Notes under the pieces: model-generated
Told to the model about the DNA's origin: nothing
Databases searched by the model: none
Seen by the model: the letters and a program-made list of their open reading frames with translations, nothing else
Made by a program: the position numbers and the translations under genes
Shown here: positions 1 through 64,000 of the stretch, in pieces
How positions within the stretch are numbered: the first letter of the stretch is position 1
Layout of the letters: the number at the start of each line of letters is the position of its first letter
Origin: Flagellimonas sp. CMM7
Lineage (GTDB): Bacteria > Bacteroidota > Bacteroidia > Flavobacteriales > Flavobacteriaceae
DNA: 64,000 bases
Direction of reading: 5' to 3'
Assembly (NCBI RefSeq): GCF_021390195.1
Contig: NZ_CP090003.1
Coordinates: 1,290,001-1,354,000 of the forward strand

Positions 1-1
1 A

Positions 2-1258
2 ATACATGCACTTGCAAAAGGATATTCGGGTATCGCGGTTGACACCATCAAAAGAATGCTTTGGCATTTGGAACATGATGCCATTCCGGTAGTTCCATCA
101 CAAGGTTCTGTGGGAGCATCTGGAGACTTGGCCCCTCTCTCTCATTTATTTCTTCCACTAATAGGACTGGGCAAAGTAAATTACAAAGGTGAAACCATTA
201 CTACCGATCAGCTATTTAAGAAAACCGGACTTCAATCTTTGGGACTTGGTCCAAAGGAAGGTTTGGCGCTCATCAACGGCACACAATTCATTGCTGCACA
301 CGGCGTTTTGGTCTTGCAAAAATTGCAGTATTGCCTAAGACATGCCGATATTATTGGAGCTATGATGCTGGAAGGGCTTCAAGGCTCTATGAGACCTTTC
401 CATGAGGAACTGCATGCCCTTCGACCCTTTAAAGGCAATCAACATGTGGCCGGAAGAATACGAACACTGCTCCAAAGTTCCGAAATTTTGGAAGACCATA
501 TCGACTGTGAACGAGTCCAAGATCCTTACTCGCTTCGTTGCATGCCTCAAGTACATGGTGCATCTAGGAATACCTGGTTGCACTTAAAAGAACTATTGGA
601 AGTGGAACTTAATTCTGTTACTGACAATCCAGTAATCATCAATGATGAGTTGACCATAAGTGGAGGTAATTTTCACGGACAGCCCTTGGCCATGGCTTTG
701 GACTACGCAGCACTGGCAGCTTCAGAATTAGGGAGCATTTCGGACCGAAGAATCTATTTGGCACTCGAAGGAAATAGTCCAGGAGTCCCTAAATTGTTGA
801 TGGAGGATACTGGAATCAATTCTGGATACATGATTTTACAATACACCACGGCAGCATTGGCCAGTGAAAATAAAAGTCTATGTTTTCCGGCGAGCGCGGA
901 TAGCATCCCAACCTCTTTAGGACAAGAAGATCATGTGAGCATGGGGTCTATAAGTGGAAGAAAAGCACTTCAGATCATAGAAAATGTAGAAAAGATATTA
1001 GCTATTGAGCTGTTAACCGCCGCTCAAGCCTTTGAATTCAGAAAACCTTTAAAATCGGGGGTGGTATTGGATGAAATTCATAAATTCATAAGAACCAAAG
1101 TCACCTTTGCAGATAGCGATCGTGTTTTTGCTGATGATATTGAAAAAGGAATAGAAACCATTCAAAAAGGTGAAATTATTGCACTGGTAGAACAAACCAT
1201 GAAAGTAAAAAACCTTCAATGGAACGCTCCTTATCTGGAAGAATTTGAAACATACTAA
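2..1258 (+). CDS. hutH: Histidine ammonia-lyase, 5'-truncated by window edge
   Basis: First step of histidine degradation: removes ammonia from L-histidine to give urocanate, in the cytoplasm. The reading frame is open from base 2, upstream of the first visible ATG at 56, so about 100 N-terminal residues lie outside the window (the family is about 500 aa). The Ala-Ser-Gly triad that cyclises into the MIO electrophile is encoded at 116..124 within GSVGASGDLAPLSH. The conserved stretch around SVTDNPV and the SQEDHVSMG-like segment (here GQEDHVSMGS) are also present. hutI starts 3 bases after the stop, so this is the first visible gene of a hut operon. The identification is firm; the true start cannot be seen. 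Confidence 0.96.
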   Translation: MHALAKGYSGIAVDTIKRMLWHLEHDAIPVVPSQGSVGASGDLAPLSHLFLPLIGLGKVNYKGETITTDQLFKKTGLQSLGLGPKEGLALINGTQFIAAHGVLVLQKLQYCLRHADIIGAMMLEGLQGSMRPFHEELHALRPFKGNQHVAGRIRTLLQSSEILEDHIDCERVQDPYSLRCMPQVHGASRNTWLHLKELLEVELNSVTDNPVIINDELTISGGNFHGQPLAMALDYAALAASELGSISDRRIYLALEGNSPGVPKLLMEDTGINSGYMILQYTTAALASENKSLCFPASADSIPTSLGQEDHVSMGSISGRKALQIIENVEKILAIELLTAAQAFEFRKPLKSGVVLDEIHKFIRTKVTFADSDRVFADDIEKGIETIQKGEIIALVEQTMKVKNLQWNAPYLEEFETY

Positions 1259-1261
1259 CAC

Positions 1262-2497
1262 ATGAGCAAACCACTATTAATAGGTCCATTTACACAACTG
1301 CTTCCAATGTCAGGTTTACCCTTTAAAGGAGCGTTGTCTGATGAGCAATTGGTAATCATTGAAAATGGGGGCATTCTTATTTCCGATGGAAAAGTCATGG
1401 AAGTTGGTGTTTTTGAAGATTTAAAGTCTGATGCTGTCGATATCCACCATATTGAAGGGCAACATGTTTGTCTTCCAGGGTTTGTAGATTCCCATACCCA
1501 TATCTGTTTTGGTGGCTCGCGGGCCAAGGATTACGCCTTTAGAAATTCTGGGAAAACTTACTTAGAAATTGCAAAAGCGGGTGGTGGCATCTGGGATACC
1601 GTAACACAGACTCGAAAAGCTTCCCAAGAAGATTTAACTGAAGGTATTGTTTCAAGAAGCAAAACCCATTTAGAAAATGGTACAACAACGATAGAAGTAA
1701 AAAGTGGTTATGGCCTTTCAATTGATGAGGAACTCAAAATGCTAAGGGCCATCAAACAAGCAGAGAAAAAAACACAAGCAGATTTAGTGGCAACATGTTT
1801 GGCCGCCCACATGAAACCAAAAGATTGGAATAGCGACAAAAATTATCTGGAAGAAATCGCCTCACAACTGTTCCCTATATTAAAATCAGAAGGACTTAGC
1901 AATCGGATTGATGCTTTTATTGAAGAAAGCGCATTTTCTACTCTAGAGATAGCACCCTATTTTAAGAAAGCTAAAGCAATGGGATTTGATATCACCGTAC
2001 ATGCAGATCAATTTACTACTGGCGGAAGTGAAATAGCCATGCATTTTGGTGCAATAAGCGCAGACCATTTGGAAGCCAGCACCGAGAATGAAATTCAATT
2101 ATTAGCCAACAGCAATGTCATTTCCACAGCCCTACCAGGAGCTTCATTAGGTTTGGGGTGTGCCTTTACCCCTGCCCGTAAATTGTTGGATGCAGGTGGA
2201 GCTTTGGCCATTGCCAGTGACCATAATCCTGGTTCGGCACCCATGGGTCATTTATTGACTCAGGCAAGTATTTTGGGAACCTTTGAAAAGCTCTCAAATA
2301 CGGAAGTATTGGCCGGGATTACATTCAGGGCTAGTGCTGCTTTGAATTTAGCGGACAGAGGTACATTAGAGCCAAATAAACTTGCTGATTTTGTTGTTTT
2401 TCCAACCGACAACTATCAAGAAATCACCTATCATCAAGGGCAATTAAAACCCAATATGGTTTGGAAAAAAGGCGATAAGATTTATGAAAGAAATTAA
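1262..2497 (+). CDS. hutI: Imidazolonepropionase
   Basis: Third enzyme of histidine degradation: hydrolyses 4-imidazolone-5-propanoate to N-formimino-L-glutamate. It is a cytoplasmic metal-dependent amidohydrolase of 411 aa, the usual length. The metal-binding HxH motif is seen in LPGFVDSHTHICFGG (His78 and His80); later ligands fit the VHADQF and ASDHNPGSAP segments. The gene starts 3 bases after hutH and overlaps the longest possible hutU start by 14 bases, so translation is probably coupled along the operon. Confidence 0.96.
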   Translation: MSKPLLIGPFTQLLPMSGLPFKGALSDEQLVIIENGGILISDGKVMEVGVFEDLKSDAVDIHHIEGQHVCLPGFVDSHTHICFGGSRAKDYAFRNSGKTYLEIAKAGGGIWDTVTQTRKASQEDLTEGIVSRSKTHLENGTTTIEVKSGYGLSIDEELKMLRAIKQAEKKTQADLVATCLAAHMKPKDWNSDKNYLEEIASQLFPILKSEGLSNRIDAFIEESAFSTLEIAPYFKKAKAMGFDITVHADQFTTGGSEIAMHFGAISADHLEASTENEIQLLANSNVISTALPGASLGLGCAFTPARKLLDAGGALAIASDHNPGSAPMGHLLTQASILGTFEKLSNTEVLAGITFRASAALNLADRGTLEPNKLADFVVFPTDNYQEITYHQGQLKPNMVWKKGDKIYERN

Positions 2498-4520
2498 AAT
2501 GACTACGACATTGACCGCATTCCAAAAAAGCATATTACAAGGTATTCCTTCGGAATTACCTCTCAAAAAAGCATATCCCAAAAACGGAAACCCAGCTCCC
2601 AAACGAAAAGACATTTTATCAAAAGAAGAGAAAAAACTGGCAGTTCAAAATGCATTGCGCTACTTTCCAAAGGATTGGCATGTGGAACTGGCCAAAGAAT
2701 TTGCCAGTGAACTTAATAGTTATGGAAGAATCTATATGCATCGGTTTAAACCAGACTATGAGTTATATGCCAGACCTATTTCCGAATATCCCGCGGAGAC
2801 AAAACAGGCTGCTGCAATTATGCTGATGATTCAGAACAATCTTGATCCCGCCGTAGCCCAACATCCTGAAGAACTTATTACTTATGGTGGTAATGGTGCA
2901 GTCTTTCAAAATTGGGCGCAGTACTTGTTGACCATGAAATATTTGGCAGAGATGACGGAGGAACAAACCTTGCATATCTATTCAGGGCATCCCATGGGAT
3001 TATTCCCCTCTTCTAAAGAAGCCCCCAGAGTAATCGTCACCAATGGCATGATGATTCCCAATTACTCTAAACCCGATGATTGGGAAAAATTCAATGCTCT
3101 AGGGGTTACCCAATACGGTCAAATGACAGCAGGGTCTTATATGTACATTGGACCGCAAGGTATTGTTCACGGCACTGCCATAACCGTAATGAACGCTTTT
3201 AGAAAAGTATTGAAAAAAGACGAATCACCTAATGGAAAGGTGTTTTTAACCGCTGGTTTAGGTGGCATGAGTGGCGCACAGCCTAAAGCTGGGAACATTG
3301 CAGGCTGTATTACCGTTTGTGCGGAAGTTAATCCCGAAGCTGCCAAAAAAAGACACGAACAAGGTTGGGTTGACGAGTTATTGACTACGATACCTGCCCT
3401 AGTTGAAAGAACCAAGGAAGCTATTGTAAAACAGCAAGTCGTGTCCTTGGCTTATATAGGCAATATTGTGGAAGTCTGGGAACGTTTTTACGAAGAAGAG
3501 ATTTTTGTTCACTTGGGATCAGACCAAACTTCCTTGCACAATCCTTGGGCTGGGGGTTATTATCCGGTTGGCCTGTCTTTTGAAAAGGCTAATGAAGTGA
3601 TGGTTGAAAATCCATCCGAATTTAAAAAACAAGTACAAGAATCTTTACGAAGACAAATAAACGCCATCAACAAGCATACAGCAAAAGGCACTTACTTTTT
3701 TGATTATGGAAATGCCTTTTTATTGGAAGTTTCTCGAGCTGGAGGCAATGTAATGGCTGAAAACGATATTGATTTTAGATACCCATCTTATGTTCAAGAT
3801 ATTTTAGGACCCATGTGTTTTGATTATGGTTTTGGACCTTTTAGATGGGTCTGCACTTCTGGAGACCCTAAAGACCTACAGCGAACAGACACTATTGCTT
3901 TAGAGGTCATGAAAGAAATCAAGGCCAATGCTCCTGAAGAAATTCAACAGCAAATGCAGGACAATATTACATGGATCAGTGAGGCAGAACAGAATAAATT
4001 GGTTGTGGGTTCCCAGGCAAGGATTCTGTATGCAGATGCTGAAGGACGTGCGAAAATTGCAGAAGCTTTTAACGATGCAATAACCCAAGGGCAACTTACC
4101 GCTCCAGTAGTGCTTGGTAGAGATCATCATGATGTTAGTGGTACCGATTCTCCCTTTAGGGAGACCAGTAATATTTATGACGGCAGCAAGTTTACAGCAG
4201 ATATGGCCATTCATAATGTGATAGGCGACAGCTTTAGAGGCGCTACTTGGGTATCTATCCATAATGGTGGTGGCGTAGGTTGGGGCGAAGTAATAAACGG
4301 AGGCTTTGGAATGGTCTTGGATGGCTCTGAAGAAGCATCCCGTAAATTAAAAAATATGCTGTTTTATGATGTAAACAACGGTATTTCCAGAAGAAGTTGG
4401 GCTAGAAATAAAGAGGCTTTATTTGCCATAAAACGTGAAATGGAACGAACTCCCAATTTAAAAGTAACTTTACCTAATCTAGTTGAGACAGATATATTGA
4501 ACCATCTTTTTGATGCATAA
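2484..4520 (+). CDS. hutU: Urocanate hydratase
   Basis: Second enzyme of histidine degradation: adds water to urocanate to give 4-imidazolone-5-propanoate, using tightly bound NAD+. At 678 aa it is longer than the roughly 555-aa proteobacterial enzyme. The glycine-rich segment TAGLGGMSGAQPKA, the CTSGDPKDLQRTD region carrying the conserved Cys, and GRDHHDVSGTDSPFRET are all recognisable. The start is ambiguous: ATG at 2484 overlaps hutI by 14 bases, while an in-frame ATG at 2499 would begin MTTTLTAF and leave one base between the genes. Its stop overlaps the hutG start (TAATG). Confidence 0.95.
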   Translation: MKEIKMTTTLTAFQKSILQGIPSELPLKKAYPKNGNPAPKRKDILSKEEKKLAVQNALRYFPKDWHVELAKEFASELNSYGRIYMHRFKPDYELYARPISEYPAETKQAAAIMLMIQNNLDPAVAQHPEELITYGGNGAVFQNWAQYLLTMKYLAEMTEEQTLHIYSGHPMGLFPSSKEAPRVIVTNGMMIPNYSKPDDWEKFNALGVTQYGQMTAGSYMYIGPQGIVHGTAITVMNAFRKVLKKDESPNGKVFLTAGLGGMSGAQPKAGNIAGCITVCAEVNPEAAKKRHEQGWVDELLTTIPALVERTKEAIVKQQVVSLAYIGNIVEVWERFYEEEIFVHLGSDQTSLHNPWAGGYYPVGLSFEKANEVMVENPSEFKKQVQESLRRQINAINKHTAKGTYFFDYGNAFLLEVSRAGGNVMAENDIDFRYPSYVQDILGPMCFDYGFGPFRWVCTSGDPKDLQRTDTIALEVMKEIKANAPEEIQQQMQDNITWISEAEQNKLVVGSQARILYADAEGRAKIAEAFNDAITQGQLTAPVVLGRDHHDVSGTDSPFRETSNIYDGSKFTADMAIHNVIGDSFRGATWVSIHNGGGVGWGEVINGGFGMVLDGSEEASRKLKNMLFYDVNNGISRRSWARNKEALFAIKREMERTPNLKVTLPNLVETDILNHLFDA

Positions 4521-5485
4521 TGAAACACTACACAAATCCAAATGCAACTATTTGGCATGGAAGAGTCAGTAATAAGTACCTGTACCTCCATGAAAAAGTG
4601 CGGTGCACACCTTTAAGTGAAATTTCTGAGCCTACAAAAAGATCAATTGCACTATTAGGATATGCTTGTGATGAAGGAGTAAAACGGAATCAAGGTAGGG
4701 TTGGAGCAGCAAAAAGCCCTGAGGTCATTAAAAACAGTTTAGGAAAATTTCCCAACCATCTTGCCAATACCGTACTACTATATGATGCTGGTACAATAGT
4801 TTGTATAGATAGAGATATGGAAGCTACCCAAAAGGAGCTTTCCAAAGCCGTTACTATGCTTCTAGAAAAAAAACAGTTTCCCATTGTTTTGGGTGGCGGC
4901 CATGACATGGCCTATGGACATTACCATGGGATTCAAAACTACTTGGATTCAAAAAAAGAAGGGCAGACAATCGGAATCATTAATTTTGATGCGCATTTTG
5001 ACCTTCGAAAGCCTACGGATAATAACAATTCCGGAACCCCATTCTACCAAATTGCAAAGGAATCTGAAGAGGAAGGAATCGATTTTAACTATCTCTGCCT
5101 AGGAATCCGAAAAGACGCCAATGACCGTGCACTTTTTCAAACAGCCAAAGAGCTAGATGTAAAATATGTACTATCTGACACCTTTCAGATACAGTATTTA
5201 GATGAGATCAATACATGGATCAATGCCTTTATCAAAAATGTGGACAAGGTCTATGTAACCATAGATCTAGACGGTTTTTCATCTGCTTACGCACCTGGAG
5301 TAAGTGCCCCCTCTCCTATGGGATTCACACCCCAAATTGTCGTGGAATGCCTTAAAACCATTATTGGTTCGGGAAAATTGATTAGTATGGATGTTGCCGA
5401 GATGAATCCTAAATATGATATTGATGGGCAAACGGCAAAACTGGCCGCATCATTACTTCACCACATTATACACACTATCTACTAG
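4520..5485 (+). CDS. hutG: Formimidoylglutamase (arginase family)
   Basis: Last step of this hut branch: hydrolyses N-formimino-L-glutamate to glutamate and formamide. It is a 321-aa ureohydrolase. The binuclear manganese ligands are visible in GGGHDMAYGHYHG, NFDAHFDLR and TIDLDGFSSAYAPGV. The ATG overlaps the hutU stop by one base, so it is the last gene of the operon. With HutG directly after HutU and no formiminotransferase gene in view, the pathway here probably ends in formamide plus glutamate. Confidence 0.94.
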   Translation: MKHYTNPNATIWHGRVSNKYLYLHEKVRCTPLSEISEPTKRSIALLGYACDEGVKRNQGRVGAAKSPEVIKNSLGKFPNHLANTVLLYDAGTIVCIDRDMEATQKELSKAVTMLLEKKQFPIVLGGGHDMAYGHYHGIQNYLDSKKEGQTIGIINFDAHFDLRKPTDNNNSGTPFYQIAKESEEEGIDFNYLCLGIRKDANDRALFQTAKELDVKYVLSDTFQIQYLDEINTWINAFIKNVDKVYVTIDLDGFSSAYAPGVSAPSPMGFTPQIVVECLKTIIGSGKLISMDVAEMNPKYDIDGQTAKLAASLLHHIIHTIY

Positions 5486-5502
5486 AACTTATTCCAACAA
5501 AA

Positions 5503-5551
5503 AAAGCCTTCCATATGGAAAGCCTTTCATTGGTGAGCATCGTTTGATGCT
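5503..5551. terminator. Hairpins after the hut operon
   Basis: Two stem-loops lie 18-66 bases after the hutG stop: AAAGCCTTCC-ATAT-GGAAAGCCTT (5503..5526) and AGCATC-GTTT-GATGCT (5536..5551). Read on the minus strand, the first pairs fully with G-T wobbles and ends in a T7 run; on the plus strand it has C-A mismatches and a poor T tract. It may therefore work better against antisense transcription, or act as a weak bidirectional terminator. Confidence 0.4.
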
Positions 5552-5657
5552 TCAACCTGATTCCAATCCAATAAATAGATTGAAATCCAACACAACACAG
5601 CAAAGATATAAATGATTTTTCGATAAACAGCAGATACAGCTCAATGTACTTCTTTTG

Positions 5658-5689
5658 ATGGAAAAAATCCATTTATTAGGAATATTTCC
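5658..5689. promoter_or_regulatory. Dyads upstream of the translesion polymerase operon
   Basis: Two short inverted repeats sit 30-61 bases before the DNA polymerase IV start: ATGGA-AAAAA-TCCAT (5658..5672) and GGAA-TAT-TTCC (5679..5689). They could be operator sites for a repressor of the damage-inducible pair downstream. No LexA-like gene is in view, so the binding factor is unknown. The rest of the 233-base gap holds no gene. Confidence 0.3.
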
Positions 5690-5718
5690 ATAAATTAGCC
5701 TTCCTTCTCAACTAAACA

Positions 5719-6933
5719 ATGAAAAAGACCATTCTACATTTAGACCTGGATACTTTTTATGTATCTGTAGAACGTATCATCAATACGGAACTAAAAAACC
5801 GCCCTTTATTGGTAGGTGGTACCAGTGACCGTGGTGTGGTGGCAGCATGTAGTTATGAGACCAGAGGTTTTGGGGTACACTCTGGTATACCCATGAAAAT
5901 GGCAAAGGAATTATGCCCTGAGGCTGTGGTTATTCGTGGCAATGCGGGTACATATAGCAAGTATTCTGATGTGGTCACAGAAATCATCAAAGAGCATGTT
6001 CCTGTCTTTGAAAAGTCAAGTATTGATGAATTTTATGCAGATCTCTCTGGCATGGACCGCTTTTTTGGTTCATATAAGTATGCCTCAGAAATGCGGCAAA
6101 AAATCATCAAAGAAACTGGGTTACCGATTTCATTTGGACTTTCAGTTAACAAAGTCGTTTCCAAAGTGGCTACCAATGAAGCCAAACCCAATAACCAGCT
6201 CAGAATAGATTTTGGTCTTGAGAAACCATTTCTGGCTCCATTATCTATAAAAAAAATTCCAATGGTGGGCGACAAAACCTATCAGACACTAAGGAATTTG
6301 GGCATACGAAAAGTAAAAACTGTGCAAGAAATGCCCATGGATATTATGCAACGGGTATTGGGTGCCAATGGAAGGATAATTTGGAAACGGGCCAATGGCA
6401 TGGACAACACCCCAGTAATTCCTTTTTGTGATCGAAAGTCCATCTCCACAGAACGCACTTTTGACCGTGATACTATTGATGTGACCAAGTTAAAAGGCAT
6501 TTTGATTGCCATGACAGAAAACCTGGCCTACCAGCTACGTAGAGGGGACAAACTAACAGCTTGTATTGCCGTAAAGATTCGGTATTCTGACTTTAATACG
6601 TATTCCAAGCAATTACGAATCCCCTATACAAGTGCAGATCATATTCTTATTCCAAAAATTCTAGAATTGTTCAATATTCTTTATAGCAAACGCATGTTGG
6701 TGCGTTTGATCGGTATACGCTTTAGCCACCTGGTATCTGGCAACTATCAAATCAACCTGTTTGAAGATACCGAAGAAGCATTAAATCTATACCAGGCCAT
6801 GGATTATGTGCGAAATAGATTTGGAAGTCGGAGTGTGGTAAGGGCCTCTGCCATGGATGCCAAAACTATAGGCAGCATGCACAACCCATTTAACGGTCAG
6901 CCACCTGTGGTTTTGGCTCACAGAAAACAATAA
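5719..6933 (+). CDS. dinB: Y-family DNA polymerase (DNA polymerase IV, DinB/ImuB type)
   Basis: Translesion DNA polymerase of 404 aa. The two catalytic carboxylate motifs of the Y family are intact: DLDTFYVSVE at the N-terminus (residues about 7-16) and KSSIDEFYADLSG (about 100), followed by helix-hairpin-helix segments (KIPMVGDKTYQTLRNLGI) and a little-finger domain. Intact catalytic motifs argue for an active polymerase rather than a catalytically dead ImuB. The next gene, a DnaE-like PHP polymerase, starts only 3 bases after the stop, so the two are co-transcribed. This pairing recurs in Bacteroidota and resembles the ImuB-DnaE2 mutasome arrangement of other phyla. Confidence 0.93.
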   Translation: MKKTILHLDLDTFYVSVERIINTELKNRPLLVGGTSDRGVVAACSYETRGFGVHSGIPMKMAKELCPEAVVIRGNAGTYSKYSDVVTEIIKEHVPVFEKSSIDEFYADLSGMDRFFGSYKYASEMRQKIIKETGLPISFGLSVNKVVSKVATNEAKPNNQLRIDFGLEKPFLAPLSIKKIPMVGDKTYQTLRNLGIRKVKTVQEMPMDIMQRVLGANGRIIWKRANGMDNTPVIPFCDRKSISTERTFDRDTIDVTKLKGILIAMTENLAYQLRRGDKLTACIAVKIRYSDFNTYSKQLRIPYTSADHILIPKILELFNILYSKRMLVRLIGIRFSHLVSGNYQINLFEDTEEALNLYQAMDYVRNRFGSRSVVRASAMDAKTIGSMHNPFNGQPPVVLAHRKQ

Positions 6934-6936
6934 AAT

Positions 6937-9936
6937 ATGTACCTCAACTGCCACACCTATTTTAGCATGCGTTATGGAACATTTTCCGAACTGGAACTGC
7001 TAGAACTCGCCCAACAAAACCAAGTGACCCAATTGGCTTTAACCGACATCAACAATACTTCTGCCTGTCTCAATTTTGTGAGAAAAGCACCAGAATATGG
7101 AGTAAGGCCTATTTTGGGAATTGATTTTAGAAATGGCGTGGAACCCTGTTTTATAGGAATTGCCCAAAACAACGAAGGGTACTTAGAACTCAACAATTTT
7201 TTATCCCAACATATCCATGAGGAACATGAAATTCCGCAACGAGCTCCAGTGTTCAAAAATACATTTGTAATCTATCCTTTCGAACAAGTATTGCTCTATG
7301 AATTAGAAGATTTTTTAGCACATGAATTTATAGGGATTTCCATCCATGATTTAAGAAGGTTACCTTTTTCAAGGTTGATTAGATTGAAAGATAAATTGGT
7401 GGTACAACAAGCCGTTACTTTTCGTAATAAAAGTGATTTTAATGCACACCGTTTGTTGCGCGCTATTGATAATAATGTGCTTTTGAGCAAACTCCCAAAA
7501 GAGCAAGAAGCTAATGAAGATGAAAAAATGTTTTCTGTACAAAACTTGGCAGCAGCTTTTTCAGAATACAGTTTCGTTCTAGAGAACACCGAAAAGCTCC
7601 TCAACCAATGTAGTATCCATTTCGATTTTTCAAAAGGGCGAAAACCGCAAAATCTCCAAAGTTATTTGGGCAGCGTGGAAGAAGATGAAAAGCTGATTGA
7701 AAAACTGTGCTTCGAAGGGCTTCCATATCGATATAAGATAGTTGATGGCTCCATTCAAAATCGATTGGACAAAGAATTAAAGCTCATTAAAAAAATGGGC
7801 TTCGTTTCCTATTTCCTCATTAATTGGGACATTGTATCCGAAGCCCGGCGAAGGGGATTTTATTATGTGGGACGTGGTAGCGGTGCCAATAGTATTGTTG
7901 CATATTTGCTCCGTATCACCGATGTGGACCCTATGGAATTAGATTTGTATTTTGAGCGGTTTATCAATCTATATAGAGCCAATCCACCAGATTTTGATAT
8001 AGATTTTTCTTGGAGAGACCGGCCGGACATGACCCAATATATTTTTGAACGTTTTGATCATGTGGCTCTTTTGGGAACCTATGTCACCTTTAAAGAACGA
8101 GGGGTAATTAGGGAACTAGGAAAAGTTTTTGGGCTCCCTGCGCAAGAAATTGATTTCTTGTCTACTGGCAGATATAATCTTTCCCAATTAGATAATGTTT
8201 CCAGACTCGTCCTCAAATATGGTGCACTATTAAAAGGAAAACCCAATTACCTCAGCATTCATGCCGGGGGTATTTTAATCAGCGAAAAACCATTACATTG
8301 GTTTTCTGCCACTAATTTACCTCCAAAAGGATTTCCTACTACGCAATATGACATGGTCATTGCAGAAGATGTTGGCCTTTACAAATTTGATATTTTGGGG
8401 CAGCGCGGATTAGGGAAAATAAAAGAAGCTCTAGAAATCATTTCCTACAATCAGCCAGAAAAACATCAAGAAATAGACATCCATAACATTAAAGGTTTTA
8501 AAACGGACATTACTATAAATAACCTTATTAAAACAGCACAATGTATGGGATGCTTTTATGTGGAATCGCCTGCTATGCGGATGTTGCTCAAAAAGTTGGA
8601 AGTGGATAATTATCTGGGATTGGTGGCTGCCAGTTCCATTATTCGTCCAGGAGTAGCAAAAAGTGGTATGATGCGAGAATACATCTTGCGACATCGTAAC
8701 CAAGGAAGAGCTGAGGAAAAAGCACATCCGGTAATGTTGGACATTATGCCAGACACCTACGGTGTAATGGTCTACCAAGAAGATGTGATTAAAGTAGCCC
8801 ACCATTTTGCCGATTTGGATTTGGGAGAAGCTGATGTACTGCGAAGGGGTATGAGTGGAAAGTTTCGATCGCGTGAGGAGTTCCAGAAAGTGAAGGATAA
8901 ATTCATCTCCAATTGCAGAAATAAAGGCTATGCCGATACTCTCATTTTTGAAATTTGGAACCAAGTGGCCAGTTTTGCAGGCTATGCCTTTGCCAAAGGA
9001 CATTCCGCCTCTTATGCTGTAGAAAGCTATCAAAGCTTATATCTAAGAGCATACTTTCCTTTGGAATACATGGTTGCCGTACTCAATAATGGAGGAGGTT
9101 TTTACCGTTCCGAATTTTATATTCACGATGCCCGTATGATGGGTGCCACAATCCATCCACCATGTATCAATAACAGTGATGTATCCAATCGCATCTATAA
9201 GAAACATATTTATCTCGGAATGATGTATCTGCGAGATTTAGAAAGTAGGGTGATAGAACGAGTTTTAAAAGAGAGAATTCTACATGGTAACTTTGCTTCT
9301 TTAGAAGACTTCCTGGATAGAGTGACTATTTCTGTAGAGCAACTGTCAATTCTTATCCGTATTGATGCATTTCGGTTTACCGAAATCAACAAACATGAAT
9401 TACTATGGAAAGCCCATTTGATATTATCCAAAAATGATCGTTTGGAGCACCCAAAATTATTTCCGCCCCGGCATCAAAAGTTTCAGATTCCAAAACTACA
9501 TACCACAAATCTTGAAACTGCCTTTGAACAATTAGAACTATTGGGGTTTAGTTTGTGCAGTCCTTTTGAGCTATTGGCAGACCTTCCAAAAAATACCAAC
9601 GGACAGCAAGACTTAAAACGCTACCTAAACAAACACATCGATATTTATGGCTACTTGATAACGGTAAAAAACACCAGTACCCACAATGGCAAGTGCATGC
9701 ATTTTGCCACGATGGTAGATCAACATGGGGAAGTATTTGATACGGTTCTTTTTCCTCCTGTTGCAGCAAAGTATCATTTTAGAGGAAAAGGTATCTATCG
9801 GTTTTATGGCAAAGTGGTAGAAGAGTTTGGTTTTTTGAGCATTGAAGTCGTTAAAATGCAAAAACAAGATTATATTGCTGACCCTCGTTATGCGGATATG
9901 AAAACTAGCAAGAAGTTATTAAAGAATAAGTCTTAA
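6937..9936 (+). CDS. DnaE-like DNA polymerase III alpha subunit (PHP, DnaE2-type, error-prone candidate)
   Basis: A C-family polymerase of 999 aa, shorter than and distinct from the replicative DnaE at 16.2 kb. The N-terminal PHP domain is degenerate: the first motif reads LNCHTYFSMRYG where catalytic or metal-binding PHP domains have HxH. The polymerase core keeps the catalytic acidic motif PDFDIDFSWRDRP (around residue 350) and the GRGSGANSIVAYLL segment. The C-terminus has an OB-like region. Coupling to the Y-family polymerase (3-base gap) suggests a joint role in lesion bypass, analogous to DnaE2/ImuC. The analogy is inferred from gene order and size. Confidence 0.9.
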   Translation: MYLNCHTYFSMRYGTFSELELLELAQQNQVTQLALTDINNTSACLNFVRKAPEYGVRPILGIDFRNGVEPCFIGIAQNNEGYLELNNFLSQHIHEEHEIPQRAPVFKNTFVIYPFEQVLLYELEDFLAHEFIGISIHDLRRLPFSRLIRLKDKLVVQQAVTFRNKSDFNAHRLLRAIDNNVLLSKLPKEQEANEDEKMFSVQNLAAAFSEYSFVLENTEKLLNQCSIHFDFSKGRKPQNLQSYLGSVEEDEKLIEKLCFEGLPYRYKIVDGSIQNRLDKELKLIKKMGFVSYFLINWDIVSEARRRGFYYVGRGSGANSIVAYLLRITDVDPMELDLYFERFINLYRANPPDFDIDFSWRDRPDMTQYIFERFDHVALLGTYVTFKERGVIRELGKVFGLPAQEIDFLSTGRYNLSQLDNVSRLVLKYGALLKGKPNYLSIHAGGILISEKPLHWFSATNLPPKGFPTTQYDMVIAEDVGLYKFDILGQRGLGKIKEALEIISYNQPEKHQEIDIHNIKGFKTDITINNLIKTAQCMGCFYVESPAMRMLLKKLEVDNYLGLVAASSIIRPGVAKSGMMREYILRHRNQGRAEEKAHPVMLDIMPDTYGVMVYQEDVIKVAHHFADLDLGEADVLRRGMSGKFRSREEFQKVKDKFISNCRNKGYADTLIFEIWNQVASFAGYAFAKGHSASYAVESYQSLYLRAYFPLEYMVAVLNNGGGFYRSEFYIHDARMMGATIHPPCINNSDVSNRIYKKHIYLGMMYLRDLESRVIERVLKERILHGNFASLEDFLDRVTISVEQLSILIRIDAFRFTEINKHELLWKAHLILSKNDRLEHPKLFPPRHQKFQIPKLHTTNLETAFEQLELLGFSLCSPFELLADLPKNTNGQQDLKRYLNKHIDIYGYLITVKNTSTHNGKCMHFATMVDQHGEVFDTVLFPPVAAKYHFRGKGIYRFYGKVVEEFGFLSIEVVKMQKQDYIADPRYADMKTSKKLLKNKS

Positions 9937-9938
9937 AA

Positions 9939-11216
9939 TTACGCCGTCGCTAATTCTTGTAAAGCATTAATCAGATAATCAATATCCTTTTTGGTAATAT
10001 AAATTGCAAAAGAAAGTCGCAGCGCATTTAAACCATGACTTGTCATGGGGCGGCAATCAACACCATAATTCTTCCAAAGCTTTTCTTTGATATCCTTAAC
10101 GTCTTTTCCATTTACTTCCACTACTTGGATAGCGCTGGAAAGTTCATCCAATGCTGGGGTTTTCAAAATAAAATGATTATTACCTTCAATTTTTGACCTA
10201 AAATAAGCCTTAAGCTCATAGCTGCGTTTGTGTATTGCTTCAGCACCTATTGCATTATGAAAATCAACGGAAGCACCCAACCCTAATACTTCAGGCAGAT
10301 TACGAGTGTTATAATTCTCCAATCTACGGATGCTTTCATCAGTATGTCCACGAGCGACCATTAAGGGTTTCAACTGTGATTGACTTTCCTTTTTGGCATA
10401 AAACACCCCTACTCCTTTAGGTGAAAACAACCATTTATGGGAACTAGCAGCATAAAAATCACAGCCCAATTCGTGTAAATCTATTTTAAACATACCAGCG
10501 GATTGCGCCCCGTCCACGGCTACTAAAATTCCTTTTTCATGGGCTATTTTGGAAACTTCTTGAACTGGCAACAACATACCATTGGTATTCACAATATGGC
10601 ACATGGAGATAATTTTGGTCCTTGGTGTTATCGCCTTTTTATAAACTTCTGTCAATTCTGAAACACTTTTGGGGAGAACCGGCAACTCTGGGCGAACCAA
10701 TTTTATGCCTTTCGTTTCTTGCCACACTTCCCATGGAATTGTTCCGCTTGGATGCTCATGGTTGGCCAAAATTATTTCATCCCCTGCCTGAAGATCAAAA
10801 CTACGCGCAATAAGATTCATTCCTTCCGTAGTGTTATGAATCAATGCAATTTCCTCTGCATCCACCGAGAAAAGATTTGCAACGGATTCTCTAACGGCTT
10901 CCTTTTCTTTTTGCCATCCACCCCACATGTATTTGGAAGGAAATCCATCCAATAAATCCCTAAACCCTAAAGTGGCTTGGCGTATAGCGGTCGACGAACC
11001 ACCCAAAGAAGCATTGTTGAAGTAAAGAAGTCCATCCGCCATATTAAATTGGGATTTAACCAACTCCCAATACGCTTCTGATGTGTAATCGCCTTGAGTA
11101 AGTCCCTCGGCCTCCCAATAATCAGCTAAGGAGTTACCAAATACTGGCAATGTAAAGGAGCCAATTGCTCCTTGACCAAGACGTTTTAAAAAAGTTCTAC
11201 GAGTTTTATGATCCAT
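9939..11216 (-). CDS. Tat-exported class V aminotransferase (isopenicillin-N-epimerase-like)
   Basis: PLP-dependent fold-type I enzyme of 425 aa. The N-terminus, MDHKTRRTFLKRLGQG, matches the twin-arginine export motif (RRTFLK) followed by a hydrophobic stretch, so the cofactor-loaded protein is probably exported folded. The PLP lysine lies in AASSHKWLFSPKGVGVFY; HNTTEGMN and VDGAQSAG are other family motifs. Close families include cysteine desulfurases and isopenicillin-N epimerases; the substrate cannot be read from sequence. It is the last gene of a leftward run and ends 3 bases from the convergent polymerase gene. Confidence 0.88.
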   Translation of the reverse strand: MDHKTRRTFLKRLGQGAIGSFTLPVFGNSLADYWEAEGLTQGDYTSEAYWELVKSQFNMADGLLYFNNASLGGSSTAIRQATLGFRDLLDGFPSKYMWGGWQKEKEAVRESVANLFSVDAEEIALIHNTTEGMNLIARSFDLQAGDEIILANHEHPSGTIPWEVWQETKGIKLVRPELPVLPKSVSELTEVYKKAITPRTKIISMCHIVNTNGMLLPVQEVSKIAHEKGILVAVDGAQSAGMFKIDLHELGCDFYAASSHKWLFSPKGVGVFYAKKESQSQLKPLMVARGHTDESIRRLENYNTRNLPEVLGLGASVDFHNAIGAEAIHKRSYELKAYFRSKIEGNNHFILKTPALDELSSAIQVVEVNGKDVKDIKEKLWKNYGVDCRPMTSHGLNALRLSFAIYITKKDIDYLINALQELATA

Positions 11217-11323
11217 TCCATTTTGTTTTAATGCAATAAAGACACCGATTGATACATTCCAATCAATCTAATATAAGGATTTCACCCTGTCCTTTATTCC
11301 TAAAATGAAATGAACTGTATACC

Positions 11324-12502
11324 TTATTTAAAAGCAGGAAGTCCGGTAATATCTGCACCAGTGATCAATAAGTGGATATCATGTGTTCCCTCGTAAGTAA
11401 TTACACTCTCCAAGTTCATCATATGCCGCATAATGCTATACTCCCCTGTAATACCCATTCCACCTAAAACCTGACGCGCTTCACGTGCAATTTTGATGGC
11501 CATATCCACATTGTTTCGCTTGGCCATAGATATTTGAGCAGTAGTTGCCCTGCCTTCATTTTTAAGCTGACCCAATCTAAAAGCCAACAACTGTGCTTTG
11601 GTGATTTCAGTAATCATTTCGGCCAATTTCTTTTGTTGCAGTTGTGTGGCAGCGATGGGTTTTCCAAATTGAATGCGTTCTTTGGCGTACCTAAGTGCAG
11701 TATCGTAACAATCCATGGCAGCGCCAATAGCACCCCAAGCAATACCATAGCGAGCGGAATCCAAGCAACCCAATGGTGCTCCCAATCCACTTTTACCTGT
11801 CAATAGATTCTCTTTTGGCACTTTTACATTTTCAAAAATAAGTTCCCCTGTAGCGGAGGCACGTAGTGACCATTTGTTGTGTGTTTCCGGGGTTGAAAAA
11901 CCTTCCATACCGCGTTCCACAATAAGCCCATGGATTCTTCCTTCTTCATTTTTAGCCCAAACCACAGCAATGTCCGCAAATGGCGAATTGGAAATCCAAA
12001 GCTTGGCACCATTCAATAGAAAATGGTCACCCATATCCTTATATTTAGTTTCCATGCCACTAGGATTGGAACCATGATTGGGTTCTGTCAATCCAAAGCA
12101 ACCCATCCATTCTCCTGTTGCTAATTTTGGCAAATACTTTTTCCGCTGCTCTTCTGTTCCGTATGCAAAAATTGGATACATGACCAAAGAAGATTGTACC
12201 GAAGCTGTTGAACGAACCCCGCTATCTCCTCTTTCAATTTCTTGCATGATCAATCCATAACTAATCTGATCTAAGCCAGCCCCTCCGTATTCTTCAGGAA
12301 TGTATGGTCCAAAAGCTCCAATCTCTGCCAATCCTCCAATAATTTCTTTGGGAAATTCAGCTTTTTGGGCATATTCTTCTATGATTGGCGAAACATCACG
12401 CTTTACCCATTGCCGAGCGGCATCGCGCACCAATTTATGCTCTTCAGAAAGCAAATCGTCAAGATTGTAGTAATCAGGGGCTTCAAATAAATCTGGCTTC
12501 AT
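11324..12502 (-). CDS. gcdH: Acyl-CoA dehydrogenase, glutaryl-CoA dehydrogenase type
   Basis: FAD enzyme of 392 aa. Glutaryl-CoA dehydrogenase oxidises and decarboxylates glutaryl-CoA to crotonyl-CoA in lysine and tryptophan breakdown. Family signatures are GCFGLTEPNHGSNPSGMET, LRASATGELIFENVKVP and, at the C-terminus, YEGTHDIHLLITG, which carries the catalytic base Glu. GVRSTASVQSSLVMYPI resembles the glutaryl-CoA dehydrogenase subgroup with its substrate-binding Arg. It lies 57 bases after trmN6 and 107 bases before the aminotransferase. Family membership is sure, substrate less so. Confidence 0.9.
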   Translation of the reverse strand: MKPDLFEAPDYYNLDDLLSEEHKLVRDAARQWVKRDVSPIIEEYAQKAEFPKEIIGGLAEIGAFGPYIPEEYGGAGLDQISYGLIMQEIERGDSGVRSTASVQSSLVMYPIFAYGTEEQRKKYLPKLATGEWMGCFGLTEPNHGSNPSGMETKYKDMGDHFLLNGAKLWISNSPFADIAVVWAKNEEGRIHGLIVERGMEGFSTPETHNKWSLRASATGELIFENVKVPKENLLTGKSGLGAPLGCLDSARYGIAWGAIGAAMDCYDTALRYAKERIQFGKPIAATQLQQKKLAEMITEITKAQLLAFRLGQLKNEGRATTAQISMAKRNNVDMAIKIAREARQVLGGMGITGEYSIMRHMMNLESVITYEGTHDIHLLITGADITGLPAFK

Positions 12503-12559
12503 TCAAAAAATATTTTCGTTAAAGATAATGATGAAATATAACAATTCATGACCAAATTG

Positions 12560-13273
12560 TTACATTTTTAAATAGAACTCTTTGGTTAAACTAATATAGT
12601 CCTTTGTGTATTGTTGACGTTCCAATTCAATAGTCAATTCAGCTATCTCAGGCTTTGCTTTCAAAAAACCAAATTCCAACATGCTCCTTTTAAAATCTGC
12701 AGTTGGAGTTCCCCTTACTCGGGTAATTCTACTTACATGAAGGGTAAAACCATTCGCTAAATCAATAAATTCAGCTTCTTCCTTGAATGGAATGATTACT
12801 GAAAAAAGTCCGTTTTTGGAAAGCAGTTTAGACACTCCTTCCAAAAGTTCATGAAAAGGTAAAGAAACGTTTTGTCGCGCTGTGTCTCTTGAAACATCTC
12901 CGCTTGTAACTTTCTCAGAGTAAAATGGAGGGTTTGAAACTATTAAATCATAGCCTTCATCCATCTCATCAATAAATTCATCCAGCCCTGCATGATAGCA
13001 AAATAATCTATCTGCCCAAGGTGATCCTTCAAAATTCTCCACGCACTGTTCATACGCACTTTCATCCAATTCAATAGCATCAATGGTTTCTGCAGTGGAA
13101 CGTTGGGCCATTTGTAACGCAATTAAGCCAGTTCCTGCTCCTATATCCAAAATAGAATCAGGTTGGGATTTCAAAGATGCCCAAGCTCCCAGCAATACTC
13201 CATCAGTACCAATTTTCATCGCACAGCGATCTTGATGAACCTCAAACTGCTTAAACTTAAATGGGCTACTCAT
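12560..13273 (-). CDS. trmN6: tRNA1(Val) (adenine(37)-N6)-methyltransferase
   Basis: SAM-dependent N6-adenine methyltransferase of the YfiC/TrmN6 family (237 aa), which modifies A37 of tRNA-Val. The SAM-binding motif is LDIGAGTGLIALQMAQR (residues about 42-58). The catalytic NPPFY motif of N6-adenine methylases is present in DLIVSNPPFYSEK. The start overlaps the end of the upstream sulfatase gene by 8 bases. The assignment to YfiC rather than another NPPY methylase rests on overall pattern and length. Confidence 0.88.
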   Translation of the reverse strand: MSSPFKFKQFEVHQDRCAMKIGTDGVLLGAWASLKSQPDSILDIGAGTGLIALQMAQRSTAETIDAIELDESAYEQCVENFEGSPWADRLFCYHAGLDEFIDEMDEGYDLIVSNPPFYSEKVTSGDVSRDTARQNVSLPFHELLEGVSKLLSKNGLFSVIIPFKEEAEFIDLANGFTLHVSRITRVRGTPTADFKRSMLEFGFLKAKPEIAELTIELERQQYTKDYISLTKEFYLKM

Positions 13274-14696
13274 CTATTCTACCAGGCTCTCTAGTTTCGG
13301 ACCCTTCCAGCTCATATAAAGAATCTCCGAGTCTTGATCTCATATTATTAGCCAAATACTTGATTTTAGAAACTACTTCAGGGTTTTCAGATGCAACATT
13401 TTTAGTTTCACTAATATCATTTACCACATTGTATAACTCAATTTCTTCCATGTCAATCATCCTGTATTCACCCGGCAATCCGTCCTTTCCTGGTTCTTGA
13501 CCATCCATAGTACGATAACGATGCGGAAAGTACAGTTTCCAATTTCCATAGCGTACTCCAAATAGTTCATTCACTCGATAATAAAAGAAATAGGCTTCCT
13601 GAACAGATTCTTCACTTTCTCCGGACAAAACACTCCAGACGTTCTTACCATCTATTACTTTTTCCGGTAATTTAGCTCCAACAAGTTCAGCAATAGTGGG
13701 TAGAATATCGATGGCCATCACAGGCACATCAACAACTTTTCCTGCCTTTAATTTGTTTGGATATTTTATAATGAATGGTTCTCGCTGACCGCCTTCCCAT
13801 GCAGTTCCTTTTCCTTCACGAAATGGCTCAGCACTACCGGCATGATTTCCGTAGGAAAGCCAGGGACCATTATCCGAAGTAAAAATAACAATGGTGTTTT
13901 CTTCAAGGCCATTATCCTTAAGCGTCTTCATAATCTGCCCTACAGACCAATCAATTTCCATAATCACATCTCCATACAGCCCTCTTTTTGATTTTCCTTT
14001 AAACTTGTCTGAAACAAACAATGGAACATGGGGTTGCGGATGTGGCACATATAAGAAGAATGGATTATCCTTATTTCTTTTGATAAAATCCACACTACGC
14101 TCCGTTATCTGTGTGGTCAATTGAGACTGCTCTGTCAAAGTATCAATTACCGTTTCATTTTCGTAGAGTGGTAGATCGGGGAAATTAAAAATTGGTCCTT
14201 GTTGCGGATGGTACGGCCACATATCATTGGAATAGGGAATACCAAACCATTCATCAAAACCATGTCTTGTAGGTAAAAACTTTTGATGGTGTCCCAAATG
14301 CCATTTGCCATAAATCGCGGTAGCATACCCTTTTTGTTTTAGCATCTCTGCAAGGGTAGTTTCAGAAGCATTTATTCCATGCGTATTGTCTGGTCCCAAA
14401 GCATTATGAATACCTATACGATTAGGATAACAGCCTGTTAAAATACCTGCTCTAGATGCGGAACACACCGCTTGTGCCGAATAATAGCTGGTCAGCTTGA
14501 CCCCTTCTGCCGCCATTTGATCTAAATGGGGAGTTTTTATATCTGGTGAACCAAAAACACCAACATCTTGATATCCCTGATCGTCGGTAAAAATTAGCAC
14601 AACGTTTGGTGGGCTCAATATTTTTTTGGCGTCGTCCTTTTTATCTCCACAAGAAACAAGACAAAAAACTAAGACAATAAAGTAACAGCGAAACAT
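13266..14696 (-). CDS. Lipoprotein sulfatase (arylsulfatase family S1)
   Basis: Sulfate ester hydrolase of 476 aa. The N-terminus is a lipoprotein signal with lipobox LVSC (Cys16), so it is probably anchored in the cell envelope. The sulfatase signature CSASRAGILTG places the formylglycine-forming Cys at residue 78; activation needs an anaerobic sulfatase-maturating enzyme encoded elsewhere. Metal-binding FTDDQGYQDVG and YGKWHLGHH segments are intact. The substrate (carbohydrate or small aryl sulfate) is unknown; no polysaccharide utilisation genes flank it. Confidence 0.92.
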   Translation of the reverse strand: MFRCYFIVLVFCLVSCGDKKDDAKKILSPPNVVLIFTDDQGYQDVGVFGSPDIKTPHLDQMAAEGVKLTSYYSAQAVCSASRAGILTGCYPNRIGIHNALGPDNTHGINASETTLAEMLKQKGYATAIYGKWHLGHHQKFLPTRHGFDEWFGIPYSNDMWPYHPQQGPIFNFPDLPLYENETVIDTLTEQSQLTTQITERSVDFIKRNKDNPFFLYVPHPQPHVPLFVSDKFKGKSKRGLYGDVIMEIDWSVGQIMKTLKDNGLEENTIVIFTSDNGPWLSYGNHAGSAEPFREGKGTAWEGGQREPFIIKYPNKLKAGKVVDVPVMAIDILPTIAELVGAKLPEKVIDGKNVWSVLSGESEESVQEAYFFYYRVNELFGVRYGNWKLYFPHRYRTMDGQEPGKDGLPGEYRMIDMEEIELYNVVNDISETKNVASENPEVVSKIKYLANNMRSRLGDSLYELEGSETREPGRIDE

Positions 14697-14750
14697 AGTT
14701 TGAAGCTAAAAGATGGACTTAAATATAGTGCTTAATAAGTATACTTTGGT

Positions 14751-15278
14751 TTAAGACAGGTAGAGATTGACCAACCCTTCCGGTGTCTTTACATGAATTT
14801 GCTTGTTCTTGCGATCCACCTTGGTGATAATATCATCAGTAATGGGGATCAATAGTTCTTTGCCATCTTTCTCCGCTTCAAAAAGTTCTTGCGAAGCGCT
14901 GTCATTTACAGCTTTGATTACTCCGATATCTCCATACACCTCATCTATTAGGGTAAATCCGATGACTTCATGAAAATAGAATTTGTCACCAGTTAATGGT
15001 GGGAGCATATCCAATGGCAGGTATAATTCAGCGCCAATCATTTTATCCGCAGTCGGTTCATCTTTTACCTCTTCAAAATCGATACGAAGCAAAGCTGATT
15101 TATGCAATCGACAGCGATCAATAAAAAATGGAATCAGATTGTTCCCAATTGAAACAAATACTGATTCCATGTTTTCGTAGATATCGGGCTCATCGGTATC
15201 CAACTTTACCAATAATTCACCCTTAAAACTATATTTTGAAACGACTTTGCCCAGGTAGAAACAATCTTCCTTGCGCAT
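14751..15278 (-). CDS. rimM: 16S rRNA processing protein RimM
   Basis: Maturation factor for the 30S subunit head (175 aa). It binds ribosomal protein S19 and acts late in 16S processing. The N-terminal domain starts with FYLGKVVSKYSFKGELLVKLDTDEP, typical of RimM, and a PRC-barrel domain follows from about residue 95 (KFYFHEVIGFTLID). It starts 11 bases after the rpsP stop on the same strand, the usual rpsP-rimM pairing. Confidence 0.95.
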   Translation of the reverse strand: MRKEDCFYLGKVVSKYSFKGELLVKLDTDEPDIYENMESVFVSIGNNLIPFFIDRCRLHKSALLRIDFEEVKDEPTADKMIGAELYLPLDMLPPLTGDKFYFHEVIGFTLIDEVYGDIGVIKAVNDSASQELFEAEKDGKELLIPITDDIITKVDRKNKQIHVKTPEGLVNLYLS

Positions 15279-15289
15279 CGTCTGAGTAT

Positions 15290-15943
15290 TTACTCTTCTT
15301 CTTTGCTAGCTTCGGCCTCTTCAGCAGGAGCAGCTTCCTCAGCTTTAGCTTCCGGCTCAGCAGCTTCTTCTTTAGCTGGTTCTTCAACCGCTGGAGCCTC
15401 TTCTGTAGCAGCTTCGGTAGTTTCAGCTACATCTTCTGAAGGAGCGGCTTCCTCAATAACAGGCGCACTTTCTTCAATCACTTCTTCTTCTACTTCTGGC
15501 AATGCAGCAGCAGCTCTTTTGTCGCTAACTTCTTTTTCAGCTTCCAATGCTTTGGCTTTGGCATCTGCTTTTGCTTTATCCAAACCACCAACTTTTGCCG
15601 CAATTGCTTTTTCTTTTTCCTCTACCCAAGCTTTGAATTTTTCCTCAGCTTGCTCTTCTGTGAAAGCTCCTTTGCGAACCCCACCTAATAAATGATGTTT
15701 CATCATAACACCTTTATAAGATAAAATAGCTCTGGCTGTATCAGTAGGTTGTGCACCATTGCTCAACCATTTAACAGATCCATCAACATCTAAATTAATG
15801 GTAGCAGGATTTGTATTAGGATTATATGTTCCTAATTTTTCCAAAAATTTACCGTCTCTTTTTGATCTAGAATCTGCAGCAACCACCCAATAGAATGGCT
15901 TACCTTTTTTACCGTGTCTTTGTAGTCTAATCTTTACTGGCAT
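15290..15943 (-). CDS. rpsP: 30S ribosomal protein S16 with long acidic C-terminal extension
   Basis: Structural protein of the small ribosomal subunit. The conserved S16 core occupies the first 80 or so residues (MPVKIRLQRHGKKGKPFYW, then the GTYNPNT region). The usual protein is 80-90 aa; here it runs to 217 aa through a lysine/alanine helical stretch and a low-complexity Ala/Glu tail (about residues 140-217) with no recognisable fold. Similar tails are known in Bacteroidota S16. The strong compositional bias gives a 130-codon antisense open frame, which is a shadow. Confidence 0.95.
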   Translation of the reverse strand: MPVKIRLQRHGKKGKPFYWVVAADSRSKRDGKFLEKLGTYNPNTNPATINLDVDGSVKWLSNGAQPTDTARAILSYKGVMMKHHLLGGVRKGAFTEEQAEEKFKAWVEEKEKAIAAKVGGLDKAKADAKAKALEAEKEVSDKRAAAALPEVEEEVIEESAPVIEEAAPSEDVAETTEAATEEAPAVEEPAKEEAAEPEAKAEEAAPAEEAEASKEEE

Positions 15944-15959
15944 ATCACATTAATTTGTA

Positions 15960-15972
15960 GGGTGCCCGACCC
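15960..15972 (-). promoter_or_regulatory. Short hairpin in the rpsP leader
   Basis: GGGT-GCCCG-ACCC forms a 4-bp GC-rich stem 17 bases before the rpsP ATG, between the predicted promoter and the gene. It could influence translation of the S16-RimM operon. The structure is small and support is limited. Confidence 0.25.
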
Positions 15973-16014
15973 TGATTATTAATTCTTTTTTGTCGCTTTC
16001 TACTTAAGCGGGTG

Positions 16015-16044
16015 CAAATATAATCCAAATCCGGTAACAGTCAA
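16015..16044 (-). promoter_or_regulatory. Predicted Bacteroidetes-type promoter of rpsP-rimM
   Basis: On the minus strand a -7 box TATATTTG (16015..16022, fitting TAnnTTTG) lies 19 bases downstream of a TTG (16042..16044), matching the -33/-7 consensus of Bacteroidota sigma factor. It leaves a leader of about 65 bases before rpsP. Confidence 0.65.
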
Positions 16045-16128
16045 TATCTTTTGTATTTTTTATTGGTTGATAAATCTTTACAACTCTTTTTTCTCTGATC
16101 TGCCTTCTTCCTTATTTTTATTCACTAC

Positions 16129-16136
16129 TATTTTTG
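16129..16136 (+). promoter_or_regulatory. Predicted -7 box for dnaE
   Basis: TATTTTTG fits the TAnnTTTG consensus and lies 16 bases before the dnaE ATG, giving a very short leader. No clear TTG is seen at the -33 position. Confidence 0.4.
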
Positions 16137-16152
16137 ACTGATAAAGATATTT

Positions 16153-19100
16153 ATGTACCTAATCTTCGATACGGAAACCACAGGCTTACCCAAGCGATGG
16201 AATGCACCAATCACTGATACGGATAATTGGCCGCGTTGCATCCAGATTGCATGGCAATTACATGATAAATTGGGGAATTTAGTAGAGCATCAAGATATGT
16301 TGGTGCAACCTGATGGCTTCAACATTCCATATGAAGCAGAACAAATCCATGGTATTTCCACAGCTTTGGCCGAACAAGATGGTGTGCCTTTAAGTGAAGC
16401 CCTGGAACTTTTCAATGAAGCGCTTTCCAAAGCAAAATTTGTGGTAGGTCAAAATGTGGATTTTGATGTCAATATCATGGGATGCGAATTCCACCGTTTG
16501 GGTGTTGAAAACTCCCTAACCTCACTTCCTGTTTTGGACACCTGTACCGAAGCTACAGCAGAGCTTTGTAGAATTCCCGGTGGGCGTGGTGGTAAATTTA
16601 AACTACCTACACTTACTGAACTTCACGAATACCTTTTTGGAGAACCTTTTGCAGAAGCGCATAACGCAACGGCGGATGTGGAAGCTACCACAAGATGTTT
16701 TTTAGAACTAGTCCGTAAAAAACATTTTTCTATCAATGAACTGGATGTACAACCAGATTATTTTGAGCATTTTTCTGAGGCTAATCCACAGGTAATTTCG
16801 CTTATTGGACTAAAGCACATCAATCTTAAAAAAGCATCCAAGGCCATTTCAGATGCCCTTTGGGCAGAAGATACCGGTGAAATCTCCGAAGCGGAAATCA
16901 ATGAGAATGTTGAAAGTCTGGCAGAGGCATCCTTTGTACATCTGCATAATCATTCCCAGTTCTCCGTTCTACAATCCACTATAAATATCAAGGATCTGGT
17001 AAAGTCAACTGCACAAAATGGGATGTCAGCAGTTGCTTTGACCGATCATGCAAATATGATGGGTGCCTTTCATTTTGTAAAAGAGGTAAAAGCTCACAAC
17101 AAAATTGTAAAAGAGAAAAATGCTGAACTAACCACTAATGGAGATGCTCCAGCAGAAAAAGAAATTACCCCAATTCTAGGCTGTGAATTTTTTGTTTGCG
17201 ATGACCACACCAATAAAAATGTAAAAGATTATGGGTATCAGATAGTCCTACTTGCCAAAAATAAAAATGGTTACCTCAACCTGGCCAAAATGTCTTCCAT
17301 TGCATATACAGATGGGTTTTACTATGTCCCCAGAATCGATAGAAAAATTGTTGAGCAATACAAAGAGGATGTCATTGCTCTTACCGGAAACCTCTATGGG
17401 GAAGTACCCAATAAAATACTAAACGTTGGTGAAAAGCAGGCGGAAGAAGCTTTGCTTTGGTGGAAAGATCAGTTTGGCGATGATTTATACATGGAAATGA
17501 TGCGTCATGGTCAGGAAGATGAAGACCGTGTAAACCAAGTTTTGGTTCCATTGGCCAAAAAGCATCAAGTAAAACTGGTCGCTACGAACAATACTTATTA
17601 TTGTGATAAAAAAGATGCTGAAGCCCATGATATTTTACTATGCGTTAAGGATGGCGAAAAACAAACCACCCCAATAGGAAGGGGCCGCGGATATCGCTAT
17701 GGATTGCCCAATCAAGAATATTATTATAAGTCTTCTGATGAAATGAAGACTTTGTTTAAAGACGTTCCAGAAGCTATCTTAAATGTTCAAGAGGTTGTGG
17801 ACAAGGTGGAACCTTTTGATTTGGCAAGAGATGTTTTGCTTCCAAAATTTGATATTCCGCAAAAATTCAAAGTACAAGAGGATGAAACTGACGGCGGTAA
17901 ACGTGGTGAAAATTCTTATTTAAAACATATTACCTACGAAGGTGCAGCAAAACGATATGATGAGATTACGGATGAAATCACCGAGCGAATTGATTTCGAA
18001 CTAAAAACCATAGAAAATTCTGGATATCCAGGATATTTTTTGATAGTTGAAGATTTTATTAGGGAAGCACGAAATATGGATGTGTCCGTTGGACCGGGTC
18101 GGGGTTCAGCAGCAGGTTCCGTGGTTGCCTATTGTTTATGGATTACCAACATTGATCCATTAAAATATGATCTTCTTTTTGAGCGTTTCCTAAATCCGGA
18201 CAGGGTATCCATGCCTGATATTGATATTGACTTTGATGATGAAGGCAGAGGTAGGGTCATGGACTATGTTATCAATAAATATGGAGCCAATCAGGTTGCT
18301 CAAATTATTACGTATGGTACTATGGCCGCCAAGTCTTCAATCAGAGATACAGCACGGGTTCTGGATTTGCCGTTAAACGATGCGGATCGTATTGCCAAGC
18401 TTATCCCCACCATGTCCAAACTGAACAAAATCTTTGGGGTTGAAGAATCTGAATTAAAGAAAAAGTTCCGTTCGGATGACTTGGAAAAAGTACATGAGCT
18501 ATTAAATATTTCAGAAGGGGATGATTTAGAAGGCCAGACCGTAAAGATGGCGCGTGTGCTTGAAGGTTCACTCAGAAATACTGGAATACATGCCTGCGGG
18601 GTCATCATTACTCCAGATGATATTACCAATTTTGTTCCAGTGGCCACCGCCAAGGATTCTGATCTGTACGTAACCCAATTTGATAACTCTGTTGTGGAAA
18701 GTGCCGGTCTCCTAAAAATGGATTTTTTGGGGTTGAAGACCTTGACACTGATTAAGGATACCGTGAAAATTGTAAAGGCAAGAACTGGGGTTGAATTGGT
18801 CCCAGATGATTTTCCTTTGGATGATGAAAAAACATACGAGCTGTTCCAACGTGGGGACACCATAGGGATATTCCAATATGAATCCCCGGGAATGCAAAAA
18901 CACATGAAAAACCTGAAACCAACGGTTTTTGATGACCTTATTGCCATGAATGCCTTGTACCGACCTGGACCAATGGAATACATTCCCAGCTTTATTGCCC
19001 GTAAGCATGGGGATGAAGAAATCACCTATGATCTTCCAGACATGGAGGAATATTTAAAAGAGACCTATGGAATCACAGTGTATCAGGAGCAGGTGATGTT

Positions 19101-20538
19101 GCTTTCCCAGAAACTTGCCGGATTCTCCAAAGGTGATGCGGATGTCTTGCGAAAAGCAATGGGTAAAAAGATATTTGCCTTACTTCAAAAATTGAGGCCA
19201 CAGTTTCTGGATGGTGGTGAAAAGAATGGTCACCCAAGGGATGTGCTGGAAAAAATCTGGAAAGACTGGGAAGCCTTTGCATCGTATGCTTTCAATAAAA
19301 GTCATTCCACCTGCTATGCCTTTATTGCGTATCAGACCGCTTACCTTAAAGCCCACTACCCTGCCGAATATATGGCGGCAGTATTATCCAACAACATGAA
19401 CGATATTAAACAGGTGACTTTCTTTATGGAAGAATGTAAACGCATGGGATTGGAAGTGCTTGGACCAGATGTAAATGAATCGTACTACAAATTTGCCGTG
19501 AACCAGAGCAATGCGGTTCGTTTTGGGATGGGCGCTATTAAAGGCGTTGGACGTTCGGCTGTGGAAACCATTGTAGAAAACAGAAAAAAAGATGGGCCTT
19601 ATAAATCGGTTTTCGATTTGGCAAAACGGGTTGAACTACGTGCCGCCAATAAAAAATCTTTTGAAAATCTTGCTCTGGCTGGAGGATTCGATTCCTTTGG
19701 GGATACCCATAGGTCGCAATACTTTCATGACGAAGGAGATGGAATATCTTTTCTAGAAAAAGTAATAAAGTCAGCAGCAAAATACCAGGAAAACAAAAAC
19801 TCCTCTCAAATGGATATGTTTGGAGGAATGAGTGAAGCGCAAATTGCGGAACCTGTTGTCCCACCATGTGAAGATTGGGGCACCATGGAAAAATTACGCC
19901 GAGAAAAAGAGGTCGTGGGCATCTATATTTCTGGGCATCCTTTGGATGATTTCAAGAAAGAGATTACCGCCTTTTGCAATAGTAATGTTTCGGCATTTTC
20001 AAATTTAGACCATTATGTTAATCATGAATTGACAGTAGCAGGAGTAATTACAGATGTACAACATCGTATTTCCAAAAACGGAAAGGGTTGGGGTCTTTTT
20101 ACTTTGGAAGATTACACAGACACTCATGAATTCCGAATTTTTGGAGAGGAATATCTGAAATTCAGGCATTTTTTAATGATTAACTCGTTTGTACACGTAA
20201 AAGCATTTGTCCGAGAAGGATGGACCAATAGAGAAACTGGTAAAAAAGGAGACCCTAGATTGCAGTTCAATGATTTTAAACAGCTTCAGGACGTTATGGA
20301 TTCCTATGCCAAAAAACTGACCATTAAACTGGATATAGACCGCTTACAAGAAAAACGGATACAAGTCTTAAAGGACACCTTAATATCCCATAAAGGAGAT
20401 CACACCCTCAATTTTGTCGTTTATGAAATGGAAGATGAAATAAAGTTGAATTTGTCGAGCAGAAAGCAAAAGGTAAAAATCAACAGTGAACTCCTTTCCG
20501 CATTGGAAGAGAATGAGATACATTACAAATTGAACTAA
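16153..20538 (+). CDS. dnaE: DNA polymerase III alpha subunit with fused 3'-5' exonuclease
   Basis: Replicative polymerase of 1461 aa. Residues 1-190 form a DnaQ-like exonuclease (ExoI motif FDTETTGLPKRW, ExoIII HNATADVEATTR), an arrangement found in Bacteroidota. A PHP domain with intact HLHNHSQFSVLQS follows near residue 265, then the polymerase core with PDIDIDFDDEGR (catalytic Asp pair) and GPGRGSAAGSVVAYCL, a helix-hairpin-helix region (GIKGVGRSAVE is recognisable), and a C-terminal OB fold. It is the complete, presumably sole, replicative polymerase, in contrast to the 999-aa DnaE-like protein at 6.9 kb. Confidence 0.97.
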   Translation: MYLIFDTETTGLPKRWNAPITDTDNWPRCIQIAWQLHDKLGNLVEHQDMLVQPDGFNIPYEAEQIHGISTALAEQDGVPLSEALELFNEALSKAKFVVGQNVDFDVNIMGCEFHRLGVENSLTSLPVLDTCTEATAELCRIPGGRGGKFKLPTLTELHEYLFGEPFAEAHNATADVEATTRCFLELVRKKHFSINELDVQPDYFEHFSEANPQVISLIGLKHINLKKASKAISDALWAEDTGEISEAEINENVESLAEASFVHLHNHSQFSVLQSTINIKDLVKSTAQNGMSAVALTDHANMMGAFHFVKEVKAHNKIVKEKNAELTTNGDAPAEKEITPILGCEFFVCDDHTNKNVKDYGYQIVLLAKNKNGYLNLAKMSSIAYTDGFYYVPRIDRKIVEQYKEDVIALTGNLYGEVPNKILNVGEKQAEEALLWWKDQFGDDLYMEMMRHGQEDEDRVNQVLVPLAKKHQVKLVATNNTYYCDKKDAEAHDILLCVKDGEKQTTPIGRGRGYRYGLPNQEYYYKSSDEMKTLFKDVPEAILNVQEVVDKVEPFDLARDVLLPKFDIPQKFKVQEDETDGGKRGENSYLKHITYEGAAKRYDEITDEITERIDFELKTIENSGYPGYFLIVEDFIREARNMDVSVGPGRGSAAGSVVAYCLWITNIDPLKYDLLFERFLNPDRVSMPDIDIDFDDEGRGRVMDYVINKYGANQVAQIITYGTMAAKSSIRDTARVLDLPLNDADRIAKLIPTMSKLNKIFGVEESELKKKFRSDDLEKVHELLNISEGDDLEGQTVKMARVLEGSLRNTGIHACGVIITPDDITNFVPVATAKDSDLYVTQFDNSVVESAGLLKMDFLGLKTLTLIKDTVKIVKARTGVELVPDDFPLDDEKTYELFQRGDTIGIFQYESPGMQKHMKNLKPTVFDDLIAMNALYRPGPMEYIPSFIARKHGDEEITYDLPDMEEYLKETYGITVYQEQVMLLSQKLAGFSKGDADVLRKAMGKKIFALLQKLRPQFLDGGEKNGHPRDVLEKIWKDWEAFASYAFNKSHSTCYAFIAYQTAYLKAHYPAEYMAAVLSNNMNDIKQVTFFMEECKRMGLEVLGPDVNESYYKFAVNQSNAVRFGMGAIKGVGRSAVETIVENRKKDGPYKSVFDLAKRVELRAANKKSFENLALAGGFDSFGDTHRSQYFHDEGDGISFLEKVIKSAAKYQENKNSSQMDMFGGMSEAQIAEPVVPPCEDWGTMEKLRREKEVVGIYISGHPLDDFKKEITAFCNSNVSAFSNLDHYVNHELTVAGVITDVQHRISKNGKGWGLFTLEDYTDTHEFRIFGEEYLKFRHFLMINSFVHVKAFVREGWTNRETGKKGDPRLQFNDFKQLQDVMDSYAKKLTIKLDIDRLQEKRIQVLKDTLISHKGDHTLNFVVYEMEDEIKLNLSSRKQKVKINSELLSALEENEIHYKLN

Positions 20539-20570
20539 TAGCACAATAACTAATGTTGATAGCACAATAA
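20538..20570. repeat. Two direct copies of ATAGCACAATAA
   Basis: Identical 12-base units at 20538..20549 and 20559..20570, 21 bases apart, directly after the dnaE stop and upstream of the trxA promoter. The two-helical-turn spacing would suit a pair of protein-binding half-sites, but a chance local duplication is equally possible. Confidence 0.4.
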
Positions 20571-20615
20571 TTAAAACGAATATAAAGCCAGTAAGGAAAG
20601 TGGTCAATATTTGAC

Positions 20616-20623
20616 TAAATTTG
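20616..20623 (+). promoter_or_regulatory. Predicted -7 box for trxA
   Basis: TAAATTTG matches TAnnTTTG and ends 20 bases before the chosen trxA ATG at 20644. This supports that start over an upstream TTG at 20611, which would lie before the expected transcription start. No good -33 TTG was found. Confidence 0.45.
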
Positions 20624-20643
20624 CGAATATTAAAACAAATAAA

Positions 20644-20961
20644 ATGGCACTAGAAATAACAGATGCAACTTTTGATGAAGTAGTACTTAAAAGCGACAAA
20701 CCTGTCGTTGTAGATTTTTGGGCAGCATGGTGCGGTCCTTGTAGAATGGTAGGGCCTATCATAGATGAGGTAAGTTCTGAATATGAAGGCAAGGCAGTTG
20801 TTGGAAAAGTGGATGTAGATGCCAATCAACAGTTTGCAGCTAAATATGGTGTTCGTAACATTCCTACAGTTCTTGTTTTTAAGGATGGTGAGATTGTTAA
20901 TCGTCAAGTTGGTGTATCCCCTAAGAAAGTTTACACAGATGCAATAGAAGCTGCATTGTAA
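20644..20961 (+). CDS. trxA: Thioredoxin
   Basis: Small thiol-disulfide oxidoreductase of 105 aa that reduces cytoplasmic protein disulfides. The active site WCGPC lies in FWAAWCGPCRMVGP, and the cis-proline loop is in GVRNIPTVLVF. The ATG at 20644 gives the standard length (MALEITDATFDEVV); an in-frame extension to 20611 would add 11 atypical residues. A strong terminator follows the stop, so it is probably monocistronic. Confidence 0.96.
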   Translation: MALEITDATFDEVVLKSDKPVVVDFWAAWCGPCRMVGPIIDEVSSEYEGKAVVGKVDVDANQQFAAKYGVRNIPTVLVFKDGEIVNRQVGVSPKKVYTDAIEAAL

Positions 20962-20985
20962 ACTTTATAGATAATTACAAGATTT

Positions 20986-21017
20986 AAAAAAGGTTTGGCA
21001 TATGCCAAACCTTTTTT
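20986..21017 (+). terminator. Rho-independent terminator of trxA
   Basis: Perfect inverted repeat AAGGTTTGGCAT/ATGCCAAACCTT (20990..21013) followed by a T6 run, about 25 bases after the trxA stop. Confidence 0.85.
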
Positions 21018-21044
21018 GTTTTATATTGGGCCATCAATCTTCGT

Positions 21045-21974
21045 ATGGATATAAGGTCTGAACTTCATAAAGCCCAACTCTTTCAAAATCTTGAACTTTT
21101 GGCAAATCAAATTGTAGAGGGTTTCATAAGTGGCATTCATAAAAGTCCGTTCCACGGGTTTTCTGCCGAATTTGCTGAACATAAGATTTATAATCCAGGA
21201 GAAAGCACCAAACATATTGATTGGAAGTTGTTTGCCAAAACCGATAGATTATATACCAAAAGATATGAGGATGAGACGAACTTAAGGTGTCATATGATTT
21301 TGGATAACTCGGCATCCATGTATTATCCCGACGTAAAACAACCCAATCTTGATAATTTAAACAAAGTGGGTTTTGGAGTTTTGGCGATAGCGGCACTCAT
21401 GCAAATTTTGAAAAAACAACGCGACGCTGTTGGTTTGAGTATTTACTCAGACTCATACAATTTTTACGCATCTGAAAAGAGTAGCGAACGACACTTTCAA
21501 ATGTTGTATTCTAAATTGAATGAAGTTTCAAACACCTTAAATACCTCTCAAACCACCAAGACTTACACTTACCTTCATCAAATAGCGGAGAAGATTCACC
21601 GTCGTAGCCTTATTTTTCTATTTTCTGATATGTTTCAAACGGAAACTGAAGAGGCACAACTTTTTGAGGCACTTCGCCACCTAAAATACAATAAGCATGC
21701 TGTGGTGCTTTTTCACCTGTTAGATCACAAGCATGAACTTAATTTTGATTTTGAAAACACTCCCAAACGTTTTGTTGATGTAGAAACAGGAACACATATA
21801 GATGTGTATGCAGACAATATTAAGAATGCATATAACAAAAAGGCAGTGCAATATCAAGAAGACCTAAAACTAAAGTGCGCCCAGTATAGGATAAAGTATG
21901 TAGGTGTAGATGTTAGCTCTAATTTTTCGCAGATTTTCAATACGTTTATGATTGAACGACAGAAGTTTATCTAA
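21045..21974 (+). CDS. DUF58 (vWA-like) domain protein
   Basis: A 309-aa protein of the DUF58 family, which has a von Willebrand factor A-like fold and usually works next to MoxR AAA ATPases. The family signature NPGESTKHIDWKLFAKTDRLYTKRYEDE is present as GESTKHIDWKLFAKT and the following RYEDE; a MIDAS-like DNSASM lies at about residue 90. No MoxR gene is adjacent, so the partner must be elsewhere. It lies directly upstream of tRNA-Asp and is the last core gene before the accessory region. Confidence 0.88.
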   Translation: MDIRSELHKAQLFQNLELLANQIVEGFISGIHKSPFHGFSAEFAEHKIYNPGESTKHIDWKLFAKTDRLYTKRYEDETNLRCHMILDNSASMYYPDVKQPNLDNLNKVGFGVLAIAALMQILKKQRDAVGLSIYSDSYNFYASEKSSERHFQMLYSKLNEVSNTLNTSQTTKTYTYLHQIAEKIHRRSLIFLFSDMFQTETEEAQLFEALRHLKYNKHAVVLFHLLDHKHELNFDFENTPKRFVDVETGTHIDVYADNIKNAYNKKAVQYQEDLKLKCAQYRIKYVGVDVSSNFSQIFNTFMIERQKFI

Positions 21975-22107
21975 TTCTTCCTTTTATTTTTAAAAAATCT
22001 TTTGTTGAATCGAAAATGCAAATGTATATTTGCAGGCGCTTTGAGAAAAGTGATTGTAACAAGATTTGAATCTGACTGTTGTCAGAGTCTTTAAAGATAA
22101 AATCATT

Positions 22108-22184
22108 GGTCTGGTAGTTCAGTTGGTTAGAATACCTGCCTGTCACGCAGGGGGTCGCGGGTTCGAGTCCCGTCCAGACCGCCA
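22108..22184 (+). tRNA. tRNA-Asp (anticodon GTC)
   Basis: Full cloverleaf. Acceptor stem GGTCTGG pairs with CCAGACC, the anticodon stem CCTGC/GCAGG encloses loop CTGTCAC with anticodon GTC, the T arm is CGGGTTCGAGTCCCG, the discriminator is G, and CCA is encoded. The AT-rich accessory region begins immediately downstream, and tRNA 3' ends are common integration sites, but no second copy of the 3' end was found in the window. Confidence 0.97.
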
Positions 22185-22193
22185 GTAAAATCA

Positions 22194-22221
22194 AGCCCTT
22201 CGAGATTCGGAGGGTTTTTTG
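22194..22221 (+). terminator. Terminator downstream of tRNA-Asp
   Basis: Stem CCCTTCGA-GAT-TCGGAGGG (22196..22214, one G-T wobble) followed by a T6 run, 10 bases after the tRNA CCA. Confidence 0.8.
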
Positions 22222-22231
22222 TTTTCAAAAA

Positions 22232-22249
22232 GTGCATACTTTGTGCATA
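22232..22249. repeat. Tandem GTGCATA repeats next to tRNA-Asp
   Basis: GTGCATA-CTTT-GTGCATA, two copies 11 bases apart, 48 bases downstream of the tRNA. Short repeats in this position beside a tRNA can be arm-type integrase sites. No integrase gene lies nearby, so this is only suggestive. Nothing else is seen between the terminator and the gene ending at 22433 except one copy of the 18-base junction motif at 22377..22394. Confidence 0.35.
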
Positions 22250-22432
22250 GTTTTTACTTCCATACCAAACTTTAACATTTTTTAACCCAATTAGCGGGAA
22301 TTAAAATCCCATTGGAGGTTTTGCTGGATTCTAATCGTGAGATATACCCTATTATTGCCTGAGATATTCAGTAATCATCATTTATTTGAACTTTGGATGC
22401 TTAGACTTTACATAGGTTTCGATTTCTTGGAT

Positions 22433-22876
22433 TTATTTCCAACTTTGTAATTCAATCAAATTCCCTTCAGGATCTCTAGCATATACAAAAGTAATCTCTC
22501 CGACCCCATCAATTATTCTCTTCGTGATTTCTCCAGAAGATCTTCCTCCATATTTCTCTAAAGTCTCAAGAACCAATTCAACACTTTCAACTTCAAAAGC
22601 AATATGACCAAAGCCTCTTTTATTTGGCGATACCGGATTTTGACTTTCTATATTTCCGTATTGGTAAATCTCAAGTGTGGGCCCGTTTTCACCATACCCT
22701 GGTAGTAATAGATGCGCTCCTTCTAATTTGGCATTTTTTAAACCAGTTGCTTTGTCAAGCCAGCTCCCAGATTGCTTTCTAATCGGAGGAACAACTTTGC
22801 ACTCAAACGTTTTTACATAAAAATCCACAAGTAACTTCCAGTTAGTACTGATGATATTTGTGTAAGCGAACCTCAT
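22433..22876 (-). CDS. VOC-superfamily (glyoxalase/bleomycin-resistance-like) protein
   Basis: A 147-aa protein with the paired beta-alpha-beta-beta-beta pattern of the vicinal oxygen chelate fold: MRFAYTNIISTNWKLLVDFYVKTF at the N-terminus and RGFGHIAFEVESVE to DPEGNLIELQSWK at the C-terminus. His in GHIAFEV and Glu in NLIELQ fit metal-ligand positions. The family includes glyoxalases, dioxygenases and antibiotic-binding proteins; the substrate is not predictable. It lies 36 bases after a second VOC gene on the same strand. Confidence 0.85.
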   Translation of the reverse strand: MRFAYTNIISTNWKLLVDFYVKTFECKVVPPIRKQSGSWLDKATGLKNAKLEGAHLLLPGYGENGPTLEIYQYGNIESQNPVSPNKRGFGHIAFEVESVELVLETLEKYGGRSSGEITKRIIDGVGEITFVYARDPEGNLIELQSWK

Positions 22877-22911
22877 TTCTATAAACCAAATTTGATCTAC
22901 TAATTAAACAT

Positions 22912-23295
22912 TCAATTTCCAATAAAAATAGTGTTCTTGTCTACAAAACATATTGGATTCCCAAATGGATCGTTAGCATAAAATAACGTTTCTCCCCAAG
23001 GCATTCTTTCAATTTCACCAATATACTTACAATCTAACTTTTTTATTTTTTTTCTTAAAATTTCCAACTCTGATGTAGAAATATAAATGTATTGATTCAT
23101 ATGAAATTTCCAACTGTCTTGATCATCACCATCGGCCAATGGGTCATAACAGGCAAGTATTGTTTGACCAATTTTAAAATAATGTCGCCCTGGAGAAACT
23201 CTTTTGCCTTTTTGATTTAAGATAGCAGAATAGAATTTATCCGCTATTTCAATGTCATTAACTGGAAAAATTACTCTGTATAACTGAAATCGCAC
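22912..23295 (-). CDS. VOC-superfamily protein
   Basis: A 127-aa vicinal-oxygen-chelate-fold protein. It starts MRFQLYRVIFPVNDIEIADKFYSAIL and ends with a DPFGNPICFVDKNT segment, the usual VOC closing strand. It is only loosely similar to the neighbour at 22433, so the two are not a recent duplication. Function unknown; it could bind or detoxify a small molecule together with the neighbouring oxidoreductase. Confidence 0.8.
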   Translation of the reverse strand: MRFQLYRVIFPVNDIEIADKFYSAILNQKGKRVSPGRHYFKIGQTILACYDPLADGDDQDSWKFHMNQYIYISTSELEILRKKIKKLDCKYIGEIERMPWGETLFYANDPFGNPICFVDKNTIFIGN

Positions 23296-23337
23296 TGTTT
23301 TCTATTTAATGGTTGCTATCCTTGTTAAGTATTTTAC

Positions 23338-23871
23338 TTATTGTAAGGCTAACTCAAGAAACTTTATTTCTTGAGTTAGTTGAGAGTTCAGTTCGTTACC
23401 CTTTAAATCGGTTTCAGAAAAGTTTTCATTAAATAATGGTAATGAAAATGCTCCCACAATTTTACCCCCTAAATTTGGAAAATAATTTGTTGCTGCATTT
23501 AACACATTAATCGCTCCCCTCGCTCCTGGTGAAGTTGATAACAATAACATAGGTTTGTTATTCCAAATATTTTTATCAATCCTAGAAAGCCAATCCAATG
23601 TATTTTTGAATGCCGTGGTATATGAACCATTATGTTCAGCCAAAGAAACTATAAATGCATCAGCGGATTTAATAATTTCATTGCATCTAATTGCTTCTTC
23701 CGGAATTCCAAATTTCATTTCGTGATCAATACCATATATAGGCATCTGATATTCGTTTAAATCAATAATAACTGTATTTGCATATGTTATTTGTTCAGCT
23801 GCATATATAGCTAGTTTTTTGTTAATTGATTTTTTGCTGTTGCTCCCTCCAAGTACAATTATATTTTTCAT
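23338..23871 (-). CDS. NAD(P)H-dependent FMN reductase family protein
   Basis: A 177-aa flavodoxin-like-fold protein. The N-terminal flavin phosphate loop is VLGGSNSKKSINKKLA; SLAEHNGSYTTAFKNTLDWLSR and STSPGARGAINV are typical of the NADPH-dependent FMN reductase/azoreductase group. It probably transfers electrons from NAD(P)H to flavin or a quinone or azo-type acceptor. It lies in a leftward run with the VOC genes and the CysK-like gene. Confidence 0.86.
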   Translation of the reverse strand: MKNIIVLGGSNSKKSINKKLAIYAAEQITYANTVIIDLNEYQMPIYGIDHEMKFGIPEEAIRCNEIIKSADAFIVSLAEHNGSYTTAFKNTLDWLSRIDKNIWNNKPMLLLSTSPGARGAINVLNAATNYFPNLGGKIVGAFSLPLFNENFSETDLKGNELNSQLTQEIKFLELALQ

Positions 23872-23964
23872 TTACTTTTCATTTGTTCTTACCCAATAAT
23901 TTTGTCGTATTCAACTTATCATTCCATTTTGGCTTGACCCAATTGAACATTTATGTGCAAAGCC

Positions 23965-24882
23965 TTAATATTTGTAACCTGTATCTGGTAGTATAGTTAC
24001 TATGTTTACCATGTCTTTTTGTTCTTTTGCTAGTTTTAACGAAGCCACAACATTTGCTCCGGAAGAATACCCGACAAATAGCCCTAATTCCTCACTTAAT
24101 CTGTTTTTCATTTCAATTACTTCTTGATCAGTAACGGTGATTATTCCATCTACTACATTGGTGTCCCAAAAGCTTGGAATCCTGCCATATCCGGTACCTT
24201 GAATTATATGTTTTGCGTTAAGTACTTTCCCCGTTTTTAGAATAGCTGAATTTTCAGGTTCCACCGCTATGCATTTAATTGTTGGATTTTTAGCTTTAAG
24301 GAAACTAGAAGTTCCAATAAAAGTGGCACCGCTACCTATTGAAGTCACAAATAAATCAATGCTTGGTAAATCTGACCAAATCTCAGGTCCAGTCATTTCA
24401 AAATGAGCCCGGACATTTGATGAATTATTAAATTGATTGGCGTAAAAGGCATTCTTTTCTTCTGCAATTTGAATGGCAATTGAAGCTGCATGATCAATAT
24501 CATTACCTGTAACTTTACCGGGGGTACCGTCAATTTGATCTACTAAAAGAACTTTAGCACCTAGTGCTTCTAAAATTTTTATTCTTTCAGGACTATTTCC
24601 TTTAGACATTACAGTAATTAATGGGTTTCCATATTGCCTGCACACTACAGCTAATCCTGCTCCCATGTTACCACTCGTCATTTCAACAACATATTGTCCT
24701 TTCTTTAATTTATTTGAAGCATAGGCATCTTTTATCATTTGGTAACCTACTCTATCCTTAATACTGCCTCCTGGATTTACATATTCTAGTTTACCATATA
24801 TATTGCAAAACTTACCTGATAATTTTTCCAAACTGACAAGAGGTGTTTTACCAATTAAATCTAAGGTGCCTTGTATAAGCAT
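23965..24882 (-). CDS. Cysteine-synthase-like PLP enzyme
   Basis: Fold-type II PLP enzyme of 305 aa. The PLP lysine is in NPGGSIKDRVGYQMI, the cofactor phosphate loop resembles GSGATFIGTS, and the substrate-binding loop reads TSGNMGAG, where cysteine synthases usually have TSGNTG. That change (T to M) may point to a different beta-replacement substrate. The start overlaps the stop of the LysE-type exporter gene by one base, implying coupled expression: the exporter may move the product or a toxic intermediate. The class is clear; calling it cysK would be too specific. Confidence 0.85.
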   Translation of the reverse strand: MLIQGTLDLIGKTPLVSLEKLSGKFCNIYGKLEYVNPGGSIKDRVGYQMIKDAYASNKLKKGQYVVEMTSGNMGAGLAVVCRQYGNPLITVMSKGNSPERIKILEALGAKVLLVDQIDGTPGKVTGNDIDHAASIAIQIAEEKNAFYANQFNNSSNVRAHFEMTGPEIWSDLPSIDLFVTSIGSGATFIGTSSFLKAKNPTIKCIAVEPENSAILKTGKVLNAKHIIQGTGYGRIPSFWDTNVVDGIITVTDQEVIEMKNRLSEELGLFVGYSSGANVVASLKLAKEQKDMVNIVTILPDTGYKY

Positions 24883-25556
24883 TACTTTGTATTTATTTCA
24901 ATTTCATTGGATGGCTGCTGTATAAATAGGGTTATTAATCCTAATAGGACATAAACAAATGCCATAATATATTTGTTCACTCTAAGGAAGGTGGGTGAGC
25001 TTCTTAGCCATTGTGAAAACCTAACGGACATCAACACATATAAAAAATCACTTACAGTAGCAATTAAAATAAATAATAAGCCAAGAAATACTATTTGAGA
25101 TCCAACTTCACCTTTTGACGTAGTTACAAATTGAGGGAGAAAGGCAAAAAAGAAAATTGCCGTTTTTGGGTTAAGGGCGTTTACCATTATTCCTTCATAA
25201 AAAACTTTAGTTAGCTTCTTATTTTTATTAAAATTGGTTCCATTCTGTGAAGTATTTTTTTCTAGCAGCTTTTTGACACCTAAAAAAATAAGATACAAAG
25301 CACCTATATATTTTAAAATTGAAAAAGCGGTTGTTGATGTTACTAAAATTGCAGAAATACCTATACCTGCAGCTATTACATGTACTAACCCTCCTAATCC
25401 AATCCCTAGCACTGATATCATTCCTGCTTTATAACCTTGTTCTATACTTTTAGCCATTATATATAAAACCGCAGGGCCCGGTATAACTATCAGTAATGTT
25501 GCTGCAGTTATAAAATATAGTATGTTTTGGTATTCGGGGAATGTCATTTTATTCAA
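24882..25556 (-). CDS. LysE/RhtB-family amino acid exporter
   Basis: A 224-aa inner membrane protein with about six hydrophobic segments. The family signature near the N-terminus is PGPAVLYIMAKSIEQGYKAGMISVLGIGLGGLVH, seen as PGPAVLYIMAKSIEQG and GIGLGGLVHV; NALNPKTAIFFFAFLPQFV is the second conserved block. Members export amino acids such as lysine, threonine, homoserine or cysteine derivatives. It overlaps the cysteine-synthase-like gene, which makes an O-acetylserine/cysteine-related substrate a reasonable guess. Confidence 0.9.
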   Translation of the reverse strand: MNKMTFPEYQNILYFITAATLLIVIPGPAVLYIMAKSIEQGYKAGMISVLGIGLGGLVHVIAAGIGISAILVTSTTAFSILKYIGALYLIFLGVKKLLEKNTSQNGTNFNKNKKLTKVFYEGIMVNALNPKTAIFFFAFLPQFVTTSKGEVGSQIVFLGLLFILIATVSDFLYVLMSVRFSQWLRSSPTFLRVNKYIMAFVYVLLGLITLFIQQPSNEIEINTK

Positions 25557-25594
25557 GTGTTATAATTAATCCTACCGTCAAGTTAATTTGTGCT

Positions 25595-26002
25595 TTATTT
25601 CAGGTTTTCTATGTTATCTAGGTAATAACAATACATATGTTGGTTCATTCCTATTTTTGGGTAATATGATATGGCCGAAGGAGCAGAAAGCAAAATTAAT
25701 AAAGCATCGGGGGCTTTTAATTTGGTTTGGCGAATTAGTTCTATACCGATTCCTTGTCTCTGGTGTTTCTTATCTACGGCTAAATCAGAAAGATAGGTAC
25801 AGAAAGTATAATCTGTTAAAGATCTTGATACCCCAATGATTTTTCCTCCAATTCTAGCTGTGACTATTAGATTTCCATATTGTAGCATTTTCTGTAACCT
25901 ATCTGGTTTATTAACAGGTCTACGTTCTGCCAATGAAGAATTAGTCAAAACTGATTTAAATTCTTCTAAACTCAAGTCATTTTCTATTTGGTATTCAATC
26001 AC
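25595..26002 (-). CDS. GNAT-family N-acetyltransferase
   Basis: A 135-aa acetyl-CoA-dependent transferase. The acetyl-CoA pyrophosphate loop is in VDKKHQRQGIGIELI (Q/RxxGxG/A). It precedes lysE on the same strand by 38 bases and probably heads the leftward run lysE, CysK-like, FMN reductase and VOC genes. A pair of half-sites shared with the MocR promoter lies 36-84 bases upstream. The substrate is unknown; small GNATs of this kind often act on amines or amino acids. Confidence 0.85.
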   Translation of the reverse strand: MIEYQIENDLSLEEFKSVLTNSSLAERRPVNKPDRLQKMLQYGNLIVTARIGGKIIGVSRSLTDYTFCTYLSDLAVDKKHQRQGIGIELIRQTKLKAPDALLILLSAPSAISYYPKIGMNQHMYCYYLDNIENLK

Positions 26003-26037
26003 ACTCTAAAAATTTTATCTAAACAAAAATAGAATTT

Positions 26038-26086
26038 AATTGGTCTATTTATATCATCCAGTTTAAACATATCGAATAGTCCAATT
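26038..26086. promoter_or_regulatory. Candidate MocR operator upstream of the GNAT-LysE-CysK run
   Basis: AATTGGTCTAT (26038..26048) and ATAGTCCAATT (26076..26086) form an inverted pair with one mismatch. The first unit is identical to, and the second nearly the same as, sites ahead of the MocR gene at 27015..27063. The rest of 26003..26308 has no gene; it contains an unusual G8 run at 26252..26259. Confidence 0.5.
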
Positions 26087-26308
26087 TATACTGAATTTGA
26101 GCGATAAATTGTAGACTCTATACTCGGATGAAATACATTGTAGCTAAATTGCTTAGGATGGAGATACTAGAAATGATGGAATTGTTTATAGGACGGATAA
26201 AACGAAGTATAAATTATCTCTAAAGTTTAACTAGGATTGTTTTCGATTGGAGGGGGGGGCTAGTATACACATTCAAATACAGACGTTTTTTAATGACTCT
26301 AATGTTGC

Positions 26309-26953
26309 TCAATTTAGGCTTACCAAATCAGAATACAATACTAGCATACTTATTGTGTTCACAAACCCATGAGTTAAAATGTTTAGCCATAAGTTTCTGC
26401 CATTAACCACAAATACAATTCCAAATATTAATCCAACTATTCCATTAAGTATTTGTCCAGTTGGTCCTTGATAAGTATGCAAATATCCAAATATGACTGA
26501 GGAAAAAATAATTCCAAATATTGCTCCTGTTTTATGTGGTAAATGATTTATGAATTTGGAAATAATAAATCCACGAAAAATAGTTTCTTCAAATAAACCT
26601 CCTACAATCCAACCCGATATCAGGGTTATATAGAGGAACTTAGGATTATTCTTCAATGGCTTAAACATTCCTAAATCTAATTGAAGCTCAGTTATTATTT
26701 GTATTAATGGCAATAAGATAAAATAGCTAATCAGGACAATTCCCATTGCAAGGAATAAAGAAAGACCCGCTATTTTGATTAAGTTTTTAGGCTTTGAAAA
26801 ACCTAATTCAATTCCAATACCTTTCTGATTCTTTGAATAGGTTAATACAACTATAAATACTAGTAAAAGATTTAAATATGGAACTTTTAAAAATACTAAT
26901 AAGCCTAGTATTAGCATCAACACCAATAAATCATAAATAACTGTCTTTTTCAT
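26309..26953 (-). CDS. CPBP-family intramembrane metalloprotease homologue
   Basis: A 214-aa membrane protein with about six to seven hydrophobic helices. The CPBP/Abi motifs are present: GGLFEETIFRGFIISKF (EExxxR, with the catalytic Glu pair) and IIFSSVIFGYLHTY (FxxxH); a third His-containing motif is NILTHGFVNT. Members are CAAX-prenyl-protease-like enzymes, some linked to bacteriocin self-immunity. Here it is divergent from the MocR gene and shares its promoter region. Confidence 0.85.
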   Translation of the reverse strand: MKKTVIYDLLVLMLILGLLVFLKVPYLNLLLVFIVVLTYSKNQKGIGIELGFSKPKNLIKIAGLSLFLAMGIVLISYFILLPLIQIITELQLDLGMFKPLKNNPKFLYITLISGWIVGGLFEETIFRGFIISKFINHLPHKTGAIFGIIFSSVIFGYLHTYQGPTGQILNGIVGLIFGIVFVVNGRNLWLNILTHGFVNTISMLVLYSDLVSLN

Positions 26954-27014
26954 TGTAATTCCTAAATGCTAATTCGAATACATTTATATAAAAACAATTT
27001 CAAATATATTAATC

Positions 27015-27063
27015 AATTGGTCTATATTGTTACTCCAATATTAAAATACAAGGTAGTCCAATT
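27015..27063. promoter_or_regulatory. Candidate MocR autoregulatory operator
   Basis: AATTGGTCTAT (27015..27025), ACTCCAATA (about 27032..27040) and GTAGTCCAATT (27053..27063) precede the MocR ATG, the last one abutting it. The same half-sites occur upstream of the GNAT-LysE-CysK run. The stretch lies between the divergent CPBP and MocR genes. Confidence 0.5.
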
Positions 27064-28554
27064 ATGATTCCATTTAAGACAATAATTACTTATGATAAAA
27101 CACAAAGTATTCCTGTTTATATTCAAATAAGTAATCAAATCATTCAGTTAATAAAGAGGGGGATTTTAAGTCCTGAAACAAAATTGCCAAGCTCTAGAGC
27201 TCTGGCTGCAATGCTCAATATTCATAGGAAAACTGTTATTTCAGTTTATGAAGAATTACTTTCTCAAGGGTGGATAGAAATAATTCCTTATACAGGAACA
27301 TTTGTAAGCGGTTCATTGCCAATAGTTAAGAAACAAACATTGAACCCCACGGATTCAGCCCTTTTGGAAAAAAACAAGGCGGGATTTTCATACATCAAAA
27401 GCAATCTAAATTATGTTGATATTATTAATGATGATTCTAAACTCTTTATAGATGATGGTTTACCTGACAACCGATTAAGTATGGTCAATGAAATTGCCAC
27501 GGCATATAGGAGTATAGTTAAAAGGAAAAAACATCACATTTTAGGATATGATTCAATTTATGGGAATTTAAGGCTTAGGGAAACTTTAGTACAGTATCTC
27601 AATCAAACTAGAGGTTTGTCCATACAAAAAGACCAGTTATTGACCACAAGGGGCAGTCAAATGGGGATTTACCTCGCTACAAAAATAATAGGAATTAAAA
27701 ATGGAACTTTTGTTGTTGGTGCTGTAAATTATAAATCAGTCGTTGATACTTTTAATGAAGCATCGGCCTCCGTAAGTATCATAAATGTCGATAAAGAGGG
27801 ACTAGTTACTAATGAAATTGAATTACTATGTAAACAAAAAAAAGTCGCTGCAATTTATGTGACATCTCACCATAATCATCCTACAACCGTGGCTCTTTCA
27901 GCCCAGAGAAGAATGCATTTACTAGAGTTGGCAAGACAATATAGATTCGCGGTAATTGAAGATGACTACGATTATGATTTTCATTATGACAATGCTCCAA
28001 TATTACCTTTGGCCAGTAATGATACAAATGGAAATGTAATATATATAGGTTCATTGACTAAAACAGTAGCTCCAGCAATTCGAGTAGGGTATTTAGTAGC
28101 CCCTAAAGATTTTATATTCGAAGCTGCGCAACAAAGAAAATTTATTGACAGACAAGGAGATACGCTCCTAGAACTTGCAATTGCTCAAATCATAGATGAA
28201 GGAAGCTTGCAAAGACATTGCAAAAAGGTATTGAAAATATATAAGAGAAGAAGAGATTTACTTTGTAGTCTGCTAAAAAAAGAGCTCAATGATTATCTGT
28301 CGTTTGATGTGCCTGATGGGGGAATGGCAATTTGGGTGCGCTTAAATAAAAAATATAATTGGGACGTCATAAGGAATGCAGCTGCTAATCAAAAATTAAT
28401 ATTAAATGATTACAGGTTATATGACTACGGAGCAACCAATCATAATGCAATTCGAATGGGTTTTGCATCCCTTAATGAAACAGAAATTGTTAAAACTGTT
28501 TCAATTATAAAATCAATACTCCTTGATACATATGAAGAAGTACAACACCATTAA
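27064..28554 (+). CDS. MocR-type transcriptional regulator (GntR HTH plus aminotransferase domain)
   Basis: A 496-aa regulator. The N-terminal winged helix of the GntR type spans about residues 10-80 (QIIQLIKRGILSPETKLPSSRALAAMLNIHRKTV, here given by its core KLPSSRALAAMLNIHRKTV), followed by a fold-type I aminotransferase domain. The PLP lysine is in YIGSLTKTVAPAIRVGYLV and the pocket Asp/Tyr in VIEDDYDYDF. MocR proteins sense PLP-amino acid adducts (GABA, taurine, PLP itself). Shared half-sites suggest it controls itself and the GNAT-LysE-CysK-like run, so the effector may be an amino acid made or exported there. Confidence 0.92.
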   Translation: MIPFKTIITYDKTQSIPVYIQISNQIIQLIKRGILSPETKLPSSRALAAMLNIHRKTVISVYEELLSQGWIEIIPYTGTFVSGSLPIVKKQTLNPTDSALLEKNKAGFSYIKSNLNYVDIINDDSKLFIDDGLPDNRLSMVNEIATAYRSIVKRKKHHILGYDSIYGNLRLRETLVQYLNQTRGLSIQKDQLLTTRGSQMGIYLATKIIGIKNGTFVVGAVNYKSVVDTFNEASASVSIINVDKEGLVTNEIELLCKQKKVAAIYVTSHHNHPTTVALSAQRRMHLLELARQYRFAVIEDDYDYDFHYDNAPILPLASNDTNGNVIYIGSLTKTVAPAIRVGYLVAPKDFIFEAAQQRKFIDRQGDTLLELAIAQIIDEGSLQRHCKKVLKIYKRRRDLLCSLLKKELNDYLSFDVPDGGMAIWVRLNKKYNWDVIRNAAANQKLILNDYRLYDYGATNHNAIRMGFASLNETEIVKTVSIIKSILLDTYEEVQHH

Positions 28555-28596
28555 AGATCGTCTATTTGAACTTTGCTTATTAAATCTCCATTAAAA

Positions 28597-30861
28597 TCAT
28601 TGTCCTTTTGTCAACTCAATCGCCTTCTCCAAGGTTTCATCCTTGTCTGATTTTAACCCTTCAATAGTCTTGGAAACATAAATGTCCGGGATTATTCCAA
28701 TCCCGTGGTGCTGGGAGCTATCATGTTTCAATACTTTCATTCCTGTCCAGCTAATGCTAAAACCCCCTTCAAGATCAAATTTGTTTACATTGCCGTTTGT
28801 TCCTGCGGTAGGTTGTCCGATTATCGTTGCCAAGTCGTACCCTTCAATAAAACCCATATAACTCTCGGCATAGCTTATAGCCTGTCCGTTTGTTAGGAAT
28901 ATAATCTGTTTGTCCCCAAGGTACGGTTCTTTGCTCCGCAGAAACCAACCGTGTTCTTCATAGCCGACTATATCTTTGTGATTTGGATAAATAATCTTGG
29001 GAACTTGCATCCAGGAAGATGATGTGTCATCCTCCTTTAATAAATGGCAAAGGAACATATGGTTTCTATTGGGGTATCCCCTGAGATCACATATGATAGA
29101 TTTGGATTTTACCAGATCGGGAAGTAATTGCGTTATAGTATCCATTTCTATCTTGCTCAGATTTAGATAGAATACATTCTCGTTTATCCGCTCATACATC
29201 GCCTGCCTTGGTGGTTCGTTGTAAGCTGTGCCAGGCCTATTAAGTTCGATATCCTCACCTTTGACCCTTATTATCATCTTTTGGTTAAAAGCTCCCAAAA
29301 GACTTTTCCGTTTTGCTTTATAATCAAGCCACCCCTTTGTACCAGCTGAGATTCTTGAGTGGGTTTCCTCGAAATGTTGCTTTGAGGTTTTCCCATCAAT
29401 ATGGGTTACTTCATCACCAACTTCCAAAGCAAGCTGGTCGTCCAAAACGTTTGTGATCACAAGTTTGTCCTCTATCCATTCCCATGTGATCCTAGGGGTA
29501 AATATGTTCATTATCCCCCTATAATTAACATACATATGACCATCATTTAGGGGCGAAGTGAATTTTTCCAATGTTATATAATGGTCATTTCCGCTTTTAT
29601 CCAAATATGATTGCACAAGTGCCTTTTCAAGTTCTCTGTCCCAATCAATATCGACTACATCCAAATAGGGATAAAAATGTTGGAAGACATTGTACGTGTT
29701 TATGATGTTGCCCAATCTTACCGACAACATGTTTGTCGCCTTTAAATTGTACTCATCAGGCTGGGTGGAATTCAATTCCTCCTGTAGTTTATGGAAGCTC
29801 TCCCTTGAAGATTTGGGATAGGTTCCCTTATCATTTGAATATAGCACCAATGGCAGCTGACAAATTAATGAATCCCCGATCACTTCTTGGATCAGCTTAC
29901 CAAACTTCGGTGAGTGGTCAAAAATCCTTTCACCGATCTCAAACTTTGATTCAAGATCTGAATAAAGTCTTCCCGATCCATTTCCGTTATACGCATCAGC
30001 ATGAACAATATCCGACCTATAACCATTCCCTTTATGGTACCAAGTATTCTCTTTTGGGGTTTTGGAAATACCCTCATCCTCAAATCCTGGATTATGGACG
30101 GGAATGGTTTTCCATGCACCATTATCCCAGTAGGACAGCTCCACATTATCCATGAATACTTCGCCATTGCCCTTAAGTGCCGCTCCTATTTCAATATATG
30201 CATTGGACTTATCAATTTGGGTGACAATTTCATAGGATTTCCATACATCAGAAACAATAGCCTCCTTTTTTAAAGTTGTCGTTCCATCATTGTTTATCAG
30301 GGCCATCCTCATGTGCGCCTTTGCTTCCATTGAACTTTTGCATCTCGCCCATGCCCTGATCCTGATTTTTTTCCCCTTATAATCGGACAGGTCATAGGAA
30401 CTGACCAAAAGGCCGTGATTCTTTGGGCGTTCTTTTTTAGTTCTTCCGTTCACACGAACACTTTGGTAAGGTGCTTTGTACCCCGGGTTCATTCCCAGGC
30501 TTACTCCCGTGTGCTGCCAAAAGGTCAATTTATATTGACTTGTGTTTAAAGGTGTTATAGAAGCTATATCGTATCCCTGCCCTTCTATAGCGGAAAAATT
30601 TATGGACGGTGCAAGTGGGGTGAAAAGCCTTTGTAGTTCCCCAACCAGTTCTTCCCTGTTTTTACATTTTTCCACTCGGGCCGCGCCGTAAGAAGCGAAT
30701 CTTTTCCAATCAATTTCTGATGCCTCGTCACTTGGATGAAAATATTTGACATAGCCATATACCTTTGAGAAAGTCCTTAAGTTGCTGATCTGTTGCTCCG
30801 ATTGGGCATTGACGACGAGTCCAACAATCAAAGCAATCAAGTATAAAACCCGTTTATTCAT
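28597..30861 (-). CDS. Secreted S41-family peptidase
   Basis: A 754-aa protein with an N-terminal signal peptide (MNKRVLYLIALIVGLVVNAQ). The C-terminal third is an S41 (tail-specific/C-terminal processing) protease domain: the nucleophile Ser lies in TNGQAISYAESYMGFIEGYD, followed by IGQPTAGTNGNVN. A PDZ-like segment (DDQLALEVGDEVTHIDGKTS) precedes it, and the N-terminal half has a carbohydrate-binding-like beta region around residues 130-260. It probably acts in the periplasm on unknown peptides. It starts 8 bases after the preceding gene's stop, with the 18-bp junction motif at that point. Confidence 0.88.
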   Translation of the reverse strand: MNKRVLYLIALIVGLVVNAQSEQQISNLRTFSKVYGYVKYFHPSDEASEIDWKRFASYGAARVEKCKNREELVGELQRLFTPLAPSINFSAIEGQGYDIASITPLNTSQYKLTFWQHTGVSLGMNPGYKAPYQSVRVNGRTKKERPKNHGLLVSSYDLSDYKGKKIRIRAWARCKSSMEAKAHMRMALINNDGTTTLKKEAIVSDVWKSYEIVTQIDKSNAYIEIGAALKGNGEVFMDNVELSYWDNGAWKTIPVHNPGFEDEGISKTPKENTWYHKGNGYRSDIVHADAYNGNGSGRLYSDLESKFEIGERIFDHSPKFGKLIQEVIGDSLICQLPLVLYSNDKGTYPKSSRESFHKLQEELNSTQPDEYNLKATNMLSVRLGNIINTYNVFQHFYPYLDVVDIDWDRELEKALVQSYLDKSGNDHYITLEKFTSPLNDGHMYVNYRGIMNIFTPRITWEWIEDKLVITNVLDDQLALEVGDEVTHIDGKTSKQHFEETHSRISAGTKGWLDYKAKRKSLLGAFNQKMIIRVKGEDIELNRPGTAYNEPPRQAMYERINENVFYLNLSKIEMDTITQLLPDLVKSKSIICDLRGYPNRNHMFLCHLLKEDDTSSSWMQVPKIIYPNHKDIVGYEEHGWFLRSKEPYLGDKQIIFLTNGQAISYAESYMGFIEGYDLATIIGQPTAGTNGNVNKFDLEGGFSISWTGMKVLKHDSSQHHGIGIIPDIYVSKTIEGLKSDKDETLEKAIELTKGQ

Positions 30862-30868
30862 TTATCGT

Positions 30869-31144
30869 TTATTTGGACTTTAATTTTAAGATTACCCCTT
30901 CAATAATTTCATCAAAATCACTTATACTATCGAAATCATTGTATTCAGCCTGTTGTTGTGGCGTACTCCCACCGAAGATTAAATATTCAAAGAGATTATT
31001 AGCTCTCATATAATTTTGCACGTAGTAGCGTATGTTTTCCATATCCTGCTTTAAAGCTTTGGGAGGGTTTTTACGATTATATTGTTCAAGCAAAATACTA
31101 TACTTCTTCCTATATGTTTCTAATTCTACAATATGCTTTTCCAT
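30869..31144 (-). CDS. Small protein of unknown function
   Basis: A 91-aa charged, largely helical protein with no recognised domain. Its stop codon lies within one copy of the 18-bp motif and its start codon touches another (31143..31160), so the gene is framed on both sides like a cassette. The upstream TPR gene ends only 14 bases before. Real coding is supported by this tight packing and strand agreement. Confidence 0.65.
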   Translation of the reverse strand: MEKHIVELETYRKKYSILLEQYNRKNPPKALKQDMENIRYYVQNYMRANNLFEYLIFGGSTPQQQAEYNDFDSISDFDEIIEGVILKLKSK

Positions 31145-31158
31145 CCTTTTTTCGAACT

Positions 31159-31695
31159 TTATTCTTTTGAATTACTATGTAGTTCTGAATTTATTTTTTC
31201 TGTTAGTTTTTCTTTTTCTGATTTCACTAAAGGTTTTAATTCAACTCCCTCTAATTTATCAAGAAATACTTTTGCTTTTAAAAACCGTTTGAGTTCAAAT
31301 TCAATTAAAGCTAGATTTAGTATTACAATTGAGGTATCATTATCTGTTCTGAGACCCACTTTGAGTGCTTCTGTAAGTTCTAAATGTCCATTTTCAAAAT
31401 CTTCATTCTCGGTAGCTATCATTCCTTTTACAAAATGATAGTAGCCCTTTTGTTGCTTTGATAATCTTGCAGGATTCTTGGTTTTATTAATTAGTTTCTC
31501 TGCACTTTCAAATTTTCCTTTTTTTAATTTTTGAAAAGCAGCGTATACAGTACCATATTTGTAGTATCCATAAATAATCAATGTCCCCGCAACTATAGAT
31601 AAACTAGCATCTAGATAATTACTTTGGGAGAAAAGGTATGCTCCCAGCACAATACTTAATATCACAAGGCTAATCCTAGTAAGCGGAGAATACAT
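31159..31695 (-). CDS. Membrane-anchored protein with TPR-like repeats
   Basis: A 178-aa protein. Two hydrophobic segments occupy about residues 8-48, and the remainder is helical with TPR-like pairs (KFESAEKLINKT, GYYHFVKGMIATENEDFENGHLELTEAL). It is probably an inner-membrane protein with a cytoplasmic helical domain that binds a partner. Function unknown. About 200 bases without a gene separate it from the DinB-family gene on the other strand; that gap has one junction motif at 31727..31744. Confidence 0.7.
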   Translation of the reverse strand: MYSPLTRISLVILSIVLGAYLFSQSNYLDASLSIVAGTLIIYGYYKYGTVYAAFQKLKKGKFESAEKLINKTKNPARLSKQQKGYYHFVKGMIATENEDFENGHLELTEALKVGLRTDNDTSIVILNLALIEFELKRFLKAKVFLDKLEGVELKPLVKSEKEKLTEKINSELHSNSKE

Positions 31696-31894
31696 TTATA
31701 ATTTTTGATTTTTAAAGAGTTAACAAATCCTTTATTTAAACTATTTATTTTCATATTGAAAGTAGAAATTATTTTTTAGAGGTTAGTTGTCTTTTTGATA
31801 TATCAGGTACTAGTACCTTTATCAGACCCATAATTCCGTCTACTTAACTACTTTTTCGGTTTATTTACGCTTTCATATTTAAAGACATAAAGCA

Positions 31895-32437
31895 ATGAGA
31901 CAAATGTTCATCCTCATGATAATCATGATATTCGGTACGGTTGAAGCGCCTTTGTTTGCACAACAGAATGACTTCATTAAAGAATATCTAGAGCGATTCG
32001 AGAATTCTAGGAAGTATCTAATCGCGGTAGCAGAAATGATGCCAGAGGATAAATACGGTTTTAAAGCAACCCAAGAGTCATTGAGTTTTGCTGAAAATTT
32101 AATGCATATAGGGTACGCCATGGATTGGCATAGTCAGTCATTATTGGGGGGAAGAGAATCTAGAGACTGGAATACAGATACAAGATTTAAGGTTTCCAAT
32201 AAATCCAAAAAGGAAATTATCAAAATCATTGAAGAAACATTCGATGAAACCATTAGGTTTATCCAACAATTTGACATTGCTCAATTTGATGAAGAGCTGG
32301 ATTATTTCGGTTTAAACAGAACAAAGCAGCAGATATTCCTATTACTGGTTGATCATATTACCCATCACAGAGGACAAATTCTTGTATATCTAAGATTAAA
32401 TGGATTGGTCCCACCCAGATATGTCCTTTATCAATAA
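31895..32437 (+). CDS. Exported DinB-family four-helix protein
   Basis: A 180-aa protein with an N-terminal signal-like segment ending in LFAQQ. The DinB/YfiT fold is suggested by the spacing of the three metal-ligand histidines: LMHIGYAMDWHSQ near residue 75 and LVDHITHHRGQILVYLR near 150. Members include metal-dependent thiol transferases and many uncharacterised enzymes; this is unrelated to DNA polymerase IV. It is the only rightward gene in the 28.6-38.5 kb array and its stop codon abuts a junction motif shared with the convergent neighbour. Confidence 0.8.
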   Translation: MRQMFILMIIMIFGTVEAPLFAQQNDFIKEYLERFENSRKYLIAVAEMMPEDKYGFKATQESLSFAENLMHIGYAMDWHSQSLLGGRESRDWNTDTRFKVSNKSKKEIIKIIEETFDETIRFIQQFDIAQFDEELDYFGLNRTKQQIFLLLVDHITHHRGQILVYLRLNGLVPPRYVLYQ

Positions 32438-32445
32438 TCGTTTAT

Positions 32446-32931
32446 TTAAACTTTATTGTAACTAATAGCATTGACTAAAAGTTCCTTAATAACACTTTTT
32501 AGATAATCAGGTTCTGGAAACAAGTTTTTTGAATACAACCAATTCCTTCTTATCCCTATGTTAAATCTTCCTGTTCGTGACCTGAATCCAGGATTAACAT
32601 AAAAATTAGAATTCTGTAATATGATGCTAGCTTCGTTTGGCCTAATTATCCATTGTAATCCTCCTCTATCTGGTCTTGTATCCTTTAAATGGCACTCCAA
32701 CCCTTGATTAGTTACTTTTAAAGTTGTTTCCTGTTTAGAAGTGACAAAAACTACTTGACTTAAAAGCTTCGAATCATTCTCAAGTTCTGGTGTAAGGGAT
32801 GCATCATCTGGCTCATCCTCTTGATCTGGTGATTTTAAATAAGTCATATAGGCAAGGTAAGCCATAATTACCGCGGTGAGGGCCATTACAACTTGTGCTA
32901 TTGTGTTAATAAGTTCCATTGCACAATTCAA
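32446..32931 (-). CDS. Hypothetical protein with one N-terminal membrane helix
   Basis: A 161-aa protein. One hydrophobic helix lies at about residues 8-30 (IAQVVMALTAVIMAYLAYMTYL), and the rest looks like a soluble beta-rich domain. No family recognised. Its stop codon lies within a copy of the 18-bp junction motif (32437..32454), and a second copy is located just before its upstream neighbour's end (32956..32973), so it is framed as a cassette. Confidence 0.6.
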   Translation of the reverse strand: MNCAMELINTIAQVVMALTAVIMAYLAYMTYLKSPDQEDEPDDASLTPELENDSKLLSQVVFVTSKQETTLKVTNQGLECHLKDTRPDRGGLQWIIRPNEASIILQNSNFYVNPGFRSRTGRFNIGIRRNWLYSKNLFPEPDYLKSVIKELLVNAISYNKV

Positions 32932-32972
32932 TAATTTACATTCAATATAGATTTAATCGTTTATTTAAACTT

Positions 32973-34199
32973 TTAGCTGTTTATTTTGTTCAACAACATT
33001 TCAGCCTCAATATTTTCCTTATCCATTTGTAGCGCCAACTCCAGGAACTTGATTGCCTTTTCATTGTCCTTTTCGTAAAAACAACTTCTTCCAAGCAGGA
33101 AATTAAGATATGAAGATTCAATTTTATCAGACTTTAGCCTATGAGTCAATTCTATAACTTCCAATTCCCTCCCAAGATTGCTCAACATATTTAGGGCAGC
33201 TTCCCAATCTTTTGTGGTGAATCTACTTGGATTGATCAATCCCTTCATTTCAGGGGAATCTTTCAAAAAATAAAAAGCTGGAAGATACACCGACCAATTG
33301 GGATTTTCCGAAATTCCCTTCTTGACCCATTTAACGGCATTTTCTTTATTGTCCAGTAATATGTTGGCTGAAGCAATTCTTGAATACATCCCGGTCCATC
33401 CATCAAGCATTTTCTCCGATTCTGACAATTTTTTAAGTGCCCTTGATTGGTTTCCTTCTCTATGAGCATAGAGTGCTTGGTTTAGCCTAATCCTTCCATA
33501 ATGGAAATCCATCAATTTTTTCAGGTCATCGACTGGACTGCTGGAATGATCCACCCGCAGGTCAATCTGATTGAACCAATCGTTGTTGGTGCCTTTTACG
33601 ACCAAGGCTGCCGACTGTTTCCCAGAAATCTGCCCTCCCGACCGTTGACCGGACACAAGGCTTTCCATGAGTCTTTGCGCAAGCGTCCCATTGGCCGTTT
33701 CAAAAGATCTGGACATACTGGTAAGCACGCTATCTTCCAATTGGTTTCCCATCACCACATAGTTCTTTCCTAAAATCTGGGAGGCATTCCCGTTCCAATA
33801 TTTTAATGATTTTCCAGTAAAGGCATAAACGTTTCCATCTTTATCAATACCTGAAACCTGCCGATAGTTTGCTTGGTCATCTTTGTTCTTGGTATATTGG
33901 ATGGCGTCCATGATGGACTTTCCTTCCCTTAGCTTTTCAAAACCAGCCTGCGCATAACTGGGTTCTGTTTCGGCGATTACAGAAAAAGCACCGAGTCCCG
34001 GTTCTATATAAATTGTTGAATTTCCAACATAGATATTGTTGGTCGCGACAGCGATTCCCCATTCCTGCGTATGCTCATCATATGCCAAAATCGAAAAGGT
34101 GGAATTGATATTCTTTCCCTTCAACAAGGATGGCAAATTCTGGGAAAATGAAATTAGGGAAACGAAAAAAAGGGTAAGGGCTGTAATTGGAAGTTTCAT
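32973..34199 (-). CDS. Secreted DUF1028 (Ntn-hydrolase-like) protein with TPR tail
   Basis: A 408-aa protein with a signal peptide (MKLPITALTLFFVSLISFSQ). Residues about 30-230 match DUF1028, an Ntn-hydrolase-like family: STFSILAYDEHTQEWGIAVAT, then GLGAFSVIAETEPSYAQAG and later GKQSAALVV. The C-terminal part is a helical repeat resembling TPRs (ALYAHREGNQSRALKKLSES, LLGRSCFYEKDNEKAIKFLELAL). Probably a periplasmic or outer-surface hydrolase; the activity of the family is not established. The stop is immediately followed by a junction motif. Confidence 0.82.
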   Translation of the reverse strand: MKLPITALTLFFVSLISFSQNLPSLLKGKNINSTFSILAYDEHTQEWGIAVATNNIYVGNSTIYIEPGLGAFSVIAETEPSYAQAGFEKLREGKSIMDAIQYTKNKDDQANYRQVSGIDKDGNVYAFTGKSLKYWNGNASQILGKNYVVMGNQLEDSVLTSMSRSFETANGTLAQRLMESLVSGQRSGGQISGKQSAALVVKGTNNDWFNQIDLRVDHSSSPVDDLKKLMDFHYGRIRLNQALYAHREGNQSRALKKLSESEKMLDGWTGMYSRIASANILLDNKENAVKWVKKGISENPNWSVYLPAFYFLKDSPEMKGLINPSRFTTKDWEAALNMLSNLGRELEVIELTHRLKSDKIESSYLNFLLGRSCFYEKDNEKAIKFLELALQMDKENIEAEMLLNKINS

Positions 34200-34304
34200 G
34201 GTGTTTTACTTTGATTGATAATCATTAGATGGTAACTAGTCTGATATGTTACACAACATGTAGATAAATCTTATCACCTACCCGATGGAATCCTTTATTT
34301 GAAC

Positions 34305-34574
34305 TTATAGCCATTCATAAGAGATAGCTATTGCAATAATTTCGTTTGCTTTTTTAGATAGAGGAAAATTCTCTGTCATAAATTTAACTGCATTATTCTT
34401 GCCAACGTGTATGCTTTTATTGTTCCAAAGTTCAAACCTGCCTGACTCTTTCCAAATTTCATTTACTAGTTCTTTTTCTTGATAAGAAAGTAAATCATTC
34501 TCCTTAATATATTTGATAAAGTCTGAATCTCTACCACCCTTAAACCCAAGAATTACATTTTCAAGATTCTTCAT
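34305..34574 (-). CDS. Small protein of unknown function
   Basis: An 89-aa protein with no recognised family. The start codon abuts one junction motif (34573..34590) and the stop another (34290..34307), the clearest example of a single gene framed by two copies in the array. Downstream, 105 bases contain an unpaired AT-rich leader for the DUF1028 gene. Confidence 0.6.
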   Translation of the reverse strand: MKNLENVILGFKGGRDSDFIKYIKENDLLSYQEKELVNEIWKESGRFELWNNKSIHVGKNNAVKFMTENFPLSKKANEIIAIAISYEWL

Positions 34575-34672
34575 CGTTTATTTGAACTTTGTTTTCATAA
34601 TTCTGTCCACAGTTTGTCCAAGTTCCTACTTAATTTCTTTGAAAATTCAGTTTGGAGCTATTGTGGTGTTTT

Positions 34673-35223
34673 TCAATGGCTATACTTATCCACCTTGATG
34701 AAATAGTAATTTTCAGATATGTCTCGTCCCTCTTTGGGGGTAATATTAAATTCAATTCCGTCTTCATGAATAATCCCATCATAATACTCTTTTTTTGACA
34801 TCATTAGTTCGGAATATTTGTCACTATAAATAGATTTAAAAAGTTCTTCATAACGTCCTTTAGGTTCCGCTAATTCCCTCAATTCATTAGAAAGTTCATG
34901 GTCAAATAAATCAAAGGTCACTGTATTCCCACGCACACTGTATCTTCCCCAATCAAAGTCTAAGTTATCCTTATTAAAATTGTTCTTGATTTTACTGAAC
35001 TCATATGGCCACCAGACACTTATTAAATCACCATTTTCATAGAACCTTATATACTCTCTTGTTCTGCCATCAAGTCTAGCACCATAGTAAACCCCGTCGG
35101 TTCGTACAGGGTAGTTTTTTTAGAAAAATTAGTAATAACTAGATGTGCTACAATAGCAACTGCCAAGCCTATAATAAAAGTGATTGCCCAATATTTTATT
35201 TTTTTCATCTTGACAAATTTCAT
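34673..35223 (-). pseudogene. Membrane-anchored hypothetical protein interrupted by a one-base frameshift
   Basis: Two open segments join into one plausible protein. The N-terminal part (MKFVKMKKIKYW, ATG at 35223 or 35208) has a membrane helix and runs to an A7 tract (plus strand T7 near 35115..35121). One extra A there would continue as KNYPVRTDGVYYGARLDG and on into the C-terminal frame ending at 34673 (KVDKYSH). As it stands, the first frame stops soon after the tract. Full length would be about 184 aa. A junction motif precedes the start. Decay, slippage-based expression or a homopolymer read error are all possible. The family is not recognised. Confidence 0.6.
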
Positions 35224-35295
35224 CAAATCCTTTATTATACTTTCACCAATCTCGTATGACCATCTGTTACTCTATGATTTGTTTTAAATTGTACT

Positions 35296-35895
35296 TTATT
35301 CTTTTACAATTTCATTATTCCATAGATTGTTTATATACTTTTTCAAGTCAGTATTTTCTTTTATTTGGTGCGAGAACACAATTCCGCTTATATCAACATG
35401 GGGTTTACTTCCATCATCTTTAATTAAACCCATAAATTCAATCATATACACCGAAGTGTCATAAAGATTATCACCATTAAGAGTATAGTTCGATTCAATT
35501 ATTATTGGTATCCTTGAAGTGTCTAAAACTTTAAATTTCCCTGTTTCAGGTAGAATACTGTCTGCTATAATTTCTCTAATTTGAAATTTAGGTGAAGATA
35601 TATGAAGTAGATTTTCCGGTGGTCGTATTGGCCAGTTATCGTCCGATATTATATCCGGATAATAAGCAGTAGCTTTTTGTAAAATCACATTCTTATTTGT
35701 TGGGATTATTTTAATAGTTTCATTGTCTTTATCATAAACTCCTGTCCAAACATTTTTAAACTTGTCTAAATATTCTTGTTGAGATATCTCAAGTGCTTTT
35801 CGAGAAATTGAGCAACTGCGAACAGAAATAGTTATAGCAATTAGTGATAGTCCAATTGTGATTAATTCCATTCCTTTAATTTTTTTCAATTTCAT
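35296..35895 (-). CDS. Hypothetical protein with N-terminal membrane helix
   Basis: A 199-aa protein with a hydrophobic helix at about residues 10-28 (ITIGLSLIAITISVRSC), then a soluble domain without recognised motifs. The sequence and AT-rich codon use resemble the neighbours in the array. A degenerate junction-like sequence lies at its 3' end (about 35281..35298). Function unknown. Confidence 0.6.
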   Translation of the reverse strand: MKLKKIKGMELITIGLSLIAITISVRSCSISRKALEISQQEYLDKFKNVWTGVYDKDNETIKIIPTNKNVILQKATAYYPDIISDDNWPIRPPENLLHISSPKFQIREIIADSILPETGKFKVLDTSRIPIIIESNYTLNGDNLYDTSVYMIEFMGLIKDDGSKPHVDISGIVFSHQIKENTDLKKYINNLWNNEIVKE

Positions 35896-35953
35896 TCAGA
35901 GTATATTTTTAGCATTGTTTACAACCTGTATACATTGACGTGAAGAGACTTTG

Positions 35954-36223
35954 TTAATTTATACTTTGTGCTATAAAAACAATATAATCAACCAACCCTT
36001 CCTTCTCAGTATAGTTCATGACACTAGTGACGTAATAGTTTCCTATATCAAATGATTTTTCCTCAAACTTTTTCTTATTTGCATCACTTAATTCATTGAA
36101 AAAACTAACCTCGTAATTAAAAATATCTCCCTTGGATGGAACAATTTCCAAGTCTACATCTTGAAAAAAAGAGTATGTCTTAGGATTGAGGTTCTTTTGA
36201 AAATGTAATTGAACTCTTATCAT
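35954..36223 (-). CDS. Small protein of unknown function
   Basis: An 89-aa protein without recognised domains. A partial junction motif (36227..36240, ending ACGAT) is 3 bases upstream of its ATG, and a weak relative (35951..35968) overlaps its stop. The gap to the subtilase gene is 80 bases. Supported as coding mainly by context. Confidence 0.55.
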   Translation of the reverse strand: MIRVQLHFQKNLNPKTYSFFQDVDLEIVPSKGDIFNYEVSFFNELSDANKKKFEEKSFDIGNYYVTSVMNYTEKEGLVDYIVFIAQSIN

Positions 36224-36303
36224 TTCATCGTTTTTTAATCATAAAAGAATAGAAACTCTTTATCCAAATCCCTTTGCATAATTGAGCTCATTGATTACGA
36301 AGT

Positions 36304-38505
36304 TTATGCTGCCACTATAACCTCGATCTTTTTATATATTTCGGAAAACTCATTTGCAATATCTGCATAAACATCAGTTTTTTTGTTTTCATCTATTATT
36401 TCAATTACGGCGGAGTAATCTTGTTTATAGCTATCGGACACTTTACCTCTTGTATATAATCTTAACCTTAGTTCCCAGTACCCTGAAGAATATGATCTAG
36501 AAAATATTTTTTCAAATTGAATGATTGGGTTCCATGGTAAATTATACTTGTCATCGCTTGATATGTTGATTTCTTTTTTTCCAGTTAAGGTGTTTTTATA
36601 AAGTTTGGCCGTAATTCGTGCTCCTGAATATTCTTTGTTATTATCAGGATTCACTATTGGATCATAGGTTATTGTAATTTTTATTTTAAGTTTTGTTTCC
36701 TGTTCATTTGCGTTTAGTGTAGAAGGTACATGAAAACCTATAAACTGATAATTTTCTTGATCCAATTTTCCTTCATAAATATAAGCTGCGTTATTGTCTC
36801 CGGCTCTTAATGCTCTATCAACATTGGGCTCTCCAAACCCAACATAATTTAATGATGGTTCATTCAATTCTTCATGATTACTTCTTGGGTCTGTAAAGTG
36901 GCATAGTAGGCCCTTTACTAGATTTGGATCACTATGCGGATATGAATCAAATAATCTTTGGGCATACTGAGAAATCAAAGGTGTTGAATGACTTGTGCCG
37001 ACGTCAATTGCCAAATTATTACCATCTTTTGAAATTCCATAGGTGGCAAGACGTAAAGAGTGGTCATATGGACTAATCAGATTACCTCCATGAGCAACCA
37101 ACTCAGGTTTAATTCCTCTATCAGCTCCTGGGCCTTTCCTGGAAAAAGGAGACACAACATTACTACCAGACAGAGCATTCGGGTTTGTATGTTTTGCTAT
37201 TGAACCAATGGTTAATCCCAATAAAGATTCGGCAGGGCATCCAATTCTTGAATTTGCATTGCCAAAATGACCGTTTGGAAAATCACCCAATAGACTGGTC
37301 ATATTGCCAGCAGCAATTACAAACAGAACTTTATATTTCTTAGATAAATAATCTAAAAGCTTGGCTATATCGGAGAATTGTGCATCACTGATTGGTGAAT
37401 CGGCCCCCAAAGAAAGGTTGTATACTTGAACAACACCACTATATTTATCAACTACATCCTCAATCGCACTCATTAGCAAGAACTCACTTGGGCCTAATAA
37501 CTGGCCAGAATGGTCTACACCAAAGACAGCTAAATCAATTAGGTTGCAGTATGGTATTAGATTATGTGACCCTAAACAACTATCAATGTTATCCCCAAAT
37601 ACGCATCTACTGGCAACAAATGTTCCGTGATTATAATCACAATCAATGGAAGCAGAGTCAACATAGACAAACCTATCTTTTATTAAGTCATCCATTATAG
37701 GGTTTTTGCTTATGCCCGAGTCAACAATGCAGATAATGGAGTCAGACGTTATTTTGTCTATTTTTAAGGGGTTTGGTAAGGCTTCCGTCGGCATTGCCTG
37801 TGGGACAAAAAAAGTTTGACTTAATTTAATTTCCTTGATAGTGGAGTAATCCGCTGCTATTTTGGCTAAATGTTTAGCTTGCAGTTTGCAATAAATGATT
37901 GTTATACCATTTTTGAAATCTCTTTTACGGATAATTGTCGAGTAATTTCGCAATTCTACCTCAATTGAATTTGAAATTGCCAAAAGTTCCTTTTTGGAAA
38001 TTACGCTAAATAAGTTTATTGTTATCTCTATTTCCTCTTCTGATTCGAAATCTATTTTTCTAGAAATTTTGGTTTCCGGTGGAATACTGGAAATGTTTTC
38101 TATTGGAGCGAAATAGGTCTTTCCAGTATTGTCAGCTGACTCGATGTAGTTGTTAAGTCTTTCTTCAAATTTTGGGAACTTATCCTTACCAATTTTAGCC
38201 GTACCAATCGACTCGTTATTCGTAGAAAAGGATAAGAGTTCAAATCCTAAATTTTCAATTTTTTGTTTTTGACTCTTGATAGTAACCTTATCCGGCGTTT
38301 CTAGTTGCAGGAACAAGTCACTAGTATATTCAATATCTTTTTTGGATAAGGTAGATTTTACAAAGTTTCGAGTTAGAGTCCTTAACCTTATCCCGTGTTG
38401 CGAATGGTTAATACGTTTAACTGTAGGTGAAAATCCTTGTTTTTCATATTTCGCATTTCTAATATTTTCCTTTGGTATTTCGTAGTGAAATTTATCCTCG
38501 CCCAT
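36304..38505 (-). CDS. S8 (subtilisin-like) serine protease
   Basis: A 733-aa subtilase without a recognisable signal peptide, so probably intracellular. The catalytic triad is visible: Asp in ICIVDSGISKN (about residue 262), His in DYNHGTFVASR and Ser in GTSHSTPLISQ. The N-terminal 240 residues and the C-terminal 170 residues belong to no domain I recognise. In length and layout it resembles the IetS-type subtilases that work with an AAA ATPase in phage defence, but no AAA ATPase gene is adjacent. A plain housekeeping or toxin-antitoxin role cannot be excluded. Confidence 0.85.
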   Translation of the reverse strand: MGEDKFHYEIPKENIRNAKYEKQGFSPTVKRINHSQHGIRLRTLTRNFVKSTLSKKDIEYTSDLFLQLETPDKVTIKSQKQKIENLGFELLSFSTNNESIGTAKIGKDKFPKFEERLNNYIESADNTGKTYFAPIENISSIPPETKISRKIDFESEEEIEITINLFSVISKKELLAISNSIEVELRNYSTIIRKRDFKNGITIIYCKLQAKHLAKIAADYSTIKEIKLSQTFFVPQAMPTEALPNPLKIDKITSDSIICIVDSGISKNPIMDDLIKDRFVYVDSASIDCDYNHGTFVASRCVFGDNIDSCLGSHNLIPYCNLIDLAVFGVDHSGQLLGPSEFLLMSAIEDVVDKYSGVVQVYNLSLGADSPISDAQFSDIAKLLDYLSKKYKVLFVIAAGNMTSLLGDFPNGHFGNANSRIGCPAESLLGLTIGSIAKHTNPNALSGSNVVSPFSRKGPGADRGIKPELVAHGGNLISPYDHSLRLATYGISKDGNNLAIDVGTSHSTPLISQYAQRLFDSYPHSDPNLVKGLLCHFTDPRSNHEELNEPSLNYVGFGEPNVDRALRAGDNNAAYIYEGKLDQENYQFIGFHVPSTLNANEQETKLKIKITITYDPIVNPDNNKEYSGARITAKLYKNTLTGKKEINISSDDKYNLPWNPIIQFEKIFSRSYSSGYWELRLRLYTRGKVSDSYKQDYSAVIEIIDENKKTDVYADIANEFSEIYKKIEVIVAA

Positions 38506-38612
38506 GTTTAACTACTTATTTTACCGAGAAATGCCATTAAGGTACATTTCTTCAAAACAATTGAATTTTACAAGAAGTTTCGGGGAACAGTGTGAAGATA
38601 TGGCTTTCAATA

Positions 38613-38645
38613 AAAACTAGATTATACAAAACCCTTAGTTTTTTT
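38613..38645. terminator. Bidirectional terminator between recombinase and subtilase genes
   Basis: AAAACTA (38613..38619) and TAGTTTT (38636..38642) form a perfect 7-bp stem; a T7 run follows on the plus strand and T5 on the minus strand. It separates the serine recombinase from the S8 protease gene. Confidence 0.6.
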
Positions 38646-38670
38646 ATGGATTATGTCTACTTTTTTAAAC

Positions 38671-39330
38671 TTATTCAACGTGTTTATGACAAAGAGCCTC
38701 CTCTAAATTTTGATTCTTGTCCCAAAACAATGTACCGCATTCTTTACAAGTTCTTCTACCTTGGTGAGCCAAATATTTATAAAGTGTTCTTTTAGAACCA
38801 ACTTCAATTAACTTCATAATTTCTTCGATACTTAGCTTATTGTCTCGGTAGTACTTTTCAGCTAGAATAGCTTTATGTTTTGCTTTCTGACCTAAACCAG
38901 GTTTTCTCCCCAGTCGAACACCTCTGCGTCTTGAACTTTCCAGACCGGCCCGAGTCCTTTCGATAATAATGTCACGTTCCAATTGGGCAATCGATGCGAA
39001 TAGGTTGAACACGAACCTTCCGTGGGGAGAAGAGGTGTCAATAAAATTCTCCTGAATGCTTTTAAAATGGATTCCCCGTTTCTCAAAATCCTCGATTAAT
39101 TTGACCAAATGAGAAAGGCTCCTTGCAATACGGTCCATTTTCCAGACGACAATTGTGTCGCCTTCCCTTAATTTGGAAAGTAATTCGTCTAAACCCTTAC
39201 GTTCACTTTTTGCTCCAGATGAAATATCAGCATAAATATTCTTCGGTTCGATGCCTTCCTTCAAAAAAGCGTCAACCTGTAAATCATGTTTTTGGGATTT
39301 TGTGCTCACCCTTGCATAACCAAATGTCAT
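38671..39330 (-). CDS. Serine recombinase (resolvase/invertase family)
   Basis: Site-specific recombinase of 219 aa. The catalytic Ser is in GYARVSTKSQ (Ser9), and conserved arginines fall in KMDRIARS and ERDIIIERTRAG. A C-terminal helix-turn-helix (KLSIEEIMKLIEVGSKRTLYKYL, core given) is followed by an unusual Cys-rich end, CKECGTLFW and LCHKH, which may bind zinc. Small size fits a resolvase or invertase rather than a large serine integrase. Res-like inverted repeats lie just upstream of the gene. It may resolve element dimers or rearrange the neighbouring cargo. Confidence 0.92.
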   Translation of the reverse strand: MTFGYARVSTKSQKHDLQVDAFLKEGIEPKNIYADISSGAKSERKGLDELLSKLREGDTIVVWKMDRIARSLSHLVKLIEDFEKRGIHFKSIQENFIDTSSPHGRFVFNLFASIAQLERDIIIERTRAGLESSRRRGVRLGRKPGLGQKAKHKAILAEKYYRDNKLSIEEIMKLIEVGSKRTLYKYLAHQGRRTCKECGTLFWDKNQNLEEALCHKHVE

Positions 39331-39355
39331 TCCGTGTTATTTAAACATGTACAAG

Positions 39356-39427
39356 GTAAACTTTAAAAGTGTACGGTTAAAGTAAACTTGCCAAGGGTAA
39401 TGAACAAGTTTGGAAACAAAAGTTTAC
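39356..39427. repeat. Candidate res site upstream of the recombinase gene
   Basis: GTAAACTTTAAAAGTGTAC (39356..39374, inverted repeat with one mismatch), GTAAACTT again at 39382..39389 and AAGTTTAC at 39420..39427. Arrayed imperfect dyads directly 5' of a resolvase gene are what a res or inversion site looks like. The sequence between 39331 and 39491 has no gene. Confidence 0.45.
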
Positions 39428-39491
39428 AAAAACGGTGATTAATTTTGCTTCGCTTCACTTGACCAACTAAAAGAGAAGAAGGGTTGAGTAG

Positions 39492-39762
39492 GTGAAAATC
39501 CCCGCATTGAAAGGAATAACGGCTGTAAAAAAAAACAGCACATTAAATATCCGAACGAACCCAATAGCTTATCTCGGCCTTTACAGCAAAAAAGCAAGCC
39601 AATCGGACCATATTGACATAATGCGTATCTCCACGGGACTAATGCTCGTTGACCGTCAGCGAAAAGCAGAACTCCTAGAATCTGGCCAGGCTGAGATAAC
39701 GACCTGAAAAAATTTATGAACGAGTTAGAACGGTTATAGAAACGGCCAATAATCTTGATTGA
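39492..39762 (+). pseudogene. Possible frameshifted small gene
   Basis: An open frame from GTG 39492 runs to a stop at 39705..39707 and ends ESGQAEITT. The +1 frame from 39703 continues as PEKIYERVRTVIETANNLD and stops at 39762. Removing one base would give a continuous protein of about 90 aa that reads QAEITPEKIYERV. No family is recognised. It might instead be a chance frame; the gene-like look of the second segment is the only argument. It ends 14 bases before the convergent MBL gene. Confidence 0.3.
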
Positions 39763-39775
39763 CGTTTTTTAATCG

Positions 39776-41725
39776 CTAAAATCGAGCAGGAAAAGAGTGT
39801 GCCACCCATTTATGCTCGGTTTCATCCAGAGTGGCACACATAATGGTATCCCCATCAGTTCTTACATTGACCAGCCCATAATGATTTTTTTCCATGACCC
39901 TGGAACGCCATGCACTTTTAATCGTGTTTTCTGGTGAGAGGGGGCCATTGGGCTTGGTAAGATTAAAGTTTACTTTGATATTTCCCTTTTTGCCCTCTTT
40001 CTCAATAGGAGTTAGTATCTTCTTTTGTTCCCTTACGGCCTTTCTTAAAAATCGATTGGCCTCATTTTTATCTTTTATTGCCTTATGCTTCCAAAATTGT
40101 TCCGGACTTAGGTGGGCTTTGTCGTTGAATTCATCCAGCTCACGGCCTAAAATGACCCCGTCCAACGTGTTGGAACCGATAGGCAATCCTTCAAAATCAA
40201 TTCTGTTGACAGCCCCTAGGGTAACACTTCTTTCAATTTCAGTCATGTAGATCAAGGGTGTAATAAGCTTATCTTTATGCCTATCGATATTTTTGAAACC
40301 TGTTGTTGCACTTGCGCCAACTATTTCGGGCCTTGGATGTGCATGACCCTCTGCATCCCCAGATGATATTATAGTGGCGGCAGCTTTTATCTTTTCAAGA
40401 AATTTATAGGATATGTCATTGCCTCCATGGTGACATGCTTTAGCAACATCACATTCCCAGGCACCAATCCTGTCCCCATAGCAATTACTTATCCAGTCCA
40501 TGCTTTCAGAGTTCAAATCTCCTGTCAGCAGAATTTTCGAATCCCCATAATCAATTCTCAGGCAAATGCTGTGTCCGTTGGTGTTAAATGATTTTTTACC
40601 AAAATCAGGAAGGGTTTCCCTCCCTTTACCATCAACAAAAGATACCGGTCCAAGAATTTTGATTTCACAACCATGCTTTGTTTTCCAAAGATTGGGAAGG
40701 TTTCTCCCAGAAGAAAGAACATTTCTGTCAAGGGTTATTCGTTCCACCTTCGTGCTAACACTATTATTCAGAACATCATTGATAAATGATTTCCAAGGCC
40801 CGGAAAGTTTCTCGACACTATCTTTTGAAACCGCACCTTCTGCATCGCTTCTATCCCCCAGAAGTTGTATAAAGCCTTCACTGGTGGCAGCACCAAGGCC
40901 TTGGGAGTGTTTTGGGTTTGCACTTGTATTGTTTCTCCATCTGGAGAGTCCTGGATGGTGGAAGGTCTTGATGTTCACTTTTAAACTGTCCAACTCGCGG
41001 TCGGACATTGGACTGTCAGAGCGGACTAGGTCATGTAAACCGCCATAGTGGTCATTATCAGAATGTGAGGCCATCATACTATCAAGGTCAATTTCAAAAG
41101 CCCCATAATCCATGAAAAATTTCCAATCTATAAAGTCGGCAGCATTTTTCCCAGTGAGCTGTTTCGTTCTTTCAAGTCCCCCATCAATTAGTAAATGTCT
41201 CTTGTCAGGAGTGCAAACTAAAACGCCGTCACCTTGGGTAACATCCACAAAGTATACTTCCAATAGGGGTTCGCTCACCAAATCCTTAGTACTCATTTTG
41301 CCATGTGTACCGCGAACCCGGACCTCACATATACTTCTTCCGCGTTTTGAGATTTGCACAAGGTCTCCCCACAACAGTTTTTTGTTTTTATTTTTGGCTG
41401 TTTTCATGGACTTTACCAAGCCTGAATTTGAGGTCCCCGTTTTTCTTACATAAGCTATTTCCACAAGATGTTTTGAAAGCACAAAACCTTGTTGGCTCTT
41501 AAACTTAACCCTTGTCCATTTAGTGTTCTCCAATTGGTTGGGAAGTTCAACTTCATCACCCCACTTTAACGTTCTAAGTACGGAAGCAGTTTCACTGCTG
41601 TTCGATTTCAGTTCGGTTCTGAACTTTTTTCTGAACTTGGCCCTTAATTGTCTTTTCTGGTATGGCTCACTTGAATTAACCATACTGTTTTCTTCGGAGT
41701 ATGCTCTTACCCATCCTTTGGTCAT
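39776..41725 (-). CDS. MBL-fold hydrolase with N-terminal SH3-like domains (ComEC/Rec2-type)
   Basis: A 649-aa protein with no signal peptide. Residues about 20-165 form one or two bacterial SH3-like modules (KWTRVKFKSQQGFVLSKHLVEI; LLWGDLVQIS). The metallo-beta-lactamase domain begins near 173 (YFVDVTQGDGVLV) and carries the metal motif ASHSDNDHYGG (HxDxDH type) and later CHHGGND and SSGDAEGHAHPRPE, as in ComEC-like hydrolases. It is a soluble version, without the ComEC channel. Similar proteins occur as effector-like cargo on mobile elements; a nuclease role is possible but unproven. Confidence 0.85.
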   Translation of the reverse strand: MTKGWVRAYSEENSMVNSSEPYQKRQLRAKFRKKFRTELKSNSSETASVLRTLKWGDEVELPNQLENTKWTRVKFKSQQGFVLSKHLVEIAYVRKTGTSNSGLVKSMKTAKNKNKKLLWGDLVQISKRGRSICEVRVRGTHGKMSTKDLVSEPLLEVYFVDVTQGDGVLVCTPDKRHLLIDGGLERTKQLTGKNAADFIDWKFFMDYGAFEIDLDSMMASHSDNDHYGGLHDLVRSDSPMSDRELDSLKVNIKTFHHPGLSRWRNNTSANPKHSQGLGAATSEGFIQLLGDRSDAEGAVSKDSVEKLSGPWKSFINDVLNNSVSTKVERITLDRNVLSSGRNLPNLWKTKHGCEIKILGPVSFVDGKGRETLPDFGKKSFNTNGHSICLRIDYGDSKILLTGDLNSESMDWISNCYGDRIGAWECDVAKACHHGGNDISYKFLEKIKAAATIISSGDAEGHAHPRPEIVGASATTGFKNIDRHKDKLITPLIYMTEIERSVTLGAVNRIDFEGLPIGSNTLDGVILGRELDEFNDKAHLSPEQFWKHKAIKDKNEANRFLRKAVREQKKILTPIEKEGKKGNIKVNFNLTKPNGPLSPENTIKSAWRSRVMEKNHYGLVNVRTDGDTIMCATLDETEHKWVAHSFPARF

Positions 41726-42414
41726 AGTATAAAGAGTTAAAGAGTTAAACTTATGTCAAAAAAATATCGAAACTCAGATAAATCGGACATTTTTCGGGGA
41801 AAGTACAGCTAAATATATAAAAAAATCTTATAGTATTTGCATTATGATCCGATAGATCTCAGTTACGTAATTAATGAAAAAGTCGTATAACCAGCATAAG
41901 GAAATTTCTTAGAAGCAGTTTTCAAGATAAGCTATTTTGAAGTTTACTCGAATAATCTTCATCATATACACTTCCCTTGTCAATATGATTATGTTGATAG
42001 TGATTTCTTTAAAATAAGAGGAATACTATTAAGCACCTACCAAACACACCATAATTAGTCCTTAAAATTTGACAGCTCAAATTCGTTTTATTCGATGTTG
42101 GAAAATGCTATTCTAACCAACCATGATACTTGATTTCTTTTGCCAGCAACTGAAAACAACTTAATTCTTTAAAAACTAGGGTTTTTACGCAAAAATTAAA
42201 AACAAAAATCTTAGTCAAACTATGGCCTTTATACAACAAAAACACTTTATCAATAAAATTGGTTTTTAATCGAGTACTATTCTATTCTTCAAGATAAAAT
42301 CAATATTTAAATCTCTCGTTCAGAGACATTTACCTCCCCAAAATATTTGTTTTCGGATTATTTAATTTCCAGTAATCCATGACAAGCTTTGATTCACCCT
42401 TAAAGAAACGTAAG
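41726..42414. other. AT-rich non-coding stretch, about 690 bases
   Basis: No open frame with convincing coding character, no clear hairpin terminator and no repeat shared with other parts of the window was seen. It may hold decayed sequence or the promoter of the rightward gene that follows. Confidence 0.5.
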
Positions 42415-42957
42415 ATGCAAAGAGTAATTAAAATTCTGTTTTTGGTTTTTGCAGTTGGCTTTGCCAATGGACAAGAAAGATTGACCCTTAAGACTAAATA
42501 TAAAATCAAAAACAAATACGGACCAAATCACGTTCAAAAGGAGATTAAAAGATTAAAGGATGTTGAAACCAAAATTGAACGGACCATTGAGGAAAAATTC
42601 AAAATAAAAGATTCTATTACCGGTAAAGTTGAGGATACGGTCGTTATCAACAAGATTACGGTGACCGAAAAAACATCCATGGAAAGCAAAGAGGGAAAAA
42701 AATGCACGGAATGCCCAAATGAGGCCAAAGCTTTTTTAAAGCTTCAAGAAGATAAATTATATGTAAACTATTACCTCAACAACCGAAATGTCAAACAGGA
42801 CAGCACCTATTATTTCAATTCCTTGGGAATCGGAACCTTTATCGGATGGGACCAAGCCATGGGAAGGGGGACTAATATTTGGGATTATGATGGTGCATTT
42901 TGGTTTGGGCTCTCCTTGGGCATTGACATATTCAAGTTTGGAAAAGTACCTGACTAG
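42415..42957 (+). CDS. Exported hypothetical protein
   Basis: A 180-aa protein if the internal ATG at 42415 is used, which gives a clean signal peptide (MQRVIKILFLVFAVGFANGQ); an ATG at 42379 would add 12 residues, including a charged stretch. After the signal it has a Lys/Glu-rich helical region (about 25-100) and a C-terminal part with aromatic and glycine residues (GIGTFIGWDQAMGRGTNIW). Two Cys (KKCTECPNEA) may form a disulfide or bind a metal. No family recognised. It is convergent with the PLP-enzyme gene downstream. Confidence 0.6.
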   Translation: MQRVIKILFLVFAVGFANGQERLTLKTKYKIKNKYGPNHVQKEIKRLKDVETKIERTIEEKFKIKDSITGKVEDTVVINKITVTEKTSMESKEGKKCTECPNEAKAFLKLQEDKLYVNYYLNNRNVKQDSTYYFNSLGIGTFIGWDQAMGRGTNIWDYDGAFWFGLSLGIDIFKFGKVPD

Positions 42958-43085
42958 GTAAGCGAACAATTCCAATGCATTAAATTGCACCTATTTCTAA
43001 ACTTGCTTAAATTTTATCTAAAGGGCTATTTTAATGACAGAAAACGGTGGTAAAAGTAAATCGGGTATCTAAGTTGCTAGCACAA

Positions 43086-43116
43086 AATAAAGGAGAGGCA
43101 TTTTGATTGCCCCTCC
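43086..43116 (-). terminator. Terminator downstream of the PLP C-S lyase gene
   Basis: On the minus strand GGAGGGGCA-ATCAAAA-TGCCTCTCC (43092..43116, one G-T wobble) is followed by TTTATTTT, about 35 bases after the stop of the gene ending at 43150. Confidence 0.7.
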
Positions 43117-43149
43117 AATATCTCCGATACAACATTAGCACTATATGCA

Positions 43150-44403
43150 TTATATCTTTCCCAAAGCTTGAGAAAGGTCATCCCAAAGATCTTCCGTGTT
43201 TTCCACACCTACGGACAAACGAATCATTCTTTCAGTAAAACCAAGATTTCTTTTTCTTTTGCTTTCTACATCAGCATGTGTCATGGAAAAGGGGTGTTCC
43301 GCCAAACTCTCGGTTCCTCCCAGGCTTACCGCCAGTTTTATCAAGTTCAAATTATCTAGGACTTTAAACGCCTCATCTTCCGAACCTTTTATGTCAAAGG
43401 ATATCATTGCCCCAGAAGAGGAATACTGTCTTTTGAAAATCGGATATGCTGGGTCAGATTCTTGAAGAAGGCCCAAATAATATACCTTTCCAACCTTTTC
43501 GTGCTGTTCAAGTCGCTGTGCCAATATTGCAGCATTCCTGGCCTGTTGTTCCATCCTCACCTTAAGGGTTTCAAGACTACGGGTCATTAGCCATGCTGTC
43601 CAGGAATCTGTCATATTTCCCACAAAGGTTCTAAATCCCTTTATTTGTCCGATTAATTCGGCATTGCCAGCACAAGCTCCAGCGATTAAGTCAGAATGTC
43701 CACCAATATACTTGGTAGCTGAGTACAATACCAAATCCGCCCCATGCTTCAAGGGCTGCGACCAAACCGGACCCATATAGGTGTTATCCACCACTAGAAT
43801 CACCTTGTCCTCGGATGTCGAAAAGTGATCAGCCAGACGTTTGCACATTTCAAGGTCGAAAATCGCAGAGGTGGGATTGGTTGGTGTTTCTACATATATC
43901 ATTTTCAAATTTCCCTGGCCCCTCGTTATTCTTTGTCTAATCTCATCTTCGGATTCCCCAGACTTGAACTCCAGTGTATCGATACCATAATGCTTCACCA
44001 TTTTTGTAATGAAGTGATCGGTGCCTCCATAAAGCGGTGCCCCATGCAATAGTAAGTCCCCAGGTTTTAGCAATTCAAAAAATGTGGAGGTAATTGCTGC
44101 CATACCGCTTGAAAACACTGCGCAATCCTCTGCTCCGTCCCAAAGGGCAAGCCTTTTTTCCAAAATTTCTAGATTTGGATTGTTCAAACGGCTATAAATA
44201 TTTCCAAGTCTTTCTCCTTCGGCAGCTTGATCAAGACCGTATGCTAGTTGGAAAAACCGCTTTCCTTGCTCAGCGGATTCAAAGACAAAAGTACTTGTTT
44301 GAAAAATTGGGGGCTTTACGGAGCTCTCCGCATTTTCGGGATTATGTCCATGCGACATCATTAGGCTTTCGGGTTGCATTTTTTTAGAACTTATAACACT
44401 CAT
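43150..44403 (-). CDS. Cys/Met-metabolism PLP enzyme (methionine gamma-lyase or cystathionine gamma-synthase type)
   Basis: Fold-type I PLP enzyme of 417 aa from the trans-sulfuration family. The PLP lysine is in LVLYSATKYIGGHSDLIAG; FSSGMAAITSTF and VDNTYMGPVWSQPLKHGAD are further signatures. The family includes cystathionine synthases and lyases and methionine gamma-lyase, and sequence alone does not separate them here. It is the promoter-distal member of a methionine block with metG and metK but has its own predicted promoter and paired ATTTGGGG sites (44465..44494), the same kind as those ahead of metK. Confidence 0.88.
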   Translation of the reverse strand: MSVISSKKMQPESLMMSHGHNPENAESSVKPPIFQTSTFVFESAEQGKRFFQLAYGLDQAAEGERLGNIYSRLNNPNLEILEKRLALWDGAEDCAVFSSGMAAITSTFFELLKPGDLLLHGAPLYGGTDHFITKMVKHYGIDTLEFKSGESEDEIRQRITRGQGNLKMIYVETPTNPTSAIFDLEMCKRLADHFSTSEDKVILVVDNTYMGPVWSQPLKHGADLVLYSATKYIGGHSDLIAGACAGNAELIGQIKGFRTFVGNMTDSWTAWLMTRSLETLKVRMEQQARNAAILAQRLEQHEKVGKVYYLGLLQESDPAYPIFKRQYSSSGAMISFDIKGSEDEAFKVLDNLNLIKLAVSLGGTESLAEHPFSMTHADVESKRKRNLGFTERMIRLSVGVENTEDLWDDLSQALGKI

Positions 44404-44454
44404 AACTACAATTTTTAATTATTTCTAAAATTCTGCAATACTTTTTGCGGACAA

Positions 44455-44494
44455 GAAAATTATTCCCCAAATGCAGGTTAGTCGACCCCAAATC
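44455..44494 (-). promoter_or_regulatory. Predicted LytTR-type operator and -7 box of the PLP enzyme gene
   Basis: Read on the minus strand, GATTTGGGG (44486..44494) and CATTTGGGG (44465..44473) are direct 9-base repeats separated by 12 bases. This spacing is characteristic of LytTR-domain regulators. A -7-like TAATTTTC (44455..44462) follows the second repeat after 2 bases. A closely similar site with the same distance to a -7 region precedes metK, and a LytTR gene lies upstream of that. Binding is inferred, not shown. Confidence 0.55.
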
Positions 44495-44582
44495 CAACAT
44501 AGGCAATAAAGCCATGATTGGATTGAACATTAAAGAGTTTTATAGGGAAGTTTGCCAAAATGTGGTGGAAGGAAAAATAGCT

Positions 44583-46265
44583 TTATAAATTCAGTTTGTC
44601 CAGCTCTCGATTAACTGCCTCAGAATCTATTCTTTCGAAAAAGTGTATAACCTTACCTATTTTGATTTTTTCTATCTTATAATCTCCATCTAGTATTTGC
44701 TGAACATCATCAGTCTTGATTTCGAGATAATCCTTTAATCTCCTACATGTAAAAGGGAGCAAAGGCTCCATATACGCTACTAGGACTGCAACAATTTCCA
44801 TACATAGGGCTAGAATGTACTCTGCTGAATTTGGGTCATCCCCCATTATTTTCCAAGGACTGGTTTCATGTAACAATTTATTGCCCTGTCTGGCAAGGTT
44901 GATATAGGTGTCCGAGGCTTTTTTGAACTCATAGCCATGGATATACCGATCAAATTCCACTTTGAATTTTTCAATGTTGGAAAAAACGTTGTTTCGAAGG
45001 TCTTTTGATCCGGTGTCCGAAACATTCTTGGGAAATCCTACCCTCCCATTAAAATTTTTGTGAATCAAAGAAAACGTCCTGTTAAAAAACCCTCCTAAAA
45101 CACCAACAAGATCACTGTCCACTTTGGCTTGAAATTCTTTCCAAGCAAAATCGGAATCTTTGTTCTCCGGCATGTTGACTGTCAAATAGTACCTAAGGGC
45201 ATCCTGCTTTTCCGGAAAGCGTTCCATGTAATCGGTAAGCCATACGGCATGGTTTCTGGAAGTTGATATTTTTGATTTCTCCAAATTCATGAATTGGTTT
45301 GCAGGAATATTTATCGGAAGGGTATATTCACCATGGGCGTGGAGCAGAATAGGAAAGATTATGCAGTGGAAGACAATGTTGTCCTTACCAATAAAATGAA
45401 CCAATTTTGTATCCTTGTCTTTCCAGTATTTCTCCCATTCATTTGTTAAGGCTTGTGTTGCGGAAATATACCCAATAGGAGCATCTAACCATACATATAA
45501 TACTTTACCCTTTGCATCCTCCAAGGGCACCTTGACCCCCCATTCCAAATCCCGTGTCATAGCCCTTTCACGAAGCCCCTGTTTGATCCATGATTCACAT
45601 TGTCCCAATACGTGTTTTTTCCAGTGTTCCTTTTTTTGGCAATCCCGTATCCATTCAGAGACCCACTGCTGGTATTCCTGCATGGGAAGAAACCAATGTT
45701 TGGTCCTCCTCATGACCGGAGCATTTCCGCTCAAGGTCGATCGCGGATCGATCAGGTCGGATGGACTCAAATCACTCCCACAACTTTCACATTGATCACC
45801 AAAGGCTTCTTGATAGTTACACTTCGGACACTGTCCTTGAATGTACCTGTCGGCAAGGAACTGTTCCTCCTTCTCATCATAATATTGTTCAACCACCTTG
45901 GTTCGGAATACATTTTTACCATTTAATTTTTTAAAAAAGTCCTGCGAGACCTTATGGTGCAGAGAAGCTGAAGTTCTGTGGTAGATATCGAATGAAATAC
46001 CAAATTCCTTGAAGCTTTGTTTGTTGATAGCATGGTATTTTTCAACGATTTCCTTAGGTGTAGAATTGATGGTTTTTGCACGCATTGTGATTGCGGCCCC
46101 ATGCTCGTCCGAGCCACATATAAATTTTACATCATGTTTTAATAACCTTAAATACCTTACATATATATCGGCCGGCACGTAAGCACCTGCTAAATGACCT
46201 ACGTGCAGAGGACCATTGGCATACGGTAATGCCGAGGTAATCAAGTATCGTTTAACTTCCCCCAT
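44583..46265 (-). CDS. metG: Methionyl-tRNA synthetase lacking the C-terminal tRNA-binding domain
   Basis: Charges tRNA-Met with methionine. The class I signature is PLHVGHLAGA (HVGH, residues 21-24). The zinc knuckle is CPKCNYQEAFGDQCESCGSD (about 145-164), and the KMSKS-like loop reads EKSKISTSRNHAVW, the form usual in Bacteroidota. At 560 aa it ends after the anticodon-binding helices (FERIDSEAVNRELDKLNL); the standard Bacteroidota enzyme has a further C-terminal EMAP/Trbp111-like domain of over 100 aa. It may therefore be a second, element-borne MetRS. It follows metK by 32 bases in the same transcript. Confidence 0.92.
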   Translation of the reverse strand: MGEVKRYLITSALPYANGPLHVGHLAGAYVPADIYVRYLRLLKHDVKFICGSDEHGAAITMRAKTINSTPKEIVEKYHAINKQSFKEFGISFDIYHRTSASLHHKVSQDFFKKLNGKNVFRTKVVEQYYDEKEEQFLADRYIQGQCPKCNYQEAFGDQCESCGSDLSPSDLIDPRSTLSGNAPVMRRTKHWFLPMQEYQQWVSEWIRDCQKKEHWKKHVLGQCESWIKQGLRERAMTRDLEWGVKVPLEDAKGKVLYVWLDAPIGYISATQALTNEWEKYWKDKDTKLVHFIGKDNIVFHCIIFPILLHAHGEYTLPINIPANQFMNLEKSKISTSRNHAVWLTDYMERFPEKQDALRYYLTVNMPENKDSDFAWKEFQAKVDSDLVGVLGGFFNRTFSLIHKNFNGRVGFPKNVSDTGSKDLRNNVFSNIEKFKVEFDRYIHGYEFKKASDTYINLARQGNKLLHETSPWKIMGDDPNSAEYILALCMEIVAVLVAYMEPLLPFTCRRLKDYLEIKTDDVQQILDGDYKIEKIKIGKVIHFFERIDSEAVNRELDKLNL

Positions 46266-46297
46266 TATACTGTTACGATTAATTTTGTTAAAAATAC

Positions 46298-47461
46298 TTA
46301 GTTAACCCTCTCCCATGGTAAGTATGGTTTCCCATAATGACCAAAAGAAGCTGTTTTGAAATAATTCCAGCCTGATTCATCCAACAAGGATTGTGGGTTC
46401 GAAAGACTGAGGAAATCAATAATGAATTCTGGAGATAAATCTTTGAATTTCTCAAGGACGTATTTGGACAAATCTTGCCCCGAATCTGTTACAGCAGTGA
46501 CCATTTCTGATTGCTTCTGTCCTATCCCATATGCCAGGTTGACCGTACACGCTTTTGCACCCTGTATTTTGTGCGCTACGATATGTTTTGCTATATGTCT
46601 GGCCATATAGGCTGCAGACCGATCTACTTTGGTAAAGTCCTTGCCGCTATAAGCTCCCCCACCAACAGGTACCCTAGGACCGTAGGCATCAATGACTATT
46701 TTACGACCGACTACCCCCGCATCACCGATGGTTCCCCCAATAACGAAGGTGCCCGTGCCATTTACCTTGGCAATATCTTGAATGGCCGCGCTGGTGCTGA
46801 GCTGATACTTATCCAATACGGGCAGCAGTGCATATTGGATCATATCACGTTTGATTTGGTCAGTCCCAACTTCTTCCGAGTGCTGTACGGCAATAATAAT
46901 GCTAGTTACCCTGTTGTTCGTGAAGTCAAGGGTGACCTGTGTTTTGCAGTCAGATTTTAGATAGGGTAATTTTCCTTGTTGTCTAAGCTCCTTGACCTTT
47001 TTACAAAAATCTCTTGCCACGACATATTCCAGAGGTAACATATCTTCAGTTTCGTCGGTTGCATATCCTATCATGATACCCTGATCACCTGCCCCAAAGT
47101 TATCGGTGCCAGTAAATGAGCTGCCATTATGTAAGCCACTACCTGCTCCTATATCCAATGATTGTGGCTTGACATAGTCTATAACGGTAAGCACTCCGTG
47201 ATCGGAATAGCCCACTTTACGCCAAACTTCTCGTGCAAGTTCTTCAATGTTGATTTGTGCGCTAACAGCAGCGCTGGTCTTTATTTCACCGGAAACAATC
47301 AACAGATTGTCTTTGGCCAGACATTCAATTGCAGTTCTGACTGCCTTTTTCTCATTGGGATCTTTCGTAAGTCTGAGTACGGAATCCAGAATATGGTCGG
47401 CTACCTGATCACAAAACTTATCAGGATGACCATTGGATACATGTTCTGCTGTTCTTATCAT
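46298..47461 (-). CDS. metK: S-adenosylmethionine synthetase
   Basis: Makes SAM from methionine and ATP. A 387-aa protein with intact motifs: EHVSNGHPDKFCDQVAD (ATP and Mg2+ site), GAGDQGIMIGYATDE, GTIGDAGVVGRKIVID and the phosphate loop GGGAYSGKDFTKVDRSAAY. It heads a metK-metG operon. Paired LytTR-like repeats and a -7-like tract lie 50-90 bases upstream (47511..47551). A chromosomal metK elsewhere is likely, so this copy may be an accessory one; a genome search would settle it. Confidence 0.94.
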   Translation of the reverse strand: MIRTAEHVSNGHPDKFCDQVADHILDSVLRLTKDPNEKKAVRTAIECLAKDNLLIVSGEIKTSAAVSAQINIEELAREVWRKVGYSDHGVLTVIDYVKPQSLDIGAGSGLHNGSSFTGTDNFGAGDQGIMIGYATDETEDMLPLEYVVARDFCKKVKELRQQGKLPYLKSDCKTQVTLDFTNNRVTSIIIAVQHSEEVGTDQIKRDMIQYALLPVLDKYQLSTSAAIQDIAKVNGTGTFVIGGTIGDAGVVGRKIVIDAYGPRVPVGGGAYSGKDFTKVDRSAAYMARHIAKHIVAHKIQGAKACTVNLAYGIGQKQSEMVTAVTDSGQDLSKYVLEKFKDLSPEFIIDFLSLSNPQSLLDESGWNYFKTASFGHYGKPYLPWERVN

Positions 47462-47510
47462 GGGAATATCATTTTGTTAACCCAATGATCTCAAAAATCG
47501 AATGGTTATA

Positions 47511-47551
47511 GAAAAAAAACTCTCAAATCGCAGGTCTTAGTACCCCAAATG
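47511..47551 (-). promoter_or_regulatory. Predicted LytTR-type operator of metK-metG
   Basis: On the minus strand CATTTGGGG (47543..47551) and GATTTGAGA (47521..47529) are separated by 13 bases, and a T-rich -7-like tract (47511..47518) follows after 2 bases. The layout matches that at 44455..44494, including the conserved inner ACTAA and CCTGC segments. No SAM riboswitch fold was recognised between this site and the metK start. Confidence 0.5.
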
Positions 47552-47577
47552 CAGTCTTGACTAGAGTTTAAGGGCTT

Positions 47578-48348
47578 TCAGGTTTCATTTATTTCCAGCC
47601 ATTTAAGTAATTTGGGCTTCCAATTCCTAGGAATGGCTATAGGAAACGTTTCTAGATGGCTGGTGCCAAAAAACAACTGATTTCCCCTTACCTTTTGGAT
47701 ATAATCACGGTTAAGGACAATACTTCTGCCCATTAAAAAGAAATTGTCATAAAAACGGAAATGGGTGTCAAACAACTCGCTTTGCAAATTGCCCTTGACA
47801 AGTAAATATTGCTTTCTGTTTCGGATGAGAATTTCATTGTAATGTCGATCCGATTTTATCAATATTATGTCTTCGTAGGGTATCGCCTCATATTCGCCTT
47901 TATTCAACTTGGCCCAAAAACGAGCTTTTGCACTTGGCAAAATGGTGGTTCGGTGAATTGACTTTTTTTCAGATTTTGCCAAGTGCAGAGCTTTTTCCAG
48001 CGCCTTTCGGAAACCAGCATGTTGCCAGGGCTTTTTGAGGAAATCACAAAACTCGATTTGTTCCGTTTGTTGCAACAGGTGATTATCGGTAATCCCTGAA
48101 ATGAAAATCAATGGAACATCATAAAGTTGATGGAGTACTTCGGCAAAGTTCACACCACCATATCGGTCTTTACCCAACTGTATATCCACAATTGCGAAGT
48201 CTGGTCTGATGGTCCTAATGGAATTTACGGCCATCCTGAATTCTGTAAATGGTCCAATAATCTCACATTGCCCATTGAAATAATTGTTTACCATTTTGGT
48301 TATTCTTTCCGCTTCCAACAAATCATCTTCTAGTACAAGTACTTTCAT
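47578..48348 (-). CDS. LytTR-family response regulator
   Basis: A 256-aa transcription factor: receiver domain at residues 1-120 (EDD acidic pair at 7-9, phospho-acceptor Asp in FAIVDIQLGKD, Lys in DFLKKPW) and a LytTR DNA-binding domain at about 150-250 (AIPYEDIILIKSDRHYNEIL, FFLMGRSIVLNRDYIQKV). LytTR proteins bind direct repeats of about 9 bp spaced 12-13 bp. Its start overlaps the histidine kinase stop (ATGA), so the two are a coupled pair. The nearest repeats of the right geometry lie ahead of metK and the PLP gene. Confidence 0.93.
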   Translation of the reverse strand: MKVLVLEDDLLEAERITKMVNNYFNGQCEIIGPFTEFRMAVNSIRTIRPDFAIVDIQLGKDRYGGVNFAEVLHQLYDVPLIFISGITDNHLLQQTEQIEFCDFLKKPWQHAGFRKALEKALHLAKSEKKSIHRTTILPSAKARFWAKLNKGEYEAIPYEDIILIKSDRHYNEILIRNRKQYLLVKGNLQSELFDTHFRFYDNFFLMGRSIVLNRDYIQKVRGNQLFFGTSHLETFPIAIPRNWKPKLLKWLEINET

Positions 48349-50312
48349 ATTTTGTTTGTTATTAGATCAAAGGTGAATGTCACCAGACTCTGCCCGGCTT
48401 CCCTTGATAGTTTTGGATTACCGTTTAACGAGGCAATTAATCGGTTTACTATGGACCATCCAAGGTTTTTACTGTTGGTAAAGCTCTCTTTAAAATGTTC
48501 ATTGTCGCCATTATCGGAATAGCTAAAGTGGCACTCTTCCTTTTTAAATGAAATATGCAATCCAAATTTTGGGTTTCTTGTCCTGGAAACACCGTATTTG
48601 ACAGAGTTGTTTACAAGTTCACATGTAATGAACGCGAGAATTGAGGCTGTGTTTGCGGGAATTTTTCTTGACGCTATTTGATGGTCGAATACTACATTCT
48701 TTTCCTCAAGTCTGTGGACAACACTAAGTTTCCGTATTAGTACAATAAAGAATTCACATATATCTATGATATGGCCATCATCAGAGCTTTCCAAAAAGTC
48801 ATCAATATCAGAGGTGGAGATTATCGTGCTATATAATTGGCTAAATAACCCGATTAATCCTTCATTGTGTTCTTCAATTTGTTCAATCGTTCCCATGAGC
48901 CTATTGAAGTCATTTTGCTTACGATGCTTAACTTCCTCAACAAGTATATTCAAATCGATATTTAGTTTTTCAACCATTCTATTTTTGTCTTCTAGTTGAT
49001 AATTTAAATTTTTCAACTTTTCTCTCGATCGACCTATGATGAAAAGTAATACTGCCCCTATAACCAAGGCTATGGCGATTACCCATATCACAGTATTTTG
49101 TTGCTGATTCAATTTTTGTTGCCATAACACCTGTTCTTGGGCTTTCCTTTTTTCTCCCTCAATAAGGTTCTTTTCGTATTGATTTAATTTTTCAGCTACT
49201 TCAAGCTGTTCCGTTTGAAAGATTTGGTCCTGAAGGCTTTTCCATTTTTTGTAATGGTCCAATGCCAAAATAGTATTGCCTGTAAGTTCATTCCATCTTG
49301 ATTTTAAATAATGGAATTCGGCCAATAAATTTTTGCTATCGGTACTTTTGAGATTTGTTTCGCTAATATCCAAGTATTTGGAAGCTTCCCGAGCTTTAGA
49401 TTGGTCCAAGTACACCTTGGCAATATTATTGGATGTAAGCACTATACTTTGTGCATTTTTTTCAACTAATTTCAAATCCAGAGCTTGCTTAAAATAAATC
49501 AAGGCACTATCAACCTGCTTCATCGCAAGAAAAACTTCTCCTATATTGTTCAAGTTAGCCGCGACACTGGTAGTTTTGGACGAGACCCTTTTCAATGTAA
49601 CAGCCCTTTTGTAATAGTACATGGCACTATCGTATTGGGCCAATTTAAAATGTGCACTCCCTAGGTTGTTGATTGCTTTAGAATATCCTGATGTATCTTT
49701 TTGAACAAGGAGTTCCTTAGAGGCATTTTTTAAGTACTGTATGGCTTCTTTAGGTTTTTCCTGTATCAATAAAATGTTGGCAACGCTATTGTAAATAGAA
49801 CCCAGTTCCTTTCTATTTTTTGTGTTATGAGATATGTTCAAAGCCTTTAGGTAATATTCAATGGACGTATTGAAATCCCCCATTTTTTTATACGTAATGC
49901 CAATGTTCTTGTATCGACTGATCACACGTCTTTGGTCGCCAAGGTCCAAATCGATTTTTAGTGACTGCTTATAATAATATAGACTACTATCATACTGGGC
50001 CAACATATAATGATATAACCCTATATTGTTAAGTTTACTTGATATTTTGGATGCCTCCTCCAATTGTTGGTACCACAACAAGGCCAAACGCTCTTGACCT
50101 ATTGCTTTCCCAAATTCATTCTTTCTATAATATCCATCCGCTAAATCGGAAAGACTATCACCTTTTGTTTGCTCCTGCGTGTAAACCAGGCAAACCGAAA
50201 GGGACAAAATTAGGAAGCAAGCTTTTCGAAAAAGTTCCAAAATTGAGAATTTCCAGGATGATAAATTTATCGATTCAATCAATGCGCTTCCCAAAGATGC
50301 ACATAAAATCAA
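48345..50312 (-). CDS. TPR-containing sensor histidine kinase
   Basis: A 655-aa protein in a layout frequent in Flavobacteria. After a signal/anchor-like segment (LFRKACFLILSLSVCLVYTQ), about residues 50-370 hold several TPR units (YSKAINNLGSAHFKLAQYDSAMYYYKRA type), probably periplasmic. One transmembrane helix lies near 405-425 (VIWVIAIALVIGAVLLFIIG). The cytoplasmic HisKA_2-type dimerisation box (LVEEVKHRKQND, probable phospho-His) and a degenerate HATPase domain with an ITCELVNNSVKYG N-box follow. The ATG at 50312 gives a long N-terminus; a later TTG start would fit the signal peptide better. Confidence 0.88.
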   Translation of the reverse strand: MILCASLGSALIESINLSSWKFSILELFRKACFLILSLSVCLVYTQEQTKGDSLSDLADGYYRKNEFGKAIGQERLALLWYQQLEEASKISSKLNNIGLYHYMLAQYDSSLYYYKQSLKIDLDLGDQRRVISRYKNIGITYKKMGDFNTSIEYYLKALNISHNTKNRKELGSIYNSVANILLIQEKPKEAIQYLKNASKELLVQKDTSGYSKAINNLGSAHFKLAQYDSAMYYYKRAVTLKRVSSKTTSVAANLNNIGEVFLAMKQVDSALIYFKQALDLKLVEKNAQSIVLTSNNIAKVYLDQSKAREASKYLDISETNLKSTDSKNLLAEFHYLKSRWNELTGNTILALDHYKKWKSLQDQIFQTEQLEVAEKLNQYEKNLIEGEKRKAQEQVLWQQKLNQQQNTVIWVIAIALVIGAVLLFIIGRSREKLKNLNYQLEDKNRMVEKLNIDLNILVEEVKHRKQNDFNRLMGTIEQIEEHNEGLIGLFSQLYSTIISTSDIDDFLESSDDGHIIDICEFFIVLIRKLSVVHRLEEKNVVFDHQIASRKIPANTASILAFITCELVNNSVKYGVSRTRNPKFGLHISFKKEECHFSYSDNGDNEHFKESFTNSKNLGWSIVNRLIASLNGNPKLSREAGQSLVTFTFDLITNKI

Positions 50313-50345
50313 GAGAGCCCATCATTTCTGACGAGCTCTTACTTT

Positions 50346-50549
50346 TTACTCTTCTTTTGTTGGAATCTCTTCCTCTTCTGTGGAAGCCGTAGTGGCATTG
50401 ACCGCATCCTCCTTGGTAGGAATCTCTTCCTCCTCAGTGGTGACAACGGGCATCAACTCCTCATACGTCTCAACAGAATCAGATTTATCGCAACTCCAGA
50501 AACATGCCATTAGCACGCAACCAAAAATTGACGCTTTTAAATTCTTCAT
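50346..50549 (-). CDS. Small acidic lipoprotein with an internal repeat
   Basis: A 67-aa protein with a lipoprotein signal (lipobox LMAC, Cys16). The mature part is mostly Glu/Thr, with TEEEEIPTKE occurring twice (residues 38-47 and 57-66); the DNA carries the matching direct repeat. It is 33 bases upstream of the longest start of the kinase gene on the same strand, so it may be exported and sensed or belong to the same transcript. The start overlaps the neighbouring 120-aa frame by 65 bases. Confidence 0.5.
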   Translation of the reverse strand: MKNLKASIFGCVLMACFWSCDKSDSVETYEELMPVVTTEEEEIPTKEDAVNATTASTEEEEIPTKEE

Positions 50550-50847
50550 CTCCAGATGGATATTTTCGATGATAAAAGCGTCTGCGCAGACTATTGATTA
50601 GGACATCAATACTGTTGTTCCAGCCATAGTCCATTTCTGGCCTTAACCCAACAGTACAGGAAAAATCGGTCATTATCCGTTTACAGATCGTTTTATGGAA
50701 CCCCATCGATCGATGATGTGCTTTTCGACAAATGATTACGGCTTTATTTTCTGTTATTTCAACACTCTTGATTTTCCGTTCTTTGTTATAAAAAGCTAAT
50801 ATTGATACATAATCTTTGGTTTCCATCTCACTCTTTTTAAATTGCAT
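50485..50847 (-). CDS. Small protein of unknown function
   Basis: A 120-aa basic protein without recognised domain; it can also start at ATG 50826. The middle part (FHKTICKRIMTDFSCTVGL) looks coding, but the C-terminal 22 codons overlap the lipoprotein start in another frame. It could be a LytTR-pair associated small protein or partly artefactual. It is divergent from the NACHT gene. Confidence 0.45.
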   Translation of the reverse strand: MQFKKSEMETKDYVSILAFYNKERKIKSVEITENKAVIICRKAHHRSMGFHKTICKRIMTDFSCTVGLRPEMDYGWNNSIDVLINSLRRRFYHRKYPSGDEEFKSVNFWLRANGMFLELR

Positions 50848-50957
50848 TAGGCCTTATGCGATTGTCATTGCAACATTACATACATATCACAAGCACCTGT
50901 TATCGAAACATTTACGATATTTTCCCAATGTTTTTACGACACTTAATTTTTTAGCCT

Positions 50958-53027
50958 ATGCAATTGAATGAAGAAGAGACTGAAATCCTACGTCAACTTT
51001 TTAATGAACTGGTTTCGTTAAGTGGGCTAACAGGAGCTTTCCAAAACTTATCAAGAGATGATGTATTGAACTTACAGGCCAAGGTTCGGCAAGAACTAAA
51101 GGAAGAAGGAATACTACAGAGCATCGCCGACACTCAAAAAACGGTCGAATATCATATCGGGGAAGGTAGGCAGTTTTATGACTATGGCAACGATTTGTCA
51201 AATGGAGTTTTGCCATTTAGCGCAGATAAAAAACTCCTCAATGCCGTTGCCTATTATGTCACACGGGGAGAAATTAAATCTTGGTTTGAATACAAAATAG
51301 CAAAAGGAGATAAATCTATCTCCAGCCCTAGGTCAAAGCCTATTTCTTTCTCCGACAATGTGATTATTTCATCTTATCTTAATAAGCTTATCGATAAAAG
51401 TAGTATAGGATTTGATGAAGATGAAAAAATCGAATTTCAGGAAGCTTTTGGTAAATGGTATTCTTCGGCGGACTACTCCGTATATCAAACCATAGAAGCC
51501 AATCGGGTCGAGGATGATCATTTTTATGAAGATGAGCGTTTAGACATCAATAGCGAGGAAAAGTTAAAGCCCATTCGGAATTTACTCGAAGATCACTTTG
51601 AAGCGACCAAAAAGCAGAACCATCAATATTCCTTTACATTTCTGATTGCTGATTTTGGCAAGGGAAAATCAGTATTGATGAATCAACTCGCATCCAGCTA
51701 TGCAAAAACCCTTGTTTCCTCGGAGTACTCTTTAAAACGCACTTTTCCTATCCATATCAATCTTAGGTTGGCTTCGGATTGCCTATCCAGGGAAGCCGGA
51801 CTCATTGAGACGTATTGCAAGCGCTACGAAAATTTTAAAATTGAAGATCTCAATGATTTTGAAAGCATAACCTTTTTACTGGATTCTTTGGATGAGATGA
51901 ATCCCGAAATTTCTTTGACATCCATTATAAAAGATATTCTTCCCGTTCTGGAATTGAAAGGAAACATAAACTCAACATTTAGGTTTCTGATTGCTTCTAG
52001 GCCCATTCCTTCTTTAGAGCATATTTTAAAAAATTCAAGATTAAACCACTTTCAACAATTGAATTTGAGTCCAAAGGTAATGGACCAAACCCCTATGTTC
52101 ATTCATGTGTTTGGATTTAAGGAAGACCAAATTGAAAAATTTTACCAAGGACTAGGCGAACAATACTTTGAAACCTACCGCAAACTGATAGAAAAAAAGA
52201 TTCTAAAACTCGATGAATTCAGACGCCCCTTATTGAACTATATACTCTTCAAGGCAGTACAGAGTGGGGCAATATCCCCAAATCCCGCCAAAATATCCAT
52301 TTATCTTTCCTTCATCAACCTCTTAACCATTGAAGCAAAATATATCGGTGATCCTGATATCCAAAATGTAAGGATAAGCAAACAACAAGAAATGCATTCA
52401 TTTCGCCAGCAGGCTATCTTCCGCTCTATACTTCACGGAATGGCCGTTCTTTGGTCGATGAACAAATCTGGTTTGGGCACTTCGGCCTTTAATGAAAATA
52501 AGGTCCAAATGAACAAAGCCTGCTTGGAAGATATACTATTGGCGAAAGATGGTTCCCAAGGAAAGAAGAATATGGCCAGGGTCCTAGTTGCATATCTATC
52601 AAATTCCTACTTTGGTTTGCGGGGCGAAAACTTCAATTTCAAACATCAGTCATTTGCTGAAATTCTTCTTGCTGAATATTATATCAAGGTTTTTTTGGTA
52701 TTTGTTTTTGACAAAAGGGATGAAAATACCTTGGGCAATTACCTATCTATAGGCAAGCCAACAAAAGTGAGTCTAACTTTTTATCGAGAGCTTTTAAACC
52801 TTCTAAAAAAATCCATTGTTGAAAATGGAGACAATTCCGAGAGTATTGAAGCCAGAAGATTGCTGTCCCCTTTAATCACCAGTATTTCCATTCCCGAGCC
52901 CAATCAGTTATATAGCGAAACGCTTGATAGTATCTGGCGAACTAGAAAGAATCTCGATCATTTCGAAAGAGCGGTTAAATACCCCCAATCGAAGTCCTTC
53001 AAGATTGGCCGATCACCCAAGAAATAA
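50958..53027 (+). CDS. NACHT-type STAND ATPase, N-terminal and central part
   Basis: A 689-aa protein. After an N-terminal region (about 1-210) without clear family, a NACHT P-loop ATPase begins: Walker A-like FLIADFGKGKSVLMNQLA near residue 225 and Walker B FLLDSLDEMNP near 305. A helical domain follows, with the leading RPIPSLEHIL and FRRPLLNYILFKA segments. Bacterial NACHT proteins are often phage-sensing switches that oligomerise. The frame ends QSKSFKIGRSPKK after a C5 run; one extra C would continue directly into the pentapeptide-repeat frame downstream, so this is probably only part of a longer protein. Confidence 0.8.
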   Translation: MQLNEEETEILRQLFNELVSLSGLTGAFQNLSRDDVLNLQAKVRQELKEEGILQSIADTQKTVEYHIGEGRQFYDYGNDLSNGVLPFSADKKLLNAVAYYVTRGEIKSWFEYKIAKGDKSISSPRSKPISFSDNVIISSYLNKLIDKSSIGFDEDEKIEFQEAFGKWYSSADYSVYQTIEANRVEDDHFYEDERLDINSEEKLKPIRNLLEDHFEATKKQNHQYSFTFLIADFGKGKSVLMNQLASSYAKTLVSSEYSLKRTFPIHINLRLASDCLSREAGLIETYCKRYENFKIEDLNDFESITFLLDSLDEMNPEISLTSIIKDILPVLELKGNINSTFRFLIASRPIPSLEHILKNSRLNHFQQLNLSPKVMDQTPMFIHVFGFKEDQIEKFYQGLGEQYFETYRKLIEKKILKLDEFRRPLLNYILFKAVQSGAISPNPAKISIYLSFINLLTIEAKYIGDPDIQNVRISKQQEMHSFRQQAIFRSILHGMAVLWSMNKSGLGTSAFNENKVQMNKACLEDILLAKDGSQGKKNMARVLVAYLSNSYFGLRGENFNFKHQSFAEILLAEYYIKVFLVFVFDKRDENTLGNYLSIGKPTKVSLTFYRELLNLLKKSIVENGDNSESIEARRLLSPLITSISIPEPNQLYSETLDSIWRTRKNLDHFERAVKYPQSKSFKIGRSPKK

Positions 53028-53032
53028 TCGAC

Positions 53033-53905
53033 TTGATCATCCAATTATGTGAAAAAAGAATTAATCATGGGGTGATGACGAGCAATGATGTTGTTTCAAA
53101 AACCAGTTCAAGGTTTAATGAGTTGGTCGAGTTGAGGGAAAGCTTATCCAGTACGATGGGCCAGGAGCATAAGTGGATTTGTTTGGTCACGGGAAACTAT
53201 CTATACAATGATGTGTCAAAGAAACGGTTCTTTGCTGCAAAAATTAACGATAAGATGGCCTTCAAATTGATTCGGATGGCTAGATTTAACAGCAATAATA
53301 TAAGGCTTTGGGGGAATTCCCTATTCATAGGGATGACGATAGGATCGAATGATAACGAAACCACATATTTGTCCCATTTTGATTTCTCAAATATTGATTT
53401 GTCCCATACGCGATTTAAGGATTTTGATGGGCACATGATTGATTTTTCAGGCTGTAAATTTCAAGAAACAACTTTCGAAGAGTTCGATGTTCGATCTTGT
53501 GACTTTACAAATGCCATTTTTGATAATATCAAAATTGTGAATCGGGCATTGAACGTCGCTTCCATGTACAAGACGTTTTATTCCGGCATGAACATCCATA
53601 GCTCGAATCAACTCCATTTTTATAAACCATTTCCACGTCTTTTGTGCAAACTATTGGCGGAAGAAATTTCCGAAATGGATTCTACTGAATTCTCTGAAGC
53701 CATAGGGAAAGATGACACGCACACCTATTTCACCAATCTACGAGGATTGTGGCAATGGGTTTTTCAAAATAGGACGCTGACAAAGAAAACCTTTGAACAA
53801 AATTATCCGCCTAAATCTGAAGATAAAGAGATACAAAGTCAAATCTCATCTTTTATCGGTGATTTCTATGATGAGTATTCCAGGGGTAGTCAAAGGATTT
53901 CCTAA
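53033..53905 (+). CDS. Pentapeptide-repeat protein fragment, likely C-terminus of the NACHT protein
   Basis: A 290-aa frame that would start with TTG at 53033. The frame is in fact open from 52979 and reads PIEVLQDWPITQEIIDLI before that TTG, which fits as a continuation of the NACHT protein. The middle (FSNIDLSHTRFKDFDGHMIDFSGC, given by its core) is pentapeptide-like with repeating A(D/N)LxX spacing: SHFDFSNIDLSHTRF, GHMIDFSGCKFQETTF and CDFTNAIFDNIKI. Pentapeptide domains form a beta-helix and act as binding or sensor modules. No ribosome-binding site or promoter is evident before TTG 53033, which again argues against an independent gene. Confidence 0.65.
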   Translation: MIIQLCEKRINHGVMTSNDVVSKTSSRFNELVELRESLSSTMGQEHKWICLVTGNYLYNDVSKKRFFAAKINDKMAFKLIRMARFNSNNIRLWGNSLFIGMTIGSNDNETTYLSHFDFSNIDLSHTRFKDFDGHMIDFSGCKFQETTFEEFDVRSCDFTNAIFDNIKIVNRALNVASMYKTFYSGMNIHSSNQLHFYKPFPRLLCKLLAEEISEMDSTEFSEAIGKDDTHTYFTNLRGLWQWVFQNRTLTKKTFEQNYPPKSEDKEIQSQISSFIGDFYDEYSRGSQRIS

Positions 53906-54246
53906 GTGTTTGAAGCTGCAGGAAGCTGGGAAGTTAATTGACAATGTGCAAAGTCATGCAATGTTAGCTTTAAGTACCTTTCTGACAATAATGGTCTGAT
54001 TCTATTTGGCTCAGACACTCCATCTGGCCCAATTTATAGCAATCATAATTTGTTGCTTAACAAAGTAAGCCAGAAAAAGATTGAAAATTAGATTCTGCTT
54101 TTAAAATCTCTATAAATGGCCAATACTATCATTTTATATTATGTAAATAGGAGCCGTTTCGATATCATTTAGACCTAAAACGTTAGGAGATGATCAGAGA
54201 TATCTGATTTTGTCATCGATAATCGCAGGTTTAATTGAACTCTCAC
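53906..54246. other. Non-coding gap with one perfect short hairpin
   Basis: 341 bases between the pentapeptide frame and the coupling-protein gene, convergent to each other. ATCAGA-GATA-TCTGAT (54193..54208) forms a 6-bp stem followed by TTTTG and may terminate rightward transcription. No other gene or repeat seen. Confidence 0.4.
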
Positions 54247-55833
54247 TTATTTAAGAATAGATTTCACCTCTCCATGAATCTTTTCAAAATTAAACTTTAG
54301 CTCAGCTTGTGTCTTGGCATTAGGGGCAGGCAACTTCTGGGTTTTTTTGGGAAACTTAAACAGAACTTTTTTATCCTTTCCGTCAAAGAATATCACAAAT
54401 TCCCCTTGTCGTAATCCGTAAAAAGCATCTGCCCTTGTCTTTGACACTTCCCTTTCACTCTGTGTAACTCGTGTATCAAAATTGAGATTATACCCTTTGT
54501 TCACGCTCTTCGACTGTTTTTTGACAATCTCAAAAAAACGCTCATAGTATTTAGCAGTGTCAGGGTCATTCGCCTTTCCGAAGAATTGGTAGGAGAGATT
54601 GCCCAATATAGCCTTGCTCGCCTTGTCCCCATAGAGCATATCGTTCTGGATCTTATCCTGTAGTACATAGACCGTTGCAATGTCATAGCTCCTCAATGTT
54701 GCTGGAATCCGGTGCATGTTCAAGAGCCGTATGGTGGAAGCCTCTTCGATGAGGAAGAATGAGGTCAAACGGTTCCGGTCGCTCATCTGTTTGGAAATGG
54801 TATGGATTATGGTCGCTATCACTGGAGATAGGGAGGTTTCCTTTTTCGGGTCGTTCACAATGGAGATGACGGAGGGGTTTTGGGGATTATTCACGTCCAA
54901 GGACACTTCATCCGCTGAAAGGGCCATGAATATTTTATGTGTACTGATCTTCTTGAAGGCATTGGCCAAGGTACTCTTCACGCCTGCCGTCTGTCTATCA
55001 GAATCCACCCCGCTGATAAAGGCATCCGCCATGGCCTTGGAGGTCAGGTCGGCACTAAGAAAGCGTACCAAATGCTCTGTGTCCAGATGTTGATACAGCG
55101 AGATCATATGGGGAATGGTACAATAGTCTTGGTAATTTGTTTTCAACCGCCAAATCAGTCCACTGATCAATCCCTCCGCAGCATCCTGAAAGAACTTTGA
55201 TGTGCCACTGCTGCCACTTTCCTTGAGTTCGAGCAGGTTTTCCAGAAGGACACGGGAAATCTCATGGACACTTTCCTCGTCGGGCAAATACCTTGGAGCA
55301 ATCGGATTGACCCGACTGTATATTGGGTCAAAGGAAACTATATGAAACTTCCGGTCGGTGCCCTTGAAGAGCGGGTAGGCCATTTCCGTGATCTCGAAGT
55401 TCTTGTAATCGTGCATTACCCCACAAAAAAGGTTGGCCGCAAAATGCTTAAAAAGATTGTATACGACACTCTCGGTCTTCCCGCTTCCTGCTGCCCCAAT
55501 AATGGAGATGCCCCTTCGAATATTATCCAACACGACCTTGGACCCTTTGGTATGTAACACCAAGCGATATTTTTTGTCAATGGCATTGGCCTCTCTGCCT
55601 GGGATAAAGACATAATACAGGAGGTTCACAAATCCCCAGGGCAAAAACAAATAAAGCATGGCTCTCAAAAAAACACTGGTTTCCAATAGAAAGAAAAGAG
55701 CCGTCCCCATTCCAAGGACCAACACCCATGACGCTACAAACCCATTGCGGAGGTACTTGACCAAGAAGAAAGAAATCAAGCAACCAAATGGAAACAACAA
55801 CAAAACAATATGTACTACTGTAATGGTCAACAT
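54247..55833 (-). CDS. Type IV coupling protein (VirD4/TraG-like, MobC-type)
   Basis: An inner-membrane ATPase that links the relaxase-DNA complex to the conjugation pore. 528 aa from the ATG at 55833, which leaves 4 bases after the relaxase gene; an upstream ATG at 55878 would overlap it by 41. Two membrane helices lie in about the first 75 residues, then Walker A GAAGSGKTES (near 105) and Walker B FFLIEEASTI (near 375). The preceding relaxase and BfmA-like genes are on the same strand, giving a mob operon. Confidence 0.9.
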   Translation of the reverse strand: MLTITVVHIVLLLFPFGCLISFFLVKYLRNGFVASWVLVLGMGTALFFLLETSVFLRAMLYLFLPWGFVNLLYYVFIPGREANAIDKKYRLVLHTKGSKVVLDNIRRGISIIGAAGSGKTESVVYNLFKHFAANLFCGVMHDYKNFEITEMAYPLFKGTDRKFHIVSFDPIYSRVNPIAPRYLPDEESVHEISRVLLENLLELKESGSSGTSKFFQDAAEGLISGLIWRLKTNYQDYCTIPHMISLYQHLDTEHLVRFLSADLTSKAMADAFISGVDSDRQTAGVKSTLANAFKKISTHKIFMALSADEVSLDVNNPQNPSVISIVNDPKKETSLSPVIATIIHTISKQMSDRNRLTSFFLIEEASTIRLLNMHRIPATLRSYDIATVYVLQDKIQNDMLYGDKASKAILGNLSYQFFGKANDPDTAKYYERFFEIVKKQSKSVNKGYNLNFDTRVTQSEREVSKTRADAFYGLRQGEFVIFFDGKDKKVLFKFPKKTQKLPAPNAKTQAELKFNFEKIHGEVKSILK

Positions 55834-55837
55834 GATT

Positions 55838-56866
55838 TCAGATTTCAATGGCCCCCGATCTGATGGCCCGTTCAACACCTTGTTTAAGTTTCATAATGAC
55901 CTTATAGGCCAATTGCACCTTGTTGGTTGGAATGTTGGGGATATGAATCCCTCCTTTATGCAACAGTTTCAGGGCACTCTGTTTTTCATTGGAGGGCAAT
56001 CCCATCAATAGGGCCATGAACTTTTTGGGGTTTTGTCGGTACAGCTTTTTGGTGTTGTATCGTTCCACATAATTCCGCTCATACGAAAACATGCGGTCAA
56101 AGGTCTTTTCAGCGGATTGGTAGAACCCGTCGCGATGGAACCCCTGTTTGACCTTTTTGCCGTTGAGGATGGTTTCCGATTCCTTGAACTTGGTCCCAGG
56201 GGAAAGACTGTAGGTATTGGTCACGTCCTTTCGGCTGACGATGATATGGATATGGGACTGTGTCCCTTCCTTTTTCATTCCCTCGACCACCATTTTGCCA
56301 TTGACCTTGTACGGGGCTTCTTTAGTCAAGCGTTCGATTTCCTTTTGGATGGCACGGGGATTTATTTGGAGTTCCCCACGCTCCACTTTGGCAAGATCAT
56401 TTTGGAGTTTGGCAATCTGTTTTCGGTAAGGTGTATTTTCCAATACCTTCTTTTCAAAGCCCCTAAAAGTACGTTCATGCTCAATCTTTGCATAGTACTT
56501 GATGTCATCAACCGTCACCTTTCTATCCCGATAAAAGGAAGCGGCATAATCCTTCATGATCTCTCGGGTATATCGTCTCAGCACCTCGGGATCATTGCCT
56601 ATGTGTTTGAGTTCCTGTTGGCTTGGACTTACCACAATGGAGTAGAATTTGGACTCCCTTTTTTTTAGCTTGGCGGTATTACCGTCAATTTCCGATATGA
56701 CCCTTTCCGGGGCAATGGCATTTTCATTCTGGTCAAAAAAGGTCTCTTGCCAGTCGGATTCCAAATCTTGGTTCTCCTTTTCCAGATAGGCTACATAATC
56801 GCGGACACTGCTGTTATAGGTCTCGAAACCCCTTCCGATTTTCTGTGCTGTGATGGTGATATACAT
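55838..56866 (-). CDS. Relaxase/mobilisation nuclease (MobB-like, DUF5712 type)
   Basis: DNA strand-nicking protein of conjugation, 342 aa from the ATG at 56866; a TTG two codons upstream gives a slightly longer frame. The metal-binding HxH of relaxases appears in GTQSHIHIIVSRKDVTNTYS. The N-terminal KIGRGFETYNSSVRDYVAYLEKEN segment resembles flavobacterial MobB proteins. The start lies 2 bases from the BfmA stop. It should nick the oriT, for which the hairpin cluster at 57567..57659 is the best candidate in view. Confidence 0.85.
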   Translation of the reverse strand: MYITITAQKIGRGFETYNSSVRDYVAYLEKENQDLESDWQETFFDQNENAIAPERVISEIDGNTAKLKKRESKFYSIVVSPSQQELKHIGNDPEVLRRYTREIMKDYAASFYRDRKVTVDDIKYYAKIEHERTFRGFEKKVLENTPYRKQIAKLQNDLAKVERGELQINPRAIQKEIERLTKEAPYKVNGKMVVEGMKKEGTQSHIHIIVSRKDVTNTYSLSPGTKFKESETILNGKKVKQGFHRDGFYQSAEKTFDRMFSYERNYVERYNTKKLYRQNPKKFMALLMGLPSNEKQSALKLLHKGGIHIPNIPTNKVQLAYKVIMKLKQGVERAIRSGAIEI

Positions 56867-56868
56867 AA

Positions 56869-57414
56869 TCAAAGATTTTGAAGTGTTCTCTTATAGTTTT
56901 CCAGTTCCCCTTCGGTGATGTCCAACCGCAGATAGGGTTTTCCGAAGGAGGGTTTCATAAGAGTGGTGTTCTCCACCACGTATTGGCTTTCTCTTTTGAG
57001 CATTTCCATTTTGTCCATGAGCCGTTCGTGGCGGATCCTGGGGACGGTGATCTCTATTTGGGGTCCCGGTTTCGGTGGTCTTTGTTCCACCTTTGGCCTT
57101 TCATGCTTGACCTTTTGTTCGAGCAGGGCTTCCAAAATGGCATTCGTGGGCTTGGTCTGTGTAATCTCAATGTCACGGATAATGGCAATGGAGGCCTCTG
57201 TGCGTTTGATGGAAGTCTCGGTAAGTTTCCGGTTCTTGATAATCTCTTGGAGGAAGCTTTTGCCCAGCCCGTCCGAAGGTGTAAAGCCATGCCATTCAAA
57301 AAAGTCCATGACGGATTCAAGTGTGTCCGAATAGGATTTCGACATCTTCTTGGAAAACCCTTTGAACCTTTTTATGGTACCTATCCTTAACCTAATGGAT
57401 TTGAAACCGTCCAT
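56869..57414 (-). CDS. BfmA/BtgA-family mobilisation protein
   Basis: An accessory DNA-binding protein of Bacteroidetes mobilisable elements, about 181 aa from ATG 57414 (a GTG 30 bases upstream would add KNKRK-type residues). The RLRIGTIKRFKGFSKKMSKSYSDTLESVMDFFEWHGF start is diagnostic by its core KRFKGFSKKMSKSYSDTL. The product probably binds oriT and helps relaxase load. First gene of the mob operon; the presumed oriT lies just upstream. Confidence 0.82.
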   Translation of the reverse strand: MDGFKSIRLRIGTIKRFKGFSKKMSKSYSDTLESVMDFFEWHGFTPSDGLGKSFLQEIIKNRKLTETSIKRTEASIAIIRDIEITQTKPTNAILEALLEQKVKHERPKVEQRPPKPGPQIEITVPRIRHERLMDKMEMLKRESQYVVENTTLMKPSFGKPYLRLDITEGELENYKRTLQNL

Positions 57415-57566
57415 TTTTCGTTTGTTTTTGATTGTTATTGTCACAACTTTTATCCCTGTTTATGGGATTTCCGAAAGGAATTGTCACAATTTGTCATTGG
57501 TGGCAACTTTTGGTGAATTCCCTTCAAAGCCAATATTCATGGGCTTTTGCGGAGCAAATCAGATAT

Positions 57567-57659
57567 GTAGCACCGCCTTGGCGTGCTACCCTCTCGCTAT
57601 TCCGTTTCCCCACGCAAGCGGGGAAAACTCCATACCAATCCCAAGGTATTGGCCTTGGG
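57567..57659. other. Three consecutive hairpins, candidate oriT
   Basis: In the 396-base gap upstream of the mob operon: GTAGCA-C-CGCC-TT-GGCG-TGCTAC (57567..57589), GTTTCCCC-loop-GGGGAAAAC (57604..57628) and CCCAAGG-TATTGG-CCTTGGG (57640..57659). Further left, TTGTCACAA-type words occur twice near the BfmA start. Such clusters are typical of oriT or single-strand initiation sites. No gene was seen in this gap. Confidence 0.5.
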
Positions 57660-57810
57660 TTATCCTGTTGGAGAAACAATGGATTTTAAGAGTTTGGGAA
57701 GGAGGGTTTTAGGAAAAATGCAACGATACTGATGGATGGGATGGAAAATCTTTAAAAAGAAAAAGGGAACCAAAAATGGCTCCCCACGTTTTTGTCGGAT
57801 AATGTCCGAA

Positions 57811-58008
57811 TCAAATATTGAACACATAATCATACGTGTACAACATCTTTATGGCCTCTTCATCCATCAGTTTGTTATAGTCCCCACCATTTTTGTCACA
57901 GTGTGATCGGATGGAATCCTTATAAAGATGTTCCACATGTTCACGGGCCATCAGTAAAAGCTCATCCTGCATCTCTTGGGTAAGGTGTGAAAAATTCAAA
58001 TGAATCAT
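57811..58008 (-). CDS. Small conjugation-region protein of unknown function
   Basis: A 65-aa protein starting at ATG 58008 (MIHLNFSHLTQEMQDELL). Longer upstream frames run antisense to RadC and look like shadow. It follows the RadC stop by 10 bases on the same strand. The sequence is helical and charged; no family recognised. Confidence 0.6.
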   Translation of the reverse strand: MIHLNFSHLTQEMQDELLLMAREHVEHLYKDSIRSHCDKNGGDYNKLMDEEAIKMLYTYDYVFNI

Positions 58009-58018
58009 AATGTGGAAT

Positions 58019-58468
58019 TTAAATCTGGCCGTTGTCCGCAAAACTGTAGTATTCCCCAGTAGGGGCAATGATGATATGATCCAATATCTTGACATCGAAA
58101 AGTTCCGCTGCCTTTTGGATCTTATCCGTGATCTGTCTGTCCTGATTACTGGCCTCCAATTTCCCGCTGGGGTGGCAGTGTGAAAGAATGACACCCACGG
58201 AAAGTGTTTTCAGTACTACGGCAAAAAGGATCCGTAGATCGACCAAAGTTGCCGTAATACCGCCCTGTGATATCTGATAAATGCCTTTGACCCTGTTACT
58301 GTTGTTCAACAAAACAATTTTAAAGGATTCATGTACCGCTATGGTATCTTTGTTCCATGTTTGGAACAAGAGTTCCGCTGCATCCTTGGAACATTTGATC
58401 TGTTTCCAAAAGGGAGCGGGAATTCGTTCTTTGTATCGTATGCTTATTTCGTTAACTTGTGTTCCCAT
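58019..58468 (-). CDS. RadC-like JAB/MPN domain protein
   Basis: A 149-aa RadC-family protein. The JAMM metalloprotease-like motif is complete: Glu in the N-terminal part, SHCHPSGKLEASNQD (HxHPSG then D) at about residues 95-110. RadC proteins are very common on Bacteroidetes conjugative elements; despite the name, their role in repair is unsupported. It stands with a small gene downstream and SSB upstream. Confidence 0.87.
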   Translation of the reverse strand: MGTQVNEISIRYKERIPAPFWKQIKCSKDAAELLFQTWNKDTIAVHESFKIVLLNNSNRVKGIYQISQGGITATLVDLRILFAVVLKTLSVGVILSHCHPSGKLEASNQDRQITDKIQKAAELFDVKILDHIIIAPTGEYYSFADNGQI

Positions 58469-58496
58469 TGTATTTTCTTTGAGGATCTATAATGAA

Positions 58497-58534
58497 AAAG
58501 AGGGCGGGACAATTTGGTGGCGTGCGCCCTCTTT
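58497..58534 (-). terminator. Terminator downstream of ssb
   Basis: Perfect 10-bp stem AAAGAGGGCG/CGCCCTCTTT (58497..58506 with 58525..58534) with an 18-base loop; T-rich after it on the minus strand. It separates ssb from radC. Confidence 0.75.
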
Positions 58535-58552
58535 GTGTTCATGGCTATCCGA

Positions 58553-58990
58553 TCAAGCAGCTTTTTCTACTTTTCCATCCTTAGCCTTGGAAACGGTTTT
58601 TTGGTCTTTCCCATTTGTAGAGGCTTGTTCCCCATTTTGGGATTCCCTATTACTTTCCTTGGCTCCCAATAACAGAATCTCGGTGGCCACGATTTCGGTA
58701 ACGTAGCATTTCACGTCCATTTCGTTGGTGTAGCTCCGTGAGATCAACCTGCCTTCGATGGCAATTTCCTTGCCCTTATGGGCATACTTTTCGATGACAT
58801 CGGCTTTTTTGTCCCAGGCTACCACATTGTGCCATTGTGTAGACTGCACCTTTTCTCCTTTGGCGTTTCTGTAATACTCGTTGGTCGCCATGGAAAAGCG
58901 CGCCGTTTTGCTTCCACTTTCTAGAACGGTGACCTTAGGGTCGCCCCCTATGTTCCCGATCAATTGGACTTTGTTTCTCAATGTACTCAT
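58553..58990 (-). CDS. ssb: Single-stranded DNA-binding protein
   Basis: A 145-aa OB-fold protein that coats single-stranded DNA during transfer. The core fits SSB: MSTLRNKVQLIGNIGGDPKV, then ARFSMATNEYYRNAKGEK and WHNVVAWDKKADVIEKYAHKG. The C-terminal part is Lys/Glu rich; the final acidic DDDIPF-type tail seen in housekeeping SSBs is absent (it ends GKVEKAA), so this is an element-encoded variant. Confidence 0.93.
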   Translation of the reverse strand: MSTLRNKVQLIGNIGGDPKVTVLESGSKTARFSMATNEYYRNAKGEKVQSTQWHNVVAWDKKADVIEKYAHKGKEIAIEGRLISRSYTNEMDVKCYVTEIVATEILLLGAKESNRESQNGEQASTNGKDQKTVSKAKDGKVEKAA

Positions 58991-59000
58991 GATTAAAAAA

Positions 59001-59168
59001 TTAAAGATTACTGTATAGTGAAGCCCTATCCGTCAGGGCATTGAAAACTGATTTACTTATTATATCCAGAGTGTTTTCCTTTTTGTTGTTTTTTAACTTT
59101 TGGAATGCTCCCGTTTTATTTTTTTCGTATGATTTCATCGTTATTGTTTTAAATGATTTACTTCCCAT
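59001..59168 (-). CDS. Small basic protein upstream of ssb
   Basis: A 55-aa frame from ATG 59168, or 45 aa from ATG 59138 (MKSYEKNKTGAFQKLKNN). It ends 10 bases before the ssb start on the same strand, so the two are probably co-translated. The composition is lysine/asparagine rich. It is too small to classify; the tight spacing and clean frame support it as a real gene. Confidence 0.55.
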   Translation of the reverse strand: MGSKSFKTITMKSYEKNKTGAFQKLKNNKKENTLDIISKSVFNALTDRASLYSNL

Positions 59169-59205
59169 AGTGCCGTCATGTATCCTTTTTGTTGCTTATG
59201 GCGGT

Positions 59206-59278
59206 ACAACATCCAAGCTTGTAAAGGGCGTATAAAAAGCTTGAGCGGCTTTATGCCGGCCACAAGAATGGATGTTGT
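59206..59278. other. Long-range inverted repeat upstream of the small gene-ssb unit
   Basis: ACAACATCC (59206..59214) pairs perfectly with GGATGTTGT (59270..59278), enclosing a second dyad with AAGCTT words (59215..59243) and GCCGGC (59255..59260). The region 59169..59383 has no gene. It may be a regulatory or transfer-related structure. Confidence 0.4.
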
Positions 59279-59383
59279 TGTTTTGCTATCGAAAAAGGAG
59301 TCCAGACGGCTTGGAAAAGTGGATCAATAACGGAGAATCCGAAAAGAATGGGAGCATTACGAAAGAAATATTGAAAAGATTAT

Positions 59384-60208
59384 TTATCTAAAGAAAAGAG
59401 AAACCATTCTAGTAGTATCATGCTCCGAAAGTGCTACACGTAATTTTTCTCCTTTGTCCAAATGAATCTTTGTAAAGACATATACAAAACTCACCGATTG
59501 TCCGTGATCAATTTTCTTCGGGGTGTTATGCTTGTAGATAGGTAACATCTCCAATTCCTGAAATGAAGCCTTCTGTCCCTTTTTACCACTGATCTTGAAC
59601 AGCTCCAATTCCCCAAAATCAAAACGTGAACCTGAACTGTTGTTGACCTCAAATTGGATATATACTTCACTACGCATCGTGTACAAGTTCTTAACTGTCA
59701 AAGAAAGTCCTTGCCTTTTTTTCTTGATGTTCTTCCGTTCAGGAAGTTGCAACAATGCCTCACATGATTCATGAAGCTTTTCCCTGACCTTTTTAACACT
59801 AATGGAGGAATCCCGTACAGTTTCACTTGGAACCTCTTTTTGGGAAGTTCTCTCCATTCCCTGCCTTTCTGTCCCGATGCGTTCCTGTTCAGTGATGAAC
59901 CGATTGGGGTATTCAAGATTCTTGGAATAGCTAATGATGTAGGAATAGATGCTGCCGTCATTGGTGATTACCAATAGATTACTGTCCTTTCCCGGAACGG
60001 CCTTCAACAATCCCAAGGGCTGTTGTTTTTCACGATTATAGGTAAAGACAAAATTGCTGTTCCCCACAATGCCCTGTTTGATTTGTGAAGGAAAGAAAAG
60101 GGCCATGTTCATATGCTCGTTGGCATAAATGGTATCCAATGATTTAGGGTTGTTGGCTTGGGCCGTTACCATCAGTAATAATCCCAAAGTGATAAATATG
60201 CTTTTCAT
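59384..60208 (-). CDS. traN: Conjugative transposon protein TraN (DUF4138)
   Basis: A 274-aa exported protein (signal MKSIFITLGLLLMVTAQA). The N-terminal half is a beta-rich DUF4138-like domain; family members belong to the Bacteroidetes conjugation pore and are considered VirB9-like. It ends the operon traG-traI-traJ-traK-traM-traN and follows traM by 12 bases. Confidence 0.85.
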   Translation of the reverse strand: MKSIFITLGLLLMVTAQANNPKSLDTIYANEHMNMALFFPSQIKQGIVGNSNFVFTYNREKQQPLGLLKAVPGKDSNLLVITNDGSIYSYIISYSKNLEYPNRFITEQERIGTERQGMERTSQKEVPSETVRDSSISVKKVREKLHESCEALLQLPERKNIKKKRQGLSLTVKNLYTMRSEVYIQFEVNNSSGSRFDFGELELFKISGKKGQKASFQELEMLPIYKHNTPKKIDHGQSVSFVYVFTKIHLDKGEKLRVALSEHDTTRMVSLFFR

Positions 60209-60220
60209 AATGTTTCTTTG

Positions 60221-61165
60221 TTAAGGCCTCTTATGGGCTTCTTTCAATAGGATTTTATAGTTTTTGTTTATCGTTGCTTTGACTTTCCAGTTGGAACGTT
60301 TAAAGATGTTCTTCAGCCCCTTAACTTGGGGGACACCGGGCACATTGATGTCGTCCAAGGCGTCCTCCATCATCTCTTTGGAGGCCTCTGCCCTAAAAGT
60401 GTTCCTGATATAAAGCCCTTCGAGACCGTCCTGATAGTCATACGCTTTTAGTTTAATCGGGATATGGTCAATGTTTTCAACTTCCAGGACAACCCTGTTG
60501 GGCTGGAAGGCCACTAAACCAAACACAACGGTATTCTTTGGAATGGTCCTACCATCGATAACAACCTCTTTTAAGGTTCGGAATTCCAATCTATCATTGA
60601 CCCTAATGGTCTGTTCCCTTTTCACTATGGCCAGAATGACCATATTGTCCACTTTTGAATTATCTGACAGGGAATTGGAGGCAAAGAAAAGTTGCTGTTC
60701 CAAGGCTATTTCTTGTAGTGTGGGTTTTGTGACCTCCTTTGATTTTGACACAATTTCTTGTTTGATTTTTCTCTTGGGAACGCTGGACTTCACCTCATTT
60801 TCCTCAGCAGGTTTGCGGTATGTCCCCTGGGTATAATCGATTCGCCCCAATCTGTAGATACTGTCCACAATTTGCGCTTTTTCCCTATCGATAAGGTCAG
60901 GGTCAAAGAGTCCCATTGAATCCAAAAACTTCTCATCATAGATACTGGGGGCATTGGTGGTCTTCACTTCCTTAAGGTCGTTGATGGCCTCCAACTTGGA
61001 GGCATATTCCTTTTGTGCCTCTTCCAATTGCGGTACCAAGGGCTGGTCCAGCTGTCTAGCATTATCACCCCCTTCGGTCAGGAAGACCATGGAATAGACC
61101 ACCATAAAAACGATGACCAAACCGATGATGATTCCAAAAACGATTTTCTTTTTGTTCAATTTCAT
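60221..61165 (-). CDS. traM: Conjugative transposon protein TraM
   Basis: A 314-aa protein with a single N-terminal membrane helix (about residues 8-30, FGIIIGLVIVFMVVYSMVFL) and a C-terminal beta domain (from about 180); it fills the VirB10-like role in the Bacteroidetes pore. The segment AIVKREQTIRVNDRLEFR belongs to the conserved C-terminal region. It starts 11 bases after traK. Confidence 0.88.
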   Translation of the reverse strand: MKLNKKKIVFGIIIGLVIVFMVVYSMVFLTEGGDNARQLDQPLVPQLEEAQKEYASKLEAINDLKEVKTTNAPSIYDEKFLDSMGLFDPDLIDREKAQIVDSIYRLGRIDYTQGTYRKPAEENEVKSSVPKRKIKQEIVSKSKEVTKPTLQEIALEQQLFFASNSLSDNSKVDNMVILAIVKREQTIRVNDRLEFRTLKEVVIDGRTIPKNTVVFGLVAFQPNRVVLEVENIDHIPIKLKAYDYQDGLEGLYIRNTFRAEASKEMMEDALDDINVPGVPQVKGLKNIFKRSNWKVKATINKNYKILLKEAHKRP

Positions 61166-61176
61166 ATTGTTGTTTT

Positions 61177-61791
61177 TTAACGTTGGTCATCGACCTTTCT
61201 CAATGAATTCTCGAAATAATTGCTGATCAACAACCCGTGGGCGTTGTTGGGAAAGTTCCGATCCACCTTGATAAGTTTCCCAGAAGTCTTTAGTTCATAT
61301 ACATCGGTCACAGTCCCACGGTAGATTTCAAAGACCACAACGGTCCTGAACGACCGTATTCCTTCTTGGAGGGTAAGCTCGGATTCCACGGAAAAGATCT
61401 TCTGCACCAATGAATATTGCAGGAGCCGATTGTAGACCCCATCGGCTTTTTTCTGCCGGTATACGTTGTCCACCGAACTGTCCCCGAGCCAAAGGGCCTT
61501 TTCAATGTTCCTTTCATAATTACTGGCATCGATACCATAGAAATAGTTGTGGAACAGTACCAAATGGGCCAGGGCCTCGATTTCAAGGTTTTCTTTTTGA
61601 TCGGCCCATTTCAAGGGAATGACCGACCCGTCCGTTCCAATGGCAAACGCCCCTCCCTTGGTCTCTTGGTACATCCTGTACGATACCAGTGCTGAAATAA
61701 TTATGGCAATGGACGATGCGGTGACCACAACCAGAACCACAACGCGGTTGGCCCTCAGTATCCCATCTATGTTTTTATACATTGTCTTCAT
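61177..61791 (-). CDS. traK: Conjugative transposon protein TraK
   Basis: A 204-aa protein with an N-terminal transmembrane helix (about 18-36) and a soluble C-terminal domain; equivalent to VirB8 in position and layout. It can start at either of two nearby ATGs (61791 or 61782). No traL lies between it and traM. Confidence 0.85.
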   Translation of the reverse strand: MKTMYKNIDGILRANRVVVLVVVTASSIAIIISALVSYRMYQETKGGAFAIGTDGSVIPLKWADQKENLEIEALAHLVLFHNYFYGIDASNYERNIEKALWLGDSSVDNVYRQKKADGVYNRLLQYSLVQKIFSVESELTLQEGIRSFRTVVVFEIYRGTVTDVYELKTSGKLIKVDRNFPNNAHGLLISNYFENSLRKVDDQR

Positions 61792-61815
61792 ATCATTTGA
61801 GTTTTATGGAGTGCC

Positions 61816-62661
61816 CTAGGCACCGAAAAGTTTGAGTGAAAAGGAGGTTGCCCTTCGGTAGAGTTTGAACTTCAAAAAGACGATGAACCCTATGGTGCCC
61901 AGTTCCACCAAGGGAGCAAAGACCGTACTGCCATAATCCGTCCCAAATAGGTTGATCCAAAAATCCGTGGTCAGTTCTGTATAAAGGGCATTGATGAAGA
62001 TGTTCACCAAGAAAAAGGCGGGCACCAACATATACACGGCGGCATACAGCTTAAAAAAGGAATAGGCAAGATCCCTGAACTTCTCAAAGACCGCCAAACT
62101 GATGACCAAGGGAAAGAAGGCCCTCATGATGCCCAAAAGGAAGAACCGTTCCGCCAAAAAAAGCGGATAGATGAACAGGTCCAATAGCCACAGGAACACG
62201 CTGATGATAAAGGCCAAGATCCGCATTCCATAAAAGGGACTGACCAGGGCCTCGTACAAGAGGGCCAATCCTTTGCTCGCGGCATCCAGAAGACCAGCAT
62301 CCTCCTCAATTGAAATATCCTGCAACTGCAATGGTACAAGGTCTGGGGCAGTATTGCGATATTGGGTCTCTATGCCCACCAAAATGTTGTCGAAGACCTC
62401 CAAGATCTGATCCGAGAATATGACCAAGATGACCACGGCAAAGTTCTTGGCCAGTTCCGATGGGGTCAATCCCCAGGTATGACCATCCCGTTCGGCCACT
62501 CCCTCATTGTACTTTTTCATGATGTTGATCAAGAAAAAGAGAATGGCCAGGGCCTTCATTCCCACAATTGTGTACTGGGAAAAATCACTTCCGGTGATGG
62601 TATCGTACACCGCATCCACATATTCCAAACCGATGCTCAATGCAAAACCTACCATAATCAA
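61816..62661 (-). CDS. traJ: Conjugative transposon protein TraJ
   Basis: A polytopic inner-membrane protein of 281 aa with at least five hydrophobic segments (for example GMKALAILFFLINIMKKY and YAAVYMLVPAFFLVNIFI), corresponding to VirB6. Its start overlaps the stop of the preceding gene by 4 bases, as expected in a tra operon. Confidence 0.88.
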   Translation of the reverse strand: MIMVGFALSIGLEYVDAVYDTITGSDFSQYTIVGMKALAILFFLINIMKKYNEGVAERDGHTWGLTPSELAKNFAVVILVIFSDQILEVFDNILVGIETQYRNTAPDLVPLQLQDISIEEDAGLLDAASKGLALLYEALVSPFYGMRILAFIISVFLWLLDLFIYPLFLAERFFLLGIMRAFFPLVISLAVFEKFRDLAYSFFKLYAAVYMLVPAFFLVNIFINALYTELTTDFWINLFGTDYGSTVFAPLVELGTIGFIVFLKFKLYRRATSFSLKLFGA

Positions 62662-63239
62662 TAATTTGTTTTACGGTTATTGATTACAGCCTGCATTTCC
62701 CGAAAGGAAATGATGTCCCTGTACCTTTTGGTCCTACGCTCAATCTCGCCCACCATTTCCTTAGAGCGCATTTCCTTTTCCTTGAGCACGATGGCCCTTT
62801 CCGCATCGGTCATTTTCAAAAAGTCACTGGAAAGGATCTGTTCCACAAATTCCAGATCTTCCAATGAACTCTCGATAATGGCATTGAAGGATTCCGAAAT
62901 GCGTCCCACCTCTTCTGGACGGATGTGCGGTGAGTCTAGGATCTGCCTGAGGTCGTTGCGTACCATATCAAATAGGCGTTTGTTGTTGCGTGTGAGTTCT
63001 TGTACGGCCTTTAAGTGTTTGATGACATCGCTGACCTTTTCGATGCGCTCTTTTTGTTCCCGCAAAAATTCCACGGTCTTCAAGAGTTCTGCGGTCTGTT
63101 TGGCCGATTCAATGATCTGTTTGCCCAAGGTGATGAAATTAGTGTTATCATACACGGGCATCCCTTGGCAGGCAGCGCCTGAAGGTATTAAAACAGTGAA
63201 GGTCAGGGCAATGCCCAATGTTCTCATTCTACTTTTCAT
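62658..63239 (-). CDS. Conjugal transfer protein TraI-like (DUF4141, VirB5-like)
   Basis: A 193-aa exported protein (signal peptide about residues 1-24 ending SGAACQG). The remainder is almost completely helical with heptad-like Lys/Glu patterns (TAELLKTVEFLREQKERIEKV). This profile and its place between traG and traJ fit the TraI/VirB5-like family of Bacteroidetes elements. It overlaps both neighbours by 4 bases. Confidence 0.78.
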   Translation of the reverse strand: MKSRMRTLGIALTFTVLIPSGAACQGMPVYDNTNFITLGKQIIESAKQTAELLKTVEFLREQKERIEKVSDVIKHLKAVQELTRNNKRLFDMVRNDLRQILDSPHIRPEEVGRISESFNAIIESSLEDLEFVEQILSSDFLKMTDAERAIVLKEKEMRSKEMVGEIERRTKRYRDIISFREMQAVINNRKTNY

Positions 63240-64000
63240 GATGTTCTTGTTTTTTGATGAATAAACTTTTTGATGGCCGTTTCCATACAGCCTGTTTCTT
63301 TATAGAATTCCATAATGGCCTTGTTGTCGGGGCCATCTGTCAGGTATGCGGCATAGACCTCTGGCGGGACCTCCAGCCTGAAAATGTTGCTTTCCTTTCC
63401 GATCTTTATGAAGATTTCCGTGTACTTCTGCCTTGCGGAAAGATTGTTCTTGATGGAGCTGAGTTGGTTCAGGTCATGGGAGGAAAGATGGAGCCTTTCC
63501 TTTAGTGCACCATATCCCTTTTCGTTTCTAAGGCTGTATATGACCTGGGTGTTTTCCAAGATACTGGCCGATGTGGAATTTATGGGCAACTGGTTTATGG
63601 ACTGCAGGATGATGCCTATGGCCCCTTCCTGTTTACGTATGGCCTGATAATAAAATTCCACGCTCTCCAGTACATTGTCGAACTTGAGCTGTTTGGCGAA
63701 CTCATCGAAAAGGATGATGCCACGTTCGTCCCTGTTCTTCCAGATGGTACGCTGAACGGCCGTTTTTATGAGCTTGAGCATTACGGAGAGGATCTCCTTG
63801 TTGTCCTTGACCTCGTCCAGCTCGAAAACGATCAACCTCTTGTCCTCCAGACGATAGGACCGGTCCTTGCTCGAGGCAAAAAGAAAACTATAGATACCGC
63901 TCCCGACATATTCGGAAAGAATGTGCAGGAACCTTTTGATATTGAAATACCCGGGGTGGATCTGCAATCGGGAGAGCAGTTCCTTTCCGTATTTGCCAAC
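63236..64000 (-). CDS. traG: Conjugation ATPase TraG (VirB4-like), N-terminal part beyond window
   Basis: C-terminal 254 codons of the main motor ATPase of the conjugation machine; the frame is open to the right edge. The Walker B region is GIILFDEFAKQLKFDNVLES, followed by the Q/S-rich LQSINQLP segment and the ENTQVIYSLRNEKGYGAL region typical of VirB4/TraG. Walker A must lie to the right of base 64000. It heads the traG-I-J-K-M-N run. Confidence 0.9.
   Translation of the reverse strand, partial: VGKYGKELLSRLQIHPGYFNIKRFLHILSEYVGSGIYSFLFASSKDRSYRLEDKRLIVFELDEVKDNKEILSVMLKLIKTAVQRTIWKNRDERGIILFDEFAKQLKFDNVLESVEFYYQAIRKQEGAIGIILQSINQLPINSTSASILENTQVIYSLRNEKGYGALKERLHLSSHDLNQLSSIKNNLSARQKYTEIFIKIGKESNIFRLEVPPEVYAAYLTDGPDNKAIMEFYKETGCMETAIKKFIHQKTRTS

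Follow-up and report, generated by a model that had tools for sequence, protein, structure and literature searches.

A probable gene-cassette system of integron type built on a small serine recombinase in Flavobacteriaceae

The question raised by this locus is why one short motif recurs exactly at the boundaries between unrelated genes. An earlier note on the stretch of 64,000 nucleotides from Flagellimonas sp. CMM7 analysed here (the window) had reported about ten copies between 28557 and 36240 and had proposed a mobile cassette array with a site other than attC, a shared translation-initiation context being the competing view.

The motif and the cassettes of the window

The 18-bp motif is genuine. 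At up to three mismatches it has ten matches in the 64-kb window versus 0.42 expected, a number reached in none of 100 shuffles; comparison of 164 sites gave a conserved length of exactly 18 bp, and the leader at cassette sites is A-rich. Nine of the ten matches are on the minus strand (22377-34590), and the tenth is on the plus strand (39419-39436), before a recombinase gene. A scan of the whole genome (4.42 Mb, at most two mismatches), which the earlier note had suggested, found 17 matches, 11 of them in two clusters, against 4 for the backwards-read pattern used as a control, showing that the motif is clustered and does not generally stand upstream of ordinary genes. As read from sequence, it marks an array of mobile gene cassettes; a gene for a small serine recombinase stands just upstream of them.

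Eight good sites, all on the minus strand, lie inside the interval first described: 34573..34590 (profile score 30.4, the best possible), 34290..34307 (23.6), 32956..32973 (27.6), 32437..32454 (27.6), 31727..31744 (21.2), 31143..31160 (22.3), 30864..30881 (27.5) and 28557..28574 (25.2). A ninth, distal site at 22377..22394 (minus strand, 25.4) is outside it, about 190 bp from a tRNA-Asp gene. Thus, the motif held but the count of about ten did not, and the pairs cited then, 34290/34573 and 31143/30864, were exact. A low-threshold profile scan (score 7) of the minus strand from 34590 to 39500 found no site, so that any copies at about 35-36 kb, which the earlier interval implied, can be no more than degenerate. 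The sites do touch stop and start codons, with five gene ends (34305, 31159, 30869, 32446 and 32973) and two gene starts (34574 and 31144) falling inside them.

From the recombinase side, the minus-strand cassettes encode an 89-aa protein (34290..34572), a DUF1028 plus TPR protein assigned by Pfam (32956..34289, gene 32973-34199) and a 161-aa protein (32437..32955, gene 32446-32931). These are followed by a cassette with a reversed gene for a DinB-family protein (31727..32436, gene 31895-32437, plus strand) and by minus-strand cassettes with a 178-aa protein (31143..31726, gene 31159-31695), a 91-aa protein (30864..31142, gene 30869-31144) and a 754-aa open reading frame (28557..30863, gene 28597-30861). 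The 89-, 161-, 178- and 91-aa proteins are without a Pfam match; of the ten window proteins searched, six had none. Between the last two sites is a 6.2-kb multi-gene stretch (22377..28556, from genes and the site scan), which may be either an unusually large cassette or several cassettes with lost sites. At the other end, the recombinase-proximal genes on the minus strand (34591..38670), a subtilase gene found by Pfam (36304-38505) and small genes, have no sites between them recognisable by the profile scan.

Cassette exchange and its breakpoint

Two cassettes of the window have homologues in arrays outside the genus: the DUF1028 plus TPR cassette has a nearly full-length one with 84% identity in genome G217, and the DinB cassette has a full-length one with 80% identity in genome G120. 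Among full-length homologous cassette pairs, 22 of 23 have unrelated flanks on both sides, and only six of the 23 span different genera; the 23 pairs are not independent, falling into 16 cassette families in the author's grouping, with one pair inside a single strain. The comparison excluded loci L089, L108, L115, L149 and L141; its 354 stretches include front-site blocks, and 22 of 45 pairs, which involved such blocks, were excluded. Of 188 cassette ORFs, 136 were listed and 122 used further, 14 (mostly short or near copies) being dropped by hand. Gene order, which the earlier note had proposed to compare, differs in one locus pair: two cassettes (99.7 and 96% identical) follow one order in F. 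amoyensis and the reverse order in [M.] yonaguniensis. Related species also carry different arrays beside the same outside flank, F. amoyensis and an Allomuricauda MAG sharing 9.9 kb of that flank at 88% but, of the 9.9 kb towards the array, just 198 bp. By these alignments, cassettes are shown to recur as whole units in differing surroundings, bearing out the proposed mobile array with a non-attC site.

At the junctions of shared cassettes, the 3' site has 20 mismatches versus 50.1 expected if it were unlinked to the cassette, and the 5' site (positions 0-15) has 47 versus 55.3. From position 18 the cassette body is linked and the next neighbour is unlinked, which places the exchange point after position 15 and before position 18, where the 18-bp site ends in a nearly invariant AT. 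The sequence comparison thus shows the cassette unit as the gene or genes plus the 18-bp site at their 3' end. The right half of the junctions has no conservation, so one good half-site per junction seems to be enough. The AA of the inner GTTYA-AA-TAAAC, which resembles a palindromic serine-recombinase site, was considered as the crossover and rejected because the exchange maps to the right-edge AT.

The recombinase, its front site and the carrier element

The recombinase gene is just upstream of the array, on the same strand as the cassette sites (38671..39330, minus), and encodes a 219-aa protein of the resolvase family (PF00239, E 2.9e-42). The earlier note had overlooked both this gene and the site before it. 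A profile of eight relatives matches PDB chains of gamma-delta resolvase, Tn3 resolvase and a DNA-invertase, and S9, R7, R67 and R70, which we take to be the catalytic residues, do not vary across ten aligned relatives; the PF00239 domain with its active serine and arginines identifies a small serine recombinase of putative activity. A C-terminal Cys/His tail is present in six of the ten aligned enzymes. The best NCBIfam matches are far under cut-off, namely XisF (98 of 375 bits) and the Mpi model PRK13413 (69.5 of 272 bits).

Before the gene, a motif scan found an array-type half-site at 39419..39436 (plus strand), called the front site or site I; its orientation is opposite to that of the array sites, and its last two letters are GT where theirs are AT. 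Between it and the recombinase start is a res-like block recognised by eye (39331..39418, minus strand) with AAGTTTAC..GTACACTT repeats; among nine loci inspected in the same way, these repeats are clear in four (G000, G189, G227 and G172) and looser in five. A front half-site scoring at least 6 is present at a near-fixed place in 62 of 80 loci. The terminal dinucleotide is AT in 260 of 287 array sites and GT in 55 of 62 front sites, and the two were equal in none of 46 loci. If overlaps must match, the inverted GT front site would insulate the recombinase gene from cassette exchange and self-excision.

These 80 loci were those retained in a survey led by the recombinase. Downstream of it, 281 sites are on the same strand and 2 on the opposite strand (reversed-motif control, 1 and 1), and upstream there are 7 and 1 (control, 0 and 3), the arrays used to train the site profile overlapping the scanned loci in part (L089, L108, L115 and L149 recur). 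The last 200 bp before the recombinase start hold 66 matches, against none for the control. At least one downstream site is present in 57 of the 80 loci and at least two in 49; none was found in 23. In 320 cassettes of up to 2.5 kb, the longest ORF is forward in 288 and reversed in 20, and 12 have none, pointing to arrays of mobile cassettes with mostly one ORF and one direction. Reversed longest ORFs thus occur in 20 of the 308 cassettes with an ORF.

Across 299 genomes of the family, a recombinase relative (E 1e-20) occurs in 9 of 11 genomes with at least five sites versus 9 of 288 others (Fisher p 5e-11). PF00239 matches nothing in G120 (37 sites), G217 has just a PF00239 fragment near its array, and G289 has two relatives (about 43% identical) that fall outside the main branch and lack a front site; because of these three, the strict count is 8 of 11. 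G177 (3 sites) also has no PF00239 match. In a recombinase tree of 88 rows (rows under 150 aa or without a usable start excluded; the L089 row, with a wrong start, is noise), all 48 array-bearing rows are within one branch of 62, with a support of 86/96 in which the bootstrap is under the tool's own mark (95). Neither the 18 viral loci placed in the tree nor the genome loci outside the branch have sites at threshold. A word-count search for other array types near more distant recombinases (160 loci, 80 genome and 80 viral) found words repeated at least four times downstream in 36 and upstream in 4 genome loci, and in 10 and 20 viral loci; besides the known motif, nothing else there was convincing. 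Within these sequences, the arrays are shown to extend unidirectionally from resolvase-type recombinases of a single group.

The array is part of a larger element. Of the tRNA-Asp gene (22108..22184, plus strand), 43 bp of the 3' part (22140-22182) recur 62 kb away (genome 1374118-1374160), where a tyrosine integrase gene adjoins; the array therefore sits in an element integrated at this tRNA gene. Conjugation genes at 54247..63967 (minus strand) encode a coupling protein, a MobB relaxase, a BfmA-type mobilisation protein and TraN/M/K/G-like proteins; MobB and BfmA are above the NCBIfam cut-offs, the Tra models are below theirs, and Pfam TraM and the TraG P-loop are above theirs. The left flank has a match in 40 of 40 genus genomes (short and weak in G305), and a query inside the element (39440-44600) gave short weak matches only, in 8 of 39 other genomes. 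A clean empty right junction was not found: sequence to the right of the 43-bp repeat gave two short matches, and a second integrase gene follows. Repeats, integrase and conjugation genes together identify a predicted integrative conjugative element, which could carry arrays between species.

Mechanism, rival readings and relation to integrons

Taken together, the data make it very probable that a small serine recombinase underlies a gene-cassette system of integron-like kind here, and we infer that this enzyme putatively catalyses the cassette exchange. It would bind the 16-bp half-site AAAGTTYAAATAAASG, cut around the AT (serine recombinases have a 2-bp overlap), and excise cassettes as circles from existing sites or insert them behind such sites, and the conjugative element could take the array between species. 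AT is self-complementary, so AT alone cannot fix the uniform orientation (281 to 2).

The rival that survives best, though doubtful, accepts the cassettes and has another enzyme move them, for example a tyrosine integrase of the carrier or a chromosomal Xer protein, with the serine recombinase only resolving dimers at its own res-like site. Tyrosine recombinases in all 12 genomes tested, the large arrays of G120 with no PF00239 match and the differing dinucleotide of the front site speak for it. However, the front site shares the array-type 16-bp half-site, the arrays are one-stranded and run away from one recombinase group, the recombinase co-occurs with site-rich genomes, and a serine enzyme would be expected to exchange DNA at a fixed dinucleotide next to a half-site, as seen here.

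Integrons are arrays of cassettes built on IntI, attI and attC. Those arrays have the same logic (an enzyme at the end, one-directional cassettes and a 3' site), but a true integron with unusual attC sites was rejected as highly improbable. The IntI model TIGR02249 was over its curated cut-off in none of 12 genomes (these have 6 to 22 tyrosine recombinase matches each, all below it) and in none of 14 controls either, leaving no positive control; conservation is confined to 18 bp; and the neighbouring enzyme is a PF00239 serine recombinase. No attC-type hairpin emerged over 60 sampled site regions (mean fold z -0.41, 6 of 60 below -2). Two tails had no Rfam match; tail A yields no common fold (energy 0, and as low in every one of 100 column shuffles), and the five-pair stem of tail B (-0.36, equalled by 1 of 100 shuffles) is too weak for use. 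A repeat at L103 was also considered as an attC end and rejected, lying within one gene for a 1697-aa repeat protein. Equally improbable is a regulatory or translation-initiation element kept by selection between genes whose order follows ordinary operon evolution: the A-rich leader and the 59 of 288 forward cassette ORFs that begin on the site's AT let this view stand as a side effect only. Against it, linkage of the site is to the upstream cassette at its 3' end, opposite to the predicted linkage to the downstream gene, reversed genes such as the DinB gene are framed too, the flanks of shared cassettes are unrelated on either side, and the genome total is only those 17 matches.

On sequence grounds, then, the system looks integron-like in its working and is not an integron. 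It shares with integrons the recombinase gene at one end of a one-directional array of mostly single-ORF cassettes, a site at the 3' end of each cassette, the occurrence of arrays that lack an enzyme (as in G120) and carriage by mobile elements. Integrons take up cassettes at a primary attI site with a Pc promoter; the front site here has a near-fixed place, but its orientation is reversed and its dinucleotide is GT. It differs in that the recombinase is a serine and not a tyrosine enzyme, that an unfolded 18-bp site with exchange at its edge replaces the folded attC, and that the enzyme's own site is inverted with a dinucleotide that does not match.

Other known systems are less alike. The Tn3 and gamma-delta resolvases share the protein family, the small size and a res-like block before the gene; known resolvases act on two full res sites, whereas here a half-site is repeated as cassette ends, and a single conserved half-site is unusual for a resolvase. 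Mpi inverts promoters and XisF excises one element; Mpi-family invertases and XisF are the best NCBIfam matches, far under cut-off, whereas the present sites all point the same way along an array and genes switch surroundings between genomes. The SCCmec enzymes (Ccr large serine recombinases) and IS607 are also DNA-inserting serine enzymes, but they move islands or transposons, not cassette arrays, and the recombinase scores far below their model cut-offs. Recombination of pdif modules is by Xer tyrosine recombinases, and, in contrast to the present arrays, no dedicated enzyme is known to head them. The likeness, according to PMC9455709, is that modules of Acinetobacter plasmids have genes between short recombination sites in many contexts. 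No such cassette system was found among the open PubMed Central papers that the literature searches covered.

Integrons are generally regarded as a unique system that depends on tyrosine recombinases and on single-stranded sites that fold. The present findings suggest a second origin of modular gene collecting, via an unrelated kind of recombinase. It is likely that this is an independently evolved integron-type system, in which a resolvase became a cassette recombinase that holds its own gene in place through a one-letter difference between overlap dinucleotides (GT at its own site, AT at the cassettes) and requires one strong half-site per cassette end, and that it is spread over the Flavobacteriaceae at least partly on conjugative elements. 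The 18-bp sites and the visible self-protection rule make direct tests possible, and a small serine recombinase needing one strong half-site would also be attractive for laboratory use. If the reading is true, cassette architecture can arise from an enzyme class other than the tyrosine recombinases, and the signature of half-site, AT, direction and recombinase group may be used to find hidden gene pools in Bacteroidota.

Site distribution and the neighbouring recombinase

The motif AAAGTTYAAATAAACGAT, a 16-bp half-site followed by AT, has ten matches in the window at ≤3 mismatches (0.42 expected; 0 of 100 shuffles reach ten), and is thus present as the earlier note described it. Nine of these are on the minus strand, spanning 22377–34590. 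The earlier count of about ten copies at 28557–36240 holds in part, with eight inside that range and a ninth outside it, since a low-threshold profile scan of the minus strand at 34590–39500 found no additional copies. A reading frame at 34673–35220 seems broken between short ORFs and is possibly a decayed cassette gene. At ≤2 mismatches the whole genome (4.42 Mb) holds 17 matches, and the backward pattern gives 4. The window array accounts for eight of the 17, and a second cluster on the opposite strand, about 100 kb off, for three more.

Among 299 Flavobacteriaceae genomes, 90 have at least one site at ≤1 mismatch, but five or more occur in just 11. With the motif reversed, each of these 11 yields 0 to 3 matches, and all except one (G227) carry at least three sites on one strand within about 15 kb. 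Conservation is confined to the 18 bp in 164 sites from fetched stretches, the flanking bases being near random apart from a slight bias at the two positions that follow the site. The folding z of 60 sampled site regions averages −0.41, with 6 below −2.

A 219-aa resolvase-family protein (38671–39330, minus strand) is encoded just upstream of the array, relative to the direction in which the array runs. Its profile matches gamma-delta resolvase, Tn3 resolvase and invertase structures, and S9, R7, R67 and R70 are invariant across ten aligned enzymes. Beyond the DNA-binding region (window enzyme residues ~195–219), six of the ten aligned enzymes end in a Cys-x2-Cys ... Cys-x2-His tail, which is absent from the other four. 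PF00239 is present in 10 of 12 site-bearing genomes searched, adjoining the arrays in several. Relatives of the enzyme (E 1e-20) occur in 18 of the 299 genomes, and 9 of these belong to the 11 site-rich ones with at least five sites (Fisher p 5e-11). The other two site-rich genomes are G120, with zero PF00239 matches, and G217, which has a fragment close to its array. The nine include G289, whose only two relatives are more distant (~43%) and lack the front site, giving a strict count of 8 of 11. G120 holds 37 sites in large arrays on two stretches (C3 640–679 kb and C5 121–138 kb; loci L049–L054), and these arrays without a PF00239 match resemble integron arrays without an integrase.

A further scan selected loci on the enzyme, not on the motif, by aligning eight array-side enzymes and keeping the best 80 of 275 relatives; titles of 72 of the 80 loci name Flavobacteriaceae. 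The site profile found 281 sites on the enzyme strand and 2 on the opposite strand in 658 kb downstream, 7 and 1 in 634 kb upstream, and 66 hits in the 200 bp preceding the start codon. The reversed-motif control gave 1 and 1 downstream, 0 and 3 upstream, and 0 before the start. At least one downstream site occurs in 57 of the 80 loci and at least two in 49, the site-profile scan finding none in 23. A tree of 88 recombinases places every one of the 48 rows that have a downstream site, together with 14 that have a front site alone, in a single branch of 62 (support 86/96, the bootstrap falling below the tool's mark of 95); L166 and L243, with a front site called at low threshold and no array, both lie outside it. 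The window enzyme clusters with the Flagellimonas pacifica and Allomuricauda amphidinii enzymes. L113, a contig titled Oleispira (MAG), also has both enzyme and front site, likely through mis-binning.

Cassettes as units of exchange

The 354 stretches between consecutive sites have a median length of ~600 bp and give 86 homologous cross-locus pairs. In 320 cassettes of ≤2.5 kb, the longest ORF runs forward in 288 and in reverse in 20, and is absent from 12. Full-length pairs at ≥78% identity number 45, of which 22 are recombinase front-region pieces and were set aside; the remaining 23 fall into 16 cassette families by our grouping. In 22 of these 23, the sequence is unrelated on both flanks, the exception being the DUF1028 cassette shared by the window and G217, with a weak one-side score (18.5; threshold 16). 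Pairs across genera number six (window–G217, window–G120, G172–G217, G120–G258, G229–Pricia and Pseudozobellia–Allomuricauda), the genus calls resting on search label or title. The others are mostly between species of one genus or near genera, and one has both members in the same strain (L112, L137). Within the window's genome, the window DinB cassette recurs as an 87% copy at the second cluster, and F. amoyensis and [Muricauda] yonaguniensis carry two common cassettes (99.7 and 96% identical) in opposite order.

F. amoyensis (L096) and an Allomuricauda MAG (L104) are 88% identical over 9,906 bp on the outer side of the front site, but on the array side just 198 bp of 9.9 kb match. Between Muricauda sp. 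CAU 1633 (L098) and [M.] yonaguniensis (L099), the outer flanks align in pieces totalling 9.8 kb and the array sides not at all. Among 30 locus pairs whose outer flanks match as far as the front site (in many cases over just ~100 bp), 24 have no downstream match at threshold, and six have 198 to 1,484 bp in common. Gene order is therefore not conserved: the conserved order that the earlier note had set against its proposal of mobile cassettes was looked for, and flank-sharing loci carry different arrays.

Among 122 cassette proteins scanned, from 188 cassette ORFs, ParE toxin is the commonest Pfam family, with 4 proteins, and the next families have one or two members each (best 25 of 84 families). 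With PADLOC, 72 models match at least one cassette protein, PDC candidate models making up 18 of the best 25.

Exchange point and front site

At the 5' junction (23 pairs), site positions 0–15 show 47 differences against 55.3 expected if unlinked, and agreement starts at position 18; at the 3' junction (21 pairs), they show 20 against 50.1, and agreement stops at 18. Judged from these junctions, exchange takes place between positions 15 and 18, so that a cassette comprises its body plus the 3' site, as in integrons. AT at positions 16–17 is nearly invariant, and the exchange point is not resolvable more finely within positions 15–18. Serine recombinases use a 2-bp overlap, and a 16-bp half-site beside a fixed dinucleotide is the pattern such an enzyme would give. 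AT is its own complement, yet array sites are uniformly oriented, and a single half-site per junction seems to suffice. Two families of 3' tails, in the 40–60 bases directly before the site, are attached to unrelated genes (L055–L057, L058–L059, L112, L117, L125, L139, L150). The first has 16 members in 9 loci, with bodies unrelated in 76 of 76 linked pairs, and the second 10 members in 7 loci (29 of 30), hinting at a common 3' module in cassette making; neither a useful fold nor an Rfam match was found for them.

The front site (window 39419–39436, plus strand) carries the half-site inverted relative to the array; in 60 front regions with a score of ≥8, the inner edge of this half-site is 85–92 bp ahead of the start codon. 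Repeats after this half-site are clear in 4 of 9 loci read by eye. With the final two bases left out of the score, the terminal dinucleotide is AT at 260 of 287 array sites and GT at 55 of 62 front sites (GC 4, AC 3), and the two dinucleotides are equal in 0 of 46 loci having both. Known serine recombinases need overlap identity; if this is required here, the front site would be unable to recombine with cassettes. The GT/AT mismatch is read here as the putative device holding the recombinase in place, and the front site may also serve in dimer resolution or self-regulation.

Sequences outside the front site (n = 67) form families of 15 and 12, plus 36 groups of one or two. The family of 15 is a block around TTTTACGGGACA, located at L077:225–574 and in the outside flanks of G189, G212, L092, L094, L110, L117, L135, L137 and L142. 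In G289 a similar block immediately precedes the gene of a different resolvase, and the TTTTACGGGACA block may be another resolvase's res region that serves as a landing place. A second mini-array of the window's genome (L009:10200–11536; genome 1215–1217 kb) lacks a recombinase, and its DinB cassette copy comes immediately after a block that stands outside the recombinase front site in 14 other loci.

Carrier element and relation to integrons

Genomes of the genus share the window's left flank as far as the end of tRNA-Asp or slightly beyond. A 43-bp repeat of this tRNA lies at genome 1374118–1374160, adjoining a tyrosine integrase gene, with MobB, BfmA-type and Tra-type genes in between. Together, the repeat, the integrase and the mobilisation and conjugation genes mark the array as cargo of a predicted 62-kb integrative and conjugative element. 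Past the right-hand repeat lie a second tyrosine integrase gene (genome 1374377–1375657; L256:3377–4657) and, 23 kb on, a further piece like the tRNA-Asp end (1396890–1396952); two islands may stand in tandem at tRNA-Asp. Of 12 other loci scanned, 7 have a tRNA gene 0.3 to 2.6 kb from the front site on its outer side; in L096 an integrase-like and a mobilisation-like gene, both identified by eye, separate the two.

Searches of an open-access paper collection listed no comparable system, preprints and most subscription papers being outside this scope. By its sequence, the array is a gene-cassette system, and the neighbouring serine recombinase is well supported as its putative driver. The array works like an integron, but two tested features place it outside that class.
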